This document shows, piece by piece, positions 1 through 63,485 of a stretch of 63,485 bases of DNA (the first letter of the stretch is position 1; each line of letters begins with the position of its first letter). The notes beneath the pieces were generated by a model that did no database searches, was not told the origin of the DNA, and saw only the letters and a program-made list of their open reading frames with translations. The translations under genes and the position numbers were made by a program. This DNA is from Gammaproteobacteria bacterium. Lineage in GTDB: Bacteria; Pseudomonadota; Gammaproteobacteria; UBA4575. Location of the stretch: contig JAPONM010000021.1 in the NCBI GenBank assembly GCA_026713925.1, positions 1 through 63,485 of the forward strand. Reading direction: 5' to 3'.

Positions 1-577
1 CTGCGGGGGCGGCGGCTGCGAGAACGGTTATGAAACCCAGGCCGTAGGTGCCTGCGAGCGAGGTGAACTGCAGCATGGCTAGCGATGGCATCCAGACCGT
101 GCCAATAAGGTTCATCGGGAAACCGCTCAGGACGTTGCAGCGCAGCCACTCCGAGGCACTCCAGGCGATGGCGAGGGCGAGCACGCGCCCGGAGACGGAC
201 AGCGACGGCAGTCGTGCGGCGAAGGTGGCGAGCGCCGGGAAAACAGCGAGGACTGTCGAAAGGCCAAGCAACCCAATCGCAGCCTTGGGCATGGAATCGG
301 TAAACCGCAGTGTAGCCGGAGCGAACCAGTAGGTGCCCGCAATGAAATGCGCAAAACCGAAACACCAGCCCGTGGCAGCAGCACGCCACGGCGAGGATAC
401 GCTGTGAATCAGCCAGGCGAGACCAGTGAAGGAGACCGCCAGCAACGGCACTGCATGGATCGGTGGCAGAGCCGTCGCAGCCAGGGCACCCAGAACGGCG
501 GCCACTGCCAGGCGAGACCATCCAGAAACGTCACCGGACGCAAGTCGTGCGCCAAGTATGCACATCCATTTTGACAT
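1..577 (-). CDS. lnt: Apolipoprotein N-acyltransferase, N-terminal part (cut by window edge)
   Basis: The minus strand is open from an ATG at 577 to the window edge, giving about 192 residues; the rest of the gene lies to the left. The translation is a hydrophobic, multi-helix membrane protein with stretches typical of Lnt N-terminal halves: GFAHFIAGTYWF, then SASEWLRCNVLSGFP and LIGTVW. Lnt transfers an acyl chain to the N-terminal cysteine of lipoproteins in the inner membrane, the last step of lipoprotein maturation. The catalytic nitrilase domain is outside the window. An ATG at 565 in the same frame is an alternative start. The wording of the motifs resembles alphaproteobacterial as well as gammaproteobacterial Lnt. 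Confidence 0.8.
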   Translation of the reverse strand, partial: MSKWMCILGARLASGDVSGWSRLAVAAVLGALAATALPPIHAVPLLAVSFTGLAWLIHSVSSPWRAAATGWCFGFAHFIAGTYWFAPATLRFTDSMPKAAIGLLGLSTVLAVFPALATFAARLPSLSVSGRVLALAIAWSASEWLRCNVLSGFPMNLIGTVWMPSLAMLQFTSLAGTYGLGFITVLAAAAPA

Positions 578-826
578 CTGCCTGCCAGCCAGTAAGTACC
601 TGTTGTAGTTTACTGTGGGCACATTTTTGGAGCGTTGGCGCATTCCACTTCAAAGCGGCGCACTATATACCTGTGGGAGCTTGGGAGGCTGTAGGACGGA
701 ACAGTCAGTGAGGGTATTTGCTACCTATACCTTTCAATCCCCAAGCCTGCCATTCCCGGTTTCGTGATACCGTGCAGAGGCGTGCCGGATGATCATGCAG
801 TGCATCACGGTTGAGCCAAAGCCCGG

Positions 827-1129
827 TCAGCAGCTTCCGACTTTCAGGATTCCACTGCAGTTTTTCAGGCGGCCTGCGTCATTCTGCGACACGCTGACGC
901 TGTTGGACGTGTCAAGGGATCCACCTTCTCTGCTTCGGCATGTGGCGTCGATCTGGCAATTCTTCCCAGACACGGACACGCCATCCAAAGTACAACTTGA
1001 AGCCGCACTCGATTCTGAAAACGCCCCGCTGCAATCGATCTTTTTGGGTGGAGGAGGGTCGGACGCCGCGTAGGCGGAGGTCTGGAACAGGACTGCCAAA
1101 AGCATCATGAGAACAAGTACTGGCCTCAT
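827..1129 (-). CDS. Small secreted cysteine-rich protein, possibly a CVNH-type lectin
   Basis: About 100 residues. The start at 1129 gives a clean signal peptide (MRPVLVLMMLLAVLFQTSAYA, cleavage after AYA). The mature part carries spaced cysteines and ends in NCSGILKVGSC. The pattern of a CxIxAxC core, a Gly-rich turn, a Ser/Val strand and a closing NCxGxL is reminiscent of a single cyanovirin-N homology repeat, but this is a weak reading and other small beta proteins are possible. It lies 2 bp downstream of a paralogue (1132-1446) in the same direction, so the two are probably co-transcribed. A longer upstream reading frame exists but would overlap the paralogue. Confidence 0.6.
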   Translation of the reverse strand: MRPVLVLMMLLAVLFQTSAYAASDPPPPKKIDCSGAFSESSAASSCTLDGVSVSGKNCQIDATCRSREGGSLDTSNSVSVSQNDAGRLKNCSGILKVGSC

Positions 1130-1131
1130 GG

Positions 1132-1446
1132 TCAGCAACTTCCCTTGGTCAATGTCCCTGAGCAGTTGGACACTTCGCCTCCCTTGTCCAAGCCTGTAAC
1201 AGTGGACCGCTTCCTGTCCTCGACCTGGGCATGGCGCATGTACGTACATGAGGCAAAAAAACTGCACTTATTGTTATTCACCCAGTGATTCAGCAGGTTG
1301 CAGCTATTGCTGGCCGACGTAGAACTCCACCCGGATTTACAATCAGCAGCAGTTACCTTGGGAGGGCTGGTTGAACCGGACATTGCCGGATTCGAGACTA
1401 TGACTGCCAAAACAAGCAGCATGACTGCGTACGACAATTTGAACAT
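1132..1446 (-). CDS. Small secreted cysteine-rich protein, paralogue of the neighbour
   Basis: About 104 residues beginning MFKLSYAVMLLVLAVIV, a signal peptide, with the start at 1446 preferred over an upstream ATG (1476) because it begins directly at the signal sequence and follows a good AGGAGA-like site. The mature region repeats the architecture of the 827-1129 product: DCKSGWSS near the amino end, a Cys pair in the middle, and a closing NCSGTLTKGSC. The two genes therefore arose by tandem duplication. Secretion to the periplasm or beyond is clear; carbohydrate binding (CVNH-like) is only an inference from the cysteine and glycine spacing. Confidence 0.6.
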   Translation of the reverse strand: MFKLSYAVMLLVLAVIVSNPAMSGSTSPPKVTAADCKSGWSSTSASNSCNLLNHWVNNNKCSFFASCTYMRHAQVEDRKRSTVTGLDKGGEVSNCSGTLTKGSC

Positions 1447-1589
1447 AACCTTCTCCTGTCTAGGAATTTCGAGCATATATGACAGTATATGCCTGTATTT
1501 GAAATATATGCAAATCTGCTCCTGATTTCAGGTGCAGGCCGTATCCTTGTGCGCGGATGTGAACCCGCAATATCAGGGGGCTGACATTC

Positions 1590-2132
1590 TCATCCACGGC
1601 CAAAGGTCATGCGGCGGATGACATCGTGTCCATCAATCCAGCGGTGTTTGTAGGCCGCTGCAACGTGGATTGCGGCGACGGTCAGCATGGTGTAGGCGAG
1701 CCACCTGTGCAGGTTCCTGGACAGGTTCTGAAGGGTCTCTCCGGTTTCGGGGAACACGTGCGGTATCTCGATGCCGAACCACTGCACGGTGTGGCCGCCG
1801 AAGTTGGTCTCGGCCCAGCCCAGGGCGATCACCAGGGCGGGTAGTGCGTAGAGAGCGGCGTGCCCCAGATGGGCTGCCGTGCGCTCCAGTCCCCGGATCG
1901 TATCGGGCAGTGGCGGAGGCGGGGTGGCCAGGCGGATGACGATGCGCAGGACAAGCAGTGCGAGCAGCGTCACGCCTACCGAGATGTGCAGGTCGAACAG
2001 AAATTCCTCAAGCACCGAGTCTTCCTCCACGAGTTCGGTCATCGAGTAACCGCATGCCCACATGAAGACGAAGCCCAGTGCCATGATCCAGTGAATCAGT
2101 CGCGCGGCTACAGGGTATTTTCTATCGGTCAT
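1590..2132 (-). CDS. Cytochrome b561
   Basis: A 180-residue inner-membrane protein with four predicted helices. Histidines at about residues 14, 49, 142 and 156 sit in helices one, two and four, the arrangement of CybB-type cytochrome b561 that binds two b hemes (family knowledge). Such proteins move electrons between the quinone pool and periplasmic acceptors. It starts 18 bp after the end of the NTF2-like gene 2151-2555 on the same strand, suggesting a two-gene unit. Length and His positions are normal for the family. Confidence 0.88.
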   Translation of the reverse strand: MTDRKYPVAARLIHWIMALGFVFMWACGYSMTELVEEDSVLEEFLFDLHISVGVTLLALLVLRIVIRLATPPPPLPDTIRGLERTAAHLGHAALYALPALVIALGWAETNFGGHTVQWFGIEIPHVFPETGETLQNLSRNLHRWLAYTMLTVAAIHVAAAYKHRWIDGHDVIRRMTFGRG

Positions 2133-2150
2133 CTAAAGGCTCAAGTTGAG

Positions 2151-2555
2151 TCAGTTATTCGCGTGCAACGGTTGTAAGAAGATTTCCTCGCGCAGCACTT
2201 GCCAACGGCCATCTTCAAATACCAAATCGATACTGCATTTCAGTTTCATTTCAACCCCGGCCACGTCGTTGATCCGGTCCAGCACGATCACCGCATCGTT
2301 ACCTTGAATGTGAACATGATGGTACTTGACCCATCGACCCATCTGGGGCGCGTTCATTTTCTTCTTTTCGGCAAACAGCTCTATGAAGCTTTCCTTGTCG
2401 TGCGTGCGAACGCTGTTGTCCACGCCGACCATGACGATATGCAAATCCTCATGGTAGATACGTTCCAGCGCATCCGTGTCATAGCGGGTTGCGCACTCGA
2501 TCAGTTCATCAATCGCATCCTGAATGTCTGATTTTGTATGAGTGGGTTGGTTCAT
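2151..2555 (-). CDS. NTF2-fold (SnoaL/DUF4440-like) protein
   Basis: 134 residues, soluble, no signal peptide. The pattern of an amphipathic first helix (DIQDAIDELIECATRYD), a DLHIVMVG strand, a short FIELFAEKK helix and three long alternating strands ending FEDGRWQVLREEIF is that of the NTF2-like superfamily, whose members are small cone-shaped enzymes or ligand binders. No specific function can be read. It is probably co-transcribed with the cytochrome b561 gene immediately downstream. Confidence 0.65.
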   Translation of the reverse strand: MNQPTHTKSDIQDAIDELIECATRYDTDALERIYHEDLHIVMVGVDNSVRTHDKESFIELFAEKKKMNAPQMGRWVKYHHVHIQGNDAVIVLDRINDVAGVEMKLKCSIDLVFEDGRWQVLREEIFLQPLHANN

Positions 2556-2824
2556 ATTTTCCTCCCCAGTGGATTTCAGATAAAAAGATCGACCCTCGAA
2601 CCGGTCGCAGCCACTTCTCTTGCTACCTGCAATTCGGCTTTGCGTCTTTACCTGTCGAGGCTTGACTCGGGCAAAACGACAACCATCACTGACCGACCGA
2701 CGGGGCCTTGTTTATAGTATCAAGATGACTAGTGTTTCACCTAATTCTATGATAATCGTTGTTACGAATCAAAAAAGCCCCGTCAGAAAATCGGCATTGA
2801 TTGGCCTATTAAGGAGTAAAGTGC

Positions 2825-3448
2825 ATGATCGCATCAAAGATTGACATGTCCAGCAAGACCAAGCCGGTACTCCCCCCGATCATGCAGGGAAAGTTGATAT
2901 TGAATGGTGAAAATCCTTTTATTCGCCTCAGCCATGCACCGGGTGAACCGCTCACCTGCGATGCCAGTCTCTGGACCATCACGTATTCCCCCGAGGGAGC
3001 CGGTCATGCGCTGTTTATCAAGAGTGAACTGACGCACAGCGCATGGCGCATATACACCGACAATCCGCAGATGGTGCGCTGGTTGCAGGCAACCGTGCAG
3101 GGAATGCTGAACCCGGATACAGCCAGCCACGGCATTGCCATCACAGAGGCCCAATTCTTACAGCAGGGAGATTTGCAAAGCAACTGGATCCATAAGGTGC
3201 TTGCAGAGTCTGATGAAATAACCCTGACCTGGAGTCGCCTGATTGACCCACTCTTGATGGCACATGACCAGCCCGCCCAGCTGCCTGAAAGAAAATACGG
3301 GGTTTGTGTCGTCATGATACCCGCCCTGGAGGCGGCGTTGACTATCAACGGCCAGAAAGCATCTGGCAAGGTGTGGCCTTGCACCTATGATGGCCGGCCC
3401 TTCAGTACGGCATCCCTGGCATTCTCGGAAAGCTGGAGAGAGCGCTGA
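2825..3448 (+). CDS. Hypothetical protein
   Basis: 207 residues, soluble, not recognised. A perfect AAGGAG lies 8 bp before the ATG, so the start is well supported. The sequence has mixed alpha/beta character with no transmembrane segment and no metal or nucleotide motif that I can see. The 270 bp upstream separates it from the divergent NTF2-like gene and should contain both promoters. It may mark the left end of the accessory region or the last gene of the core segment; nothing decides which. Confidence 0.6.
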   Translation: MIASKIDMSSKTKPVLPPIMQGKLILNGENPFIRLSHAPGEPLTCDASLWTITYSPEGAGHALFIKSELTHSAWRIYTDNPQMVRWLQATVQGMLNPDTASHGIAITEAQFLQQGDLQSNWIHKVLAESDEITLTWSRLIDPLLMAHDQPAQLPERKYGVCVVMIPALEAALTINGQKASGKVWPCTYDGRPFSTASLAFSESWRER

Positions 3449-3550
3449 CAGAAAAAGTACCACTGGGCCTGTTCATGAGGAGTTCAAGACAGGAAGACTT
3501 GGTTTAAGTCAGGCATCAGGATAGAAGCTGCTCGTTCACGAAGCATGCCA

Positions 3551-3587
3551 GCAGAAAAGAAAAAGGCCTGCACGAAGTGCAGGCCTT
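3551..3587 (-). terminator. Rho-independent terminator, minus-strand orientation
   Basis: A perfect 11-bp stem (63-73 pairs with 77-87 within 3563-3587) with a 3-nt loop. On the minus strand it is followed by a T-rich run (complement of GCAGAAAAGAAA), which fits a terminator for leftward transcription. On the plus strand it follows the 2825-3448 gene by 115 bp but has no T run after it. No leftward gene can be identified upstream of it (to its right), so it may be a relic. Confidence 0.6.
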
Positions 3588-3610
3588 AAGCTCGAGTAAG
3601 GAGCATTTTT

Positions 3611-3790
3611 ATGAACACGTATAATTTATCAGGGTGTGAGACGGGCGTCAATGATCGCAGACCTGTATCTCATTTCCGCGTTAGCTCAAGCCCCGACTGC
3701 ATTAGTGTCTGCTGCTGCATCCTAGCTGTTGCCTTTGAAAATCATTTGCAATGGTGTGCGGAAGTCTGGTACACCGGCACCAAACATTGA
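3611..3790 (+). CDS. Possible small protein, 59 residues
   Basis: An ATG at 3611 is preceded by TAAGGAG at a 7-bp spacing, and the frame stays open for 59 codons. The product contains a Cys-rich run (SVCCCILAVAF) and no other feature. It ends 18 bp before the next gene, 3809-4045, which also has its own ribosome-binding site, so the two could be co-transcribed. Only the ribosome-binding site supports it; codon use is not informative at this length. Confidence 0.3.
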   Translation: MNTYNLSGCETGVNDRRPVSHFRVSSSPDCISVCCCILAVAFENHLQWCAEVWYTGTKH

Positions 3791-3808
3791 CTGATCTGGG
3801 AGATTCAC

Positions 3809-4045
3809 ATGTCTTACAGCTATGCACTCAGAGCTATCGCCAGCCAAAAGGGCATGGAGGATGAAATTCTGCATACCTTGGCGACAGACGATGAAGAGGC
3901 CTTGCATATCTTTGGAAAGATTTTGCACATGACACTTTCCCTGGTTCCACCATCTGAATCTGAAAGTCCTGTTTACGAGCTGGCCAAGAATCCACTTGAA
4001 GGCGTGTGCTTTATACAATTCGAGATTCCGGTGTATGAGGTTTGA
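3809..4045 (+). CDS. Hypothetical protein
   Basis: 78 residues, acidic, soluble, unrecognised. A GGGAG sequence precedes the ATG at a suitable distance. It ends YEV and overlaps the start of the next frame (4042) by four bases, an ATGA-like overlap suggesting translational coupling. Nothing in it points to a function. Confidence 0.45.
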   Translation: MSYSYALRAIASQKGMEDEILHTLATDDEEALHIFGKILHMTLSLVPPSESESPVYELAKNPLEGVCFIQFEIPVYEV

Positions 4046-4305
4046 TTTTCCTTCCAACCAGGCAAACAGGCCGATACCCTTGCACAAAGATGCGGATCTT
4101 CAAGTTTTTCAGGCGTGAGCCAAAGATCAAACGGCCTCGGTGCGGGACGATGGAGCTTTATCGGGAAATAGACAAAAGACTTGAGGCATGGAAAGCCTCC
4201 GAGGAGGGGAGATCTGCCACACCTGAGCAGGAGGCTCGGATGCGGGAGGCGATTTCACGCGTGGTTGACTGGGAATGCATACATGCGGACTGGACTTTCC
4301 GCTAG
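4042..4305 (+). CDS. Hypothetical protein, charged; 3' end runs into an IS remnant
   Basis: 87 residues, rich in Lys, Arg and Glu, with a helical middle (MELYREIDKRLEAWKASEEGR). The last codons lie within about 30 bp of the truncated end of the IS3-type orfA remnant (4333-4551), so the natural C-terminus may have been lost. The true start may be one of the internal methionines (4093 or 4150). No family recognised. Confidence 0.35.
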   Translation: MIFLPTRQTGRYPCTKMRIFKFFRREPKIKRPRCGTMELYREIDKRLEAWKASEEGRSATPEQEARMREAISRVVDWECIHADWTFR

Positions 4306-4332
4306 GCCTGAAATTCCTGGAATAATGTTCCA

Positions 4333-4551
4333 CAGGTCCGCTACCATCTGCTTCAGACGACGGTTCTCATCCTCCAGCTCCTTCAGCCGGCGAACCTCCG
4401 AAGGCGCCAGCCCCCCGAACTTCTTCTTCCACCGGTAGAACGTCTGCTCCGAAATCCCCAGCCTGCGGGTCACTTCCGCGACACTCATTCCGCCCTCATG
4501 CTGGTGCAGGGCATAGGCGATCTGCTCCTCGGTAAACTGCGACTTCTTCAT
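4333..4551 (-). pseudogene. IS3-family transposase OrfA remnant
   Basis: From the ATG at 4551 the frame encodes 73 residues of a classical IS3-family OrfA: helix-turn-helix with FTEEQIAYAL, VAEVTRRLGISEQTFYRWKKKFGG, and the leucine-zipper start ELEDENRRLKQMVADL. At 4333 homology stops abruptly and 26 unrelated residues follow to a stop at 4255. OrfB, which carries the DDE catalytic residues, is absent. The element is a dead fragment marking past insertion and deletion in this region. Confidence 0.85.
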
Positions 4552-4601
4552 GCAAAAACCTCCTTCCCCTACCGGGGCATCTTAACGAGATTTTTCACAC
4601 A

Positions 4602-4832
4602 ATGCCCGGATCAGATTACGGGGAGAAGACCACCACGCAGGGCATGGAAGATACTGCCCATAAAGCAGGACAAATGGAGTGCCAGTTGGATATGTCCATG
4701 CCACCCAAGCATTATGACAGGGTGCAGATCATTACAGCTTATGAAATCATTGAGGCGGGTCAGGTTGATTGCCCGCCCAGCATCCTTGAAGTAAGAAACT
4801 ACAGGAAGGTTCAGGGGGAAATGCAGGTATGA
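4602..4832 (+). CDS. Hypothetical small protein, first of an overlapping pair
   Basis: 76 residues. It begins about 50 bp past the ATG-proximal end of the IS3 remnant and lacks a clear ribosome-binding site at 4602, so the annotated start may be an artefact of a 5' truncation; internal methionines at 4644 or 4692 are alternatives. The stop overlaps the next start in an ATGA arrangement (4829-4832). The compact pair of small genes resembles the layout of toxin-antitoxin modules, but I recognise neither protein. Confidence 0.4.
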   Translation: MPGSDYGEKTTTQGMEDTAHKAGQMECQLDMSMPPKHYDRVQIITAYEIIEAGQVDCPPSILEVRNYRKVQGEMQV

Positions 4833-5017
4833 ATAAACGCCAGTTTGACAAGGTTGAACGCAGGGGCGTATCAGAGGCAGATTTCAAGGATGCATTAAAG
4901 CAAGTGCTGCTGGCTCCACGCGGGGAAGCCAGAAGCGAAACCTATGAGCCTGTCATCGAGGAACTAAACCAGAAGTGGCGACTGGATCGGGTCAAGCCTA
5001 AGTTTACTAGTATGTAG
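4829..5017 (+). CDS. Hypothetical small basic protein, second of an overlapping pair
   Basis: 62 residues, charged and helical (FDKVERRGVSEADFKDALKQVL). Translation is likely coupled to the upstream gene through the 4-bp ATGA overlap, and an AGGTATG lies at the junction. The stop is 25 bp before the left copy of a 23-bp direct repeat (5042-5064). Function unknown. Confidence 0.4.
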   Translation: MNKRQFDKVERRGVSEADFKDALKQVLLAPRGEARSETYEPVIEELNQKWRLDRVKPKFTSM

Positions 5018-5041
5018 TAGTTACGGGCTTTGCAGATATTG

Positions 5042-5064
5042 CTACATAATTCCCTTAATTTAGG
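5042..5064 (+). repeat. 23-bp direct repeat, left copy
   Basis: The sequence CTACATAATTCCCTTAATTT followed by AGG occurs here and again at 7611-7633, identical over 23 bp and in the same orientation. Here it sits in the leader of the exonuclease gene, just upstream of a truncated IS1595-type transposase. It may be part of the end or leader of an IS1595-family element present in two partial copies. Confidence 0.8.
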
Positions 5065-5116
5065 GGTTTATATACAATAGTTACCAAAGCCAAGTGTTTT
5101 TAAGAGGCAAATAATC

Positions 5117-5848
5117 ATGTCGTATCCTTACGAAAAATTTGATGGATTGGGTAAAGTAGCAGTAATAGATGTGGAAACTACGGGCTTAAACTCAGAAAAG
5201 GACAGAATTGTTTCTGTCGCTGTGTTTCGTGTTGATCTTTCAACCCCTAAATTAAATGAGGACTTGAAAGGAGAAATACTCAATTATGTAGTTGACCCTC
5301 AATGTACGATTCCCAAAGATGCCAGTGATATACATGGAATCACAAATGCAGATATTAAAGACAAACCGACATTTTCTGAAATTGCAAAAGAATTAAGAGA
5401 TTTTATTGGGACATTGCCTTTGATTGGCCACAATGTTTCATTTGATAAGAAATTTCTAAGTGCAGAATTCAAGCGTGTTGGAGTAAAGACACTTCATAGG
5501 AATAAATCTTATTGCACAATGTATCGATACAGGCAGTGGAATAATGGAATACGTAAAGGTAGCTCTCTAGATGCTGTAGCAAGACAGTTTTGCTTCCAAG
5601 GTCGGAAAAATGGAAAACATAGTGCGTTAGAAGATGTAGGTATCACCGCGAAAATTGCTGCTTTGTATGTGCTGCAAGATCGCGATAAATTCCATCCTGG
5701 AGAACCTCCTGGCTTTCCAGAACGAGAACAAAATTATAAAAGGAAGCATCACTCAGGCAAATCAGTTCCAATAAGCAAGAAAAAGTTTTCGCTTCAGTTT
5801 GTATTCATAGCCATCATTCTTATTACTGTATGGATACTTTTCTTTTGA
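5117..5848 (+). CDS. DEDDh 3'-5' exonuclease with C-terminal membrane anchor
   Basis: 243 residues. The DnaQ-like fold is clear from Exo I (DVETTG, about 14-19), Exo II (GHNVSFD, about 100) and Exo III (HSALEDV, about 175), which supply the four acidic metal ligands and the catalytic His of the DEDDh class. After a basic linker the protein ends in a hydrophobic segment (FVFIAIILITVWILFF), a predicted tail anchor, which is unusual for soluble proofreading-type exonucleases. Its TGA stop abuts the conserved core of a beheaded IS1595-type transposase, so this gene sits where the transposase 5' half should be. The region is AT-rich, unlike the flanking core genome. Role unknown; a nuclease acting on foreign DNA is one possibility. 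Confidence 0.85.
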   Translation: MSYPYEKFDGLGKVAVIDVETTGLNSEKDRIVSVAVFRVDLSTPKLNEDLKGEILNYVVDPQCTIPKDASDIHGITNADIKDKPTFSEIAKELRDFIGTLPLIGHNVSFDKKFLSAEFKRVGVKTLHRNKSYCTMYRYRQWNNGIRKGSSLDAVARQFCFQGRKNGKHSALEDVGITAKIAALYVLQDRDKFHPGEPPGFPEREQNYKRKHHSGKSVPISKKKFSLQFVFIAIILITVWILFF

Positions 5849-6532
5849 CTATGGATTTATGTTGCCTACACGCTTATGACTTCACGCAAGGGTATTTCCA
5901 GTTTGCAGTTGTCCAAAGAGATTGGTGTACAGCAAAGAACGGCTTGGTACATGTTGCATCGTATGAGATTGGTTTGCGGAGATAACCTTGAGGCTTTGCA
6001 TGGAGAGGTTGAAATGGATGCCACTTATCTTGGTGGTCTGGAGAAAAACAAGCACACTTCAAAGAAGTTAAAAGCTGGCAGAGGAACAGTTGGAAAGCAA
6101 GCTGTACTCGGTATGAAACAAAGGGAAGGTCGAGTAAAGGCTATCACTGTTGAAGGTGAGGATAGAGACACCATTCACAAGGCCATTTCCGAGAATGTTG
6201 AAACTGGTTCTACGATCTATACGGATGAGCACAGAGGCTACAGGAATATTGAGGGTGAGGATTACAGCCATAAGAGTGTATGTCATTCAGCCAAAGAGTA
6301 TGTGAATGGAATGGTGCACACAAATGGTGTTGAGTCGGTTTGGTCAACCATCAAGCGTGGGTTTAATGGTACATATCACCATTGGAGCAAGAAGCACTGT
6401 CAGCAATACATCAATGAGTTCACGTTTCGTCTGAATGAAGGGAATGTGGATCGGGATACGCAGGACAGGCTGGATGATTTGTTCAAGGCTATGGTTGGAA
6501 AGACTATTACTTATGAACAGTTGGTGAGTTGA
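5849..6532 (+). pseudogene. IS1595-family (ISXO2-like) transposase, N-terminus missing
   Basis: Open from 5849 (first ATG 5876) to 6532. The segment TSRKGISSLQLSKEIGVQQRTAWYMLHRMR and the downstream DDE-type core (EVEMDATYLGG, YTDEHRGYRNI, HTNGVESVWSTIKRGFNG) are standard for ISXO2-like transposases. Family members carry about 80 more N-terminal residues with a zinc ribbon; here that part is absent and the in-frame stop just upstream belongs to the exonuclease gene. It is therefore most likely inactive, though the catalytic core is intact. Confidence 0.88.
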
Positions 6533-6638
6533 GAGTGAATAAAAAACTAGAGGATAAACACATATGAATCATGAAAGAGAGTAAAGAAAATCCGAAGCTG
6601 TTAAGATTCGGACCTTCATTATTCTTGTGGAGAAATCT

Positions 6639-7034
6639 ATGAAAACAATTGCCTTGTTATCAACCATGTACCTATTATTAAATCCGGTATTCGCCGCATC
6701 AGAAATCACTTTTGATGAGGTAAACAACACATTTGGTGCAGAGGCAAATTTAACCGATCTACAAAAGGATGAAATGTGGAAAAAATATCGTGGCAAATGT
6801 GTTGAGTGGACAGGAATACTTACTCACCTTGACTCTGGCATGTTCGGAGGAATTGATATCGGGATGAAGCACCTTAGAGAAACATTAACTTTCGATGTAC
6901 TTATCAGTGCTCCCAAATCCATGAAAGAAAAGTTCATGTCCTGGCAGCAAAACAAACAATACACTTATCGTGCTACCTTGGAACGCTATGGTGGATTTTT
7001 CTTACCAATTTCAGCAGATTGGGGCTGTGAATAA
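6639..7034 (+). CDS. Secreted small protein, possible OB-fold
   Basis: 131 residues with a signal peptide (MKTIALLSTMYLLLNPVFA, cleavage after FAA). The start at 6639 follows TGGAG and gives the compact signal sequence; an in-frame codon at 6627 adds four residues. The mature part has WTGILTHLDSG and alternating strands typical of small OB-fold (tRNA_anti-like) periplasmic proteins, a weak assignment. First of three closely spaced plus-strand genes (6639, 7051, 7428). Confidence 0.6.
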   Translation: MKTIALLSTMYLLLNPVFAASEITFDEVNNTFGAEANLTDLQKDEMWKKYRGKCVEWTGILTHLDSGMFGGIDIGMKHLRETLTFDVLISAPKSMKEKFMSWQQNKQYTYRATLERYGGFFLPISADWGCE

Positions 7035-7050
7035 TCAGGAGGGACTGATC

Positions 7051-7389
7051 ATGAGAAAAGCTGGAGGTATTATTGCTTTGATTGCTGGTGTTTTCGCTGT
7101 ATTTGCAGCAGGCTTCACCTTGTTTGTAGGCGGGATAGGAAGTGCCTTTAATGCTGAAGATGCTGGCACTATAGTTGGCCTTGGATGGGGAGGCGTGGCA
7201 TTTTCATTTCTTGCGATTGTCTTGGGTGCAGTGGCTTTGGGAACGGAAAGAAAGATTATGGGAATCCTTATAGTAGTCTGTGCGATCGGAGGTGCGATCT
7301 TGGGAGGAACGCTTGTGGCCATTTTCATGGCTCTTGCGCTTGTCGGTGGTATTCTGATTATTGCTGCTCCACGAAAACATGACCAGTGA
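7051..7389 (+). CDS. Small membrane protein, DUF4064-like
   Basis: 112 residues, almost entirely hydrophobic with three to four predicted helices: GGIIALIAGVFAVFAAGF, VAFSFLAIVLGAVAL, and two more near the end, finishing in the charged tail RKHDQ. A perfect AGGAGG lies 8 bp before the ATG, 16 bp after the stop of the secreted protein. The Gly/Ala-rich helices resemble the DUF4064 type of four-helix membrane proteins. Function unknown. Confidence 0.6.
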   Translation: MRKAGGIIALIAGVFAVFAAGFTLFVGGIGSAFNAEDAGTIVGLGWGGVAFSFLAIVLGAVALGTERKIMGILIVVCAIGGAILGGTLVAIFMALALVGGILIIAAPRKHDQ

Positions 7390-7427
7390 GTGAGCGCAGC
7401 GAACTACTGGTCACTAGAGGACTAAAT

Positions 7428-7589
7428 ATGATAGATCAAAAGAAACTCGATAAAGCTGTAAGACTTTTCCTGAAAATGCCAGCACCTCCTGAACATAAGA
7501 GGCGCGTTCCTACTGCTGAAGAACTCAAGCAGAAGTTTGTTTTGAGGACGGATGACAAAGGGAATCCGGTTATGAAGGAAGTTAAATGA
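7428..7589 (+). CDS. Hypothetical small basic protein
   Basis: 53 residues starting MIDQKKLDKAVRLF after a GAGGAC site. It follows the membrane-protein gene; between them lies a 7-bp inverted repeat (GACCAGT...ACTGGTC, 7381-7412). The gene ends 21 bp before the right copy of the 23-bp direct repeat. No family recognised. Confidence 0.45.
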   Translation: MIDQKKLDKAVRLFLKMPAPPEHKRRVPTAEELKQKFVLRTDDKGNPVMKEVK

Positions 7590-7610
7590 GAGGTTGGTTT
7601 GTCAGGTTAA

Positions 7611-7633
7611 CTACATAATTCCCTTAATTTAGG
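7611..7633 (+). repeat. 23-bp direct repeat, right copy
   Basis: Identical to 5042-5064. The two copies bracket 2.5 kb holding the anchored exonuclease, the beheaded transposase and three small genes. Sequence after the repeat differs from that after the left copy. Confidence 0.8.
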
Positions 7634-7771
7634 TAAGACGCAGGGCGTTACATCGATCATCCGGTCCCTGACAGGTGTTAAAAACGAAGATCGAGATGGG
7701 TGTCAATCATATGGAATGGATCCGTGTTGTCCGTCGCGACCCCCGCATATCAAATCTGCAACCGCAAGCCG

Positions 7772-7979
7772 TTAGTTGACTTCACTCTCCGCCCACACTG
7801 GATCCACCCCCAGGGCGAGAAACGCCATGGCCAGGTAAAGCCCGATCGATAAAATGCTGGATGGTCCAAATGGATTTTGTCTGGTCAGGCAGAAGGTAAT
7901 TCTTGGCTGAGATATAAAAAGAGCCCACCAATAGGACCAAACCTAAGGCGGACTCTCCCAGTGCACGGAGTACTTGCAC
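7772..7979 (-). pseudogene. Possible frameshifted small membrane protein
   Basis: From an ATG at 7979 the frame gives a hydrophobic segment (ALGESALGLVLLVGSFYI), then turns into Gly/Ser-rich nonsense. The adjacent frame from about 7865 to a stop at 7772 instead reads SSILSIGLYLAMAFLALG and ends AESEVN, again hydrophobic. One base change near 7860 would join them into a two-helix protein. The rest of 7634-8246 shows no gene. Confidence 0.3.
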
Positions 7980-16068: not shown

Positions 16069-17213
16069 GCGTTCCTGGCCCCTGACGGGCCCCTTCGACG
16101 CGCCGACTTCCGTGCCGGCATCGCCAGTCTCAACAAGAAAAATCCGGAGAGCTCTGGAAGCAGTGCAAGGACATTGCCCTGGTCTCCCGCATCGACGGCC
16201 TGCACTTTCGCAAGGCGCCGGACAAGGCCTGCACCAGTATCTGGGGCGAGGCCGAGTTCCTGTCCGCGGACAAGACCGAGGGTCACTCCAGCGGTTTCGA
16301 TATCGTGATCGTCGACGAGCTGGGCCTGTTCCCGCCAAACGGCATCGACCTGGTCGAGGGCCTGATCACCAGCATGAGCGCGCGCGAGGGCCGCATGCTT
16401 GCAATCAGCATCCAGGGCGACTCCGAGCTGGTGCAGGACCTGATCCGCCGCAAGGACGATCCGAAGGTCTGCGTGCACCTGTACGTGGCCCCGAAGGGCT
16501 GCGAGCTGGACGGCGAGGATGCCTGGCATGCATCGAACCCGGGCCTGGCGGAGGGCATCAAGGGCATCCGGTACATGAGGGACATGGCGGAGCGGGCGGC
16601 CGCCTCACCCGGCAAGCAGGCCGCGTTCCGCGCCTTCGACCTGAACCAGGTAGGCAACCCGGACCGCATCATGATCGTGCAGCTGGACGTCTGGGAGACG
16701 TGCGCGGCCGAGAAGCAGCCGCCGCGGGCCAGGCCGTGCTTCCTGGGCGTGGATCTCGGTGGCTCGGCCTCCATGACTTGCGCCACCGGCTACTGGCCGG
16801 AGACCGGGCGCCTGGAGGCCTGGGAGGCGTTCGGCAATATCCCGCCGCTGGACCAGCGCTCGAAGGCGGACAACGTGGGCGACGCCTACCTGGTCATGGA
16901 GGAGCGCGGCGAGCTGCAGGTCTATCCTGGGCGGGTGACGCCGGTGATGCAGTTCCTGCGCCCGGGCATGAATTTCATGCTGGAGCACGCGATCAAGGAA
17001 TCCACCATGCACTACGACTCCAATGGCAACATGTGCATCGACAAGTCCCGGTCCAAGAGGCGCATCGATTCGCTGTCTGCGTCCGTGATTGCCGTGGGCC
17101 TGGGCAGCCGCGGGTACGAGCGCACGGGTCTGGACGCGTTCTACGACGTGTACTTCAAGCAGCTCGAGGCCCAGCGCGCGACGAAGGCCAAAGGCAATGC
17201 GGGCCCCAAGTAA
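16069..17213 (+). pseudogene. Phage terminase large subunit, truncated and frameshifted
   Basis: The intact frame from 16149 reads ELWKQCKDIALVSRIDG, then the Walker B region (FDIVIVDELGLFPPNG) and a nuclease-type domain (CFLGVDLGGSASMTCATGYW and SKRRIDSLSASV) to a stop at 17213. About 25 further residues of the family (LRRADFRAGIASLNKKNPE) lie just upstream in another frame; restoring one base near 16150 joins them. The N-terminal ATPase part with Walker A is missing. It is a decayed prophage packaging gene, possibly still translated from the GTG at 16305. Confidence 0.75.
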
Positions 17214-17241
17214 AGAAAGGATTCCAATTACAATTTCAACA

Positions 17242-17336
17242 GGTAACGGCCAAGGGCTTGGCCATTGAGAGGGCCAAAGCCCATTGGCCAGTTACCCTTA
17301 GACTTACCCCTGACTCTATGGGAGAGTCGGGGTAAG
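17242..17336. repeat. Two large hairpins beside the putative origin
   Basis: 17242-17296 forms a long imperfect inverted repeat: GGTAAC-GGCCAA-GGGCTTGGCC pairs with GGCCAAAGCCC-TTGGCC-GTTACC across single mismatches. 17303-17336 forms a second: CTTACCCC and GACTC pair with GAGTC and GGGGTAAG with one bulged base. Such structures flank replication origins and single-strand initiation sites; they could also end the terminase transcript. Confidence 0.6.
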
Positions 17337-17403
17337 TCAGGGTAAGTCAGGGCAGAACTAGCGTTCCATCAAGGAGAGCTTCAAAATCAAGCAGTTAAGT
17401 TGT

Positions 17404-17412
17404 TATCCACAG
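17404..17412 (+). promoter_or_regulatory. Consensus DnaA box
   Basis: TTATCCACA, the perfect DnaA R-box, 9 bp upstream of the first iteron. Together with the iterons and the adjacent initiator-like gene it fits an iteron-type replication origin. A single 9-mer can occur by chance, but its position is telling. Confidence 0.65.
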
Positions 17413-17420
17413 GAAAGACG

Positions 17421-17539
17421 TTCCCTCAGGGAGAGAGGGTGTTCCCTCAGGGGGAGCAGGTGTTCCCTCAGGGGGAGCAGGTGTTCCCTCAGGGAGCAGG
17501 TGTTCCCTCAGGGAGCAGGTGTTCCCTCAGGGAGAGTGT
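17421..17539 (+). repeat. Six tandem iteron-like repeats
   Basis: Six copies of GTTCCCTCAGGG plus a variable tail begin at 17421, 17442, 17463, 17484, 17503 and 17522. The first three have a 21-bp period, the next two 19 bp; the 12-bp core is invariant. The core contains the near-palindrome CCCTCAGGG. The array ends five bases before the stop codon of the leftward initiator-like gene. The spacing of two helical turns is that expected for binding of a Rep protein. Confidence 0.85.
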
Positions 17540-17543
17540 CACT

Positions 17544-18920
17544 CTATTGATTACTGAGAGATGGCCCAAAAATACGCATCTTTGACCCTACATTTTCGAT
17601 TTCAATGACACTATCCTCAGCGAGTTGTGTCAATGCACATCTTGCCAAATAACGGTGTTTTCGATTTTTACCATCAAAACCAATCATGTATGCAAGGTCG
17701 GCATCAGTGAGAAGCCCTGAATACTTGGCAGATGGATTCGGAATGGTATCCCCTGGATCTGAGGAACGGATAATCTGTCCATTTTTCCTCCGCTTGTATT
17801 TTCCGTCCGTGGTGAATATTGGACGAGCAATATCCTTGGTAAGCGGCACCCCATGCCGTGCCGAACGTCCTAAATGGGCACACACGCTTAGATAGGTACG
17901 ATACAGTATTGCACTTTGCGTGCCGTACTTGCATAGTGTTTTCCAAATAATTTTATCGCCGTGTGCTGTACTTGCCGGAAGCCGAACAAAAAATTCAATA
18001 ATAGGGTCGGTTGGCTTTTCAACAATGACAGTTGGTACCATTATTGCAACCTGCCCGATTTGAGGGATGGTCACATAAGCAAGGTTATCGCGTATGCTGC
18101 ATAAGGCTTCCAGAAGCCGGTGCCAGTCTCGGCACTTGTGTGACCAGCCGTCTGGATGAATCCAACTGACCAAGTAGTTTGTAGGAAATTGTAAAGCATA
18201 CCAGTCACCATCTCTGTCATTCACATGCAGGTGTAGTAACACGCCAATCCAAATTCGCATATCCCAGGGTGCGCCATGTCCCTGCCTCATAGACTGGCCG
18301 CCCGCTCTGTGGAAAAGCCAGAGCAGCCAACTGGGACATTGGGTGATTTTCGACTCAAAACCTGGCAGTTCAAATTGTGTACTACAGGGGGGCCGTACAT
18401 CCTCGGGAAATTCAGACATCTGCACGTCATTCTCACTAAACTTCCCAAGTCGGGGAAGGCTTGCTCGGATTCTTGGGCAAAATGGTTTCGCCATTGCTGG
18501 AGACGAGGCTGCACCTTCGACAGTGCCGATGGCCTTTGATGCAGAATCGTCCTGCAGGTCACCCACAAAATCTTTTGCGTGCGTCAGTGCTTGCTCCCGG
18601 TTTACTTGTTCTTCAAGCAGATTGGAGTTGGAAGATCTAGCTGCCGAGTCTGCCTCTTTCTGCCGCACCCGCTTAATTCTGGGCTCATCACTTCGGGGTT
18701 GTGTAATCTCCTCGTAAGACAGAAGGTCCTCGCCAGGAGTAGTTTTGAGGAGTCCTGCGAGCTTTTTTACCGGTATTCCAGATGTTTGATTTGTGGTTGG
18801 CTTTTTAGTTACTGTTAGCGCCTCGTCTGACTTATCTGGAGCCGTTTTTTGCGGCTGTGCGCTGTTTTGTTTAGATTTTTCAGCTCTTAATTTTGCGATC
18901 TCATCAGAAAGCCTTCCCAT
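17544..18920 (-). CDS. Replication-initiator-like protein
   Basis: 458 residues. The first about 150 are low-complexity and charged. The rest is a structured domain with LLWLFHRAGGQSMRQGHGAPWDMRIWIGVLLHLHV, WIHPDGWSHKCRDWHRLLEALCSI and VIVEKPTDPIIEFFVRLP, followed by a winged-helix-like C-terminus. Similar plasmid- and phage-borne proteins are found in alphaproteobacteria; I read it as a replication initiator from that resemblance and from the adjoining DnaA box and iterons. The assignment is tentative. Moderate GC, unlike the GC-rich segment to its left. Confidence 0.5.
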   Translation of the reverse strand: MGRLSDEIAKLRAEKSKQNSAQPQKTAPDKSDEALTVTKKPTTNQTSGIPVKKLAGLLKTTPGEDLLSYEEITQPRSDEPRIKRVRQKEADSAARSSNSNLLEEQVNREQALTHAKDFVGDLQDDSASKAIGTVEGAASSPAMAKPFCPRIRASLPRLGKFSENDVQMSEFPEDVRPPCSTQFELPGFESKITQCPSWLLWLFHRAGGQSMRQGHGAPWDMRIWIGVLLHLHVNDRDGDWYALQFPTNYLVSWIHPDGWSHKCRDWHRLLEALCSIRDNLAYVTIPQIGQVAIMVPTVIVEKPTDPIIEFFVRLPASTAHGDKIIWKTLCKYGTQSAILYRTYLSVCAHLGRSARHGVPLTKDIARPIFTTDGKYKRRKNGQIIRSSDPGDTIPNPSAKYSGLLTDADLAYMIGFDGKNRKHRYLARCALTQLAEDSVIEIENVGSKMRIFGPSLSNQ

Positions 18921-19147
18921 GCAAACCTACTTTGAAATTAAACTGTCCTGCTCCCAGTCTCAATGAGCACTGGTTGCAGAATCTTCCAATCAGTTGGTAA
19001 GGGGCTAACCGCCAAGCGACAAGCCTTCCCAATTTGAAAATTCAGATGTGAATTGCTCTTCGTTATGCAAGCAATGTCCATGACTAGAGGACTTTCAGCT
19101 TCGATAGATGGTGAGAGGTGTTATCTGCCTAAGTGGCTGAGCTTTGG

Positions 19148-19378
19148 TCAAGCCCGGGCTTGGCTATTGTCCACGCTGGTCAGTACACCAGATGCACGTG
19201 GCTGTCTGGAAATCCAGGTATCAATCTCGGACTCGACCCATCGAACCGCACGAGGTCCAATCCGTAAGGGGATTGGAAATTCGCCCGATCGCATGAGCCG
19301 ATATATCGTCGAGCGGCCAATTCGGCAGCGAGTCTCGACTTCGGTGCGGGTAAGCAAGCAATGTTTTTGGGTATCCAT
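19148..19378 (-). CDS. AlpA-family excisionase/regulator
   Basis: 76 residues from the ATG at 19378, which follows AGGGGG by 5 nt. The MerR-like winged helix of AlpA is clear: LLTRTEVETRCRIGRSTIYRLMRSGEFP then RIGPRAVRWVESEIDTWIS. AlpA-type proteins activate or help excise P4-like integrative elements. It sits near the integrase on the same strand, as usual in such islands. The 226 bp downstream, before the initiator-like gene, shows nothing. Confidence 0.88.
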   Translation of the reverse strand: MDTQKHCLLTRTEVETRCRIGRSTIYRLMRSGEFPIPLRIGPRAVRWVESEIDTWISRQPRASGVLTSVDNSQARA

Positions 19379-19445
19379 GGAGCCCCCTGTGGTTCTTAGA
19401 TTCCTACAGGGTGCCAAAACCTTCCCACTGCTACGAGGTGAAAAA

Positions 19446-20069
19446 CTAGCCCCTGTTTTTACCACCCCCCCTTTTTGAATAGGGCTTCAATGCCTTGCAC
19501 GCTAATTCCTTTAGTTGATTCGTATAGTTACGAACGGTTGACCTTATTGCCTCGGGAGACCTACGTGCTTCATCGGAAATAGCTTGATAAGCAGCTTTTT
19601 TCGAATACTGGTTGTCTTGGGTTAATGTATTGAATCGACTATTGACGCGAAGAGTAAAGTCAATTGCTTGCGGACAGCCTTCTCGGCGTTTCGGTTTAGC
19701 TTCATACGCCGCCACTCGTAAGGCCCAGGCTGATAAAGGCTCTGGAATCGGTAGATTATTTTCCAATAACATCCTTAAAAGTTGCTGCAGTGATACAAAA
19801 TACTCGGGATTGTCTTTGGAGAATTGAATCCAATTCGGAATCATAAATTCCCGTGCAGGTGGGCTCTTTTTGAGTTTCTCCAGCAAGTCAGCATCAATGG
19901 CGAGTGCTCTCATCTTGCATGGTCTGCCTAAATCCGGGCGTTTATCTTGCGGTATGTCATCCAGCCACAAATAGGGCAGGCAGTCTGCTTGTTTCAGAAA
20001 TTTGCCGCTTCGAACGTCGAGGAAGTCTTGGTGATTGATATCTTCCTGTGGTGATAATTTCCTAGCCAT
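19446..20069 (-). CDS. Hypothetical protein downstream of the integrase
   Basis: 207 residues from the ATG at 20069, overlapping the integrase stop by eight bases. It is basic and soluble, with a helical C-terminal half (RRSPEAIRSTVRNYTNQLKELACKALK). The overlap indicates translational coupling with the integrase, and the next gene on the strand is alpA. Probably a regulator or accessory protein of the island; not recognised. Confidence 0.55.
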   Translation of the reverse strand: MARKLSPQEDINHQDFLDVRSGKFLKQADCLPYLWLDDIPQDKRPDLGRPCKMRALAIDADLLEKLKKSPPAREFMIPNWIQFSKDNPEYFVSLQQLLRMLLENNLPIPEPLSAWALRVAAYEAKPKRREGCPQAIDFTLRVNSRFNTLTQDNQYSKKAAYQAISDEARRSPEAIRSTVRNYTNQLKELACKALKPYSKRGGGKNRG

Positions 20070-21246
20070 GGAGGTGCACCACCTTTCCTGCAGGAGTGCC
20101 TGTTGCGAACGCACCCCACTGATCCATCAATCTTCGACGCTTGGCCAACAGGTCGGATCGTGCATAGGCCTGTTCGACCGAGGACCCAACGGTATGCGCC
20201 AGTGACAACTCCATCACGGCATGGTCCGCATTCGTGCACTCGCTGGCCCAGGTCCGAAACGTAGCCCGGAACCCGTGGACCGTCGTGCGGTCGGCAAGGG
20301 CATTGTCGCGTAGCAGCTTGGTCAGGGACATGTCGGACAAGGGATTTCCCTTCTTGTACGGCGATGGAAAGATCAGGTCTGAATGATCCTGAAGCACTTG
20401 GATACTTTGCAACACTGCAATGGCCTGGTCGTTCAGCGGCTGGCGATGCTCGCGTCCGGTTTTGGTACGGGCAGCCGGAATAATCCACAGACGCTTCTCC
20501 AGATCGATTTCGCTCCACACCGCAAGGCGTGCTTCACCGTTTCTGCAAGCGGTCAGTACCACGAACTCAAGACAGGCCTTGGTGGCCAGGGAGGCTCCGC
20601 ACGTCCTGATGGTTTCAACGGCATCGGGAATCTCCTTGTAAGGGAGTGCACGGAAGTTGTTTCTCAAGGTCCTCATGGTGGGCAACGCACCTTCGATGAT
20701 CTCGCCAGCATAGTTGATCTCCACGAACCCGTTGGCCTGGCACCAGGAGAGCGTGGCCTTGACAGCTCGTCGCACCTTGCGCGCAGTTTCCGGCTTCACA
20801 GTCCATAGCGGTGTGAGCACGGCAAGTACTGCCTCGCGCCCGATTTCGTCTACCCGAAGGTGGCCGAGGTGATGGAAGGCGTGGCGCTCGAGTTGCTGCA
20901 ACCAGTTCCTGGCTACCTTCTCGTTGCGCCACCGAGGCTTGAGGGTCTCGTAGGTGCGCTGTGCGGCCTGCTTGAATGTGAGGACTTTGGTCTTGTTCTT
21001 TTCCGCCAGCGGATCTTTTCCGTTCGCAACCTCGAGACGGTTGGCAGCTGCACGACGACGTGCATGTTCCGGAGTGATGAGCGGAAACCCACCGAGACCA
21101 AGGTCGTGTCTTCGGCCGTCGATCGTGATTCGCTGCACCCAGGATTTGGAGCCGCCAGGGGCTACATATAGATACAATGTCGGGCTGTCGTGATACATTC
21201 CCGGCGTTGAAATGGACTTGGCTTTAGGTATCGTTAAATTTCCCAT
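20062..21246 (-). CDS. int: Tyrosine recombinase integrase, P4 type
   Basis: 394 residues from the ATG at 21246 (SD GGGGA 8 nt away; a GTG at 21261 is an alternative). N-terminal DUF4102-like arm-binding domain (LYLYVAPGGSKSWVQRI, LGLGGFPLITPEHARRRA), a SAM-like core-binding domain, and a catalytic domain with TACRNGEARLAVWSEI (first Arg), HGFRATFRTWASE (HxxR), LAHTVGSSVEQAYAR (His and the Tyr nucleophile). It reads away from the 3' end of tRNA-Leu, 145 bp off, the usual arrangement for integration into that tRNA gene. Confidence 0.95.
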   Translation of the reverse strand: MGNLTIPKAKSISTPGMYHDSPTLYLYVAPGGSKSWVQRITIDGRRHDLGLGGFPLITPEHARRRAAANRLEVANGKDPLAEKNKTKVLTFKQAAQRTYETLKPRWRNEKVARNWLQQLERHAFHHLGHLRVDEIGREAVLAVLTPLWTVKPETARKVRRAVKATLSWCQANGFVEINYAGEIIEGALPTMRTLRNNFRALPYKEIPDAVETIRTCGASLATKACLEFVVLTACRNGEARLAVWSEIDLEKRLWIIPAARTKTGREHRQPLNDQAIAVLQSIQVLQDHSDLIFPSPYKKGNPLSDMSLTKLLRDNALADRTTVHGFRATFRTWASECTNADHAVMELSLAHTVGSSVEQAYARSDLLAKRRRLMDQWGAFATGTPAGKVVHLHG

Positions 21247-21287
21247 TTTTGCTTTCCCCACAATATTTCATACGTACTATCTGGGAG

Positions 21288-21372
21288 TTTATGGGAATCG
21301 AACGGAACTGTAAAGCCCTTATTTTTAATTTATAATCAAATACTTATAAACTTATGGGAAACTATGGGAATT
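21288..21372. repeat. TATGGGAA repeats at the island junction, likely integrase arm sites
   Basis: TTATGGGAA occurs at 21289-21297 and 21352-21360, with CTATGGGAA at 21362-21370, all between the integrase start and the tRNA-Leu 3' end and in one orientation. Integrases of this family bind short direct repeats near the attachment site. The rest of the interval is AT-rich. Confidence 0.6.
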
Positions 21373-21391
21373 TATGGTTCTAATCCTGATA

Positions 21392-21475
21392 TGCCGGGAG
21401 AGAGACTCGAACTCTCACTCTGTTTCCAGAACCGGATTTTGAATCCGGCGCGTCTACCAGTTCCGCCACCCCGGC
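21392..21475 (-). tRNA. tRNA-Leu (anticodon CAA)
   Basis: 84 nt with a closed acceptor stem (GCCGGGG with TCCCGGC), an anticodon stem CCGGA/TCCGG and loop TTCAAAA giving anticodon CAA, a long variable arm typical of class II tRNA-Leu, and a TpsiC arm GAGAG-TTCGAGT-CTCTC. No CCA is encoded; the 3' end continues into island DNA toward the integrase. The 3' half is the probable attachment core. Confidence 0.95.
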
Positions 21476-21542
21476 ACATTTTCAAAGAGTTTAAGGTACA
21501 TTACCAAGCCAGTTAGGCTCAGGCTATTAATCTACCGTTAAC

Positions 21543-23725
<2,183 letters not shown>

Positions 23726-23798
23726 TACGTCGCTGCAAATTCCGAGGGACTCCTGGAGAGCTCGCAGCCTCAGGGCCTCATACTGAAAGAAGGGTGAT

Positions 23799-24125
23799 AT
23801 GTTTTTAATTTCTGATGCAATGGCCGAAAGCTCAGCCGGTCCACTCGGTGGAGGGTTTGAAATTTTTATCATGATCGGGATCTTCTTTGCGATCATGTAC
23901 TTCATGATCATCCGTCCCCAGCAAAAACGCAGCAAGGACCATCAAAAGCTGATTGGTTCACTCTCGAAAGGGGATGAGGTCGTGACTTCCGGCGGCATGC
24001 TGGGAAAAATCCTGAAAATTGGGGACAATTCCATCACGCTAGAAATTTCCGAGGGAGTCGCCATCAAGCTGCAAAAACACTCGATTTCCTCGGTGCTGCC
24101 CAAAGGCACATTGAGAAACGAATGA
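23799..24125 (+). CDS. yajC: Sec translocon accessory protein YajC
   Basis: 108 residues: a short periplasmic start, one membrane helix (FIMIGIFFAIMYFMII) followed directly by the family hallmark RPQQKR, and a cytosolic domain with GDEVVTSGGMLGKI. YajC associates with SecD and SecF at the inner membrane. Placed between tgt and secD as expected. Confidence 0.95.
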   Translation: MFLISDAMAESSAGPLGGGFEIFIMIGIFFAIMYFMIIRPQQKRSKDHQKLIGSLSKGDEVVTSGGMLGKILKIGDNSITLEISEGVAIKLQKHSISSVLPKGTLRNE

Positions 24126-24180
24126 CGGATTCCGGCCGGTCTCTCATTCTTCCACATAAACATCTAAAAGGGTTAACTGC

Positions 24181-26055
24181 ATGGCTGTGGCTCCGCTGAA
24201 CCGCTACCCGTTGTGGAAGCATCTGCTCATCCTGGCGGTGATCATGGTGCTGGGCCTGTATACCCTGCCAAACCTGTATCCCGACATACCGGCCGTTCAG
24301 GTGTCCCATGCATCCGGAAAACTGGATGCGTCCACCCTTCCGGCGTTGCAGCGGGCCTTGCAGGAAGAAGGTATCGAGGTTCACAGTGAAGAGCAGGGAA
24401 ACAACCGGTTATTGCTGCGCTTCACGGATACCGAACAGCAGCTGCAGGCTTTTGAGGCAAGCAAGGAGACGCTGGACGGGCGTCATATCGTGGCACTGAA
24501 TCTTGCACCCTCGGTGCCTGGATGGTTAAGACTGTTGGGTGCATCGCCCATGAATCTCGGTCTGGACTTGCGTGGCGGTGTGCACTTTTTACTGCAGGTC
24601 GACATGAAAGCTGCCGGTGCAAAGGCGATCAACAATTATGCGACTTCGTTTCGTGTGAACCTGAGAGAGGCTAAGCTTCGACGGTTTTCCGTGGTCCATA
24701 CAGGTGATGAGGCCAGAGTCAGGTTCAGGGATGCGGAAAGCCGGGCTGCGGGGCTTGAGGTACTCAGGAAAGAGTACGGAAACGAACTGGACTTTGCCGA
24801 AGAGGACAGTCAAGACGGGTATTTGGTCATAGCGAAAATCAGCGAAGAAACCCTGCGGGAAATTCAAAGTCTGGCCATCCAGCAGAATATACAAACCCTG
24901 CGCAATCGTGTGAACGAACTGGGTGTTGCGGAGCCGGTGATACAGCAGCAGGGAGCCGAACGGATTGTCGTGCAGCTTCCTGGTGTACAGGACACGGCCC
25001 AGGCCAAGGAAATTCTGGGTGCGACGGCTACGGTGGAATTTCGCATGGTGAACGAGCAGTCAGACCCCTTTGAAGCGGCCGAGACGGGACGCATTCCTCC
25101 AGGCTCGCTACTTTACTACGAGCGTGACAGCAGGAATCCGATCTTATTGAAACGGGCAGTGATGCTGACCGGCGATTCGATTATCAATGCCAACTCCGGA
25201 TTCGATGAAAATAGTCTGCCGGCTGTTATCATTACCCTCGACGGCAAGGGGGCGGCCCGGTTCAGCAAGGTAACTGCTGAAAATATCAAGAAGCTGATGG
25301 CGGTGGTGTTCATTGACAACAAGACAGTGATCATCAACAAGGACGGGGAGCAGATTCGAAAAACTGTCAAGAGTGAGGAAGTTGTCAGCGTCGCCCGCAT
25401 ACAGGAACAGCTAGGCAAGCGTTTCCAGATCGAGGGCCTGGACTCCACTCATGAAGCGCTCAAACTTGCACTGCTGTTGCGTGCAGGTGCCCTGGCGGCA
25501 CCGGTGGAGATTGTGGAAGAGCGCACCGTTGGCCCCAGTCTCGGCCAGCAGAATATCGATCTCGGCAAGAAATCGATCGTCATCGGATTCATCCTCGTGA
25601 TGATATTCATGGTCGTGTATTACCGCCTGTTTGGGATTGCGGCAGACCTGGCGCTGGCTGCGAACCTGGTTTTGATTATCGGAATCATGTCACTCATACC
25701 CGGGGCCACCCTGACCCTCCCTGGCATTGCAGGTATCGTACTGACAGTGGGAATGGCAGTCGATGCGAACGTCTTGATCTTCGAGCGCATCCGCGAGGAA
25801 CTGCGTAACGGGAATTCACCCCAGGCCAGCATTCAGGCAGGGTACAGCAAGGCCCTTTCCACCATTGCCGATGCCAACGTCACTACGCTAATCGCTGCAG
25901 TGGTCCTGTTTGTATTCGGTACCGGGCCGATCAAGGGTTTCGCGGTGACACTGTCAATTGGAATCGTGTGTTCCATGTTTACTGCCATCATGGGTACGCG
26001 CGCCTTGGTTAACCTGTACTATGGCAGCAGAAAATCTCCCAGGCTTGCGGTGTAG
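24181..26055 (+). CDS. secD: Protein translocase subunit SecD
   Basis: 624 residues, standard length. N-terminal helix, a large periplasmic domain (LGLDLRGGVHFLLQVD; P1 region) and five C-terminal helices with TVGPSLGQQNI, GMAVDANVLIFERIREEL and FGTGPIKGFAVTLSIG. With SecF it uses the proton gradient to pull proteins across the inner membrane. The SecF start is 2 bp after the stop. Confidence 0.97.
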   Translation: MAVAPLNRYPLWKHLLILAVIMVLGLYTLPNLYPDIPAVQVSHASGKLDASTLPALQRALQEEGIEVHSEEQGNNRLLLRFTDTEQQLQAFEASKETLDGRHIVALNLAPSVPGWLRLLGASPMNLGLDLRGGVHFLLQVDMKAAGAKAINNYATSFRVNLREAKLRRFSVVHTGDEARVRFRDAESRAAGLEVLRKEYGNELDFAEEDSQDGYLVIAKISEETLREIQSLAIQQNIQTLRNRVNELGVAEPVIQQQGAERIVVQLPGVQDTAQAKEILGATATVEFRMVNEQSDPFEAAETGRIPPGSLLYYERDSRNPILLKRAVMLTGDSIINANSGFDENSLPAVIITLDGKGAARFSKVTAENIKKLMAVVFIDNKTVIINKDGEQIRKTVKSEEVVSVARIQEQLGKRFQIEGLDSTHEALKLALLLRAGALAAPVEIVEERTVGPSLGQQNIDLGKKSIVIGFILVMIFMVVYYRLFGIAADLALAANLVLIIGIMSLIPGATLTLPGIAGIVLTVGMAVDANVLIFERIREELRNGNSPQASIQAGYSKALSTIADANVTTLIAAVVLFVFGTGPIKGFAVTLSIGIVCSMFTAIMGTRALVNLYYGSRKSPRLAV

Positions 26056-26057
26056 TC

Positions 26058-26996
26058 ATGCAGTTACTGAAAGACAAGCTGAATATTGATTTCATGGGGA
26101 AACGAAAGCCGGCCCTGATACTTTCATGTGCGCTGATCGTGGTCTCGCTTGCTGCAATACCGGTGCGCGGACTGAATCTGGGGATTGATTTTACCGGCGG
26201 AACACTGGTCGAAGTGGGTTATCCTGATTCCACAGGGCTTGAAAAAGTCCGTCAGGCACTGGTTTCGAGCGGGCTTGAAAATGCCATCGTTCAACACTTC
26301 GGAACGACGCGGGATGTGCTGATTCGACTGCCCGTTGCAGAATCCGACCGGGACAAATCCTCACTCAGCAGCAAGGTCATTGATGCACTGCAGCCTACCG
26401 GGTCTCCAGAGGTGAAACGAGTCGAGTTCGTAGGCCCGCAGGTCGGGGGTGAACTGCGCGACAAGGGCGGACTCGCCATGCTGTATGCATTGGTCGGCAT
26501 CCTGATTTATGTTGCATTGCGGTTTGAATGGCGTTTCTCCCTGGGTTCTGTTGCAGCCCTGGTACACGATGTCATTCTGGTCATGGGCTTCTTTGCGCTT
26601 ACCCAGACCGAGTTTGACCTGACCGTGCTGGCGGCATTGCTGGCAGTGATTGGCTATTCGCTCAACGATACGATCGTGGTGTTTGACAGGATTCGCGAGA
26701 ATTTTAGGCGCACCCGCAAGGATATCCCGGAAGCCACGATCAATGAGTCGATCAATCAGACATTTTCGCGCACCTTGATGACCTCGATTACCACGCTGCT
26801 GGTACTGTTTGCACTGTTTTTGTTTGGAGGCGAGGTTATTCATGCGTTTTCAATCGCACTGATCGTCGGGGTGATTGTCGGAACGTATTCTTCCATTTAC
26901 ATCGCAAGTACTTCCCTGCTTGCCCTGAAGGTTAGCAAGGAAGACCTCATGCCGGTTGCTAAAACTACCGGAGATGGAGACGGCAGCCAAGTCTGA
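26058..26996 (+). CDS. secF: Protein translocase subunit SecF
   Basis: 312 residues. Family motifs: GIDFTGGTLVEV near the start, VGPQVGGELRDKG, GYSLNDTIVVFDRIREN and the closing helices with NQTFSRTLMTSITTLLVL. Partner of SecD in the same operon. Its stop touches the convergent suhB stop (26997) with no spacer, so transcripts must overlap. Confidence 0.97.
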   Translation: MQLLKDKLNIDFMGKRKPALILSCALIVVSLAAIPVRGLNLGIDFTGGTLVEVGYPDSTGLEKVRQALVSSGLENAIVQHFGTTRDVLIRLPVAESDRDKSSLSSKVIDALQPTGSPEVKRVEFVGPQVGGELRDKGGLAMLYALVGILIYVALRFEWRFSLGSVAALVHDVILVMGFFALTQTEFDLTVLAALLAVIGYSLNDTIVVFDRIRENFRRTRKDIPEATINESINQTFSRTLMTSITTLLVLFALFLFGGEVIHAFSIALIVGVIVGTYSSIYIASTSLLALKVSKEDLMPVAKTTGDGDGSQV

Positions 26997-27797
26997 TCAC
27001 CGGCCTTTTAGCACAGTGTGAATCGTGCGCAGCATCAGTTGAAATATTTTTGCGTTGGCCGCTACGATATCCCCTGTTTCCAGATGGGCATGGCCACCAG
27101 CCGGGTCTCCTACCAGGCCCCCTGCCTCTTGGATGATTAGGCAGCCTGCGGCAATGTCCCAGATGTTCAGTCCGAATTCCCAGAACCCGTCCAGGCGTCC
27201 TGCCGCAACATAGGCCAGATCCAGTGCGGCGGAGCCCGCACGTCGTATCCCCGAGGTACGCAGCATGAATGCTTCCAGGGTTGCAAGGTAGGCCTCGGCG
27301 TCCTGGTTATCCCGAAACGGAAAGCCGGTCCCCAGCAGCGAGCCTTCGAGGCTGGGCAGCTTCGCCACCCGGATTTTCCTGTCATTCAGGGTTGCACCAT
27401 TTCCCCTGCTGGCACAGAATAGTTCGCCCCTGAACGGATCGTAGATTACGCCTGCCTCCAGGCGGTCCCGGAAGCGCAGCGCGATCGAAACAGAATAATG
27501 CGGAAAACCATGCAGGTAGTTCGTTGTCCCGTCAAGCGGGTCAATTATCCATTGATACTCACAGGCCTTGTGCCTGCCGGCACTGTAGCCGCTTTCTTCA
27601 GCAAGGATGTGGTGGTCCGGATACGTGCGTCGGATGATGTCGGTTATTTCACGTTCTGCCTGATGGTCGATTTCGCTGACGAAATCGTTTCTCTGTTTCG
27701 CGTGCCTGGAAAGGGAGTCCACTCGTTGCAGATTCCGGGAAATGATATTTCCCGCCTGGCGCGCGGCAATGATTGCTGTATGTAAAGCGGATTGCAT
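26997..27797 (-). CDS. suhB: Inositol-1-monophosphatase family protein SuhB
   Basis: 266 residues from the ATG at 27797. The metal-binding motifs of the IMPase family are present: AEESG, DPLDGTTNYLHGFPHYSVSIAL and WDIAAGCLIIQEAGG. In gammaproteobacteria SuhB also acts as a factor in rRNA antitermination complexes (family knowledge). It is divergent from trmJ, as is usual. The frame runs further upstream but overlaps the trmJ start. Confidence 0.95.
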   Translation of the reverse strand: MQSALHTAIIAARQAGNIISRNLQRVDSLSRHAKQRNDFVSEIDHQAEREITDIIRRTYPDHHILAEESGYSAGRHKACEYQWIIDPLDGTTNYLHGFPHYSVSIALRFRDRLEAGVIYDPFRGELFCASRGNGATLNDRKIRVAKLPSLEGSLLGTGFPFRDNQDAEAYLATLEAFMLRTSGIRRAGSAALDLAYVAAGRLDGFWEFGLNIWDIAAGCLIIQEAGGLVGDPAGGHAHLETGDIVAANAKIFQLMLRTIHTVLKGR

Positions 27798-27886
27798 GGG
27801 GATGAGGTCGGACAGGTCTGTGCCGGGACAGCATACCAAAATCCGCCCGCATTGTTTGAGCAAGTTGTAAGAAGCTGCCGTAGCCT

Positions 27887-28609
27887 GTGAACACATCCAG
27901 TCGCATCAACATTGTGCTTGTAGAGCCTTCCCATCCTGGCAACATTGGCGCCGTTGCGCGTGCTGCGAAAACCATGAGTATCGGGAATCTGGTTCTGGTT
28001 AACCCGGAACTGTTTCCGGACCGTCAGGCGACGGTGCGTGCCGTGGATGCAGTCGATGTGCTGGAACGCGCCGTGGTCTGCACTTCATTGAAGGATGCAC
28101 TCGGCCAGTGTACGTTCGTCGTTGGTACCAGCGCCCGGACACGCGGCTTGCCCTGTCCGCAGATTGCGCTTCGCGAACTCGGCAGCAGGGTCTGGCAGGA
28201 GTTGGAGAAAGGTCACGTTGCAATTGTCTTCGGTCGTGAAAGCAGCGGGTTGTCGAATGAGGAGATGGACCTGTGTCAGTATGCAACCACCATCCCTTCT
28301 GTGAGTTCATTGAATCTGGCGGCTGCTGTGCAGGTGATCTGTTATGAGATTTTCATGGCTGCTCTCGAACAGGAGCCTGACCTTGCAGGCACGGACTGTG
28401 AAGATGCGCTTGCAGACTCCGCAGAACTGGAGCGGCTGTTCGAGCACCTGCAGGCCGTGTTGCTGGAGATCGAGTTTCTTGACCCCAAGCAGCCAAAACT
28501 GCTGATGCGCCGGCTCAGGCACTTGTATCATCGCGCCCGCTTGACACAGGTGGAGGTGAACATCCTGCGCGGGATCCTGAGTGCTACCCAAAGAACTGTA
28601 TCACAGTGA
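27887..28609 (+). CDS. trmJ: tRNA (cytidine/uridine-32-2'-O-)-methyltransferase TrmJ
   Basis: 240 residues with a GTG start. SPOUT methyltransferase with the knot motifs VEPSHPGNIGAVARAAK, GRESSGLSNEEMDLC and IPSVSSLNLAAAVQVICYE. TrmJ methylates ribose 32 in the anticodon loop. It precedes iscR, the common gammaproteobacterial order suhB/trmJ-isc. Confidence 0.95.
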   Translation: MNTSSRINIVLVEPSHPGNIGAVARAAKTMSIGNLVLVNPELFPDRQATVRAVDAVDVLERAVVCTSLKDALGQCTFVVGTSARTRGLPCPQIALRELGSRVWQELEKGHVAIVFGRESSGLSNEEMDLCQYATTIPSVSSLNLAAAVQVICYEIFMAALEQEPDLAGTDCEDALADSAELERLFEHLQAVLLEIEFLDPKQPKLLMRRLRHLYHRARLTQVEVNILRGILSATQRTVSQ

Positions 28610-28688
28610 TCTGCTGGTACATTTTGCGTTGCTGGAGCAAGCCGCAGAATTCCCTTACCAACGGGATAGTGCAGCCCTATCCCTTAAT

Positions 28689-28713
28689 ATACCTGAGTAG
28701 ATTACTGGGTTAT
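28689..28713 (+). promoter_or_regulatory. Type 1 IscR box upstream of iscR
   Basis: The 25-mer at 28689-28713 matches the known type 1 IscR site (ATASYYGACTRWWWYAGTCRRSTAT) at about 20 of 25 positions, including both ends. The central GACT/AGTC half-sites read GAGT and ACTG, partly a symmetric change that keeps the dyad. A TATACT -10 element lies at 28718-28723, so the box covers the -35 region, as needed for autorepression by [2Fe-2S]-IscR. Confidence 0.7.
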
Positions 28714-28771
28714 TTGCTATACTTGCAGGCGAGAGAACCCAGTTCTATAGAACAGCAGAGGGCATTGTATC

Positions 28772-29230
28772 GTGAAACTCAGTACCAGAGGACGCTATGC
28801 GGTAACCGCGATGTGTGATATTGCGCTGCATCATGACAAGGGGCCGGTGTCACTATCCGAAATTGCCGAGAGACAAGGCATATCCCTGTCTTACCTGGAG
28901 CAGTTGTTCACATCGCTGCGTGACCGGGGCCTGGTGAAAAGTACGCGGGGGCCCGGCGGCGGGTACTCGCTTGCAGTGGGTTCAGAAGAGATTGCCATTG
29001 CCGATGTCATTGATGCAGTGGATGAGAGTCTGGATACCACGCGTTGCGGGGGCAGTGCGGATTGCCAGGATCATCAGCGTTGCCTGACGCATGATCTTTG
29101 GGAAAACCTGAGTCACCAGATTCGAAATTATCTCTCAGGCATCAGCCTGGCGCAGGCGGTGAGCAATGCGCACGTGCTGGAGGTTTCCAACCGGCAGGAT
29201 TATCGAATGGACCGGATGGAGATTGTGTAA
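28772..29230 (+). CDS. iscR: Fe-S cluster assembly transcriptional regulator IscR
   Basis: 152 residues, GTG start. Rrf2-family winged helix ([49 protein letters not shown]) with the cluster ligands Cys92, Cys98, Cys104 and His107 at exactly the Escherichia coli numbering. It senses [2Fe-2S] status and represses its own operon. First gene of iscRSUA-hscBA-fdx-iscX. Confidence 0.96.
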
Positions 29231-29261
29231 GAAACATGATGAGTACATTTGCAGGAACCAC

Positions 29262-30488
29262 ATGATGATAAGCATGAAACTACCCATATACCTGGATTAC
29301 AGTGCCACGACACCCGTTGATGCGCGTGTTGCGGAAGCGATGATGGAATGTCTCACGGTGGATGGGAATTATGGAAATCCGGCATCCCGGAGCCACAGCT
29401 TTGGCTGGGGTGCGGAGAAAGCCGTGGAGGATGCGAGGAAAAATGTGGCCGCGTTAATCAACGCGAACCCGAAAGAAATTATCTGGACCAGCGGGGCGAC
29501 CGAATCGGATAACCTGGCTATAAAAGGCGCTGCGCACTTTTACCAGAAAAACGGCAAGCACATCATCACCTGCAAGACCGAACACAAGGCCGTGCTGGAT
29601 ACCTGTCGCCAGCTGGAGCGTGAAGGGTTCGAGGTAACCTATCTGGCACCACGAAGCTCGGGCCTGATCGATCTCAATGATCTGCGGGCCGCTATCCGCG
29701 ACGATACGATTCTGATGTCCATCATGCATGTCAACAATGAAATCGGTGTCATCCAGGATATCAAGGCGATCGGCGAAATTGCCCGGGAGCACAAGATTGT
29801 CTTTCATGTGGATGCCGCACAAAGTCCAGGCAAGGCGGAAATCGACCTGCAGGATATGAACATTGACCTCATGAGCCTGTCGGCACACAAGGTGTACGGG
29901 CCCAAGGGCATCGGAGCCTTGTATGTGCGCAGGAAGCCACGTGTGCGGATTGAGGCCCAGATACATGGCGGTGGGCACGAGCGCGGCATGCGCTCCGGCA
30001 CCCTGGCCACGCATCAGATCGTGGGGATGGGCGAGGCATTCCGCATTGCGAAGGAAGAAATGGCTGAGGATAACGAGCGTATTCTCATGCTGCGCAACAG
30101 GCTGTTGAATGGTCTGAAGGAGATTGATGAAATTTATATCAATGGAGATCTGGAGCAGCGCATTCCAGGTAATCTCAATATCAGTTTTAATTTTATTGAA
30201 GGCGAAAGCCTGATCATGGCCCTCAAAGACATTGCAGTGTCCTCGGGCTCGGCATGTACCAGTGCATCCCTTGAGCCGAGCTACGTATTGCGTGCACTGG
30301 GTCGTGATGATGAACTTGCACACAGTTCGATTCGATTTACAATTGGCCGGTTCACCACTGCGGAGGAAATCGACTACGCGACTCAGTTAATCCAGAGTGC
30401 CGTAGTCAAATTGCGTGACCTTTCTCCCCTGTGGGAAATGCACAAGGAAGGCATTGACCTCAAGACCGTGGAGTGGGCTGCCCATTAA
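29262..30488 (+). CDS. iscS: Cysteine desulfurase IscS
   Basis: 408 residues from 29262 (AGGAA 4 nt upstream), or 404, the E. coli length, from the ATG at 29274. PLP enzyme that supplies sulfur from cysteine for clusters and tRNA thiolation. Seen: [11 protein letters not shown], the PLP-binding lysine in [11 protein letters not shown], and the active-site cysteine in [10 protein letters not shown]. Partner IscU follows at 30557. Confidence 0.97.
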
Positions 30489-30556
30489 GGTATTCTGTTG
30501 ACTTGTGACAGTTGTACAGTATTAATTCACACGGATAGAAACCAGGAGACGTTAAC

Positions 30557-30964
30557 ATGGCATACAGTGACAAAGTGTTGGATCACTATGAAAATCCGCG
30601 TAATGTAGGGTCGTTCGACAAAGATGACCGGAGTGTTGGAACGGGCATGGTAGGCGCGCCTGCATGCGGCGATGTGATGAAATTGCAGATCAAGATCGAT
30701 GATGGCGGCGTCATCGAAGATGCCAAATTCAAGACCTACGGCTGCGGTTCCGCCATTGCTTCCTCAAGTCTGCTGACCGAATGGGTGAAAGGTAAGACCC
30801 TGGAGCAGGCCTCTGAGATCAAGAACACGGATATTGCAGAAGAGCTTGCCTTGCCCCCAGTCAAGATCCACTGTTCGGTGCTGGCTGAAGATGCGATCAG
30901 GGCAGCGATCGATGACTTCAAATCCAAAGCTGAAGGCAAAGCCGTACAAGAGAAAATTGCATAG
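30557..30964 (+). CDS. iscU: Fe-S cluster scaffold IscU
   Basis: 135 residues. Ligands Cys37, Asp39, Cys63 and Cys106 and the HscA-recognition motif LPPVK (99-103) are all in place. Clusters are built here from IscS sulfur and passed on with HscA/HscB help. Confidence 0.97.
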   Translation: MAYSDKVLDHYENPRNVGSFDKDDRSVGTGMVGAPACGDVMKLQIKIDDGGVIEDAKFKTYGCGSAIASSSLLTEWVKGKTLEQASEIKNTDIAEELALPPVKIHCSVLAEDAIRAAIDDFKSKAEGKAVQEKIA

Positions 30965-30976
30965 GTAAGGGACACG

Positions 30977-31300
30977 GTGTCTATTTCCTTGACAGACAGT
31001 GCTGCCAGACACGTAAAGACCTATCTTGAACGGCGTGGCAAGGGGGTTGGGGTACGCCTCGGTGTGAAATCTACCGGGTGCTCCGGAATGGCGTACACCA
31101 TCGAATTTGCCGACCAGGTCGAAGAGGAGGACCATGTTTTTGAAGACAAGGGCGTCAGGGTAGTAATCAACCCCAAAAGCATAGTGTATCTGGAGGGCAC
31201 CGAGCTGGATTTCACACGCGAGGGACTGTCGGAAGGATTTCAATTCAGGAACCCGAATGAAAAAGACCGTTGTGGGTGCGGGGAGAGCTTCAACGTCTGA
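30977..31300 (+). CDS. iscA: A-type iron-sulfur carrier IscA
   Basis: 107 residues, GTG start. The three conserved cysteines of A-type carriers are Cys35 (TGCSGMAY) and Cys99/Cys101 (CGCGESF). It delivers [4Fe-4S] clusters to target proteins. 12 bp after iscU. Confidence 0.96.
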
Positions 31301-31352
31301 CCTTTTTTCTGATCTTTCTCCCGATCATTTTTATTTACTCATCCTACCTGCC

Positions 31353-31895
31353 ATGGACATCGATCTCACTCGAAACTATTTCGAGTTGTTCGGGCTTCCC
31401 GAGGGCTTTGAGATGGACCAGGAAGAGCTGACCTCGAAGTACCGCGCCTTTCAGGGTGCACTGCACCCGGACCGATTTTCCGGGAAGAGCAGTCAGGAAC
31501 AACGCATCTCCATGCAGCAGACTGTATTCGTGAACGAAGCGTACAGTGTCCTGAGAAGTGACCTGAAGCGCGCACATTATCTCCTGAAACTGCAGGATCT
31601 GGAATTTGATGCGGATACCGAAACCTCAAGGGATACGGCATTTCTGATGCAGCAGATGGAGTTGCATGAGCGTGTCGCAGAACTTGACGAGGCGGTAGAA
31701 CCGATTGCGGCCCTGGATACACTTGCCAGTGAATTCAAGCACCAGCAACAGGACCTGATTTCCCGGTTTTCATCCGAGTATGCACAGGGGCACCTGGATG
31801 CTGCAAAAGAGCTGGCATTAAAGCTGCAGTTCTATGAGCGCCTGACCAACCAACTCAGGGAAAAACAGGAAAAGCTGGAAGAACAGCTTTTATAG
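31353..31895 (+). CDS. hscB: Co-chaperone HscB
   Basis: 180 residues from the ATG at 31353, chosen because the longer frame would overlap iscA. J-domain with HPD at 38-40 (ALHPDRF), then a helical C-terminal domain that binds IscU. Stimulates HscA ATPase. Confidence 0.95.
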
Positions 31896-31903
31896 AGCAC
31901 AAT

Positions 31904-33778
31904 ATGGCACTGTTACAGATTTCAGAACCGGGTCAATCCACGGTTCCGCATGAGCATCGCCTTGCGGCCGGGATCGACCTAGGAACGACGAATTCGCTGG
32001 TTGCGAGTGTCCGAAGCGGTGTTGCAGAGACCCTTGCCGATGCAGACGGTGCGGACATCCTCCCTTCGGTCGTACGCTACACCGGCCATGGCGAAGTCAT
32101 GGTGGGTGCGACGGCTTTGAGCCATGCTACACAGGACCCCCTGAATACACTTGCTTCCGTGAAACGCATAATGGGCCGGTCGGTGAGCGATCTTGCCACC
32201 TTGCAGGGTCATCTACCCTACCAGTTTGCGGATCAGGACAGCCGAGTGCCACAGATACAGACTGCGGCAGGGCCGGTCACGTCCATAGAGGTTTCCGCGG
32301 AAATCCTCAAGACCCTGCGCGTGCGTGCAGAGGACAGTCTTGGGGGGGATCTTTCCGGCGTGGTCATTACCGTCCCGGCATATTTTGATGATGCGCAGCG
32401 ACAGGCTACGAAAGATGCTGGCAGGCTGGCAGGACTGAATGTTTTCAGGCTGCTCAATGAGCCGACTGCTGCAGCCGTGGCATACGGACTGGACCGGCAG
32501 GCGGAAGGTGTGACCGCCGTATATGACCTGGGAGGTGGCACATTCGATGTTTCCGTGCTTGCCTTGACCCGAGGAGTTTTCGAAGTACTGTCAACGGGAG
32601 GAGATACGGCACTAGGCGGCGACGATTTTGATCGCGAGATTGCAGCCTGGGTTCTGGAGAAGGCAGACCTGGATGCCGGGCGTGATCCGCAGCTCTTGCG
32701 CAAGGCTCTGGCCGAGGCGCGCCGGGCCAAGGAGTCGTTGACGCATGCGGGCGAAACTGTTATCTGTCTGGAACACGGTACCGGGATCAGCAAGGAGATC
32801 AGGCTGACACGTGACCGGTTTGAGCAGCTGATCTGGCCCTATATCAGGAAGACGATTGCCTGGTGCCGCAAGACCCTGCGAGAGGCGGATGTCGAACCTT
32901 CGCAGGTCCAGCACATCATCCTGGTGGGTGGGTCTACACGGATACCCTGTGTTCGCAGGCATGTACAGGAATTTTTCGGCAGGCCTGCGTTATCTGACAT
33001 TGATCCGGACAAGGTAGTGGCCATAGGTGCCGCGCAACAGGCCGATATGCTCGCGGGCAACGGCTCCGGCGAGGGTGTCCTGCTGCTGGACGTGTTGCCG
33101 CTGTCTCTGGGAGTCGAAACAATGGGCAATCTGGTTTCAAGGTTAATCGAACGCAACACAGCCATCCCCGTTGCCCGTGCACAGGAATTCACGACGTTCA
33201 AGGACGGACAGACTGCCATGCGCATTCATGTGCTGCAGGGCGAACGAGAGAAAGTGGAGGACTGTCGCTCCCTGGCCACGTTTGACCTGACAAATATTCC
33301 ACCTATGGTAGCCGGTGCGGCCCATATAAAGGTCACGTTTCAGGTGGATGCAGACGGATTGCTGAGTGTAAGTGCGCAGGAAAAGACCAGCGGGGTGTCT
33401 GCAAGCGTCGATGTCAAGCCTTCTTACGGGCTGACTGACACGGAAATAGAAAGGATGCTGAAGGATTCTTTCGAGTATGCCGAACAGGACATGCATGCAA
33501 GGCAGCTTGCTGAACGTCAAGTGGAGGCCAAGAGGGTACTGGAAGCATTGGGCTCTGCACTGGAAAAGGATGGGGACGACCTGCTGTCTGCACAGGAACG
33601 AGAAATTATCGGGCAGGCCCAGGCAGAACTGGAGGCCGTCTGCGAGGGGGAAGACAGTGAGCAGATCAAGCAGGCGGTTGAAAATCTGGAGCACACAAGT
33701 GAGGCGTTCGTGGCACGCCGCATGAACCAGAGTGTACGTAGAGTGATGCGTGGCCACCGCGTCGAGGAATTTGAGTGA
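31904..33778 (+). CDS. hscA: Hsp70-type chaperone HscA
   Basis: 624 residues. Nucleotide-binding domain motifs [25 protein letters not shown] and [11 protein letters not shown], then the substrate domain; about 620 residues is the HscA length. It drives cluster release from IscU by binding the LPPVK motif. Confidence 0.96.
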
Positions 33779-33790
33779 GACTGAACAGTT

Positions 33791-34129
33791 ATGCCGAAAA
33801 TCACGTTTCTTCCACATGAAGACATTTGCCCGGAAGGCAGGACAGTCGAGGCTGAGCCGGGAGTCAGTATCTGCAATGCTGCGCTTGCAAGCGGAATCGA
33901 AATTGAGCATGCATGTGAGAAATCCTGTGCCTGCACCACATGTCATGTTTATGTCCGTGAAGGCCTGGATTCACTGAACGAAGCTGAAGAAAATGAAGAG
34001 GACTACCTGGACAAGGCATGGGGTTTGGAGCCGGATTCGCGCCTGAGTTGTCAGGCTGTCCTAGGTGAGGAAGACCTGGTCATTGAGATTCCGAGATACA
34101 CCATTAACATGGTCTCGGAAAGGCACTGA
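33791..34129 (+). CDS. fdx: ISC-type [2Fe-2S] ferredoxin
   Basis: 112 residues. Ligands Cys42, Cys48, Cys51 and Cys87 are spaced as in E. coli Fdx. It gives electrons for cluster assembly and is a possible electron donor for the CYP51 and Rieske oxygenase of the sterol cluster, which have no ferredoxin partner in the window (inference). Confidence 0.95.
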   Translation: MPKITFLPHEDICPEGRTVEAEPGVSICNAALASGIEIEHACEKSCACTTCHVYVREGLDSLNEAEENEEDYLDKAWGLEPDSRLSCQAVLGEEDLVIEIPRYTINMVSERH

Positions 34130-34265
34130 AAAATTCGTTGAAATACCCTTTGAATGCCCCGTAAATACCGTGTACATTCCGTTTTTTAAAATGGTTCGGG
34201 CAAGCTGTTATCGAAACGGAACATGCTTGCCGTATCAATATCTGTTTGCACTTGAGTGAGTCATC

Positions 34266-34466
34266 ATGAGCTTGAAGTGGGTTGATTCCCTGGAGATTGC
34301 GATTGCACTGGATGAAGTCCATCCGGACGTGGATCCTCAATATATTCGGTTCACGGACCTGCACGAGTGGATCTGTGAACTGGAGGAATTTGATGATGAT
34401 CCGGACAAGTCCAGTGAGCGTATCCTTGAAGCAATCCAGATGGCATGGCTCGAAGAACGTGACTGA
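34266..34466 (+). CDS. iscX: Fe-S assembly protein IscX
   Basis: 66 residues with the IscX pattern [22 protein letters not shown] and [18 protein letters not shown]. Acidic partner of IscS thought to tune iron supply. 136 bp after fdx. Confidence 0.95.
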
Positions 34467-34526
34467 CCCCAGCATTTGATCCTGCTTTTTTGAAATCCAT
34501 TCTGATTGAATTCGGGAATATTACCT

Positions 34527-34955
34527 ATGGGAACGGAACGCACTTTGTCCATTATTAAGCCGGATGCTGTACAAAGGAATATCATCGGGGATATTGAAAC
34601 ACGCATAGAAGACGCGGGTTTATTGATTGTTGCGGCAAAAATGTTGAGAATGAGCCGTGTACAGGCTGGCAATTTTTATGAAATGCACCAAAAGAAATCA
34701 TTTTATGATGACTTGGTGGCCTTTATGACGTCAGGCCCTGTAGTAGTGCAGGTCCTTGAAGGTGATGATGCGATCGACCGTTACCGCAAGGTGATGGGTG
34801 CAACAACGTTTGGTGATGCCGAACCCGGGACCATACGAGCAGAACACGCAACTTCAATCACAAAAAATGCAGTGCATGGGTCGGACTCCAAAAAAAATGC
34901 CAAACGAGAAATCAAATTTTTCTTTGCGGAGCACGAAATCTTCTCGCGCACCTGA
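34527..34955 (+). CDS. ndk: Nucleoside diphosphate kinase
   Basis: 142 residues from the ATG at 34527. [12 protein letters not shown] start, [12 protein letters not shown], and the phosphohistidine in NAVHGSDS (His117). Balances NTP pools. Confidence 0.97.
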
Positions 34956-36021
34956 CCTTGAACAGACTTCCGGTACTGATGCGCAGGAAGAGAGCCCACC
35001 TGAACAGGATTCACAAAAGAGCAAGACCAGTGCCGGCAAGGTGCTGACGGATGCGCGCATCCATGCCGGGCTCAGCCAGGCGGATGTTGCAGCTCAGATG
35101 AATTTGCTGACCAGCACCATCCAGGCACTGGAACAAGATGATTTACACAGCCTGCCGGAGCCACCCTACGTACACCATTACCTGCGTACATATGCCAAGA
35201 TCGTTAACCTGGCTCCAAGGCACGTGGTACGCATGTACAACAAGCAGTGCCGCACGGAGTTCGGGTATTTTTCTCAACCCTTCAGTAAAAGGGGCCGCAC
35301 ATCGGTCATTCTGTGGAGAGTTGGCGCGGTACTTGTCATCGCTGCGGGATTGTTTGGACTGTGGAAGGGGTACCTGGCACTACAGTCATCACAGCTTGAG
35401 GAGAATTCCGGTACTGCAGCAGACCGTACCGGGCAGGCGAGCACCCATATCAAGGAGGGAGCGGGTGGTGCTATTTCCGGGGCCGGGATAACGGAGGGTG
35501 AAGCGCTGGCGGAAAAGAGTGTACAGGCAGGGGAGAATGATGCAGAAGAGGGCCTGGCCGGGGAATTTTCCGAATCTGTGGGAAGTGGAGAGGCTCTGGG
35601 CGATATATTGGTAGCAGAGGATGTGCAGGTTGAGGAGGATGCGCAGATTGTGGAAGATGAGCCGGTTGAGGAAGATTTAACCGGGAATGTTGTGGAACCT
35701 GTGACATCTGAAGGCGATTCGGTTGGGGCTTCGCTCGAAGATGAGCCAGCTGTCACCGTTGAAGGTCAGGAAACCATTTTGCTCACCTTCACGGAAGGCT
35801 GCTGGGTTGAGATCAGGGATGCCGATTCAAAGTTGCTCGTGCTGGATCTGTTTGGACCGGGAATGACCAGGGAAGTGCGGGGCAAGGCCCCGTTTGATGT
35901 GCTTCTGGGCAACTCGCATGGAGTGAGACTTGAAGTAAATGGAGAGAATTTTGATCATTCCGGGTTTGCAAGGAGTAATCGCGTAGCCCTGTTCCAGGTT
36001 TCCAGCGATTTGTCTGACTGA
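34897..36021 (+). CDS. rodZ: Cytoskeleton protein RodZ
   Basis: About 375 residues. N-terminal Xre-like HTH ([20 protein letters not shown] and [13 protein letters not shown]) that binds MreB, one membrane helix ([20 protein letters not shown]), a long acidic periplasmic linker and a C-terminal DUF4115 domain ([11 protein letters not shown]). The start is uncertain: every in-frame ATG before the HTH lies inside ndk (34867, 34876, 34897), so the genes overlap by at least 59 bp. rlmN, pilW and ispG, which usually sit between ndk and hisS in relatives, are only represented by rodZ here. Confidence 0.88.
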
Positions 36022-36055
36022 GTTCTTAATTTTGGAAACAGAAAGGAAGATGCCC

Positions 36056-37333
36056 ATGCGGATTCAATCGATTCGCGGAATGCATGATGTGATACCTCCA
36101 GACAGTGGCATGTTGCGCAATCTCGAACATGCCTTGCAGGCTGTGTTGCAACAATACGGTTACCAGGAAGTTCGCCTGCCCCTGCTTGAACAAACCGAGT
36201 TGTTCAGGCGGTCACTGGGTGAGGTGACCGATATTGTTGAAAAGGAAATGTATACCTTTGAAGACCGCAATGGGGACAGCCTGACCTTGCGGCCTGAAGG
36301 CACTGCGAGCTGTGTGCGGGCCGGGCTGCAGCAGGGATTTCTGTACGGACAGCCTGTGCGGCTCTGGTACGGAGGCCCTTTTTTCCGTCATGAACGTCCG
36401 CAAAAAGGACGTTACCGCCAGTTTCACCAGATCGGTGCGGAAACATTCGGGCTGACTGGCCCGGACATCGATGCAGAGTTGATGATCATGTGCCATCACA
36501 TGTGGCAGAGAATAAACCTGACATCCAGGCCGGTACTGGAAATCAACAGCCTGGGTACACTGCAGGCCAGGCAGCACTATCGTACAGCGCTGGTTGCATA
36601 TTTACAGCAACATGAAAGCAAGCTGGGTGATCAGGAAAAACAGCGTTTGCACACCAATCCCATGCGTATACTCGACAGCAAGAACCCGGAATTGCAGGAC
36701 GTGATTCGCAATGCCCCCAGCTTGCCGGAGCATCTGGACCAGGCGTCTGTAGAACATTTTGAAGGTTTGCAGGCCTTGCTTCGCACCGCGGGGATTGAGT
36801 ACCGTGTCAACCCGCACCTGGTTCGCGGGCTGGATTATTACAGCCAGACCGTATTTGAGTGGGTGGTGCCTGAACTGGGTGCCCAGGCAACCATCTGTGC
36901 GGGAGGCAGGTATGATGGCCTGGTCGAGCAGCTGGGCGGAAAACCGTATCCCGCAGCAGGATTTGCAATAGGTCTGGAGAGGCTGATGGCCCTGCTGGAA
37001 GTCTCCAGGGGACAGGATGGAATAGATGTCTACATGGTACTGGTTGGTGAACAGGCAAGTCATGCGGGATTGAAGCTTGCAACCAGGCTGCGCGGACAGT
37101 TGCCTTCAATATCTGTGGTCGTAAACTGTGGTGGAGGCAGCATGAAGACACAAATGAAACGCGCGGATAAGTCGAATGCTACACTTGCCGTCATTCTGGC
37201 TGATGACGAACTCGACAGTCATACGGTCGGAGTGAAGTTTTTGCGGGAACGACGTGACCAGGAAACAGTCTCACAGGACGGCCTGGCACCCTATCTGAAC
37301 GAATACCTCGGCATTCAAAGGTCGGAATCATGA
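36056..37333 (+). CDS. hisS: Histidyl-tRNA synthetase
   Basis: 425 residues from the ATG at 36056, with AGGA 8 nt upstream. Class II motifs: RPEGTASCVRAGLQQG, FRHERPQKGRYRQFHQ, the His-binding LVRGLDYYSQTVFEW and CAGGRYDGLVEQLGG, then an anticodon-binding domain. Ends with an ATGA overlap with yfgM. Confidence 0.96.
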   Translation: MRIQSIRGMHDVIPPDSGMLRNLEHALQAVLQQYGYQEVRLPLLEQTELFRRSLGEVTDIVEKEMYTFEDRNGDSLTLRPEGTASCVRAGLQQGFLYGQPVRLWYGGPFFRHERPQKGRYRQFHQIGAETFGLTGPDIDAELMIMCHHMWQRINLTSRPVLEINSLGTLQARQHYRTALVAYLQQHESKLGDQEKQRLHTNPMRILDSKNPELQDVIRNAPSLPEHLDQASVEHFEGLQALLRTAGIEYRVNPHLVRGLDYYSQTVFEWVVPELGAQATICAGGRYDGLVEQLGGKPYPAAGFAIGLERLMALLEVSRGQDGIDVYMVLVGEQASHAGLKLATRLRGQLPSISVVVNCGGGSMKTQMKRADKSNATLAVILADDELDSHTVGVKFLRERRDQETVSQDGLAPYLNEYLGIQRSES

Positions 37334-37953
37334 CTCAATACGAAACAGAAGAACAACAGCTTGAAGCCATCAAAAATTGGTGGAAGCAGAACGGCACAGC
37401 AGTGATAACCGGAGCAGTGTTGGCAATTGGTGCGCTGGGTGGGTGGCGTGGCTGGGACTGGTACCAGGAAACTCAGGCAGGAGATGCCTCCGATGCCTTT
37501 GCTGTCGTGCAGGAACTGTTACAGACGGGAGATATCCAGTCTTTTCACAAGCAGTCCGAATCATTGCGCACCCGGTATTCATCGACTCCGTATGCCGTGC
37601 TGACAGCGTTGCAAGAAGCGAAGGAGCAGGCCGGTAACGGGAACTTGGCTGCGGCGGCTGAAAGTCTGCATTGGGTCATCGGCCATAGTGATCAGGTGCC
37701 TGTGCAGGATATTGCCAGGCTGCGACTTGCACGCGTGTTGATTGCGGACCACAAACCTGATGAGGCAAACACGGTGATTGACCATGATTTTCCCGAATCC
37801 TATGCCTCGCTCGTGCATGAAATTCGAGGAGACATACTGGTGGCCAAGGGTGAGGTCGGGCAGGCAAAGCAGGCCTACGATGAGGCCTTGGAGTCCGTGC
37901 ATGCAAGAGGCGTGGAATTTCTGAAAATGAAACGCGATGACCTGGGAAGCTAG
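37330..37953 (+). CDS. yfgM: YfgM/BamB-associated TPR protein
   Basis: 207 residues. N-terminal YETEEQQLEAIKNWWKQNG, one membrane helix, and a periplasmic TPR-like region. YfgM is an ancillary SecYEG-PpiD chaperone in E. coli. Overlaps hisS by 4 bp and precedes bamB. Confidence 0.92.
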   Translation: MTQYETEEQQLEAIKNWWKQNGTAVITGAVLAIGALGGWRGWDWYQETQAGDASDAFAVVQELLQTGDIQSFHKQSESLRTRYSSTPYAVLTALQEAKEQAGNGNLAAAAESLHWVIGHSDQVPVQDIARLRLARVLIADHKPDEANTVIDHDFPESYASLVHEIRGDILVAKGEVGQAKQAYDEALESVHARGVEFLKMKRDDLGS

Positions 37954-37975
37954 ACGCAAATTCCAGGCAATTCCC

Positions 37976-39166
37976 ATGCGGCTCAAGCATCTTTTGAAAA
38001 TTGTTGCCATGATGCTTGTCGCAGGCTGCTTCATCCAGTTTTCCGCCTGTACCAGTCTGCTGGACAAGCCCAAGCAGTGGCTTGAACGGGAAAAGGACCC
38101 TCGCGAACCAGCGGCCCTGGCCGATCTTGATGCGGAATCCCTGGACGTGAAATCGGTGTGGAACGGCTCTATTGGCAGCCCTGAAAAGGCATATCTACAG
38201 ATTCGGCCGTATATAGCAGGAGACCGGGTCTATGTTACGGGCTCAGGAAACCGCGTGGAGGCCTGGCAACTGGAGGATGGAAATCGCATCTGGTCGGTGA
38301 ATGTGCAGGAACCGGTTTCAGGGGGTGTAAACGGGGGCGAAGGCATTCTGGCGGTAGGGACCGAGAGTGGGCTGGTCATTGCACTGGACGGCGTGGACGG
38401 AAAGGAAAAATGGCGTACCTTGCTCAGTAGTGAGGTGCTGGCCTTGTCAGGAGTCAAGCATGGTGTCATTGTTGCCCGCACCAATGACAGCACTGTGCAT
38501 GCGCTCGATATCGGGAATGGTGCGGTAGCCTGGAAGGCAAGCCGTATTTCACCGCCGTTGACGCTGCGTGGTGCTAGCCAGCCCAAGGTAGCGGGAAGTG
38601 CCGTGCTGGTCGGTTATGATGACGGCAAGCTGGTTGCGCTGAGCTTGCTTGACGGTGAAGAGTTGTGGAAGACAACGGTATCCGTTCCCAGTGGCCGGTC
38701 GGAACTGGAACGCATGGCGGATATTGACGGGGAAATTGCTTATTCGGATGACGTGGTCTATGCCGCAAATTTCAATGGGCGCGTGGTGGCAATCGACATG
38801 GTCACCGGAAGGTTGAACTGGGCCCGGGACATGTCTTCCCATGCCGGTGTGTGCGTGGACGAATCCCGTGTGTATGTAGTGGATGCGGACGACAGCATAT
38901 GGGCTCTCGACAGGACCTCGGGCGCCACCCTGTGGCGGCAGGACAAGCTGTTGTACCGATCACTCACGGCTCCTGGATCAATGGGAGATTATATTGTTGT
39001 CGGGGATTTCAAGGGCTATCTGCACTGGCTGTCCAAGACGGACGGAAAGCTGGTTGGCAGGAACAAGGCAGCAGGTGATGCAATCGGCAGCCCGCCTGTT
39101 ATCATGGGCCAGCGTGCCTATGTCCTTGCGGAGAACGGGTCGTTTGCAGTCCTGCAGTATCCCTGA
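37976..39166 (+). CDS. bamB: Outer membrane assembly lipoprotein BamB
   Basis: 396 residues from the ATG at 37976. Lipoprotein signal with lipobox FSAC, followed by an eight-bladed PQQ-like beta-propeller with repeats such as AWQLEDGNRIWS, ALDGVDGKEKWR, ALDIGNGAVAWK, ALDRTSGATLWR. Part of the BAM complex inserting outer membrane proteins. 160 bp intergenic to der. Confidence 0.94.
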   Translation: MRLKHLLKIVAMMLVAGCFIQFSACTSLLDKPKQWLEREKDPREPAALADLDAESLDVKSVWNGSIGSPEKAYLQIRPYIAGDRVYVTGSGNRVEAWQLEDGNRIWSVNVQEPVSGGVNGGEGILAVGTESGLVIALDGVDGKEKWRTLLSSEVLALSGVKHGVIVARTNDSTVHALDIGNGAVAWKASRISPPLTLRGASQPKVAGSAVLVGYDDGKLVALSLLDGEELWKTTVSVPSGRSELERMADIDGEIAYSDDVVYAANFNGRVVAIDMVTGRLNWARDMSSHAGVCVDESRVYVVDADDSIWALDRTSGATLWRQDKLLYRSLTAPGSMGDYIVVGDFKGYLHWLSKTDGKLVGRNKAAGDAIGSPPVIMGQRAYVLAENGSFAVLQYP

Positions 39167-39325
39167 TCTGGAGTTTTCAGTCACGGGTAGTCGGCATAAC
39201 CCCGGAAGGTCTGCCTATCCCCTTTCAGAATGTGCTGCTGATACACCCAGGCTATACAAGGTGCAAAGTGCACGGCGCTTTCTTTACAATAACTGCCTGT
39301 CATCCCTGATCATTCAAGCTATCCA

Positions 39326-40723
39326 GTGAAACCTGTAATTGCCCTTGTCGGGCGCTCGAACGTCGGCAAGTCCACACTGTTCAATTATCTGACCCGGTCA
39401 AAGGATGCGCTGGTGGCCGACCAGCCAGGGCTTACCCGGGATCGGATCTATGGCGTGACATGCAGGTTTGACAGCCGCTATATCGTTGTCGATACCGGAG
39501 GCATCGAACCTCGGGGAGATCCTGACCGGAAAGACAGCCTCCGTCTTTCGATTGCATCCCAGGCCTGGCAGGCCGTAGAGGAAGCCGACCTGGTGTTTTT
39601 CATGGCAGATGGGATACAGGGACTTGTGCCTCAGGATCGGGAAGTGTTTTCCGAGTTGAGGCGTTCTGGCCACAGGGTGTTCGTACTGGTCAACAAGGCA
39701 GACATGGAGCCTGCACACCTCCTCGCGAGTGATTTCTCCGAACTTGGAGCGAAAGATGTTTTTGAGGTTTCATCCCGAACAGGCAAGGGAGTAGAAAAGG
39801 TCCTGTGTGCTGCCGACGTACTATTTCCTCCCCAACCAGGCCTGCAAGGTAAAGACGAAGAGGGTGTGATACGGGTTGCAATCGCGGGCAGACCCAATGT
39901 GGGCAAGTCGACGCTGGCCAATGCCTTGCTGGATGAGGAGCGCTTTATCACTTCGGATGTGCCGGGTACGACCCGGGACAGTATTGCCGTGCGTGTGGAA
40001 AAATCAGGCATGGTATTTGAGTTGATCGATACGGCAGGTGTTCGACGCCGCAGCCGCGTGCATGACATGATCGAGAAATTCAGTGTCGTGAAAACACTGC
40101 AGGCGATAGAAGCGGCCCATGTTGTGATCCTGATGCTGGATGGGACCCAGGAATTTGCCGAACAGGATGCACGGCTGGCCGGCACGATTCTTGAGAGCGG
40201 TCGTGCGCTCGTGGTCGCGGTCAATAAAACAGACGCCTGTTCCAGGGAGGACCATGTAAGTATCCGCAAGGGGCTGGATCTTAAATTGAGGTTTCTGGAT
40301 TTTGCGGAACGGCAACTGATTTCTGCCATAAAGGGGGAGGGCATTGCCAAACTGATGCAGGCTGTAACGCGTGCACATGCTGCAGCCAGCATCCGTGTCA
40401 GTACGCCGGTTCTGACCCGAATGCTGGAAGAGGCGCTGGATAGCTTTCAGCCTCCTCTGGTACGGGGTCAAAGAATCCGGCTAAAGTATGCAACGCAAAC
40501 GGGAACATGCCCTCCGACGTTTATCCTGTACGGCAACCAGATTCGCAGGATCCCGGGTTCCTATAAGCGATATCTGGAAAATTATTTCCGCAGGGTGCTG
40601 CAACTGACCGGCACCCCCGTTCGGCTGGAATTCAGGCAGTCTGACAACCCGTATGCCGGCAGGCGAAACACTCTCACACCCAGGCAGCAGCGCACCCGAA
40701 GGCGCCAGCAAAAAAATAAATGA
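39326..40723 (+). CDS. der: Ribosome assembly GTPase Der
   Basis: 465 residues, GTG start. Two tandem GTPase domains, each with its P-loop (GRSNVGKSTLFN near residue 9, GRPNVGKSTLAN near 190), DTGG/DTAG and NKAD/NKTD motifs, and a KH-like C-terminus with FRQSDNPYAGRRN. Acts in 50S maturation. Confidence 0.96.
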   Translation: MKPVIALVGRSNVGKSTLFNYLTRSKDALVADQPGLTRDRIYGVTCRFDSRYIVVDTGGIEPRGDPDRKDSLRLSIASQAWQAVEEADLVFFMADGIQGLVPQDREVFSELRRSGHRVFVLVNKADMEPAHLLASDFSELGAKDVFEVSSRTGKGVEKVLCAADVLFPPQPGLQGKDEEGVIRVAIAGRPNVGKSTLANALLDEERFITSDVPGTTRDSIAVRVEKSGMVFELIDTAGVRRRSRVHDMIEKFSVVKTLQAIEAAHVVILMLDGTQEFAEQDARLAGTILESGRALVVAVNKTDACSREDHVSIRKGLDLKLRFLDFAERQLISAIKGEGIAKLMQAVTRAHAAASIRVSTPVLTRMLEEALDSFQPPLVRGQRIRLKYATQTGTCPPTFILYGNQIRRIPGSYKRYLENYFRRVLQLTGTPVRLEFRQSDNPYAGRRNTLTPRQQRTRRRQQKNK

Positions 40724-40862
40724 TCGAACCCCGACCATGCCACGCTTGTCCGATGTACGGACGAGACAGCTGTTCTGGCGGCTCCCGAAGCCTTCGGGGC
40801 AACTGTTCAGCCCTGATTGAGTGCGTATATCCTGTATTGATACAGTAAGTTGCGTGATATAT

Positions 40863-41258
40863 CTAAAGTTCTCCAGGAAGAGTAACCTGCGTTGCAGGTT
40901 GCCAGCCATCCTGTCGGTGCTCTGCGGTCACCTGCGTGTAGATTCCCCCCCGCACATTGAAATCCGCAGTAATACGCATAAACCGGGGCTTTAGCAATGC
41001 CACAAAATCGCTTAGAATTCGGTTTGTTATTGCTTCATGGAATAGGCCTTCGTTCCTAAATGAACTCATGTACAGTTTGAGTGCTTTCAGTTCCATGCAG
41101 AGTTTGTCCGGTACATACTCGATCAGGAACTCGGCAAAGTCGGGCTGGCCGGTTAGCGGGCATAGGCAGGTAAACTCCGGAATATGCAGGCGGATGGTAT
41201 AGTCGGTATCATGTTGCGGGTTTTCAAATGTGTCTAGATAATGGGTATGGTCAGGCAT
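40863..41258 (-). CDS. queF: NADPH-dependent 7-cyano-7-deazaguanine reductase, short type
   Basis: 131 residues, the single-domain YkvM-like form. [15 protein letters not shown] carries the nucleophilic Cys (33) and the catalytic Asp (40), and [17 protein letters not shown] the substrate-binding region. Reduces preQ0 to preQ1, the base that tgt (22610) inserts. Divergent from smc with 53 bp between. Confidence 0.94.
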
Positions 41259-41311
41259 TGGTGATCAGGTCTCGTGCGCTCAGGCTGCCTATTATAGGCG
41301 AACTGGCATAG

Positions 41312-44300
41312 ATGCGACTCAATTCCGTAAAAATCTCCGGGTTCAAGTCATTCGTGGACCCGACCACATTTTTCTTTCCGACTCCCATGGTGGGCATTGT
41401 AGGTCCTAACGGTTGCGGGAAATCCAACATTATTGATGCGGTGCGCTGGGTGATGGGCGAAAGCAGCCGGCACCTGCGGGGCACAACCATGGAAGATGTG
41501 ATTTTTAATGGTTCATCGGCACGCAGCCCGTCCGGGCAGGCATCGGTTGAGCTGATATTTGATAACCGGGAAGGCAAGTTCGGTGGCAAGTATTCCGCCT
41601 ATAACGAGATATCCGTGCGCAGGCTTGCAGTACGGGACGGGCAGTCAAAATATTTCCTGAATGGCACGAAGTGTCGACGCAGGGACATCGTGGACCTGTT
41701 TCTGGGTACCGGCCTGGGTCCAAACAGCTATGCCATTATTGAGCAGGGCATGATTTCGAGGCTGATCGATACCAAGCCGGATGAATTGCGTGTGTTCCTG
41801 GAGGAAGCGGCGGGGATTTCCAAGTACAAGGAACGGCGCCGGGAGACCGAAAACCGTATCCGGCATACCTGCGAGAATCTTGAGCGGCTCAACGACGTGA
41901 CGGAAGAGATCTCCAAGCGGATTGAGCACTTGCAGCGTCAGGCCAGGGCTGCGGAACACTACAAGGTGCTCAAGGAGAAAGAGCGTCGAACCAAGAGTGA
42001 ATTGCTGGCCCTGCGCTGGCAGGTGCAGCAGGAAAACGTGGAAGCCCTCAAGCAGTCTGTGGATCATAAACACACGGAAATTGAAAAGGTGGTCGCGGAA
42101 ATTCGTTCCCTTGAGGCCGAGGTTGAAAATCTGCGCCTGCAGCATGCAGAGGAAACGGAAAGTTTCAACCAGGTTCAGGGAGAGTATTACCGGCTGGGCG
42201 CTGAAATGTCCAGGGTGGAGCAATCCATTCGCCATGCCAAGGAATTGAGCGGCCACTATGGCAAGGAGTTGAAACAGGTTCGCGAGGCCCAGGACGAGGC
42301 CGGGCATGCCTATGGCGAAGAGCAGGTAAAAGTGCAGGATCTGGAGATCAGGATTGATGAGCTCGAGCCGCAGCTGGAGGTTGCCCGGCAGGCGTTGGCT
42401 CTGAATACCGGAAAGCTGGGTGAGGCCCGGTCGGACATGGCCGTCTGGCAGGAGACTTGGGATGCGCTGATGACAAGGATTGCAGGTCCGGCCCAGACGG
42501 TGGAAATCGAGGTTTCACGCATCCGCTATCTGGAGTCACAGCTGGAACAGTTCACTGAACGCAAGGAACGGCTTGCAGAAGACCTGAATCAGGGAATCTC
42601 CGGCCAGCAGTATGATGGGGTCGAAGATCTGCAGTCGCGTATCAGCAAGGCCAGTATCGCACGCCAGGATCTTTCTGACCTTCTGGGGAAGCTGGTGGAC
42701 AAGATCAGCCAGGGTCGTACTGCCAGCCAGAAGCTTGCGGCAGAAGTCCGGCAGGCACGTGAGGCACTACGTGACCTGCAGGTCCGCCATGCCTCCCTGC
42801 AGGCCCTGCAAAACGTAGTGCTGGGTGGGGAAGAAACTGTAAACCGTTGGTTGGAACACGAGGGACTGAGCGAGGCCTCGCGCCTGATGGACAAGATCAG
42901 GACTGAAGCCGGCTGGGAGAGTGCCATTGAAACCGTACTGGGGGAATATCTGGAGTCCGTTTGCGTGGAGGATATTGAGCAGGTGGTTGAATCATGCAGC
43001 CGGATTGAAACGGGGCATCTGGTCATGCTGGAGCCAGGCAGTCCGGCTTCTGCGTCCCTTGCCGAAGGTACATTGGCTTCCAAGGTACATTCACCTGTTG
43101 ATCTCACAGGGTTTCTGGGCAGTATTCATGTGGCTGAGGATCTGCAGCATGCACTGGAAAGACGCAAGATGCTGGAACCAGATCAGTCCGTAATCACCCG
43201 AGAAGGAATTTGGATGGGCAGCAACTGGCTGCGGATTGCCCGGGCTACAGCGGATCAGGGCAACGTACTGCAGCGCAAGCGTGATATCAAGGCGCTTGAG
43301 AAAAAGATTGAATCTCAGGAACAATTGACCGGAACCCTTGAGTCAGGCCTGGAAGCTTGCCAGGGAGAACTGGCTGAGAACGAGCAAGAAAAGGATGATA
43401 TCCAGGTTCGCCTTGCCGATGTGCAGGCACGCTACGTCCAGGCAAAGGCGGACCAGGCAGGGCACATACAGGAGCAGGAACTTCTGGGGCAACTTCAGGG
43501 TTATTCGGATGAGGTGGACCGTCAGCTCAGGCAGGTGCGGGAAGAACTTGATGCGTCGAAGGTATCAAAGGAGCAGGCTGAAGTCATTCTTGAAGGATTT
43601 GAGGGCGAGCGCAGTGTATTGCTGCAACAGCATGATGAGGTTGAGTCATCTCTGGACAGTGCACGCAGCGAAGAGTCAGAGAGTCGTGAGTCGGTCCATC
43701 AATGTGCCCTTGAGCTGGAATCCTGTCGAAGCTCCCTGCAGGCGACGCAGGAAGCATTGGGCAGAATGCATGAACAAAGTGTACAGCTGAAGCAGCGTAA
43801 CGATTCCCTGAAGGCATCTATCGAAGAGAGTGATGCTCCGCTCGAAGGAATGGATGACCAGCTGAAAAGACTCGTCGATGAACGTATCGAAGTCAACAAA
43901 AGCCTGACAGAAGCACGTAGTATCTCGCAGGCGACTGAAGAGCAGATTCGTTCCAGGCAAGAAAGCATAGTGATTCTGCATGGCAGCCAGGAACGCCTGC
44001 AGGGCGAACTGGAGGAGGCAAAGCTTGCTTGGCAGGAGGCCAATGTACGCAGCAAGACCGTAGAGGAGCAGTTGGAGGAATATGAGGAATCCCTTGATTC
44101 CCTGATCCAGCAGTTGCCTGAAGATGCACATGTGCAGGAATGGGAAAAAAAGGTACAGGCAGTGGGGAAAAAGATTGCACGTCTTGGTCCGATCAATCTG
44201 GCCGCGATCGGTGAGTTCGAAGAGCACAGGGAACGCAAGGAATATCTGGACAGTCAGTATGAAGATCTCCGCAAGGCGCTGGAGACGCTCGAGCGTGCGA

Positions 44301-44800
44301 TCCGCAAGATCGACAAGGAAACCCGGGATCGTTTCAAGGATATATTTGACCGGGTCAACCAGCATCTGCAGGACATGTATCCGCGGTTGTTCGGAGGGGG
44401 GGACGCACATCTGGAAATGACAGGGGACGACCTGTTGACTGCAGGGGTATCCATCATGGCCCGCCCGCCCGGCAAGCGCCTTTCATCGATACAGCTCATG
44501 TCGGGTGGCGAAAAAGCACTGACTGCAGTGGCCCTGGTATTCTCTCTGTTTGAACTGAATCCTGCTCCATTCTGCCTGCTGGACGAGGTGGATGCGCCTT
44601 TGGATGAGGCAAATGTCACCCGCTACTGTGAATTGCTGAAGGACATGAGCAACCGGGTACAGTTCATATCCATTACCCATAACAAAAGTACCATGGAATA
44701 TGCGAGTCAGTTGCTGGGGATTACAATGAGTGAGCCGGGAGTTTCGAGAGTGGTTTCAGTGGATATCGATGCAGCGGCGGAGATGCACGCAGTGTCATGA
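41312..44800 (+). CDS. smc: Chromosome partition protein SMC
   Basis: 1162 residues. Walker A GPNGCGKS at 31-38, long coiled coils, a hinge around residues 510-640, then the C-motif LMSGGEKALTAVAL and Walker B CLLDEVDAPLDEANV. Forms ATP-driven DNA loops with ScpAB. Gammaproteobacteria outside the enteric group carry SMC rather than only MukB, so this excludes Enterobacterales-like hosts. Confidence 0.97.
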   Translation: MRLNSVKISGFKSFVDPTTFFFPTPMVGIVGPNGCGKSNIIDAVRWVMGESSRHLRGTTMEDVIFNGSSARSPSGQASVELIFDNREGKFGGKYSAYNEISVRRLAVRDGQSKYFLNGTKCRRRDIVDLFLGTGLGPNSYAIIEQGMISRLIDTKPDELRVFLEEAAGISKYKERRRETENRIRHTCENLERLNDVTEEISKRIEHLQRQARAAEHYKVLKEKERRTKSELLALRWQVQQENVEALKQSVDHKHTEIEKVVAEIRSLEAEVENLRLQHAEETESFNQVQGEYYRLGAEMSRVEQSIRHAKELSGHYGKELKQVREAQDEAGHAYGEEQVKVQDLEIRIDELEPQLEVARQALALNTGKLGEARSDMAVWQETWDALMTRIAGPAQTVEIEVSRIRYLESQLEQFTERKERLAEDLNQGISGQQYDGVEDLQSRISKASIARQDLSDLLGKLVDKISQGRTASQKLAAEVRQAREALRDLQVRHASLQALQNVVLGGEETVNRWLEHEGLSEASRLMDKIRTEAGWESAIETVLGEYLESVCVEDIEQVVESCSRIETGHLVMLEPGSPASASLAEGTLASKVHSPVDLTGFLGSIHVAEDLQHALERRKMLEPDQSVITREGIWMGSNWLRIARATADQGNVLQRKRDIKALEKKIESQEQLTGTLESGLEACQGELAENEQEKDDIQVRLADVQARYVQAKADQAGHIQEQELLGQLQGYSDEVDRQLRQVREELDASKVSKEQAEVILEGFEGERSVLLQQHDEVESSLDSARSEESESRESVHQCALELESCRSSLQATQEALGRMHEQSVQLKQRNDSLKASIEESDAPLEGMDDQLKRLVDERIEVNKSLTEARSISQATEEQIRSRQESIVILHGSQERLQGELEEAKLAWQEANVRSKTVEEQLEEYEESLDSLIQQLPEDAHVQEWEKKVQAVGKKIARLGPINLAAIGEFEEHRERKEYLDSQYEDLRKALETLERAIRKIDKETRDRFKDIFDRVNQHLQDMYPRLFGGGDAHLEMTGDDLLTAGVSIMARPPGKRLSSIQLMSGGEKALTAVALVFSLFELNPAPFCLLDEVDAPLDEANVTRYCELLKDMSNRVQFISITHNKSTMEYASQLLGITMSEPGVSRVVSVDIDAAAEMHAVS

Positions 44801-44842
44801 TGAGTCAAAAGATGTACACCATTCAGACCTGGACAGGCCCAT

Positions 44843-45610
44843 ATGGAAGTTGAGCTGCGCATTGCGTTACTGGTGGCGGGACTGGCTGTGCTGGCTGCAT
44901 TGTATTTCTGGGGGCGCGCAAGAGGTCGCGCAGCAGCCCGCCAGCGCAAAAAATTCGAGAACTTCGATTTTGAGGAGGAGGACCTGCCGAACCCGCTGGA
45001 CTCGGACCCGGATCCCGGTCCGGATCCCAATCCCGGGTCTGGCGCCCTGTCCGGTGTCGCGGCAGTCGACACGTATGACTCCGCAGACAGTACGGATGAG
45101 CCGGACACCGGCGAATCAGGATCCGGGTACCAGCCGAGTCTGCTGGGGTCGGAGTCCGAAGAAGAGGCCGGAATCGGAAAACTGATTGTGGTGCACGTCA
45201 TGGCCAAGCGCCCGCGCATGTTCAACGGTGCAGAAATTGTGAATCTGGCCAGGGAGTTTGAACTCGAATACGATGACATGCACGTGTTTCACAGAAAGGT
45301 CAAGCGTCTCGGGGACAAGAAAGCAATGTACAGCGTTGTCAACGCGGTCAAGCCGGGCACATTTGACTTGGATAGCATGGACACGTTCGAAACGCCGGGC
45401 ATCAGTTTCGTAATGAGCCTTCCAGGTCCCGAAAAAGGTCTGAAGGCATTCAACATCATGCTTGAAGCAGCAAAAAAGTCTGCCAAACGCCTGCGCGGAG
45501 ATTTGATGGATGAGTCGCGAAGCCGCCTGAGCGCGGAGACGATCTCGCGCATGCAGGAAGAAGTGCAGCTTTACAGCCTGAAGCACCCGAATCAGAATCA
45601 AGATACATAG
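44843..45610 (+). CDS. zipA: Cell division protein ZipA
   Basis: 255 residues. N-terminal membrane helix (IALLVAGLAVLAALYFW), a basic patch, an acidic Pro/Gly linker (about 45-110), and the FtsZ-binding domain (KLIVVHVMAKRPRMFNGAEI, TPGISFVMSLPGP). Tethers FtsZ to the inner membrane. 43 bp after smc; zipA-ligA order is typical of gammaproteobacteria. Confidence 0.94.
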   Translation: MEVELRIALLVAGLAVLAALYFWGRARGRAAARQRKKFENFDFEEEDLPNPLDSDPDPGPDPNPGSGALSGVAAVDTYDSADSTDEPDTGESGSGYQPSLLGSESEEEAGIGKLIVVHVMAKRPRMFNGAEIVNLAREFELEYDDMHVFHRKVKRLGDKKAMYSVVNAVKPGTFDLDSMDTFETPGISFVMSLPGPEKGLKAFNIMLEAAKKSAKRLRGDLMDESRSRLSAETISRMQEEVQLYSLKHPNQNQDT

Positions 45611-45681
45611 GCGTTGTGTACTGCAGGAAAATTTTTCCCGAACAGCGGCTCCGGTCCCGCATTGCTGCATACATCTGCTGA

Positions 45682-47742
<2,061 letters not shown>

Positions 47743-47853
47743 TGCACCTGTTTCCGTACGTCCCTGTCCGCGACGCCAGGTCGCTGCATTGCGGCGAATT
47801 TGGCGCGGGTGCAGGGTGATATTCTGCTAGAATGAAAAAATCCTCAGTCAGGT

Positions 47854-48702
47854 ATGCGCCTGATACCGGATGGCCAGGCCATCCTCATGCGGGATTCGTA
47901 CAACCAGTTTAGCAACCAGATTCAGTATCCAGGCTTGGCAACCATACACCCAACCGCAGTAGTTTCTCCCAAGGCCGAAATCGATACCGATGTGACCATC
48001 GGTCCGCACAGCGTGGTGGAAGATTCCGTAATCATACATTCCGGTACTGAAATCGGACCACAGTGTGTGGTGCACCCCTTTGTCAGGCTGGGTGCCGGCA
48101 ACCGGTTGCATGCACAGGTGGTACTCGGCGGACTGCCTCAGGATACTTCGTTTGCGGGCGAGGAAACCTGGCTGGAAATTGGGGACGGCAATATCTTTCG
48201 GGAAAACTGTACGGTACACCGTTCCACCAATCCGGACGTACCCACGCGAATCGGCAACCGTTGCTATCTGATGTGCTATGCGCACGTGGCGCACGATTGC
48301 CAGCTTGGAGATGAGGTGGTACTGACAGCCTACGTGGGGCTGAGCGGTCATATTGAGATTGGCGACAAGGCCAACCTGGGGGGACATGTCGGCACCCATC
48401 AGCATATCCGTATCGGCACGTTGTCTATGGTGGCGGGCTATACGCCTGTACGCAAGGATGTGATGCCGTACTGCTTGCTGGGAGGGGAACCGGTACGTCA
48501 TTACCGGCTGAATTCCATCGGTCTGCGACGTGCAGGGGTAAAGGGTGAACGTTATGGCAAGCTGGAACAGGCTTACCGGCAGTTACGGGCAGGTGAACCG
48601 GCAGAGAACCTGCAAGGCACACCCGAAATTGAATTTCTTCGTGCCTGGATGCTGGCGCCGTCGAGGCGCGGAGTCTACGGATTTCTGCAATCACAGGACT
48701 GA
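47854..48702 (+). CDS. lpxA: UDP-N-acetylglucosamine acyltransferase-like protein (LpxA family)
   Basis: 282 residues, left-handed beta-helix hexapeptide repeats from IHPTAVVSPKAEI on. The catalytic His region CYAHVAHDCQLGD and the LpxA-type ENCTVHRST are present; the C-terminal helix follows. LpxA starts lipid A synthesis by acylating UDP-GlcNAc. It stands alone rather than in the lpxD-fabZ-lpxA-lpxB cluster and is about 20 residues longer than E. coli LpxA, so it may be a second, specialised copy. Confidence 0.75.
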   Translation: MRLIPDGQAILMRDSYNQFSNQIQYPGLATIHPTAVVSPKAEIDTDVTIGPHSVVEDSVIIHSGTEIGPQCVVHPFVRLGAGNRLHAQVVLGGLPQDTSFAGEETWLEIGDGNIFRENCTVHRSTNPDVPTRIGNRCYLMCYAHVAHDCQLGDEVVLTAYVGLSGHIEIGDKANLGGHVGTHQHIRIGTLSMVAGYTPVRKDVMPYCLLGGEPVRHYRLNSIGLRRAGVKGERYGKLEQAYRQLRAGEPAENLQGTPEIEFLRAWMLAPSRRGVYGFLQSQD

Positions 48703-48736
48703 CACGGGTGTCGTATTTTTGCTTATCACCTGAACC

Positions 48737-49252
48737 ATGAGCACTACCCTTAGAACACTTTTCAATATTTGCCTGCTTCGACAAGGTCCGGAGGCACTGC
48801 CGTATTCCCGAATGCTTCTGGGCGCGCTGCTTGTCATCAGCTTTATGATTTCCGTGTTGATTGGCGGGATGATCTACAGTGTAAAGGCTGCGGTGTTATC
48901 CAGCGTTGCCGGTTTGTTCGTGTCGTTCGCCTTTGCAAAAATCCTGCTGCTTAAAAAACCGGAACGATTCCTGCAAACCTTCAGTGCCATGCTGGGAACG
49001 GTGACCCTGATCAATATCGTGTCGCTTCCAAGCAGCTATTCGCTCCAGTACATGCAGCTTGGGGAGACTGCAGAATTGTTTTTCGGTGTCACCGGACTGG
49101 CTCTTTTCGTATGGGTGGTGATCGTATACGGGTACATATTCAGCAGGGCGCTGTCGTCCGCAATGAGCTACGGTGTAGCCATCAGCGTGGGCTACGCCCT
49201 GCTGCATATCATCGTGCTGGAAATGTTCATTTCCGCAAGCTTGCCTGGCTGA
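48737..49252 (+). CDS. Hypothetical multi-helix membrane protein
   Basis: 171 residues with about four helices. The start follows a run of A/T without a clear ribosome-binding site. Its TGA stop shares a base with the mpl start, so translation may be coupled. Similar small membrane genes often precede mpl; no function recognised. Confidence 0.65.
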   Translation: MSTTLRTLFNICLLRQGPEALPYSRMLLGALLVISFMISVLIGGMIYSVKAAVLSSVAGLFVSFAFAKILLLKKPERFLQTFSAMLGTVTLINIVSLPSSYSLQYMQLGETAELFFGVTGLALFVWVVIVYGYIFSRALSSAMSYGVAISVGYALLHIIVLEMFISASLPG

Positions 49253-50634
49253 TGCACGTCCATATTCTTGGCATCTGCGGCACCTTCATGGGAAGTCTGG
49301 CGATCATTGCCCGGCAACTCGGACACGCGGTTTCCGGCTCGGATACCAATGTGTATCCGCCCATGAGTACGCAGCTTGAGATGGCAGGTATCGGAATCAT
49401 GGAAGGCTATTCCGTTGATCATCTCCACCCCATGCCTGACCAGATTATCGTGGGCAATGTCATGACACGCGGGAACCAGGTCCTGGAATACCTGCTCAAC
49501 AACCACCTGCCTTTCACGTCCGGACCGGCCTGGCTGCATGATCATGTCCTGCAGGACCGCCGGGTACTGGCAGTAGCGGGCACGCACGGTAAGACCACCG
49601 TTAGCAGCATGCTGGCCTGGATACTGGAATACGCCGGACTGGAACCGGGCTTCCTGATTGGCGGCGTGCCTGAAAATTTCGAGCATTCCTCAAGACTGGG
49701 GAAGTCGGAACTCTTTGTGATCGAGGCGGATGAGTACGACACCGCATTTTTTGACAAGCGCTCGAAGTTTCTACATTACTGTCCACATACCCTGATACTC
49801 AACAACCTGGAGTTCGACCACGCGGACATTTTTGACGGGGTCGGGGATATCAAACGCCAGTTCCACCATCTTGTTCGCATCATGCCAGGTGAGGGTCGGG
49901 TCATTGTCAATCATGATGACCGGAATATACGCGACGTCCTGGACATGGGCTGCTGGACAACAGTTGAATCCTTTTCCGTCGACGATGCTTCCGCCACCTG
50001 GTTTGCAGACAGGATCAATTTGCGTACTTCACAGTTTTCACTGCAAAAGCAGGGCAAGTCCTGTGGGTCTGCCCTGCTTGGGGCACCGGGCAGGCACAAT
50101 ATTGCAAATGCCGTCGCGGCGGTAGCTGGAGCGGTGCATGCCGGGGTTCGGGTGGAGGATGCCCTGCAGGCTCTGGCATCCTTCTCGGGTGTGAAGCGTC
50201 GCCTGGAACATATAGGCACGTTTGGCAGCATCGGTGTGTATGATGATTTTGCGCATCACCCGACCGAGATTGCGGCTACGATCTCCGCCTTTCGGGAACA
50301 GCAGCCACCGGGCCGGATCGTGGCAGTCTTTGAACCCCGTTCCAATACCATGCGCCTCGGGGTACATGCCGAACAGCTGGTACATGCATTCGGCGATGCG
50401 GACAGGGTAGTCATGCTGGAGCCTGACAGCCTTCAGTGGTCGATTCGTGACGTGGCAGACCGGGTAGACCCACCCGCACAGGTGTGTACTACGGTAGATG
50501 CGATCATCACGCTGCTGCTGAATGAGGTCCAGGAAGGTGACAGCATCCTGCTCCTGAGTAACGGCAGTTTTGAAGGCCTGTCTGACAGACTGGTCTCACA
50601 GTTGTGTCGGCGGGAATCTTCTGCCGTGCATTGA
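49252..50634 (+). CDS. mpl: UDP-MurNAc:L-Ala-D-Glu-meso-DAP ligase
   Basis: 460 residues from the ATG at 49252. MHVHILGICGTFMGSLA, the P-loop GTHGKTTVSSMLAW, EADEYDTAFFDKRSKFLHY (the Mpl signature) and DDFAHHPTEI. It reattaches recycled murein tripeptide to UDP-MurNAc. Last gene of the core block before tRNA-Pro. Confidence 0.95.
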   Translation: MHVHILGICGTFMGSLAIIARQLGHAVSGSDTNVYPPMSTQLEMAGIGIMEGYSVDHLHPMPDQIIVGNVMTRGNQVLEYLLNNHLPFTSGPAWLHDHVLQDRRVLAVAGTHGKTTVSSMLAWILEYAGLEPGFLIGGVPENFEHSSRLGKSELFVIEADEYDTAFFDKRSKFLHYCPHTLILNNLEFDHADIFDGVGDIKRQFHHLVRIMPGEGRVIVNHDDRNIRDVLDMGCWTTVESFSVDDASATWFADRINLRTSQFSLQKQGKSCGSALLGAPGRHNIANAVAAVAGAVHAGVRVEDALQALASFSGVKRRLEHIGTFGSIGVYDDFAHHPTEIAATISAFREQQPPGRIVAVFEPRSNTMRLGVHAEQLVHAFGDADRVVMLEPDSLQWSIRDVADRVDPPAQVCTTVDAIITLLLNEVQEGDSILLLSNGSFEGLSDRLVSQLCRRESSAVH

Positions 50635-50692
50635 CGGGGAGTCGGGACTTGTTGACCTGGGTCACGTTCGGGACGTATGATCCGCCGTCGGT

Positions 50693-50698
50693 TATAAT
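50693..50698 (+). promoter_or_regulatory. -10 element of the tRNA-Pro promoter
   Basis: TATAAT 30 bp before the tRNA, followed by a GC-containing discriminator. No good -35 is found at 17 bp; a TTGACC lies too far upstream (50652). Confidence 0.5.
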
Positions 50699-50727
50699 CC
50701 TGCACGCAAGAGATACCTATCCGGTAC

Positions 50728-50804
50728 CGGGGCATAGCGCAGTCTGGTAGCGCATCTGCTTTGGGAGCAGAGGGTCGGGGGTTCGAATCCCTCTGCCCCG
50801 ACCA
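50728..50804 (+). tRNA. tRNA-Pro (anticodon TGG)
   Basis: 77 nt with acceptor stem CGGGGCA/TGCCCCG, anticodon loop TTTGGGA giving TGG, TpsiC loop GTTCGAATC and encoded CCA. Its 3' side borders the accessory sterol region. Confidence 0.96.
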
Positions 50805-51151
50805 GCGGATCCCGGTCCTTTCCGGGAACACAGGTAACTCGTTTGGGGCGAAGGGGTTGTCCCCGACGGGCTCCGCCCGGTTCTCATTGTGATCGAAGAG
50901 GCCTGTATCATGGTGCATGAAGCTGACAAGCCAGAAGGGGTGATCAACTTCTCGAATGCTGACGATCCGGCCTGCTTGGGGCGAATCTGGATGCTGGGCT
51001 TGAGATTGGATGTCGCGCCCGAATGTGCTTCCAGCTTCGGGGGCGATAGGCTGGAAGGTGCCAATAGTGTGCGTGGAACCCAGCGCGAAACATCGGTATC
51101 GGGCAGGACGAAATTCGTTGGCACAATCGCCAGAAACCCGGAAATATCCTG
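50805..51151. other. Gap between tRNA-Pro and the sterol cluster
   Basis: No supported gene. A small hairpin (CCCGG-CCGGG, 50812-50827) follows the tRNA and may act as a terminator. Open frames on both strands disagree; the leftward one runs antisense through the tRNA and gives the familiar IRTPDPLLPKQMRYQ artefact. Confidence 0.5.
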
Positions 51152-51886
51152 TCAGTACCCCAGAACACTGTAGTTGCCATTCACAACCAGGCAAAGGGAG
51201 ACGTACAACCCTAGTAACGCACTCAGCACCCAAACCGAATTGATTGCAAGGATATAGGTGTACATCTCGCGTCGGCTGATCCGGGTTTGCCGCTTGGCCA
51301 CAAAGAAACTGACCCAGTAGACTGACGTCACGTAGGTCCACTGCCAGAACAGCATGACCCCGAGAATGCCTGCAAAGAGAGCGGGCAGGAAGTCGAGCGT
51401 ATAAGCTGCGTACAGGATCAGTGTCGGAACCGGCGTTACAAAGCCGTTGGCAATATCTGCGTTGTAGCCGAACGTCCGGCGGTCTGCATAGGAGCCATCG
51501 TACTGGGAGTAGGTGGCCCAGGCATCGGCCCAGAGCGTCGGCGACAGTATTTGTGTCAATGGGACCTTTGTTACAAGGAATTCCAAGGATGGTTGCCGGC
51601 CGGTTTCACGCTGCCACTCACGCCAATATTCGGTGCGTATCTCTATATAGTCCCGTCGGAGGAACAGACATGCCTCCCAGTAGCAGATCAGCAAATTGAT
51701 CGAGAAGAACAGGCTCAAGAAGGAATGGATGACGTTCAGGTCCCCGTGAACGTAGTAGCGTGTACCGATGCCGAGAAGTGCAAGGATTGCGACGCTCAGC
51801 GCCATGAACAGTCCCACTGGTATCGTCAGGCTGGTCTGGTCTGCATCTTGTTCGGGAAGCTCTCGATCGGCGCGGTATTCGGGCAT
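51152..51886 (-). CDS. Emopamil-binding-protein-like sterol delta8-delta7 isomerase (putative)
   Basis: 244 residues, five predicted helices, the EXPERA/EBP plan. Remembered human and plant EBP align by spacing: Glu71 in helix 2 with EBP Glu80; WATYSQYDGSY (123-133) matches WKEYAKGDSRY at W, Y, D and Y; Asp144 lies 11 residues on, where EBP has Glu122; and YTYILAINSVWV (209-220) matches plant YAYFIGANGSWV, including the Asn and Trp of the sterol pocket. EBP His76 is not matched. EBP moves the sterol C-8 double bond to C-7 in the membrane. Location beside a sterol methyltransferase supports this. GAGGAT lies 9 nt before the ATG. A long loop between helices 2 and 3 is unusual. Otherwise it is an orphan membrane protein. 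Confidence 0.6.
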   Translation of the reverse strand: MPEYRADRELPEQDADQTSLTIPVGLFMALSVAILALLGIGTRYYVHGDLNVIHSFLSLFFSINLLICYWEACLFLRRDYIEIRTEYWREWQRETGRQPSLEFLVTKVPLTQILSPTLWADAWATYSQYDGSYADRRTFGYNADIANGFVTPVPTLILYAAYTLDFLPALFAGILGVMLFWQWTYVTSVYWVSFFVAKRQTRISRREMYTYILAINSVWVLSALLGLYVSLCLVVNGNYSVLGY

Positions 51887-52471
51887 GTATTTTGATCCTC
51901 ACGGATAGTTCTGTGTCGCGGGTCCCTATTGTACTGTCTGTCCCTTTGAAAAACCTCATCCGCTTGAAATGGGGGCTGGTTGTCCCAAATGGATTACAGG
52001 ACTTCTACCCGCAAATCTTGCCATCCACCAGGGCATGGTCGTTGCTTTGGTAGGGCCGGGTTTCGGTTTGCCCGATATGGAGCTTTTTCAGTATTCTGGC
52101 TGGCCGTCGGCAGATTTACTGCAAACCGCTGTCGGAATGGAAGCCGAAAATAACGAGCACGATCATGTTCCCATGATCCCGAAATCATCACCTTCGGGCT
52201 CACCCCTTGGAAAACTCCGGAGGTTGATTTTGGCACACTAGCCATGTAGCATCGATACGCTGAGCTGGGGCCAAAAGTCTGCAGAGATAGTGGGACATTC
52301 GGCCCAGGAAGGGAGCCCCCGAGACACATCCAGAGCAAGGGTGGTCAGCCTCGAGGTGCAACTGAACTAACTGGGTCACTGAAGTTTCTACTGGCGGGCC
52401 TACGGCGGCCCGTAACCGTTTCTCGCATTTCTGCTGATTTATTCCCGCAATATTCTACTCCTGGAGAAATC
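51887..52471. other. Divergent regulatory gap between the EBP-like gene and the SMT gene
   Basis: 585 bp with no convincing gene. Frames at 51969-52241 (+) and 51994-52338 (-) overlap each other and lack good ribosome-binding sites. It must hold both promoters. Near its right end GGCGGGCC-TACG-GCGGCCCG (52394-52412) is a hairpin. Confidence 0.45.
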
Positions 52472-53527
52472 GTGCGAACCTCTCAAAATGATCGATCGCC
52501 GCGTACTGTCACCAAACGATCGAGTTCTCGTTCCCTTGGGGGGCTCGCCCCGGATGAAATAAAATCCGTCGTCGATCAATACACCGGGCTCCACGATGTT
52601 GGCGCGGAGCACAGAAGAGAGCATTACCAGATACTCGTTAATCACTACTACGACCTGGTGACCGATTTCTACGAGTTCGGATGGGGTCGGTCCTTTCACT
52701 TTGCCCCCCGAAGACGAGGCGAGAGCTTCAAGGCGTCGCTGCTCAGGCACGAGCATTTTCTTGCTGACCGTCTGTCCCTGAAACCGGGGATGCAAGTACT
52801 CGATGTGGGGTGCGGAGTTGGGGGTGCGATGGTTACGCTGACCCGCTATTCCGGGGCTAGCTTTGTCGGTATCAACAATAACGCCTACCAGATTGAGCGC
52901 GCGAAAGAGCACACCCGGGATGTCCGGCCGTTGTGCCGCTTCATCGACGGCGACTACATGCAGATACCTGAAGGTGACGACTGCTACGATGGCGCCATCG
53001 CCATCGAGTCCATGCCCCACGCACCGGACAAAACAGCAGCGTTCAAGGAGATCTTCCGTGTCCTGCGTCCGGGGGCCTGTGTAGCAGGCTACGAGTGGTG
53101 TCTCACTGAACAGTTTGATCCGCACAACGCAGAGCATCTGCAGATCAAGAAAGTTATTGAGATTGGGAATGGGCTGCCGGATATCGCCACCACTTCGGAG
53201 GTTTGCACCGCATTTCGCATGGCCGGATTCGAACTCCTGGAAGCCCGCGACCTTGCCCCTGAATCGCATCCAAAAATGCCCTGGTACCGCGCCTTGCAGG
53301 GCCGCGATCTCAGCCTTACGAGTATTCCTCGCACACCGGTTGGGCGCGCCTTGACCAATCTGGTGTTAAAGGCTGGCGAGAGGCTGCAGATGTTTCCAAA
53401 AGGTACCACCATGGTCAGCACGTTGTTGAATAGGGCGGCGGACGCGCTGGTGGAAGGTGGCAAGTCCGGTGTTTTTACTCCAATGTTTTTCTTCTTGGCC
53501 CGTAAACCCCGGCGCTCGGGCGACTGA
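52472..53527 (+). CDS. Sterol C-24 methyltransferase (SMT/ERG6 type)
   Basis: 351 residues, GTG start with GGAG 6 nt upstream. All four SMT regions are present in order: region I YYDLVTDFYEFGWGRSFHF (59-77), region II LDVGCGVGG (110-118, SAM binding) with GINNNAYQ, region III AIAIESMPHAPD (175-186; eukaryotic copies read EATCHAP), region IV YEWCLTEQFDP (207-217), then EIGNGLPD and a C-terminal FTPMFFFLARKP. It transfers a methyl from SAM to C-24 of a delta24 sterol. Length matches yeast Erg6 without its N-terminal extension. It converges on the sterol operon and is divergent from the EBP-like gene. Bacterial SMTs have been reported only recently and mostly from uncultured lineages. Confidence 0.92.
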   Translation: MRTSQNDRSPRTVTKRSSSRSLGGLAPDEIKSVVDQYTGLHDVGAEHRREHYQILVNHYYDLVTDFYEFGWGRSFHFAPRRRGESFKASLLRHEHFLADRLSLKPGMQVLDVGCGVGGAMVTLTRYSGASFVGINNNAYQIERAKEHTRDVRPLCRFIDGDYMQIPEGDDCYDGAIAIESMPHAPDKTAAFKEIFRVLRPGACVAGYEWCLTEQFDPHNAEHLQIKKVIEIGNGLPDIATTSEVCTAFRMAGFELLEARDLAPESHPKMPWYRALQGRDLSLTSIPRTPVGRALTNLVLKAGERLQMFPKGTTMVSTLLNRAADALVEGGKSGVFTPMFFFLARKPRRSGD

Positions 53528-53712
53528 ATAAAGTACGTATTTGATCCCGAGACCCTCCACAGGACTGTCCATCCCTATCTTGATCTGCTGGAGAAAAGGT
53601 GGGAGTTACTCCTGGTCAGGACAGCATTGAACGCTATCCCAAAGAATACAAAGGTGCAGTAGACACCAGGGACACCATGCAACTCGTATAGGGCTTAGAA
53701 GAACACCCTGCT

Positions 53713-56700
53713 TCAGCCAGCCAGGGCGACAGCAGGGGTGGCAGGGGTCGTCAAATCCAGCCGGATCCGGCGCCGCTGCTCGTAGAGACCGAGCGCGTGC
53801 AGGGGAAAATACTGTCGATACAGGACGTAGTCCAACAGTGCCGTGCGGAAAAAGACCCCGGCCATGTCTTGTTTGGGCCATGACCCATCCGCATCCTGGG
53901 TGTTGAGCAAATACCGGGCGCCCCGCGAAATCGCGTTCCAACTCGAATCCCCCGCCTCGAGGAGCGCAATCAATGCCCACGCCGTTTGGATGACCTGACT
54001 TTCCTTGTGGTCAACGTATCGACCGGTCAAGCAGCCGCTGTGGTGCTCACCCCATCCCCCGTCCCTGTGCTGGCGGTCCAGCAGCCACCGGCAAGCCAAG
54101 TGCAGCGCCGGATCACCCGGTCGGGCTCCGGCGGCAAGCAAACCCCTGACCCCGAATAAAGTGCCGTAGATGAACTGAACGCCCCATACGCCGCGCCACG
54201 ATCCATCGCCTGCCTGGATCCGGCGAAGCCAGGCGCCAGCCTGTGAGATGGCGCGCATTACCGTCTGGTTCGTGATTTGCGGGAAGTGCTCCTTGCAAGC
54301 GGCAAGTGCCGCGAGGCAAGATGCGGTGCACTCGACGTAGGAATGTTCGGTCATCGAGTCGCCAAACATCTCGGCCGGATTAAGCCACTCGAGCCCCAAC
54401 ATGGAGCGTCGTGCCTCATAACTGCCAAAACCACCGTCACGGTTTTGACCACGCAACATGAAGCGAATCGCATCGGCGAGCGCTGTCGTGTCCGCGGCCT
54501 CGTGCTGGGCAGCGATAATCCCGAGCACCGCTTCTGCAGTGCAATCAGTCACCGGCCAGCCATGCCATCCCCCGGCAAAACACCAGCCGCCTTTGGGGTC
54601 GTTCCGATAAGCCTCGCGAAACCCGTCAAAGCTGGCGTCAATTTGTTGCCGGTACAGGAAGTCGGCTCCGGTTCGAAGAGCGCTTTGAACCCCGTCAAGC
54701 CCGGGTACCGCCGCCAGCGCCTGCAGGGAGAATCCGGTGTCCCACGAGGCGCTTTTCGCCCCGGTGACTCGCGTTCCATGCTCTTCGTCTTCCCAGATCC
54801 AGCCATCCAGTTGCGCGAGTGCCTGGCGACAGTCGGTGTCATCTGGGTCATTCAGCCACAAGGCAAGGATGTTTAGGAGACCGCTGACCGGAGAGATGCT
54901 CGTATGGCTGGTGGTTTGCAGTTCCCATTTGATGCGTCGGACTATCTCTTCCATACACCGGGTGCGCAGGCGTTTGCCGTGGAACCGTTCGAATAATCGC
55001 GCAAACCCATACCCAGCCCGGAGCCACAGACTGGGTCGTGCATAGAGGTCGCCGCCTCGCAAACGATTGCGGCCCGCGGAAAAATCGATGTTGGCAAACC
55101 CCTGGGGGAACAGCTCCTCCCGTAACGATGCGATCGAGGAGGTGACCGGTGCCTGGAACCGATGCGGATAAATCGCCGCCATCGCCATGTAGATGAGCCG
55201 GGTATGGCAGTACCAGTTCGAGGGATGTAACGCTATCCAACGCGGCAAGCTATACAGTTCCGGTAGAATGGCATTAACCCCGCGCCAGTCGTAGAGATTG
55301 AGGAGCGCCAGCCAGAACTTCCCCCAACTCGGGATACCAATAACCCCTTCAGCTTGCAGAAATCGCCGGGCCGGCTCGATTAACGGGTCTTCTCGCTCGA
55401 TCCCAAGTAGTCTCGCCGCCACGTACACCAGGGTGGTTACAAACAGGTGAGGAGGCGAGTGTTCGTGTAACCCCCATGAGCCTCCTTCCAGACGGGTCTG
55501 TTCAAAGGAGCGCAGCACACGTCGTCGCCGGCCGGATTCAAGTGGCTGCTCCATAATGTGGTGCAGCAGCACGTATTGCGCGGTGAGCATGGGACACCAA
55601 ACCATCTCACCTTCCCAAGCGCCATCCTCACCCTGGAGATTTAACAAGCGTGCAGTCGCGCTTCTCAATGCAGGGCCAGCATCGAGTGACACAACTTCCT
55701 TCGGGCGGGTGATCTTGGGGTCACCAACTCCTGATGACATGGAGGTCAGAAACGCGTGAGCCAACGTGTCTCGAGCTCGCTCATCTGTTTCTTTGCCCGT
55801 GTTTCTTATTTTCTGCTGCTCCTGAACGCCACGCACGAGCCACCTGAGACGAACAGCAAGTGCACGAACGATGTCGTAGACCCGGCGCCAAGCGAGTTGG
55901 TTGTAAGACCGCGGTATCTGCCTGGCAACTGCCCGAATTACCGCTATACTAAACTCGAAACTCAGACGGGTTACCGATGTTTCTTCACAGGCGAGTAAAC
56001 TTATGGTCCGGTTGTGGGCCTTGGAATTTGCCCGCCAACTCCGGTAGATCGCGTGCCTTAATGCCACTGACTCGACCCTATGATCAGCAAAGACCTCGTA
56101 GAGCCCCATGGCGAGGAACTCCGGAGCACGGGTTGCCAGGAAACGCTTAGTGGTAAAGTCGTGAAAATTCTCGCTCTCGGCCAGCATGAGCGCATCGCCG
56201 AAACCGAGGGTCATTCCCACTGCCGTCATGGGATGGTAATGCCCGGCTGCATCGCCAATAAGTACTCGATGTGGACTCCCATATGTGATTCGAGGCCTCA
56301 ACTCATTGGCTGCGATGTGGAATTTTCCCGCCTGCAACGCTTCAACAAACCCAGGCCTGAGTGTTTCCGGCAACAAGCCGGCATACGAGTCTGACAACAA
56401 ACCAACCCGGTCCCGGGGTATCCAGTGGTCCAATGGGACATCGACGATTACCCGGACACGATGTTCTCCCAGCTGGTACATGAGAATTGGACCCGGTCCA
56501 CCAAGCAACACATGCCCATAACCCTTCAGCGGTAAATTCACCCCTTTTACTATAACCCCCACCATCCGCGAGCAGGTCATCCGGCTTGTCGGCAAACCCA
56601 ACGACTTGCGCACGATTGAGGCCCGGCCGTCGGCGCCGACAGTCCGAGCGGCGGTCACGAATTTTTCGGCGCCGTTAAGGGCAAAAGTGACCCGCCCGTC

Positions 56701-57102
56701 TTCGACCGAGCGTACCCGCGCTGGGAGAAAAAAGTCGATATCCGGCTCGTTCTCGACAGCTTCATGCAGACGCGAGACGAGCATCGCATGCTCGCATGCT
56801 AAACCATGAGATCCGTCCGGATAAGGAAGCACCATTAACTCCGAGCCATCTTCCGGGAACACCACGAATCCTTTGCCCGTGGTGCTGTGAGGCTGCGTAT
56901 CGAACCCTATCCCGACATCGCGCAATATCCGCACGGCAGGCGGATGCAGCCATTCGCCAGCCAGCCGTCTGGAAGCTTTGGGGCTTGCTTCGAACAGAGC
57001 CACCCGGGCGCCTTTTCGCGCATGAGCGAGCGCACACACACTGCCTACCGGACCCGCGCCAACAATGGCTACGTCATAGTGCCGGGCCGTGGTGCCGTTC
57101 AT
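53713..57102 (-). CDS. Squalene monooxygenase-oxidosqualene cyclase fusion protein
   Basis: 1129 residues from the ATG at 57102, which overlaps the cyp51 stop (ATGA); the frame extends to 57282 inside cyp51. Residues 1-430: flavin monooxygenase with GAGPVG (15-20), RLAGEWLHPPAV, GADGRASIVRKSLG (155-169), and the GD motif IGDAAGHYHPMTAVGMTLGF (282-301), the SQLE pattern. After a linker (about 430-475), residues 477-1129: oxidosqualene cyclase with QW repeats, HPSNWYCHTRLIYM, the catalytic DCTAE (Asp853; squalene-hopene cyclases have DxDD) and LNPAEMFGDSMTEHSYVECTAS. One chain would thus epoxidise squalene and cyclise the product to a sterol. The pair is normally two genes. No stop or frameshift interrupts the frame. 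Last gene of the operon. Confidence 0.92.
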   Translation of the reverse strand: MNGTTARHYDVAIVGAGPVGSVCALAHARKGARVALFEASPKASRRLAGEWLHPPAVRILRDVGIGFDTQPHSTTGKGFVVFPEDGSELMVLPYPDGSHGLACEHAMLVSRLHEAVENEPDIDFFLPARVRSVEDGRVTFALNGAEKFVTAARTVGADGRASIVRKSLGLPTSRMTCSRMVGVIVKGVNLPLKGYGHVLLGGPGPILMYQLGEHRVRVIVDVPLDHWIPRDRVGLLSDSYAGLLPETLRPGFVEALQAGKFHIAANELRPRITYGSPHRVLIGDAAGHYHPMTAVGMTLGFGDALMLAESENFHDFTTKRFLATRAPEFLAMGLYEVFADHRVESVALRHAIYRSWRANSKAHNRTISLLACEETSVTRLSFEFSIAVIRAVARQIPRSYNQLAWRRVYDIVRALAVRLRWLVRGVQEQQKIRNTGKETDERARDTLAHAFLTSMSSGVGDPKITRPKEVVSLDAGPALRSATARLLNLQGEDGAWEGEMVWCPMLTAQYVLLHHIMEQPLESGRRRRVLRSFEQTRLEGGSWGLHEHSPPHLFVTTLVYVAARLLGIEREDPLIEPARRFLQAEGVIGIPSWGKFWLALLNLYDWRGVNAILPELYSLPRWIALHPSNWYCHTRLIYMAMAAIYPHRFQAPVTSSIASLREELFPQGFANIDFSAGRNRLRGGDLYARPSLWLRAGYGFARLFERFHGKRLRTRCMEEIVRRIKWELQTTSHTSISPVSGLLNILALWLNDPDDTDCRQALAQLDGWIWEDEEHGTRVTGAKSASWDTGFSLQALAAVPGLDGVQSALRTGADFLYRQQIDASFDGFREAYRNDPKGGWCFAGGWHGWPVTDCTAEAVLGIIAAQHEAADTTALADAIRFMLRGQNRDGGFGSYEARRSMLGLEWLNPAEMFGDSMTEHSYVECTASCLAALAACKEHFPQITNQTVMRAISQAGAWLRRIQAGDGSWRGVWGVQFIYGTLFGVRGLLAAGARPGDPALHLACRWLLDRQHRDGGWGEHHSGCLTGRYVDHKESQVIQTAWALIALLEAGDSSWNAISRGARYLLNTQDADGSWPKQDMAGVFFRTALLDYVLYRQYFPLHALGLYEQRRRIRLDLTTPATPAVALAG

Positions 57103-58508
57103 CGGAAAATGCTTGCTTGCGAGCGGCGGCTGTAGCGGAGCCTGCATGGTGTCTTGGGACCCGTCACCCAGCTGCCATAATTCGGGGCAGGAATCTCTGT
57201 ATCTAGATGAAAATCGAAGCGGTCGAGCAGCACGCTCCAGATCGCTTTCAGCTGCAGGACAGCAAAATGTTTCCCCATGCATCGATGTTTGCCGCCGCCA
57301 AAACCGATCAGGGTAAAGTGGTGTTGTTTGTCTTCGCTAGCGGGAGCGGCAAACCGATCCGGAGAAAACCGCTCCGGGTCGGAAAATATGTGCGGCAACC
57401 GGTGGGAAACCGCCGGCGACACAACCGCCAGGGTGCCGGCAGGCACGGTATAGCCCCCATAATGCAAGGGTTTGAGTACCTTGCGGATCAGCATGATCAG
57501 CGGCGGGTGCAGCCGCTCACACTCGCGTACGGCGTGTTCGAGCACCACCTGTCGTTTGAGGCTTTCAAGACTCATGGCTTCATCCTCGCGGTAAACGTCC
57601 TGCATTTCGTCTCTTACCCGCGCCAGGTACGAGGGTGCCCTCAGGAGCTCCAGAGCGGTCCAGGTTGCGAGCACCGCGCTTGTGTGTTGGCCTGCGAACA
57701 ACACCGTCAACAGGATCCCAGTAATCTCATCGTCGCTCAAAGCGCGTCCATCCGTGTATCGGGCCTGCATGAGTGTCTGCATGAAATCGTCGGGCCGGGC
57801 TCCGGAGAGCCGGCGTTCCGTCATGGTCAAGCTAAAGATCTCGGCCACTTGTTGCCGGGCCCGATCACGGATTCGATGCGCAGTGGTAGGAAGCCTGGGG
57901 AGAAAAAACCCCAGGGTGTTGATGCCATTTTGCAGGTTGTGATAAGCCTCGGCAAAACCCGCGTCCACTTGCTCCCGGACATCCTCTCCAATGAGGCAGT
58001 GGCTGGCGATATTGACTGTGAGCTCGTTCATCGCGTGCGGCAGATCGATTTCCCCGGCCTCACCGAGGGTGTCGGCAAACTGCCGCGTCTCCTCGAACAT
58101 GATGCGGGCAAACTTGCGCATCGCAGATTCGCGCAGCGCCGGATACAAAAACCCCAGTTGCTCGGCCATGAGTTCGGGGGAGATGTCGTAAGCCACGCCA
58201 CGTCCAAAGATGGGTACCGTGAACTGATAGACGGCTTTGGCGTTCAGTTGATCCTCGGGCGCCCGGAAGTAAAAGTCATGGGCTTCGGGTCCGGTGAAAA
58301 GAACAAAATCGCGGGGACCAAGCCGGAACCGTACGAGTTCGCCCTGTTCGCGCCATCCGCGGCTTAACATCGAGACCGGATCCTTTAGAAAATCCGGCAG
58401 ATGACCAATCAACGGCCACCCGCCCGCAAGCTCAGGAACGGCTTTTGCCGCCCGTTGCGAGGGCTGCGGCGAATGTGGGGTTGTCACACTGTGAGACCGT
58501 TGTGCCAC
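57099..58508 (-). CDS. cyp51: Sterol 14-alpha-demethylase, cytochrome P450 family 51
   Basis: 469 residues from a GTG at 58508 with AGGGG five bases upstream; an ATG at 58571 would overlap the preceding gene by 55 bp. CYP51 hallmarks: the B' signature AVYQFTVPIFGRGVAYD (93-108), I-helix FAGQHTSAV (271-279), ExxR in RECERLHPP, and the heme loop FGGGKHRCMGKHFA with Cys410. Removes the 14-alpha methyl of lanosterol-type sterols in three steps. It ends soon after the heme domain; it lacks the C-terminal ferredoxin fusion of Methylococcus CYP51, so it needs a separate electron donor. Its stop overlaps the start of the cyclase fusion. Confidence 0.94.
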   Translation of the reverse strand: MAQRSHSVTTPHSPQPSQRAAKAVPELAGGWPLIGHLPDFLKDPVSMLSRGWREQGELVRFRLGPRDFVLFTGPEAHDFYFRAPEDQLNAKAVYQFTVPIFGRGVAYDISPELMAEQLGFLYPALRESAMRKFARIMFEETRQFADTLGEAGEIDLPHAMNELTVNIASHCLIGEDVREQVDAGFAEAYHNLQNGINTLGFFLPRLPTTAHRIRDRARQQVAEIFSLTMTERRLSGARPDDFMQTLMQARYTDGRALSDDEITGILLTVLFAGQHTSAVLATWTALELLRAPSYLARVRDEMQDVYREDEAMSLESLKRQVVLEHAVRECERLHPPLIMLIRKVLKPLHYGGYTVPAGTLAVVSPAVSHRLPHIFSDPERFSPDRFAAPASEDKQHHFTLIGFGGGKHRCMGKHFAVLQLKAIWSVLLDRFDFHLDTEIPAPNYGSWVTGPKTPCRLRYSRRSQASIFR

Positions 58509-58516
58509 TTCTGCCC

Positions 58517-59617
58517 CTAATAGACAAACGGCAACATCGAATATCGCACCCGCTGCGTATAGCGTCCCCACAACTCGCCATACTTGGTTCGGCAGCGGTG
58601 ATCATCACGTCTTGAGCGATGCCACAACAGACCCGCCAACCACGCAGGTAACAGGTAGGGCACCCAGGATTCGAACCCCGTGGTAAGGGCGAACGCGAGG
58701 TAGATACAGATTTCGCCGGTATAGTTGAGATGTCGTCCAATGCCCCAAAATCCCGAAACCAGCAGGCGCCCGTCCAGGGACCGTGCAGGTTGCCCCCAAA
58801 TCGTGACGCCGGGGTCACGCTTGAAGCGGTGCTTTTGTTCGTTGGCGCCGCGGAAGAGCCAGAAGCCGAAGGCAAACAGCAGGATGATCGCAGCAGCGGC
58901 AATGAGAGACATCGGCCCCGAGGCGTGGACCAGCCACCAGCCCGCGAGGCAATAGAAAAAGGGCACCAACACGTAGTCTCCCCAAATCAACATCCATCCG
59001 AAGCGCTCGCTGACCATGTCCCAGGTGTGGGTCATTCCGTATTCAAACTGGAAGTAGTTGAGCACGTACAAGAAGGTGAAGATCTGATAGAGCGCCATTG
59101 CCAAGGTCAGCCCACCGTAGGTTTCATACTGCACTACGGCAAACGATGCGTTGAACAGCGCAAGGCCAATGAGGGAGGGGCGGTAGCTGAAAAGCTTCAA
59201 ATCCACCCCGAGCCAGGTCGGATTGAGTTCCACGCCAAAAAAGAAACCCTGTGAAATTCCCGGCGATGCATTCCGGGTCCGGACGGCTCGGTAATACAGC
59301 CATCCGGAAAGCGCGAATGCAAACACATTTGTTGCCACAAACAACGCGGCAAAGTGGGTATACAGCACGGAAAGAGAGAACCAGCCGAAGACCTGGGCGA
59401 GACCTGCCACAATCACGGTAACCAGGAACAAGGCGAGACCATTGAGCTTGTAGTCATGCAACTTTCCCTCATGGTCCGGTCCCGCTATCCGGCGTCCAGG
59501 CAGGAGCACAGATCCCAGAAACAAAGCGCCGAAAAACACCAGCATCATGACCGCCGCCTCAAGCAGGGTAGTGCCCGAGAGCGTGGACAACAAAAAGTGC
59601 AACTCAGACGCCGTCAT
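58517..59617 (-). CDS. ERG4/ERG24-family sterol reductase (C-14 reductase likely)
   Basis: 366 residues, eight or more membrane helices. Family motifs: LPGRRIAGP, FFFGVELNPTWLGVDLK, GDYVLVPFFYCLAGWWLV, FRGANEQKHRFKRDP and, near the end, LLVSGFWGIGRHLNYTGEI and HRSRRDDHRCRTKYGELWGRY, which bind NADPH. The family includes C-14, C-7 and C-24(28) reductases; directly behind CYP51 the delta14 reductase is most likely. Starts 14 bp inside sdmA's end and stops 8 bp before the cyp51 start. Confidence 0.9.
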   Translation of the reverse strand: MTASELHFLLSTLSGTTLLEAAVMMLVFFGALFLGSVLLPGRRIAGPDHEGKLHDYKLNGLALFLVTVIVAGLAQVFGWFSLSVLYTHFAALFVATNVFAFALSGWLYYRAVRTRNASPGISQGFFFGVELNPTWLGVDLKLFSYRPSLIGLALFNASFAVVQYETYGGLTLAMALYQIFTFLYVLNYFQFEYGMTHTWDMVSERFGWMLIWGDYVLVPFFYCLAGWWLVHASGPMSLIAAAAIILLFAFGFWLFRGANEQKHRFKRDPGVTIWGQPARSLDGRLLVSGFWGIGRHLNYTGEICIYLAFALTTGFESWVPYLLPAWLAGLLWHRSRRDDHRCRTKYGELWGRYTQRVRYSMLPFVY

Positions 59618-60701
59618 TACCGTCCTTCGTCTCGCTTGCCAGATATTCCTGCCACTTGCGCACGGTTACGTTCTGGAATGCCTTTACCACCGGATTGAAC
59701 TCGATGGGAGGGGCGTCCCAATGTTTCTCGTAACCCTGCTGCTCCGCTTCGACCGCATAGCGATCTTGGTCAAGCAGGGGGCCGATGAGCAAGCGGTTCG
59801 AGATCTTCAAAACCGTGGTCATGGCGAAACGGGGAATGTGCACCGGCAGCATAGGTATTTTCAGCGACTTGAAGTAGAACAAGAAGAACACCCGGGTAGT
59901 ACGCTCATCGACCGGTAGCACAAAAAGCCAGTGCTTTATCGCATCATCGGTGTTCGACCACTGATAAGGGTATTGAAAGCAAAGATCCATGTGATTGGTG
60001 TTTAACCGGCTGTGATCGACAAACAGTCCGGAGATACGCCCACGCCCGACCTGCGTATCGTAGGCGAGGTGCACGTTGTCACCGACAATCTCACAACGGG
60101 TGAGGGTGGCACCTTCGAAGGGGCGATATCGGCGGTGCAGATGGGCATGGGTGAAATCACTCACGTTGTCGATCACCATCGAGTGGTGAGCCGACCAGGT
60201 GAAGCTTAACGGTACGCAGGCCCACCGCGAGGGTCCCTCGAGCTCGGGAATATCCGGGATTTGGCGCAGGTGTGCTTGCTCCGGGTTCCCGGGGAACAGC
60301 CAGATCAGACCGTAACGAACCTTTACGGGATAGGCTTTAATGGAGGGTTTCGGGAGGTCTCCTCCGTTGCGGTCCTGGAGGATATCGACGCGGCGCCCGT
60401 TTTCGTCATACTGCCAGCCATGGTAGGCGCACACGAGCCGACAATCTTGCACCTCGCCCAGGGAAAGTTTGATCTGGCGATGTGCACAGCGATTCTCGAC
60501 CGCGTGAAACGAGCCATCTGTCCCCCGAAATAATGCAATGGAGCGTTTCCAGAAAATGATCTCGACCACGGTCCCCGGTTTCACCCGGTGTACTTCTTCA
60601 ACCGCGTACCAGTAATTCGGATCCAGACCTGTAGCACGCACTTGCTGGCGCAGATTGCAGGCCTCCTCGAAGCCGGGTGGTGTATTTGGCACTGGGCTCA
60701 C
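59604..60701 (-). CDS. sdmA: Rieske oxygenase, SdmA-type sterol C-4 demethylase
   Basis: 365 residues, GTG start overlapping the sdmB stop (GTGA), with GAGGGAGG upstream. Rieske ligands Cys72, His74, Cys91, His94 (CAHR and CAYHGW); mononuclear iron site around Asp182, His185 and His189 (DNVSDFTHAHLH). In Methylococcus capsulatus SdmA oxidises one C-4 methyl of the sterol and SdmB decarboxylates (family knowledge). Eukaryotes use the unrelated ERG25. A basic, partly hydrophobic C-terminal region suggests membrane contact. Confidence 0.85.
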   Translation of the reverse strand: MSPVPNTPPGFEEACNLRQQVRATGLDPNYWYAVEEVHRVKPGTVVEIIFWKRSIALFRGTDGSFHAVENRCAHRQIKLSLGEVQDCRLVCAYHGWQYDENGRRVDILQDRNGGDLPKPSIKAYPVKVRYGLIWLFPGNPEQAHLRQIPDIPELEGPSRWACVPLSFTWSAHHSMVIDNVSDFTHAHLHRRYRPFEGATLTRCEIVGDNVHLAYDTQVGRGRISGLFVDHSRLNTNHMDLCFQYPYQWSNTDDAIKHWLFVLPVDERTTRVFFLFYFKSLKIPMLPVHIPRFAMTTVLKISNRLLIGPLLDQDRYAVEAEQQGYEKHWDAPPIEFNPVVKAFQNVTVRKWQEYLASETKDGNDGV

Positions 60702-61837
60702 ATCGAGCCTCCCTCGGGAGTGACCGGTATGTTCTGGCTCGTCATGGAATTTTGTTTCATGGCATCCTCACACGGGGGGTTGGCAAGTGGATTTGTGATC
60801 GCGTTGCGGTGGTAGTGAAATGCGTAGGCCTCATGAACCGCAGCGCGGATACTGGTTGGCTGATAGCCAAGCTCCCGTCTCGCTTTGCTGGTGTCGGCGT
60901 GACGGCACTTTTTCAAGAGGCGGATGGCGCCAGGCGTGAACCGCTGGGGAAAGCCCGGGTGAAACCGGCTCAGATAAAAGCTCGCCACTTCCGAGAAAAC
61001 GAGCATCATGTGGAGTGGTATCCGCCGACCCGGTCGTGAAATGCCTGAGACCTCCTCGTACAGGTCCAGGATCTCGGAGATGGTCTTGTACTCGCTGCTG
61101 AAGATGTACTTTTCACCCGGGCGTCCCCGGTGCATGCACAACAGGTGCCCTTCCACGATGTCCCGTGCCGCGACAAACTCAAAACCGCCATCCACGTAAG
61201 CACGGAGCTTGCCGTGAGTGTAGTCGCACAAGGTTCTTCCCAATCGCGAGGGGAAATAATCGGCACCACCGACCACCGCGCAACACGTTGCGACGATGAC
61301 ATCTTGTCCCATCGCCGCGGCACGCCAGCACTCGTGCTCAACAAGTGCCTTGCTGCGCTCATAGGGCATCGTGCGTTCCATGGGATAGAACTGCATCGTC
61401 TCGTCACTGGGAGCAGCTGGATCATCTAAATCGTAACCGACTGCACTGAAAGAGCCCGTCACCACTACCCGGCCGGCCCCTGCCTCCCGCGCCGCTTGCA
61501 GCACGTTGCGGGTACCGAGAACGTTGCATTCGTACACTTCCCGGCGATAGGCGCGATTGCCTTCTATGGTCGAGATCTTGGCCGCGACGTGATACACACC
61601 TTGACAGCCTGCGACCGCGCTCCTCGTGGCATTCAAATCCCGAATATCACCAAACGAGCGTTCAACTTCAAGGCCTTCCAGTGCTTCGTTGTTGTCCTCG
61701 TGTCTCAGCAACACCCGGACTCGAGTGCCGTCGTCGAGCAGTCTGCGCACAAGGTTGGCACCCACATGCCCGGCTGATCCGGTCACGAGGACGGGCGGCG
61801 CCGATGAACCAGAAGATGTGCTTAATCCTGAAGTCAT
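60698..61837 (-). CDS. sdmB: NAD-dependent 3-beta-hydroxysteroid dehydrogenase/C-4 decarboxylase, SdmB type
   Basis: 379 residues from the ATG at 61837 (AGGA six bases upstream; the frame extends to 61879 without one). Rossmann TGSAGHVGANLVRRLL (19-34), catalytic Tyr159/Lys163 in PYERSKALVEHE, and a C-terminal half typical of 3-beta-HSD/NSDHL. It would oxidise the 3-hydroxyl and release the C-4 carboxyl made by SdmA, leaving a 3-keto sterol. First gene of the operon, 418 bp from the divergent FAD gene. No separate 3-ketosteroid reductase is seen. Confidence 0.85.
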   Translation of the reverse strand: MTSGLSTSSGSSAPPVLVTGSAGHVGANLVRRLLDDGTRVRVLLRHEDNNEALEGLEVERSFGDIRDLNATRSAVAGCQGVYHVAAKISTIEGNRAYRREVYECNVLGTRNVLQAAREAGAGRVVVTGSFSAVGYDLDDPAAPSDETMQFYPMERTMPYERSKALVEHECWRAAAMGQDVIVATCCAVVGGADYFPSRLGRTLCDYTHGKLRAYVDGGFEFVAARDIVEGHLLCMHRGRPGEKYIFSSEYKTISEILDLYEEVSGISRPGRRIPLHMMLVFSEVASFYLSRFHPGFPQRFTPGAIRLLKKCRHADTSKARRELGYQPTSIRAAVHEAYAFHYHRNAITNPLANPPCEDAMKQNSMTSQNIPVTPEGGSM

Positions 61838-62255
61838 ATAGTGTCCTGATTCTGAAGCTTCAATGACCAAGTCTGCCATTTTGCGGTATCAGGGATATGT
61901 AGGCAAGTGCAGGCTCCGATATGTGCCGTTTTGCAGCAGCGAGCCAGGCCTGCCAGCTTGCATGCACCGCCTCTACAGTGCTATCGCCGGTAACGGCGGA
62001 GCCCGGGCGTCAGTGTTGTTCTCTCCCGCCATGTGGGCTGGACGGTCAAGCACTTTCATGGCCATCTGCGCGCCCGCCACGGTTTTAGCTTGAACCACAC
62101 CTGTACCCGGAGAGTCCGGCGATGGATGATTTATAACGGCCTTCTTTGGAGGCAGGCAGGTTCTTTGCAATATATGTTTGACCGGGTATGGAATTTCGTT
62201 GGAGGAGACCGCGGACCGTAGTAGAGTAGGCGCCAATGTGAAGCGGGATGCGGCC
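61838..62255. other. Divergent promoter gap upstream of the sterol operon
   Basis: 418 bp with no supported gene; short frames on both strands conflict. It must carry the promoters of the sterol operon (leftward) and of the FAD oxidoreductase gene (rightward). No operator is recognised. Confidence 0.45.
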
Positions 62256-63485
62256 ATGCCAAGAAAAATTGCGATTATCGGTGCAGGAGTCTCGGGACTG
62301 GGAGTGGCCTGGGCGCTGCATCGGCATCCGGATCGATTCGATTTCCGACTGTTCGAAGCGCAGGCCCAGGTCGGCGGCAACGCCATTACGGCCGACATGC
62401 TGCAAGACGATGGAACCTCGATCCCGTTCGATATTTCCGTCACTGCGTGCATTCCTTCGGTATACCACCATATTCTTCTGTTCATGCAGCAACACGGTAT
62501 CGGGCTGGTCGATACCAGGTTCAGCTACAGCGTGAAGTATCGTGGCGGCATCTACGCTCACGATTTCGACTCCGACATCAGGAGGCAATTGCAACCGGAA
62601 ATCGAGAAATTCCAGAAGCTCCTGAGACGTCTGAAATGGTTTGGCAGGCTCAACCGCTCCAGGTCCAGATTGCTCAATGCGTTCAACCCGTTCAACTATG
62701 TCAGCATGGGTACGATGCTCAACCTGGGCAGGTTCTCCGGGGATTTCCGGTACAAGATACTGAAGCCCATGTTCGTCAACTTCCTGATGGCCACGAACGT
62801 GTTCGACATGCCTGCGTCCCTGTTTTCCCGGTACCTGGAATTTTTCGATATTGAAACTGCAACCCCGATGCAGACCTGGGACCAGGGCACGCGGCGTGTC
62901 TATGAAGAGATGTCAGCGGAATTTCAGGACAAGATATACCTTGAGCGGCCGGTTCGAAAAGTGTACCGGCGCCCGTCCGGGGTCGTCGTGGAGGACGGAA
63001 ACGGGGAAACCGAGACGTTTGACGATGTGGTGTTCGCGTGCAACGCGAACCAGACGCTGATGATGCTAGACCAGCCTACCTTCCTGGAGGGCTGGCTTCT
63101 CTCTTCGATCCGTTACGAGAGTGAACTGCACAACCATACGGTCGTTCATTCCGACTCGTCGGTTCTTCCGGACAGCGCCGTCAAGCCACTCGATACCCGG
63201 AGCAACCATATCGAGCAGTACGGTGTCAGGCCTGACAACTACGAAATCACCTACATCATGCACAATCAGCAGCCTGGGGCGAAGCGCTCGGACAAGCCAT
63301 GCCTGGTGACCTACAATCCGATCAGTCGTATCGACGAAGGCAAGATCGTCAAGAAATGGTGGTTTCAGCACATCGTGCACGACGTGCGTCACGTGGCTTT
63401 CCTGGTCCACTTGTTTCGATTTGTCCAGGGCAGGCGGCGCACCTGGCACTGTGGCGCCCACACCTTGATCAACAGCCAGGAGACC
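62256..63485 (+). CDS. COG2907-like FAD-dependent oxidoreductase, N-terminal 410 residues (cut by window edge)
   Basis: Open from the ATG at 62256 (in-frame GTG at 62238) to the window end. Starts PRKIAIIGAGVSGLGVAWAL, an FAD-binding dinucleotide fold, with QVGGNA completing it; later FDDVVFACNANQTLMML and, near the edge, FVQGRRRTWHCGAH match the COG2907 family, predicted amine-oxidase-like flavoproteins often beside cyclopropane-fatty-acid-synthase-like genes. Not a squalene desaturase of the HpnE type as far as I can see. A link with sterol metabolism is possible from position only. Confidence 0.75.
   Translation, partial: MPRKIAIIGAGVSGLGVAWALHRHPDRFDFRLFEAQAQVGGNAITADMLQDDGTSIPFDISVTACIPSVYHHILLFMQQHGIGLVDTRFSYSVKYRGGIYAHDFDSDIRRQLQPEIEKFQKLLRRLKWFGRLNRSRSRLLNAFNPFNYVSMGTMLNLGRFSGDFRYKILKPMFVNFLMATNVFDMPASLFSRYLEFFDIETATPMQTWDQGTRRVYEEMSAEFQDKIYLERPVRKVYRRPSGVVVEDGNGETETFDDVVFACNANQTLMMLDQPTFLEGWLLSSIRYESELHNHTVVHSDSSVLPDSAVKPLDTRSNHIEQYGVRPDNYEITYIMHNQQPGAKRSDKPCLVTYNPISRIDEGKIVKKWWFQHIVHDVRHVAFLVHLFRFVQGRRRTWHCGAHTLINSQET

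Follow-up and report, generated by a model that had tools for sequence, protein, structure and literature searches.

We present a bacterial cluster of sterol-enzyme relatives that, judged from its genes, likely converts squalene to C-24-methylated sterols. Genes for a predicted route from squalene to a side-chain-methylated sterol are packed into a block of 10.7 kb on one bacterial contig (C21). This contig forms the window, i.e. the whole stretch of 63,485 bases that was analysed, and belongs to a draft genome of 1.99 Mb (completeness 92.84%). Between position 51152 and the contig end we count eight relevant open reading frames. The minus strand carries a fused squalene epoxidase-oxidosqualene cyclase, a sterol C-14 demethylase (CYP51), a C-14 reductase, an SdmA-like and an SdmB-like gene and a gene for a predicted membrane protein of 244 amino acids (U244); the sterol C-24 methyltransferase (SMT) lies on the plus strand. 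A preliminary description had placed squalene epoxidation, cyclisation, C-14 demethylation, C-14 reduction, C-4 demethylation and C-24 methylation within 51152..61837, and each of these activities is indeed backed there by a domain or a solved relative. Its interpretation, a bacterial cluster that makes C-24-alkylated sterols, is supported as the best reading, with the activity of the SMT predicted from its sequence.

Our observations concern gene content, gene order, gene fusion, conservation and predicted folds; the reactions, the number of methylations and the final product we infer as follows. Squalene would be supplied by a squalene synthase-family gene elsewhere in the genome (one such gene is present). 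The fused enzyme would epoxidize squalene and then close the rings to lanosterol, after which CYP51 and the C-14 reductase would remove the 14-methyl group and the SdmA/SdmB-like enzymes the methyl group or groups at C-4. The SMT would add one or more methyl groups at C-24 of a delta-24 side chain. Finally, with chances that we see as roughly balanced, U244 would move the double bond in the ring from C-8 to C-7, the reaction of EBP in animals and of Erg2 in fungi.

Gene content of the cluster

The fused gene (53713..57282, minus strand; longest frame 1189 aa, likely start ATG at 57102) matches PF08491 in its squalene epoxidase part (90.8 bits) and PF13249, PF13243 and TIGR01787 (squalene/oxidosqualene cyclases; 510 bits, above the cut-off of 322.7) in its cyclase part. 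The lanosterol-type cyclase model TIGR03463 scores 716 bits, below its cut-off of 851, and the best solved relative of the cyclase is human lanosterol synthase (442 bits). Epoxidation and cyclisation had earlier been listed apart; both are present, but in a single open frame, and a single frame is also found in 45 of the 47 loci that hold both parts among the best 80 related loci. The cyclase reads HGWPVTDCTAE against CGWIVSDCTAE in human, with valine at the position of human residue 453. The DCTAE motif occurs in 49 of 52 cyclase rows (it is absent from the other three), and all 49 have the valine. According to the available text of PMC4919349, valine at this position goes with lanosterol rather than cycloartenol, so lanosterol is the predicted product.

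CYP51 (57099..58571 as longest frame, minus strand) is identified by PF00067 (201.5 bits) and by Cytochrome P450 51 chains as best solved relatives (345 bits for 7jj1); comparison with a genus mate (G004) suggests a GTG at 58508 as its start. The sterol C-14 reductase (ERG24-like; 58517..59617, minus strand) matches PF01222 with 244 bits; the solved structure 4quv, a delta(14)-sterol reductase, scores 237 bits. Further along the minus strand lie a Rieske oxygenase gene for predicted C-4 methyl oxidation (59604..60701) and a gene for an NAD(P)-dependent enzyme with predicted C-4 decarboxylation (60698..61879). Both stay below the equivalog cut-offs for SdmA (NF052579, 400.4 bits against 600) and SdmB (NF052578, 303.9 bits against 600), and are therefore called SdmA-like and SdmB-like only.

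The genes are tightly packed: SdmB-like and SdmA-like overlap by 4 bases, SdmA-like and the C-14 reductase by 14, and one ATGA contains both the stop of CYP51 and the likely start of the fused gene. Regarding the limits first proposed for the block, the end at 61837 differs from that of the longest SdmB-like frame (61879) through the choice of start codon, and the proposed start, 51152, falls at the 3' terminus of another gene, U244 (51152..51886, minus strand), which had been given no function. Beyond the block, a flavin amine-oxidase-like gene (62248..63485, plus strand; PF01593) is truncated by the contig end. It is a possible further member of the cluster; relatives occur in 11 of the best 80 related loci, and the nearest solved relative of a complete homolog (in locus L033) is the amine oxidase LkcE (95 bits). 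Two sterol-desaturase-family (PF04116) genes are present in the genome and could act at C-5.

The sterol C-24 methyltransferase

The SMT (Erg6-like; 52472..53527, plus strand) combines a Sterol_MT_C domain (PF08498, 76.2 bits at a cut-off of 21.7) with a SAM methyltransferase domain (PF08241, 61.5 bits at a cut-off of 21.2). Aligned to yeast Erg6, it reaches 249 bits and 39% identity over 330 residues; it lies above one screening threshold of Brown 2023 (at least 30% identity). Among solved structures the best matches are small-molecule methyltransferases (67 bits), and the one chain named 24-sterol C-methyltransferase, the 231-aa chain of 6f5z, reaches no more than 35 bits. The best 120 of 2699 homologs share 71-97% identity with the SMT, and a search of phage records gave one partial match (30%). 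Overall, we predict that the enzyme methylates delta-24 sterols.

A single clear SMT is encoded in this genome (the methyltransferase that comes next is 33% identical, at 57 bits); a second SMT, with 42-46% identity, is seen in two of the genus mates and in five loci of Nitrospirota. At an E-value of 1e-30 the SMT is found in all five genomes of the genus, in none of the 14 others of the family and in none of the 36 others of the class. That bacterial SMTs are a recent finding from uncultured lineages, as the preliminary description stated, agrees with the available text of Brown 2023 (PMC10070321). There, sterols were alkylated in vitro by 8 of 10 SMTs from sponge symbionts and by 12 of 14 environmental ones (4 of the 24 were inactive), and three alkylated up to a 24-isopropyl side chain.

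U244 as a candidate sterol isomerase

Two structure models of U244 show an EBP-like predicted fold, with 177-184 aligned residues at 12-14% identity to EBP, the sterol isomerase known from human. The sigma-2 receptor, which we take to be a non-catalytic member of the EBP fold superfamily, is absent from the structural match list of the first model and present in that of the second. A search of U244 against Pfam, including PF05241, gave no match at an E-value of 10, and profile comparison with EBP (hhalign) returned probabilities of only 2.4% and 1.8%.

In the available text of PMC6549186, activity is lost or lowered in EBP mutants of His76, Glu80, Glu122 or Trp196, which also fail in yeast; Asn193 is a ligand-binding residue. 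Counterparts of Glu80, Glu122 (as Asp), Asn193 and Trp196 are found in U244 as E71, D144, N216 and W219, and these columns are conserved in 40, 40, 39 and 40, respectively, of 40 aligned homologs. E71 and D144 were assigned to the EBP residues by helix and sequence. The last aligned pairs in the two models are 238 with 215 and 229 with 215, and a placement of the Asn and Trp on Asn193 and Trp196 would fit the models if helix five is ungapped. The counterpart of His76 is missing: the position four before E71 is I or V in all 40 homologs.

We give about an even chance to the reading that U244 founds a hitherto unrecognised bacterial family of sterol delta-8-to-delta-7 isomerases with the EBP fold. 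Such a family would complete a sponge-symbiont route to delta-7 C-24-alkylated sterols, would replace Erg2 in the clusters of many phyla and would use a proton donor other than histidine. U244 is EBP-like in fold only (the family match and the full residue set both fail). It may instead be a non-catalytic protein of the same superfamily, e.g. a sterol carrier or sensor, or may serve another double-bond step. We consider this a serious alternative, with a probability somewhat short of one half.

U244 occurs in 41 of 55 SMT-bearing genomes and Erg2 in seven, none of which has U244; seven genomes have neither gene. Pfam EBP (PF05241) was matched neither in any of the 55 genomes nor in the genome studied here, in searches where the control match was itself weak and below cut-off. 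PF04622 was not matched in this genome, in a search run with no positive control, though the family was found in seven of the 55. With Erg2 and Pfam EBP taken together, a known gene for the delta-8 to delta-7 step was not found in 48 of the 55 genomes.

When kinship is ignored, the chance that all seven Erg2 genomes fall among the 14 without U244 is 1.7e-5. When the seven genomes that had been selected for a locus with U244 or Erg2 are removed, 48 remain, of which 35 have U244, and the chance becomes 1.4e-4. On the tree there are only four changes in Erg2, and of five independent pairs on starred branches at most one differs in Erg2. The mutual exclusion of U244 and Erg2 fits two alternative isomerases, but as too few independent pairs are left after correction for kinship, this complementarity is suggestive only. 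An Erg2 gene lies inside the fetched stretches of loci L029, L048, L050, L054 and L060 (L048 being the one checked with Pfam). In another member of the class (G247), U244 is present on a contig of 33.9 kb that contains no other gene of the cluster.

Related loci and origin of the cluster

Contigs of GTDB genomes were scanned with the SMT (tblastn, E-value 1e-3), yielding at least 348 places, the weaker of which are perhaps other methyltransferases. The best 80 of these (50-84% identity) were compared; the fetched stretches are of unequal length, and a part that is missing from one of them therefore says little. All seven parts are present in 43 of these 80 loci, two of them in genus mates. The six minus-strand parts share one direction and follow the order of the window in 41 of these 43 loci, which makes the arrangement more than chance. 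The 43 loci are spread over Pseudomonadota (24), Chloroflexota (6), Nitrospirota (5), Acidobacteriota (2), Rhodothermota (2), Porisulfidus (2), Binatota (1) and Verrucomicrobiota (1); the name Candidatus Porisulfidus was not found in the taxonomy look-up. By part, their identity to the window ranges from 57 to 88%.

The cyclase of the window is 86% identical to one from Binatota, 83% to that of G004 and 76-77% to those of two other genus mates. These values at first suggested replacement by a recent transfer into the genus, which we do not claim since the tree does not settle it. In this tree the window and G004 are paired (unstarred, support 75). Trees holding the genus together are not rejected (p-AU 0.331 for three rows, 0.258 for four rows), and neither is one that holds together 28 rows of Pseudomonadota and Porisulfidus (p-AU 0.342), made after seven long or distant rows had been dropped.

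A sponge is the likely host of the bacterium, and the SMT might mainly serve to alter sterols derived from this host, the organism modifying rather than making sterols de novo. In several loci (e.g. L035, L039 and L047) the SMT indeed stands alone within approximately 10 kb on either side, and the available text of PMC10070321 includes a Chlamydiae MAG with a working SMT and no other sterol genes. We nonetheless regard this explanation as unlikely for the present cluster: here the early-step genes (epoxidase, cyclase and CYP51) adjoin the SMT, and the squalene synthase-family gene is found in the same genome. Eukaryotic contamination, which the preliminary description named as grounds for giving up its claim, or an assembly chimera is very unlikely even in a draft of 64 contigs, given the bacterial housekeeping genes on the same contig (NAD-dependent ligase, SMC, Hsp70 and Mur ligase), the operon-like overlaps, the SMT in genus mates (with the whole block, U244 included, in G004) and the two named entries among the best 120 of 2699 SMT homologs, both bacterial MAGs. 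Two tRNAs are also located on the contig.

Implications

Where C-24-alkylated steranes occur in old rocks, they are interpreted as left by algae, fungi or sponges. This interpretation loses force with every bacterial lineage that is shown to have the whole route, and a genus with small genomes and an SMT in all five genomes searched is a good test case. If U244 is an isomerase, it would fill the delta-8 to delta-7 step, and this reading, if true, may also say something about the origin of animal EBP.

Comparison with known systems

The preliminary description called bacteria that make such sterols barely known, which overstates their rarity. Clusters of this kind are common among bacteria associated with sponges: according to the available text of Kelly 2022 (PMC9531527), 115 of 537 Ircinia MAGs, spread over ten phyla, have C-14 reductase, CYP51 and lanosterol synthase in a cluster. 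In addition, at least 80 SMT-like loci are found in GTDB genomes. According to the same text these clusters are flanked by an SMT or a squalene synthase, several have Erg2, and their trees point to horizontal transfer.

The Ircinia clusters described there come from many phyla, with Gammaproteobacteria among the groups, and have C-14 reductase, CYP51 and cyclase in the same order as the window, where the three adjoin on one strand. In both, the cyclase end is flanked by an SMT that is encoded on the other strand. Their end genes, a dihydroflavonol-reductase-like gene and a hypothetical protein, correspond here to the SdmB-like and SdmA-like genes; in the available part of that paper SdmA and SdmB are not annotated and a membrane gene beside the SMT is not mentioned. 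The metagenomic clusters in the available text of Brown 2023 (PMC10070321) combine an SMT with sdmA, sdmB and a cyclase, as here, and its methods mention fused epoxidase/cyclase homologs like the one we describe; Gammaproteobacteria are not named in this main text, and neither are isomerase, erg2 or EBP. As far as the sources are available, Lee 2023 (PMC10202945) treats myxobacterial cholesterol and names a homolog for C-8 isomerisation in a Calothrix cluster, and Lee and Welander 2025 (PMC12004948) treats a C-24 reductase. In the accessible parts of the literature searched, supplements excluded, we found no bacterial EBP-fold gene in such sterol clusters.

U244 differs from EBP (PMC6549186) in being bacterial and linked to a sterol cluster, in having no counterpart of His76 and in having no match to PF05241. 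Erg2, of the sigma-1 receptor family (PF04622), acts at the same step as that proposed for U244, but belongs to a family that differs from that of EBP. Summarizing, SMT-bearing bacterial sterol clusters have already been published, and the present one also contains U244, an overlooked membrane protein.

Genes recurring near the sterol methyltransferase

Among the 80 loci examined (the best 80 of 348 places related to the sterol C-24 methyltransferase, SMT; window 52472-53527, + strand), two protein families are repeatedly found near the SMT. The more frequent, of approximately 675 residues, is present at 12 loci (L020, at 4351-6378, and L012, L015, L018, L022, L029, L033, L042, L061, L064, L068 and L075) and has no member in the window. 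Its L020 member, the one for which domains were read, combines a GPP34 (Golgi phosphoprotein 3) domain with a cytochrome P450, and this GPP34-cytochrome P450 protein is possibly a sterol oxidase. The second family, of approximately 776 residues, occurs at four of the 80 (L061, L063, L064 and L079), and its L064 member (3196-5526), again the one for which domains were read, is an MMPL-family transporter.

Additional copies of cluster genes

Four loci (L043, L061, L064 and L038) each carry two closely spaced SMT-like stretches (48-84% identity to the window SMT), an arrangement that would be expected if the enzymes divide successive methylations among them. In the genus mate G003, a TAA stop lies inside the main SMT copy (L008, G003:C128:1204-2214); this genome holds an additional, stop-free SMT copy at 46% identity. 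The window's own genome contains a further copy of the gene for the 244-residue predicted membrane protein U244 (window 51152-51886, - strand), which is 65% identical and located outside the sterol cluster (L145:4336-5022, contig C7).

Composition and end of the contig

The G+C content is 44% at window 4001-12000 against 55% across the remainder, and this stretch is possibly foreign. A flavin amine-oxidase-like gene (62248-63485), oriented divergently to the SdmB-like gene (60698-61879, - strand), is truncated by the contig end. Relatives of it are present in 11 of the best 80 loci (out of 348 places), and for the homolog at L033 the closest solved relative is LkcE.
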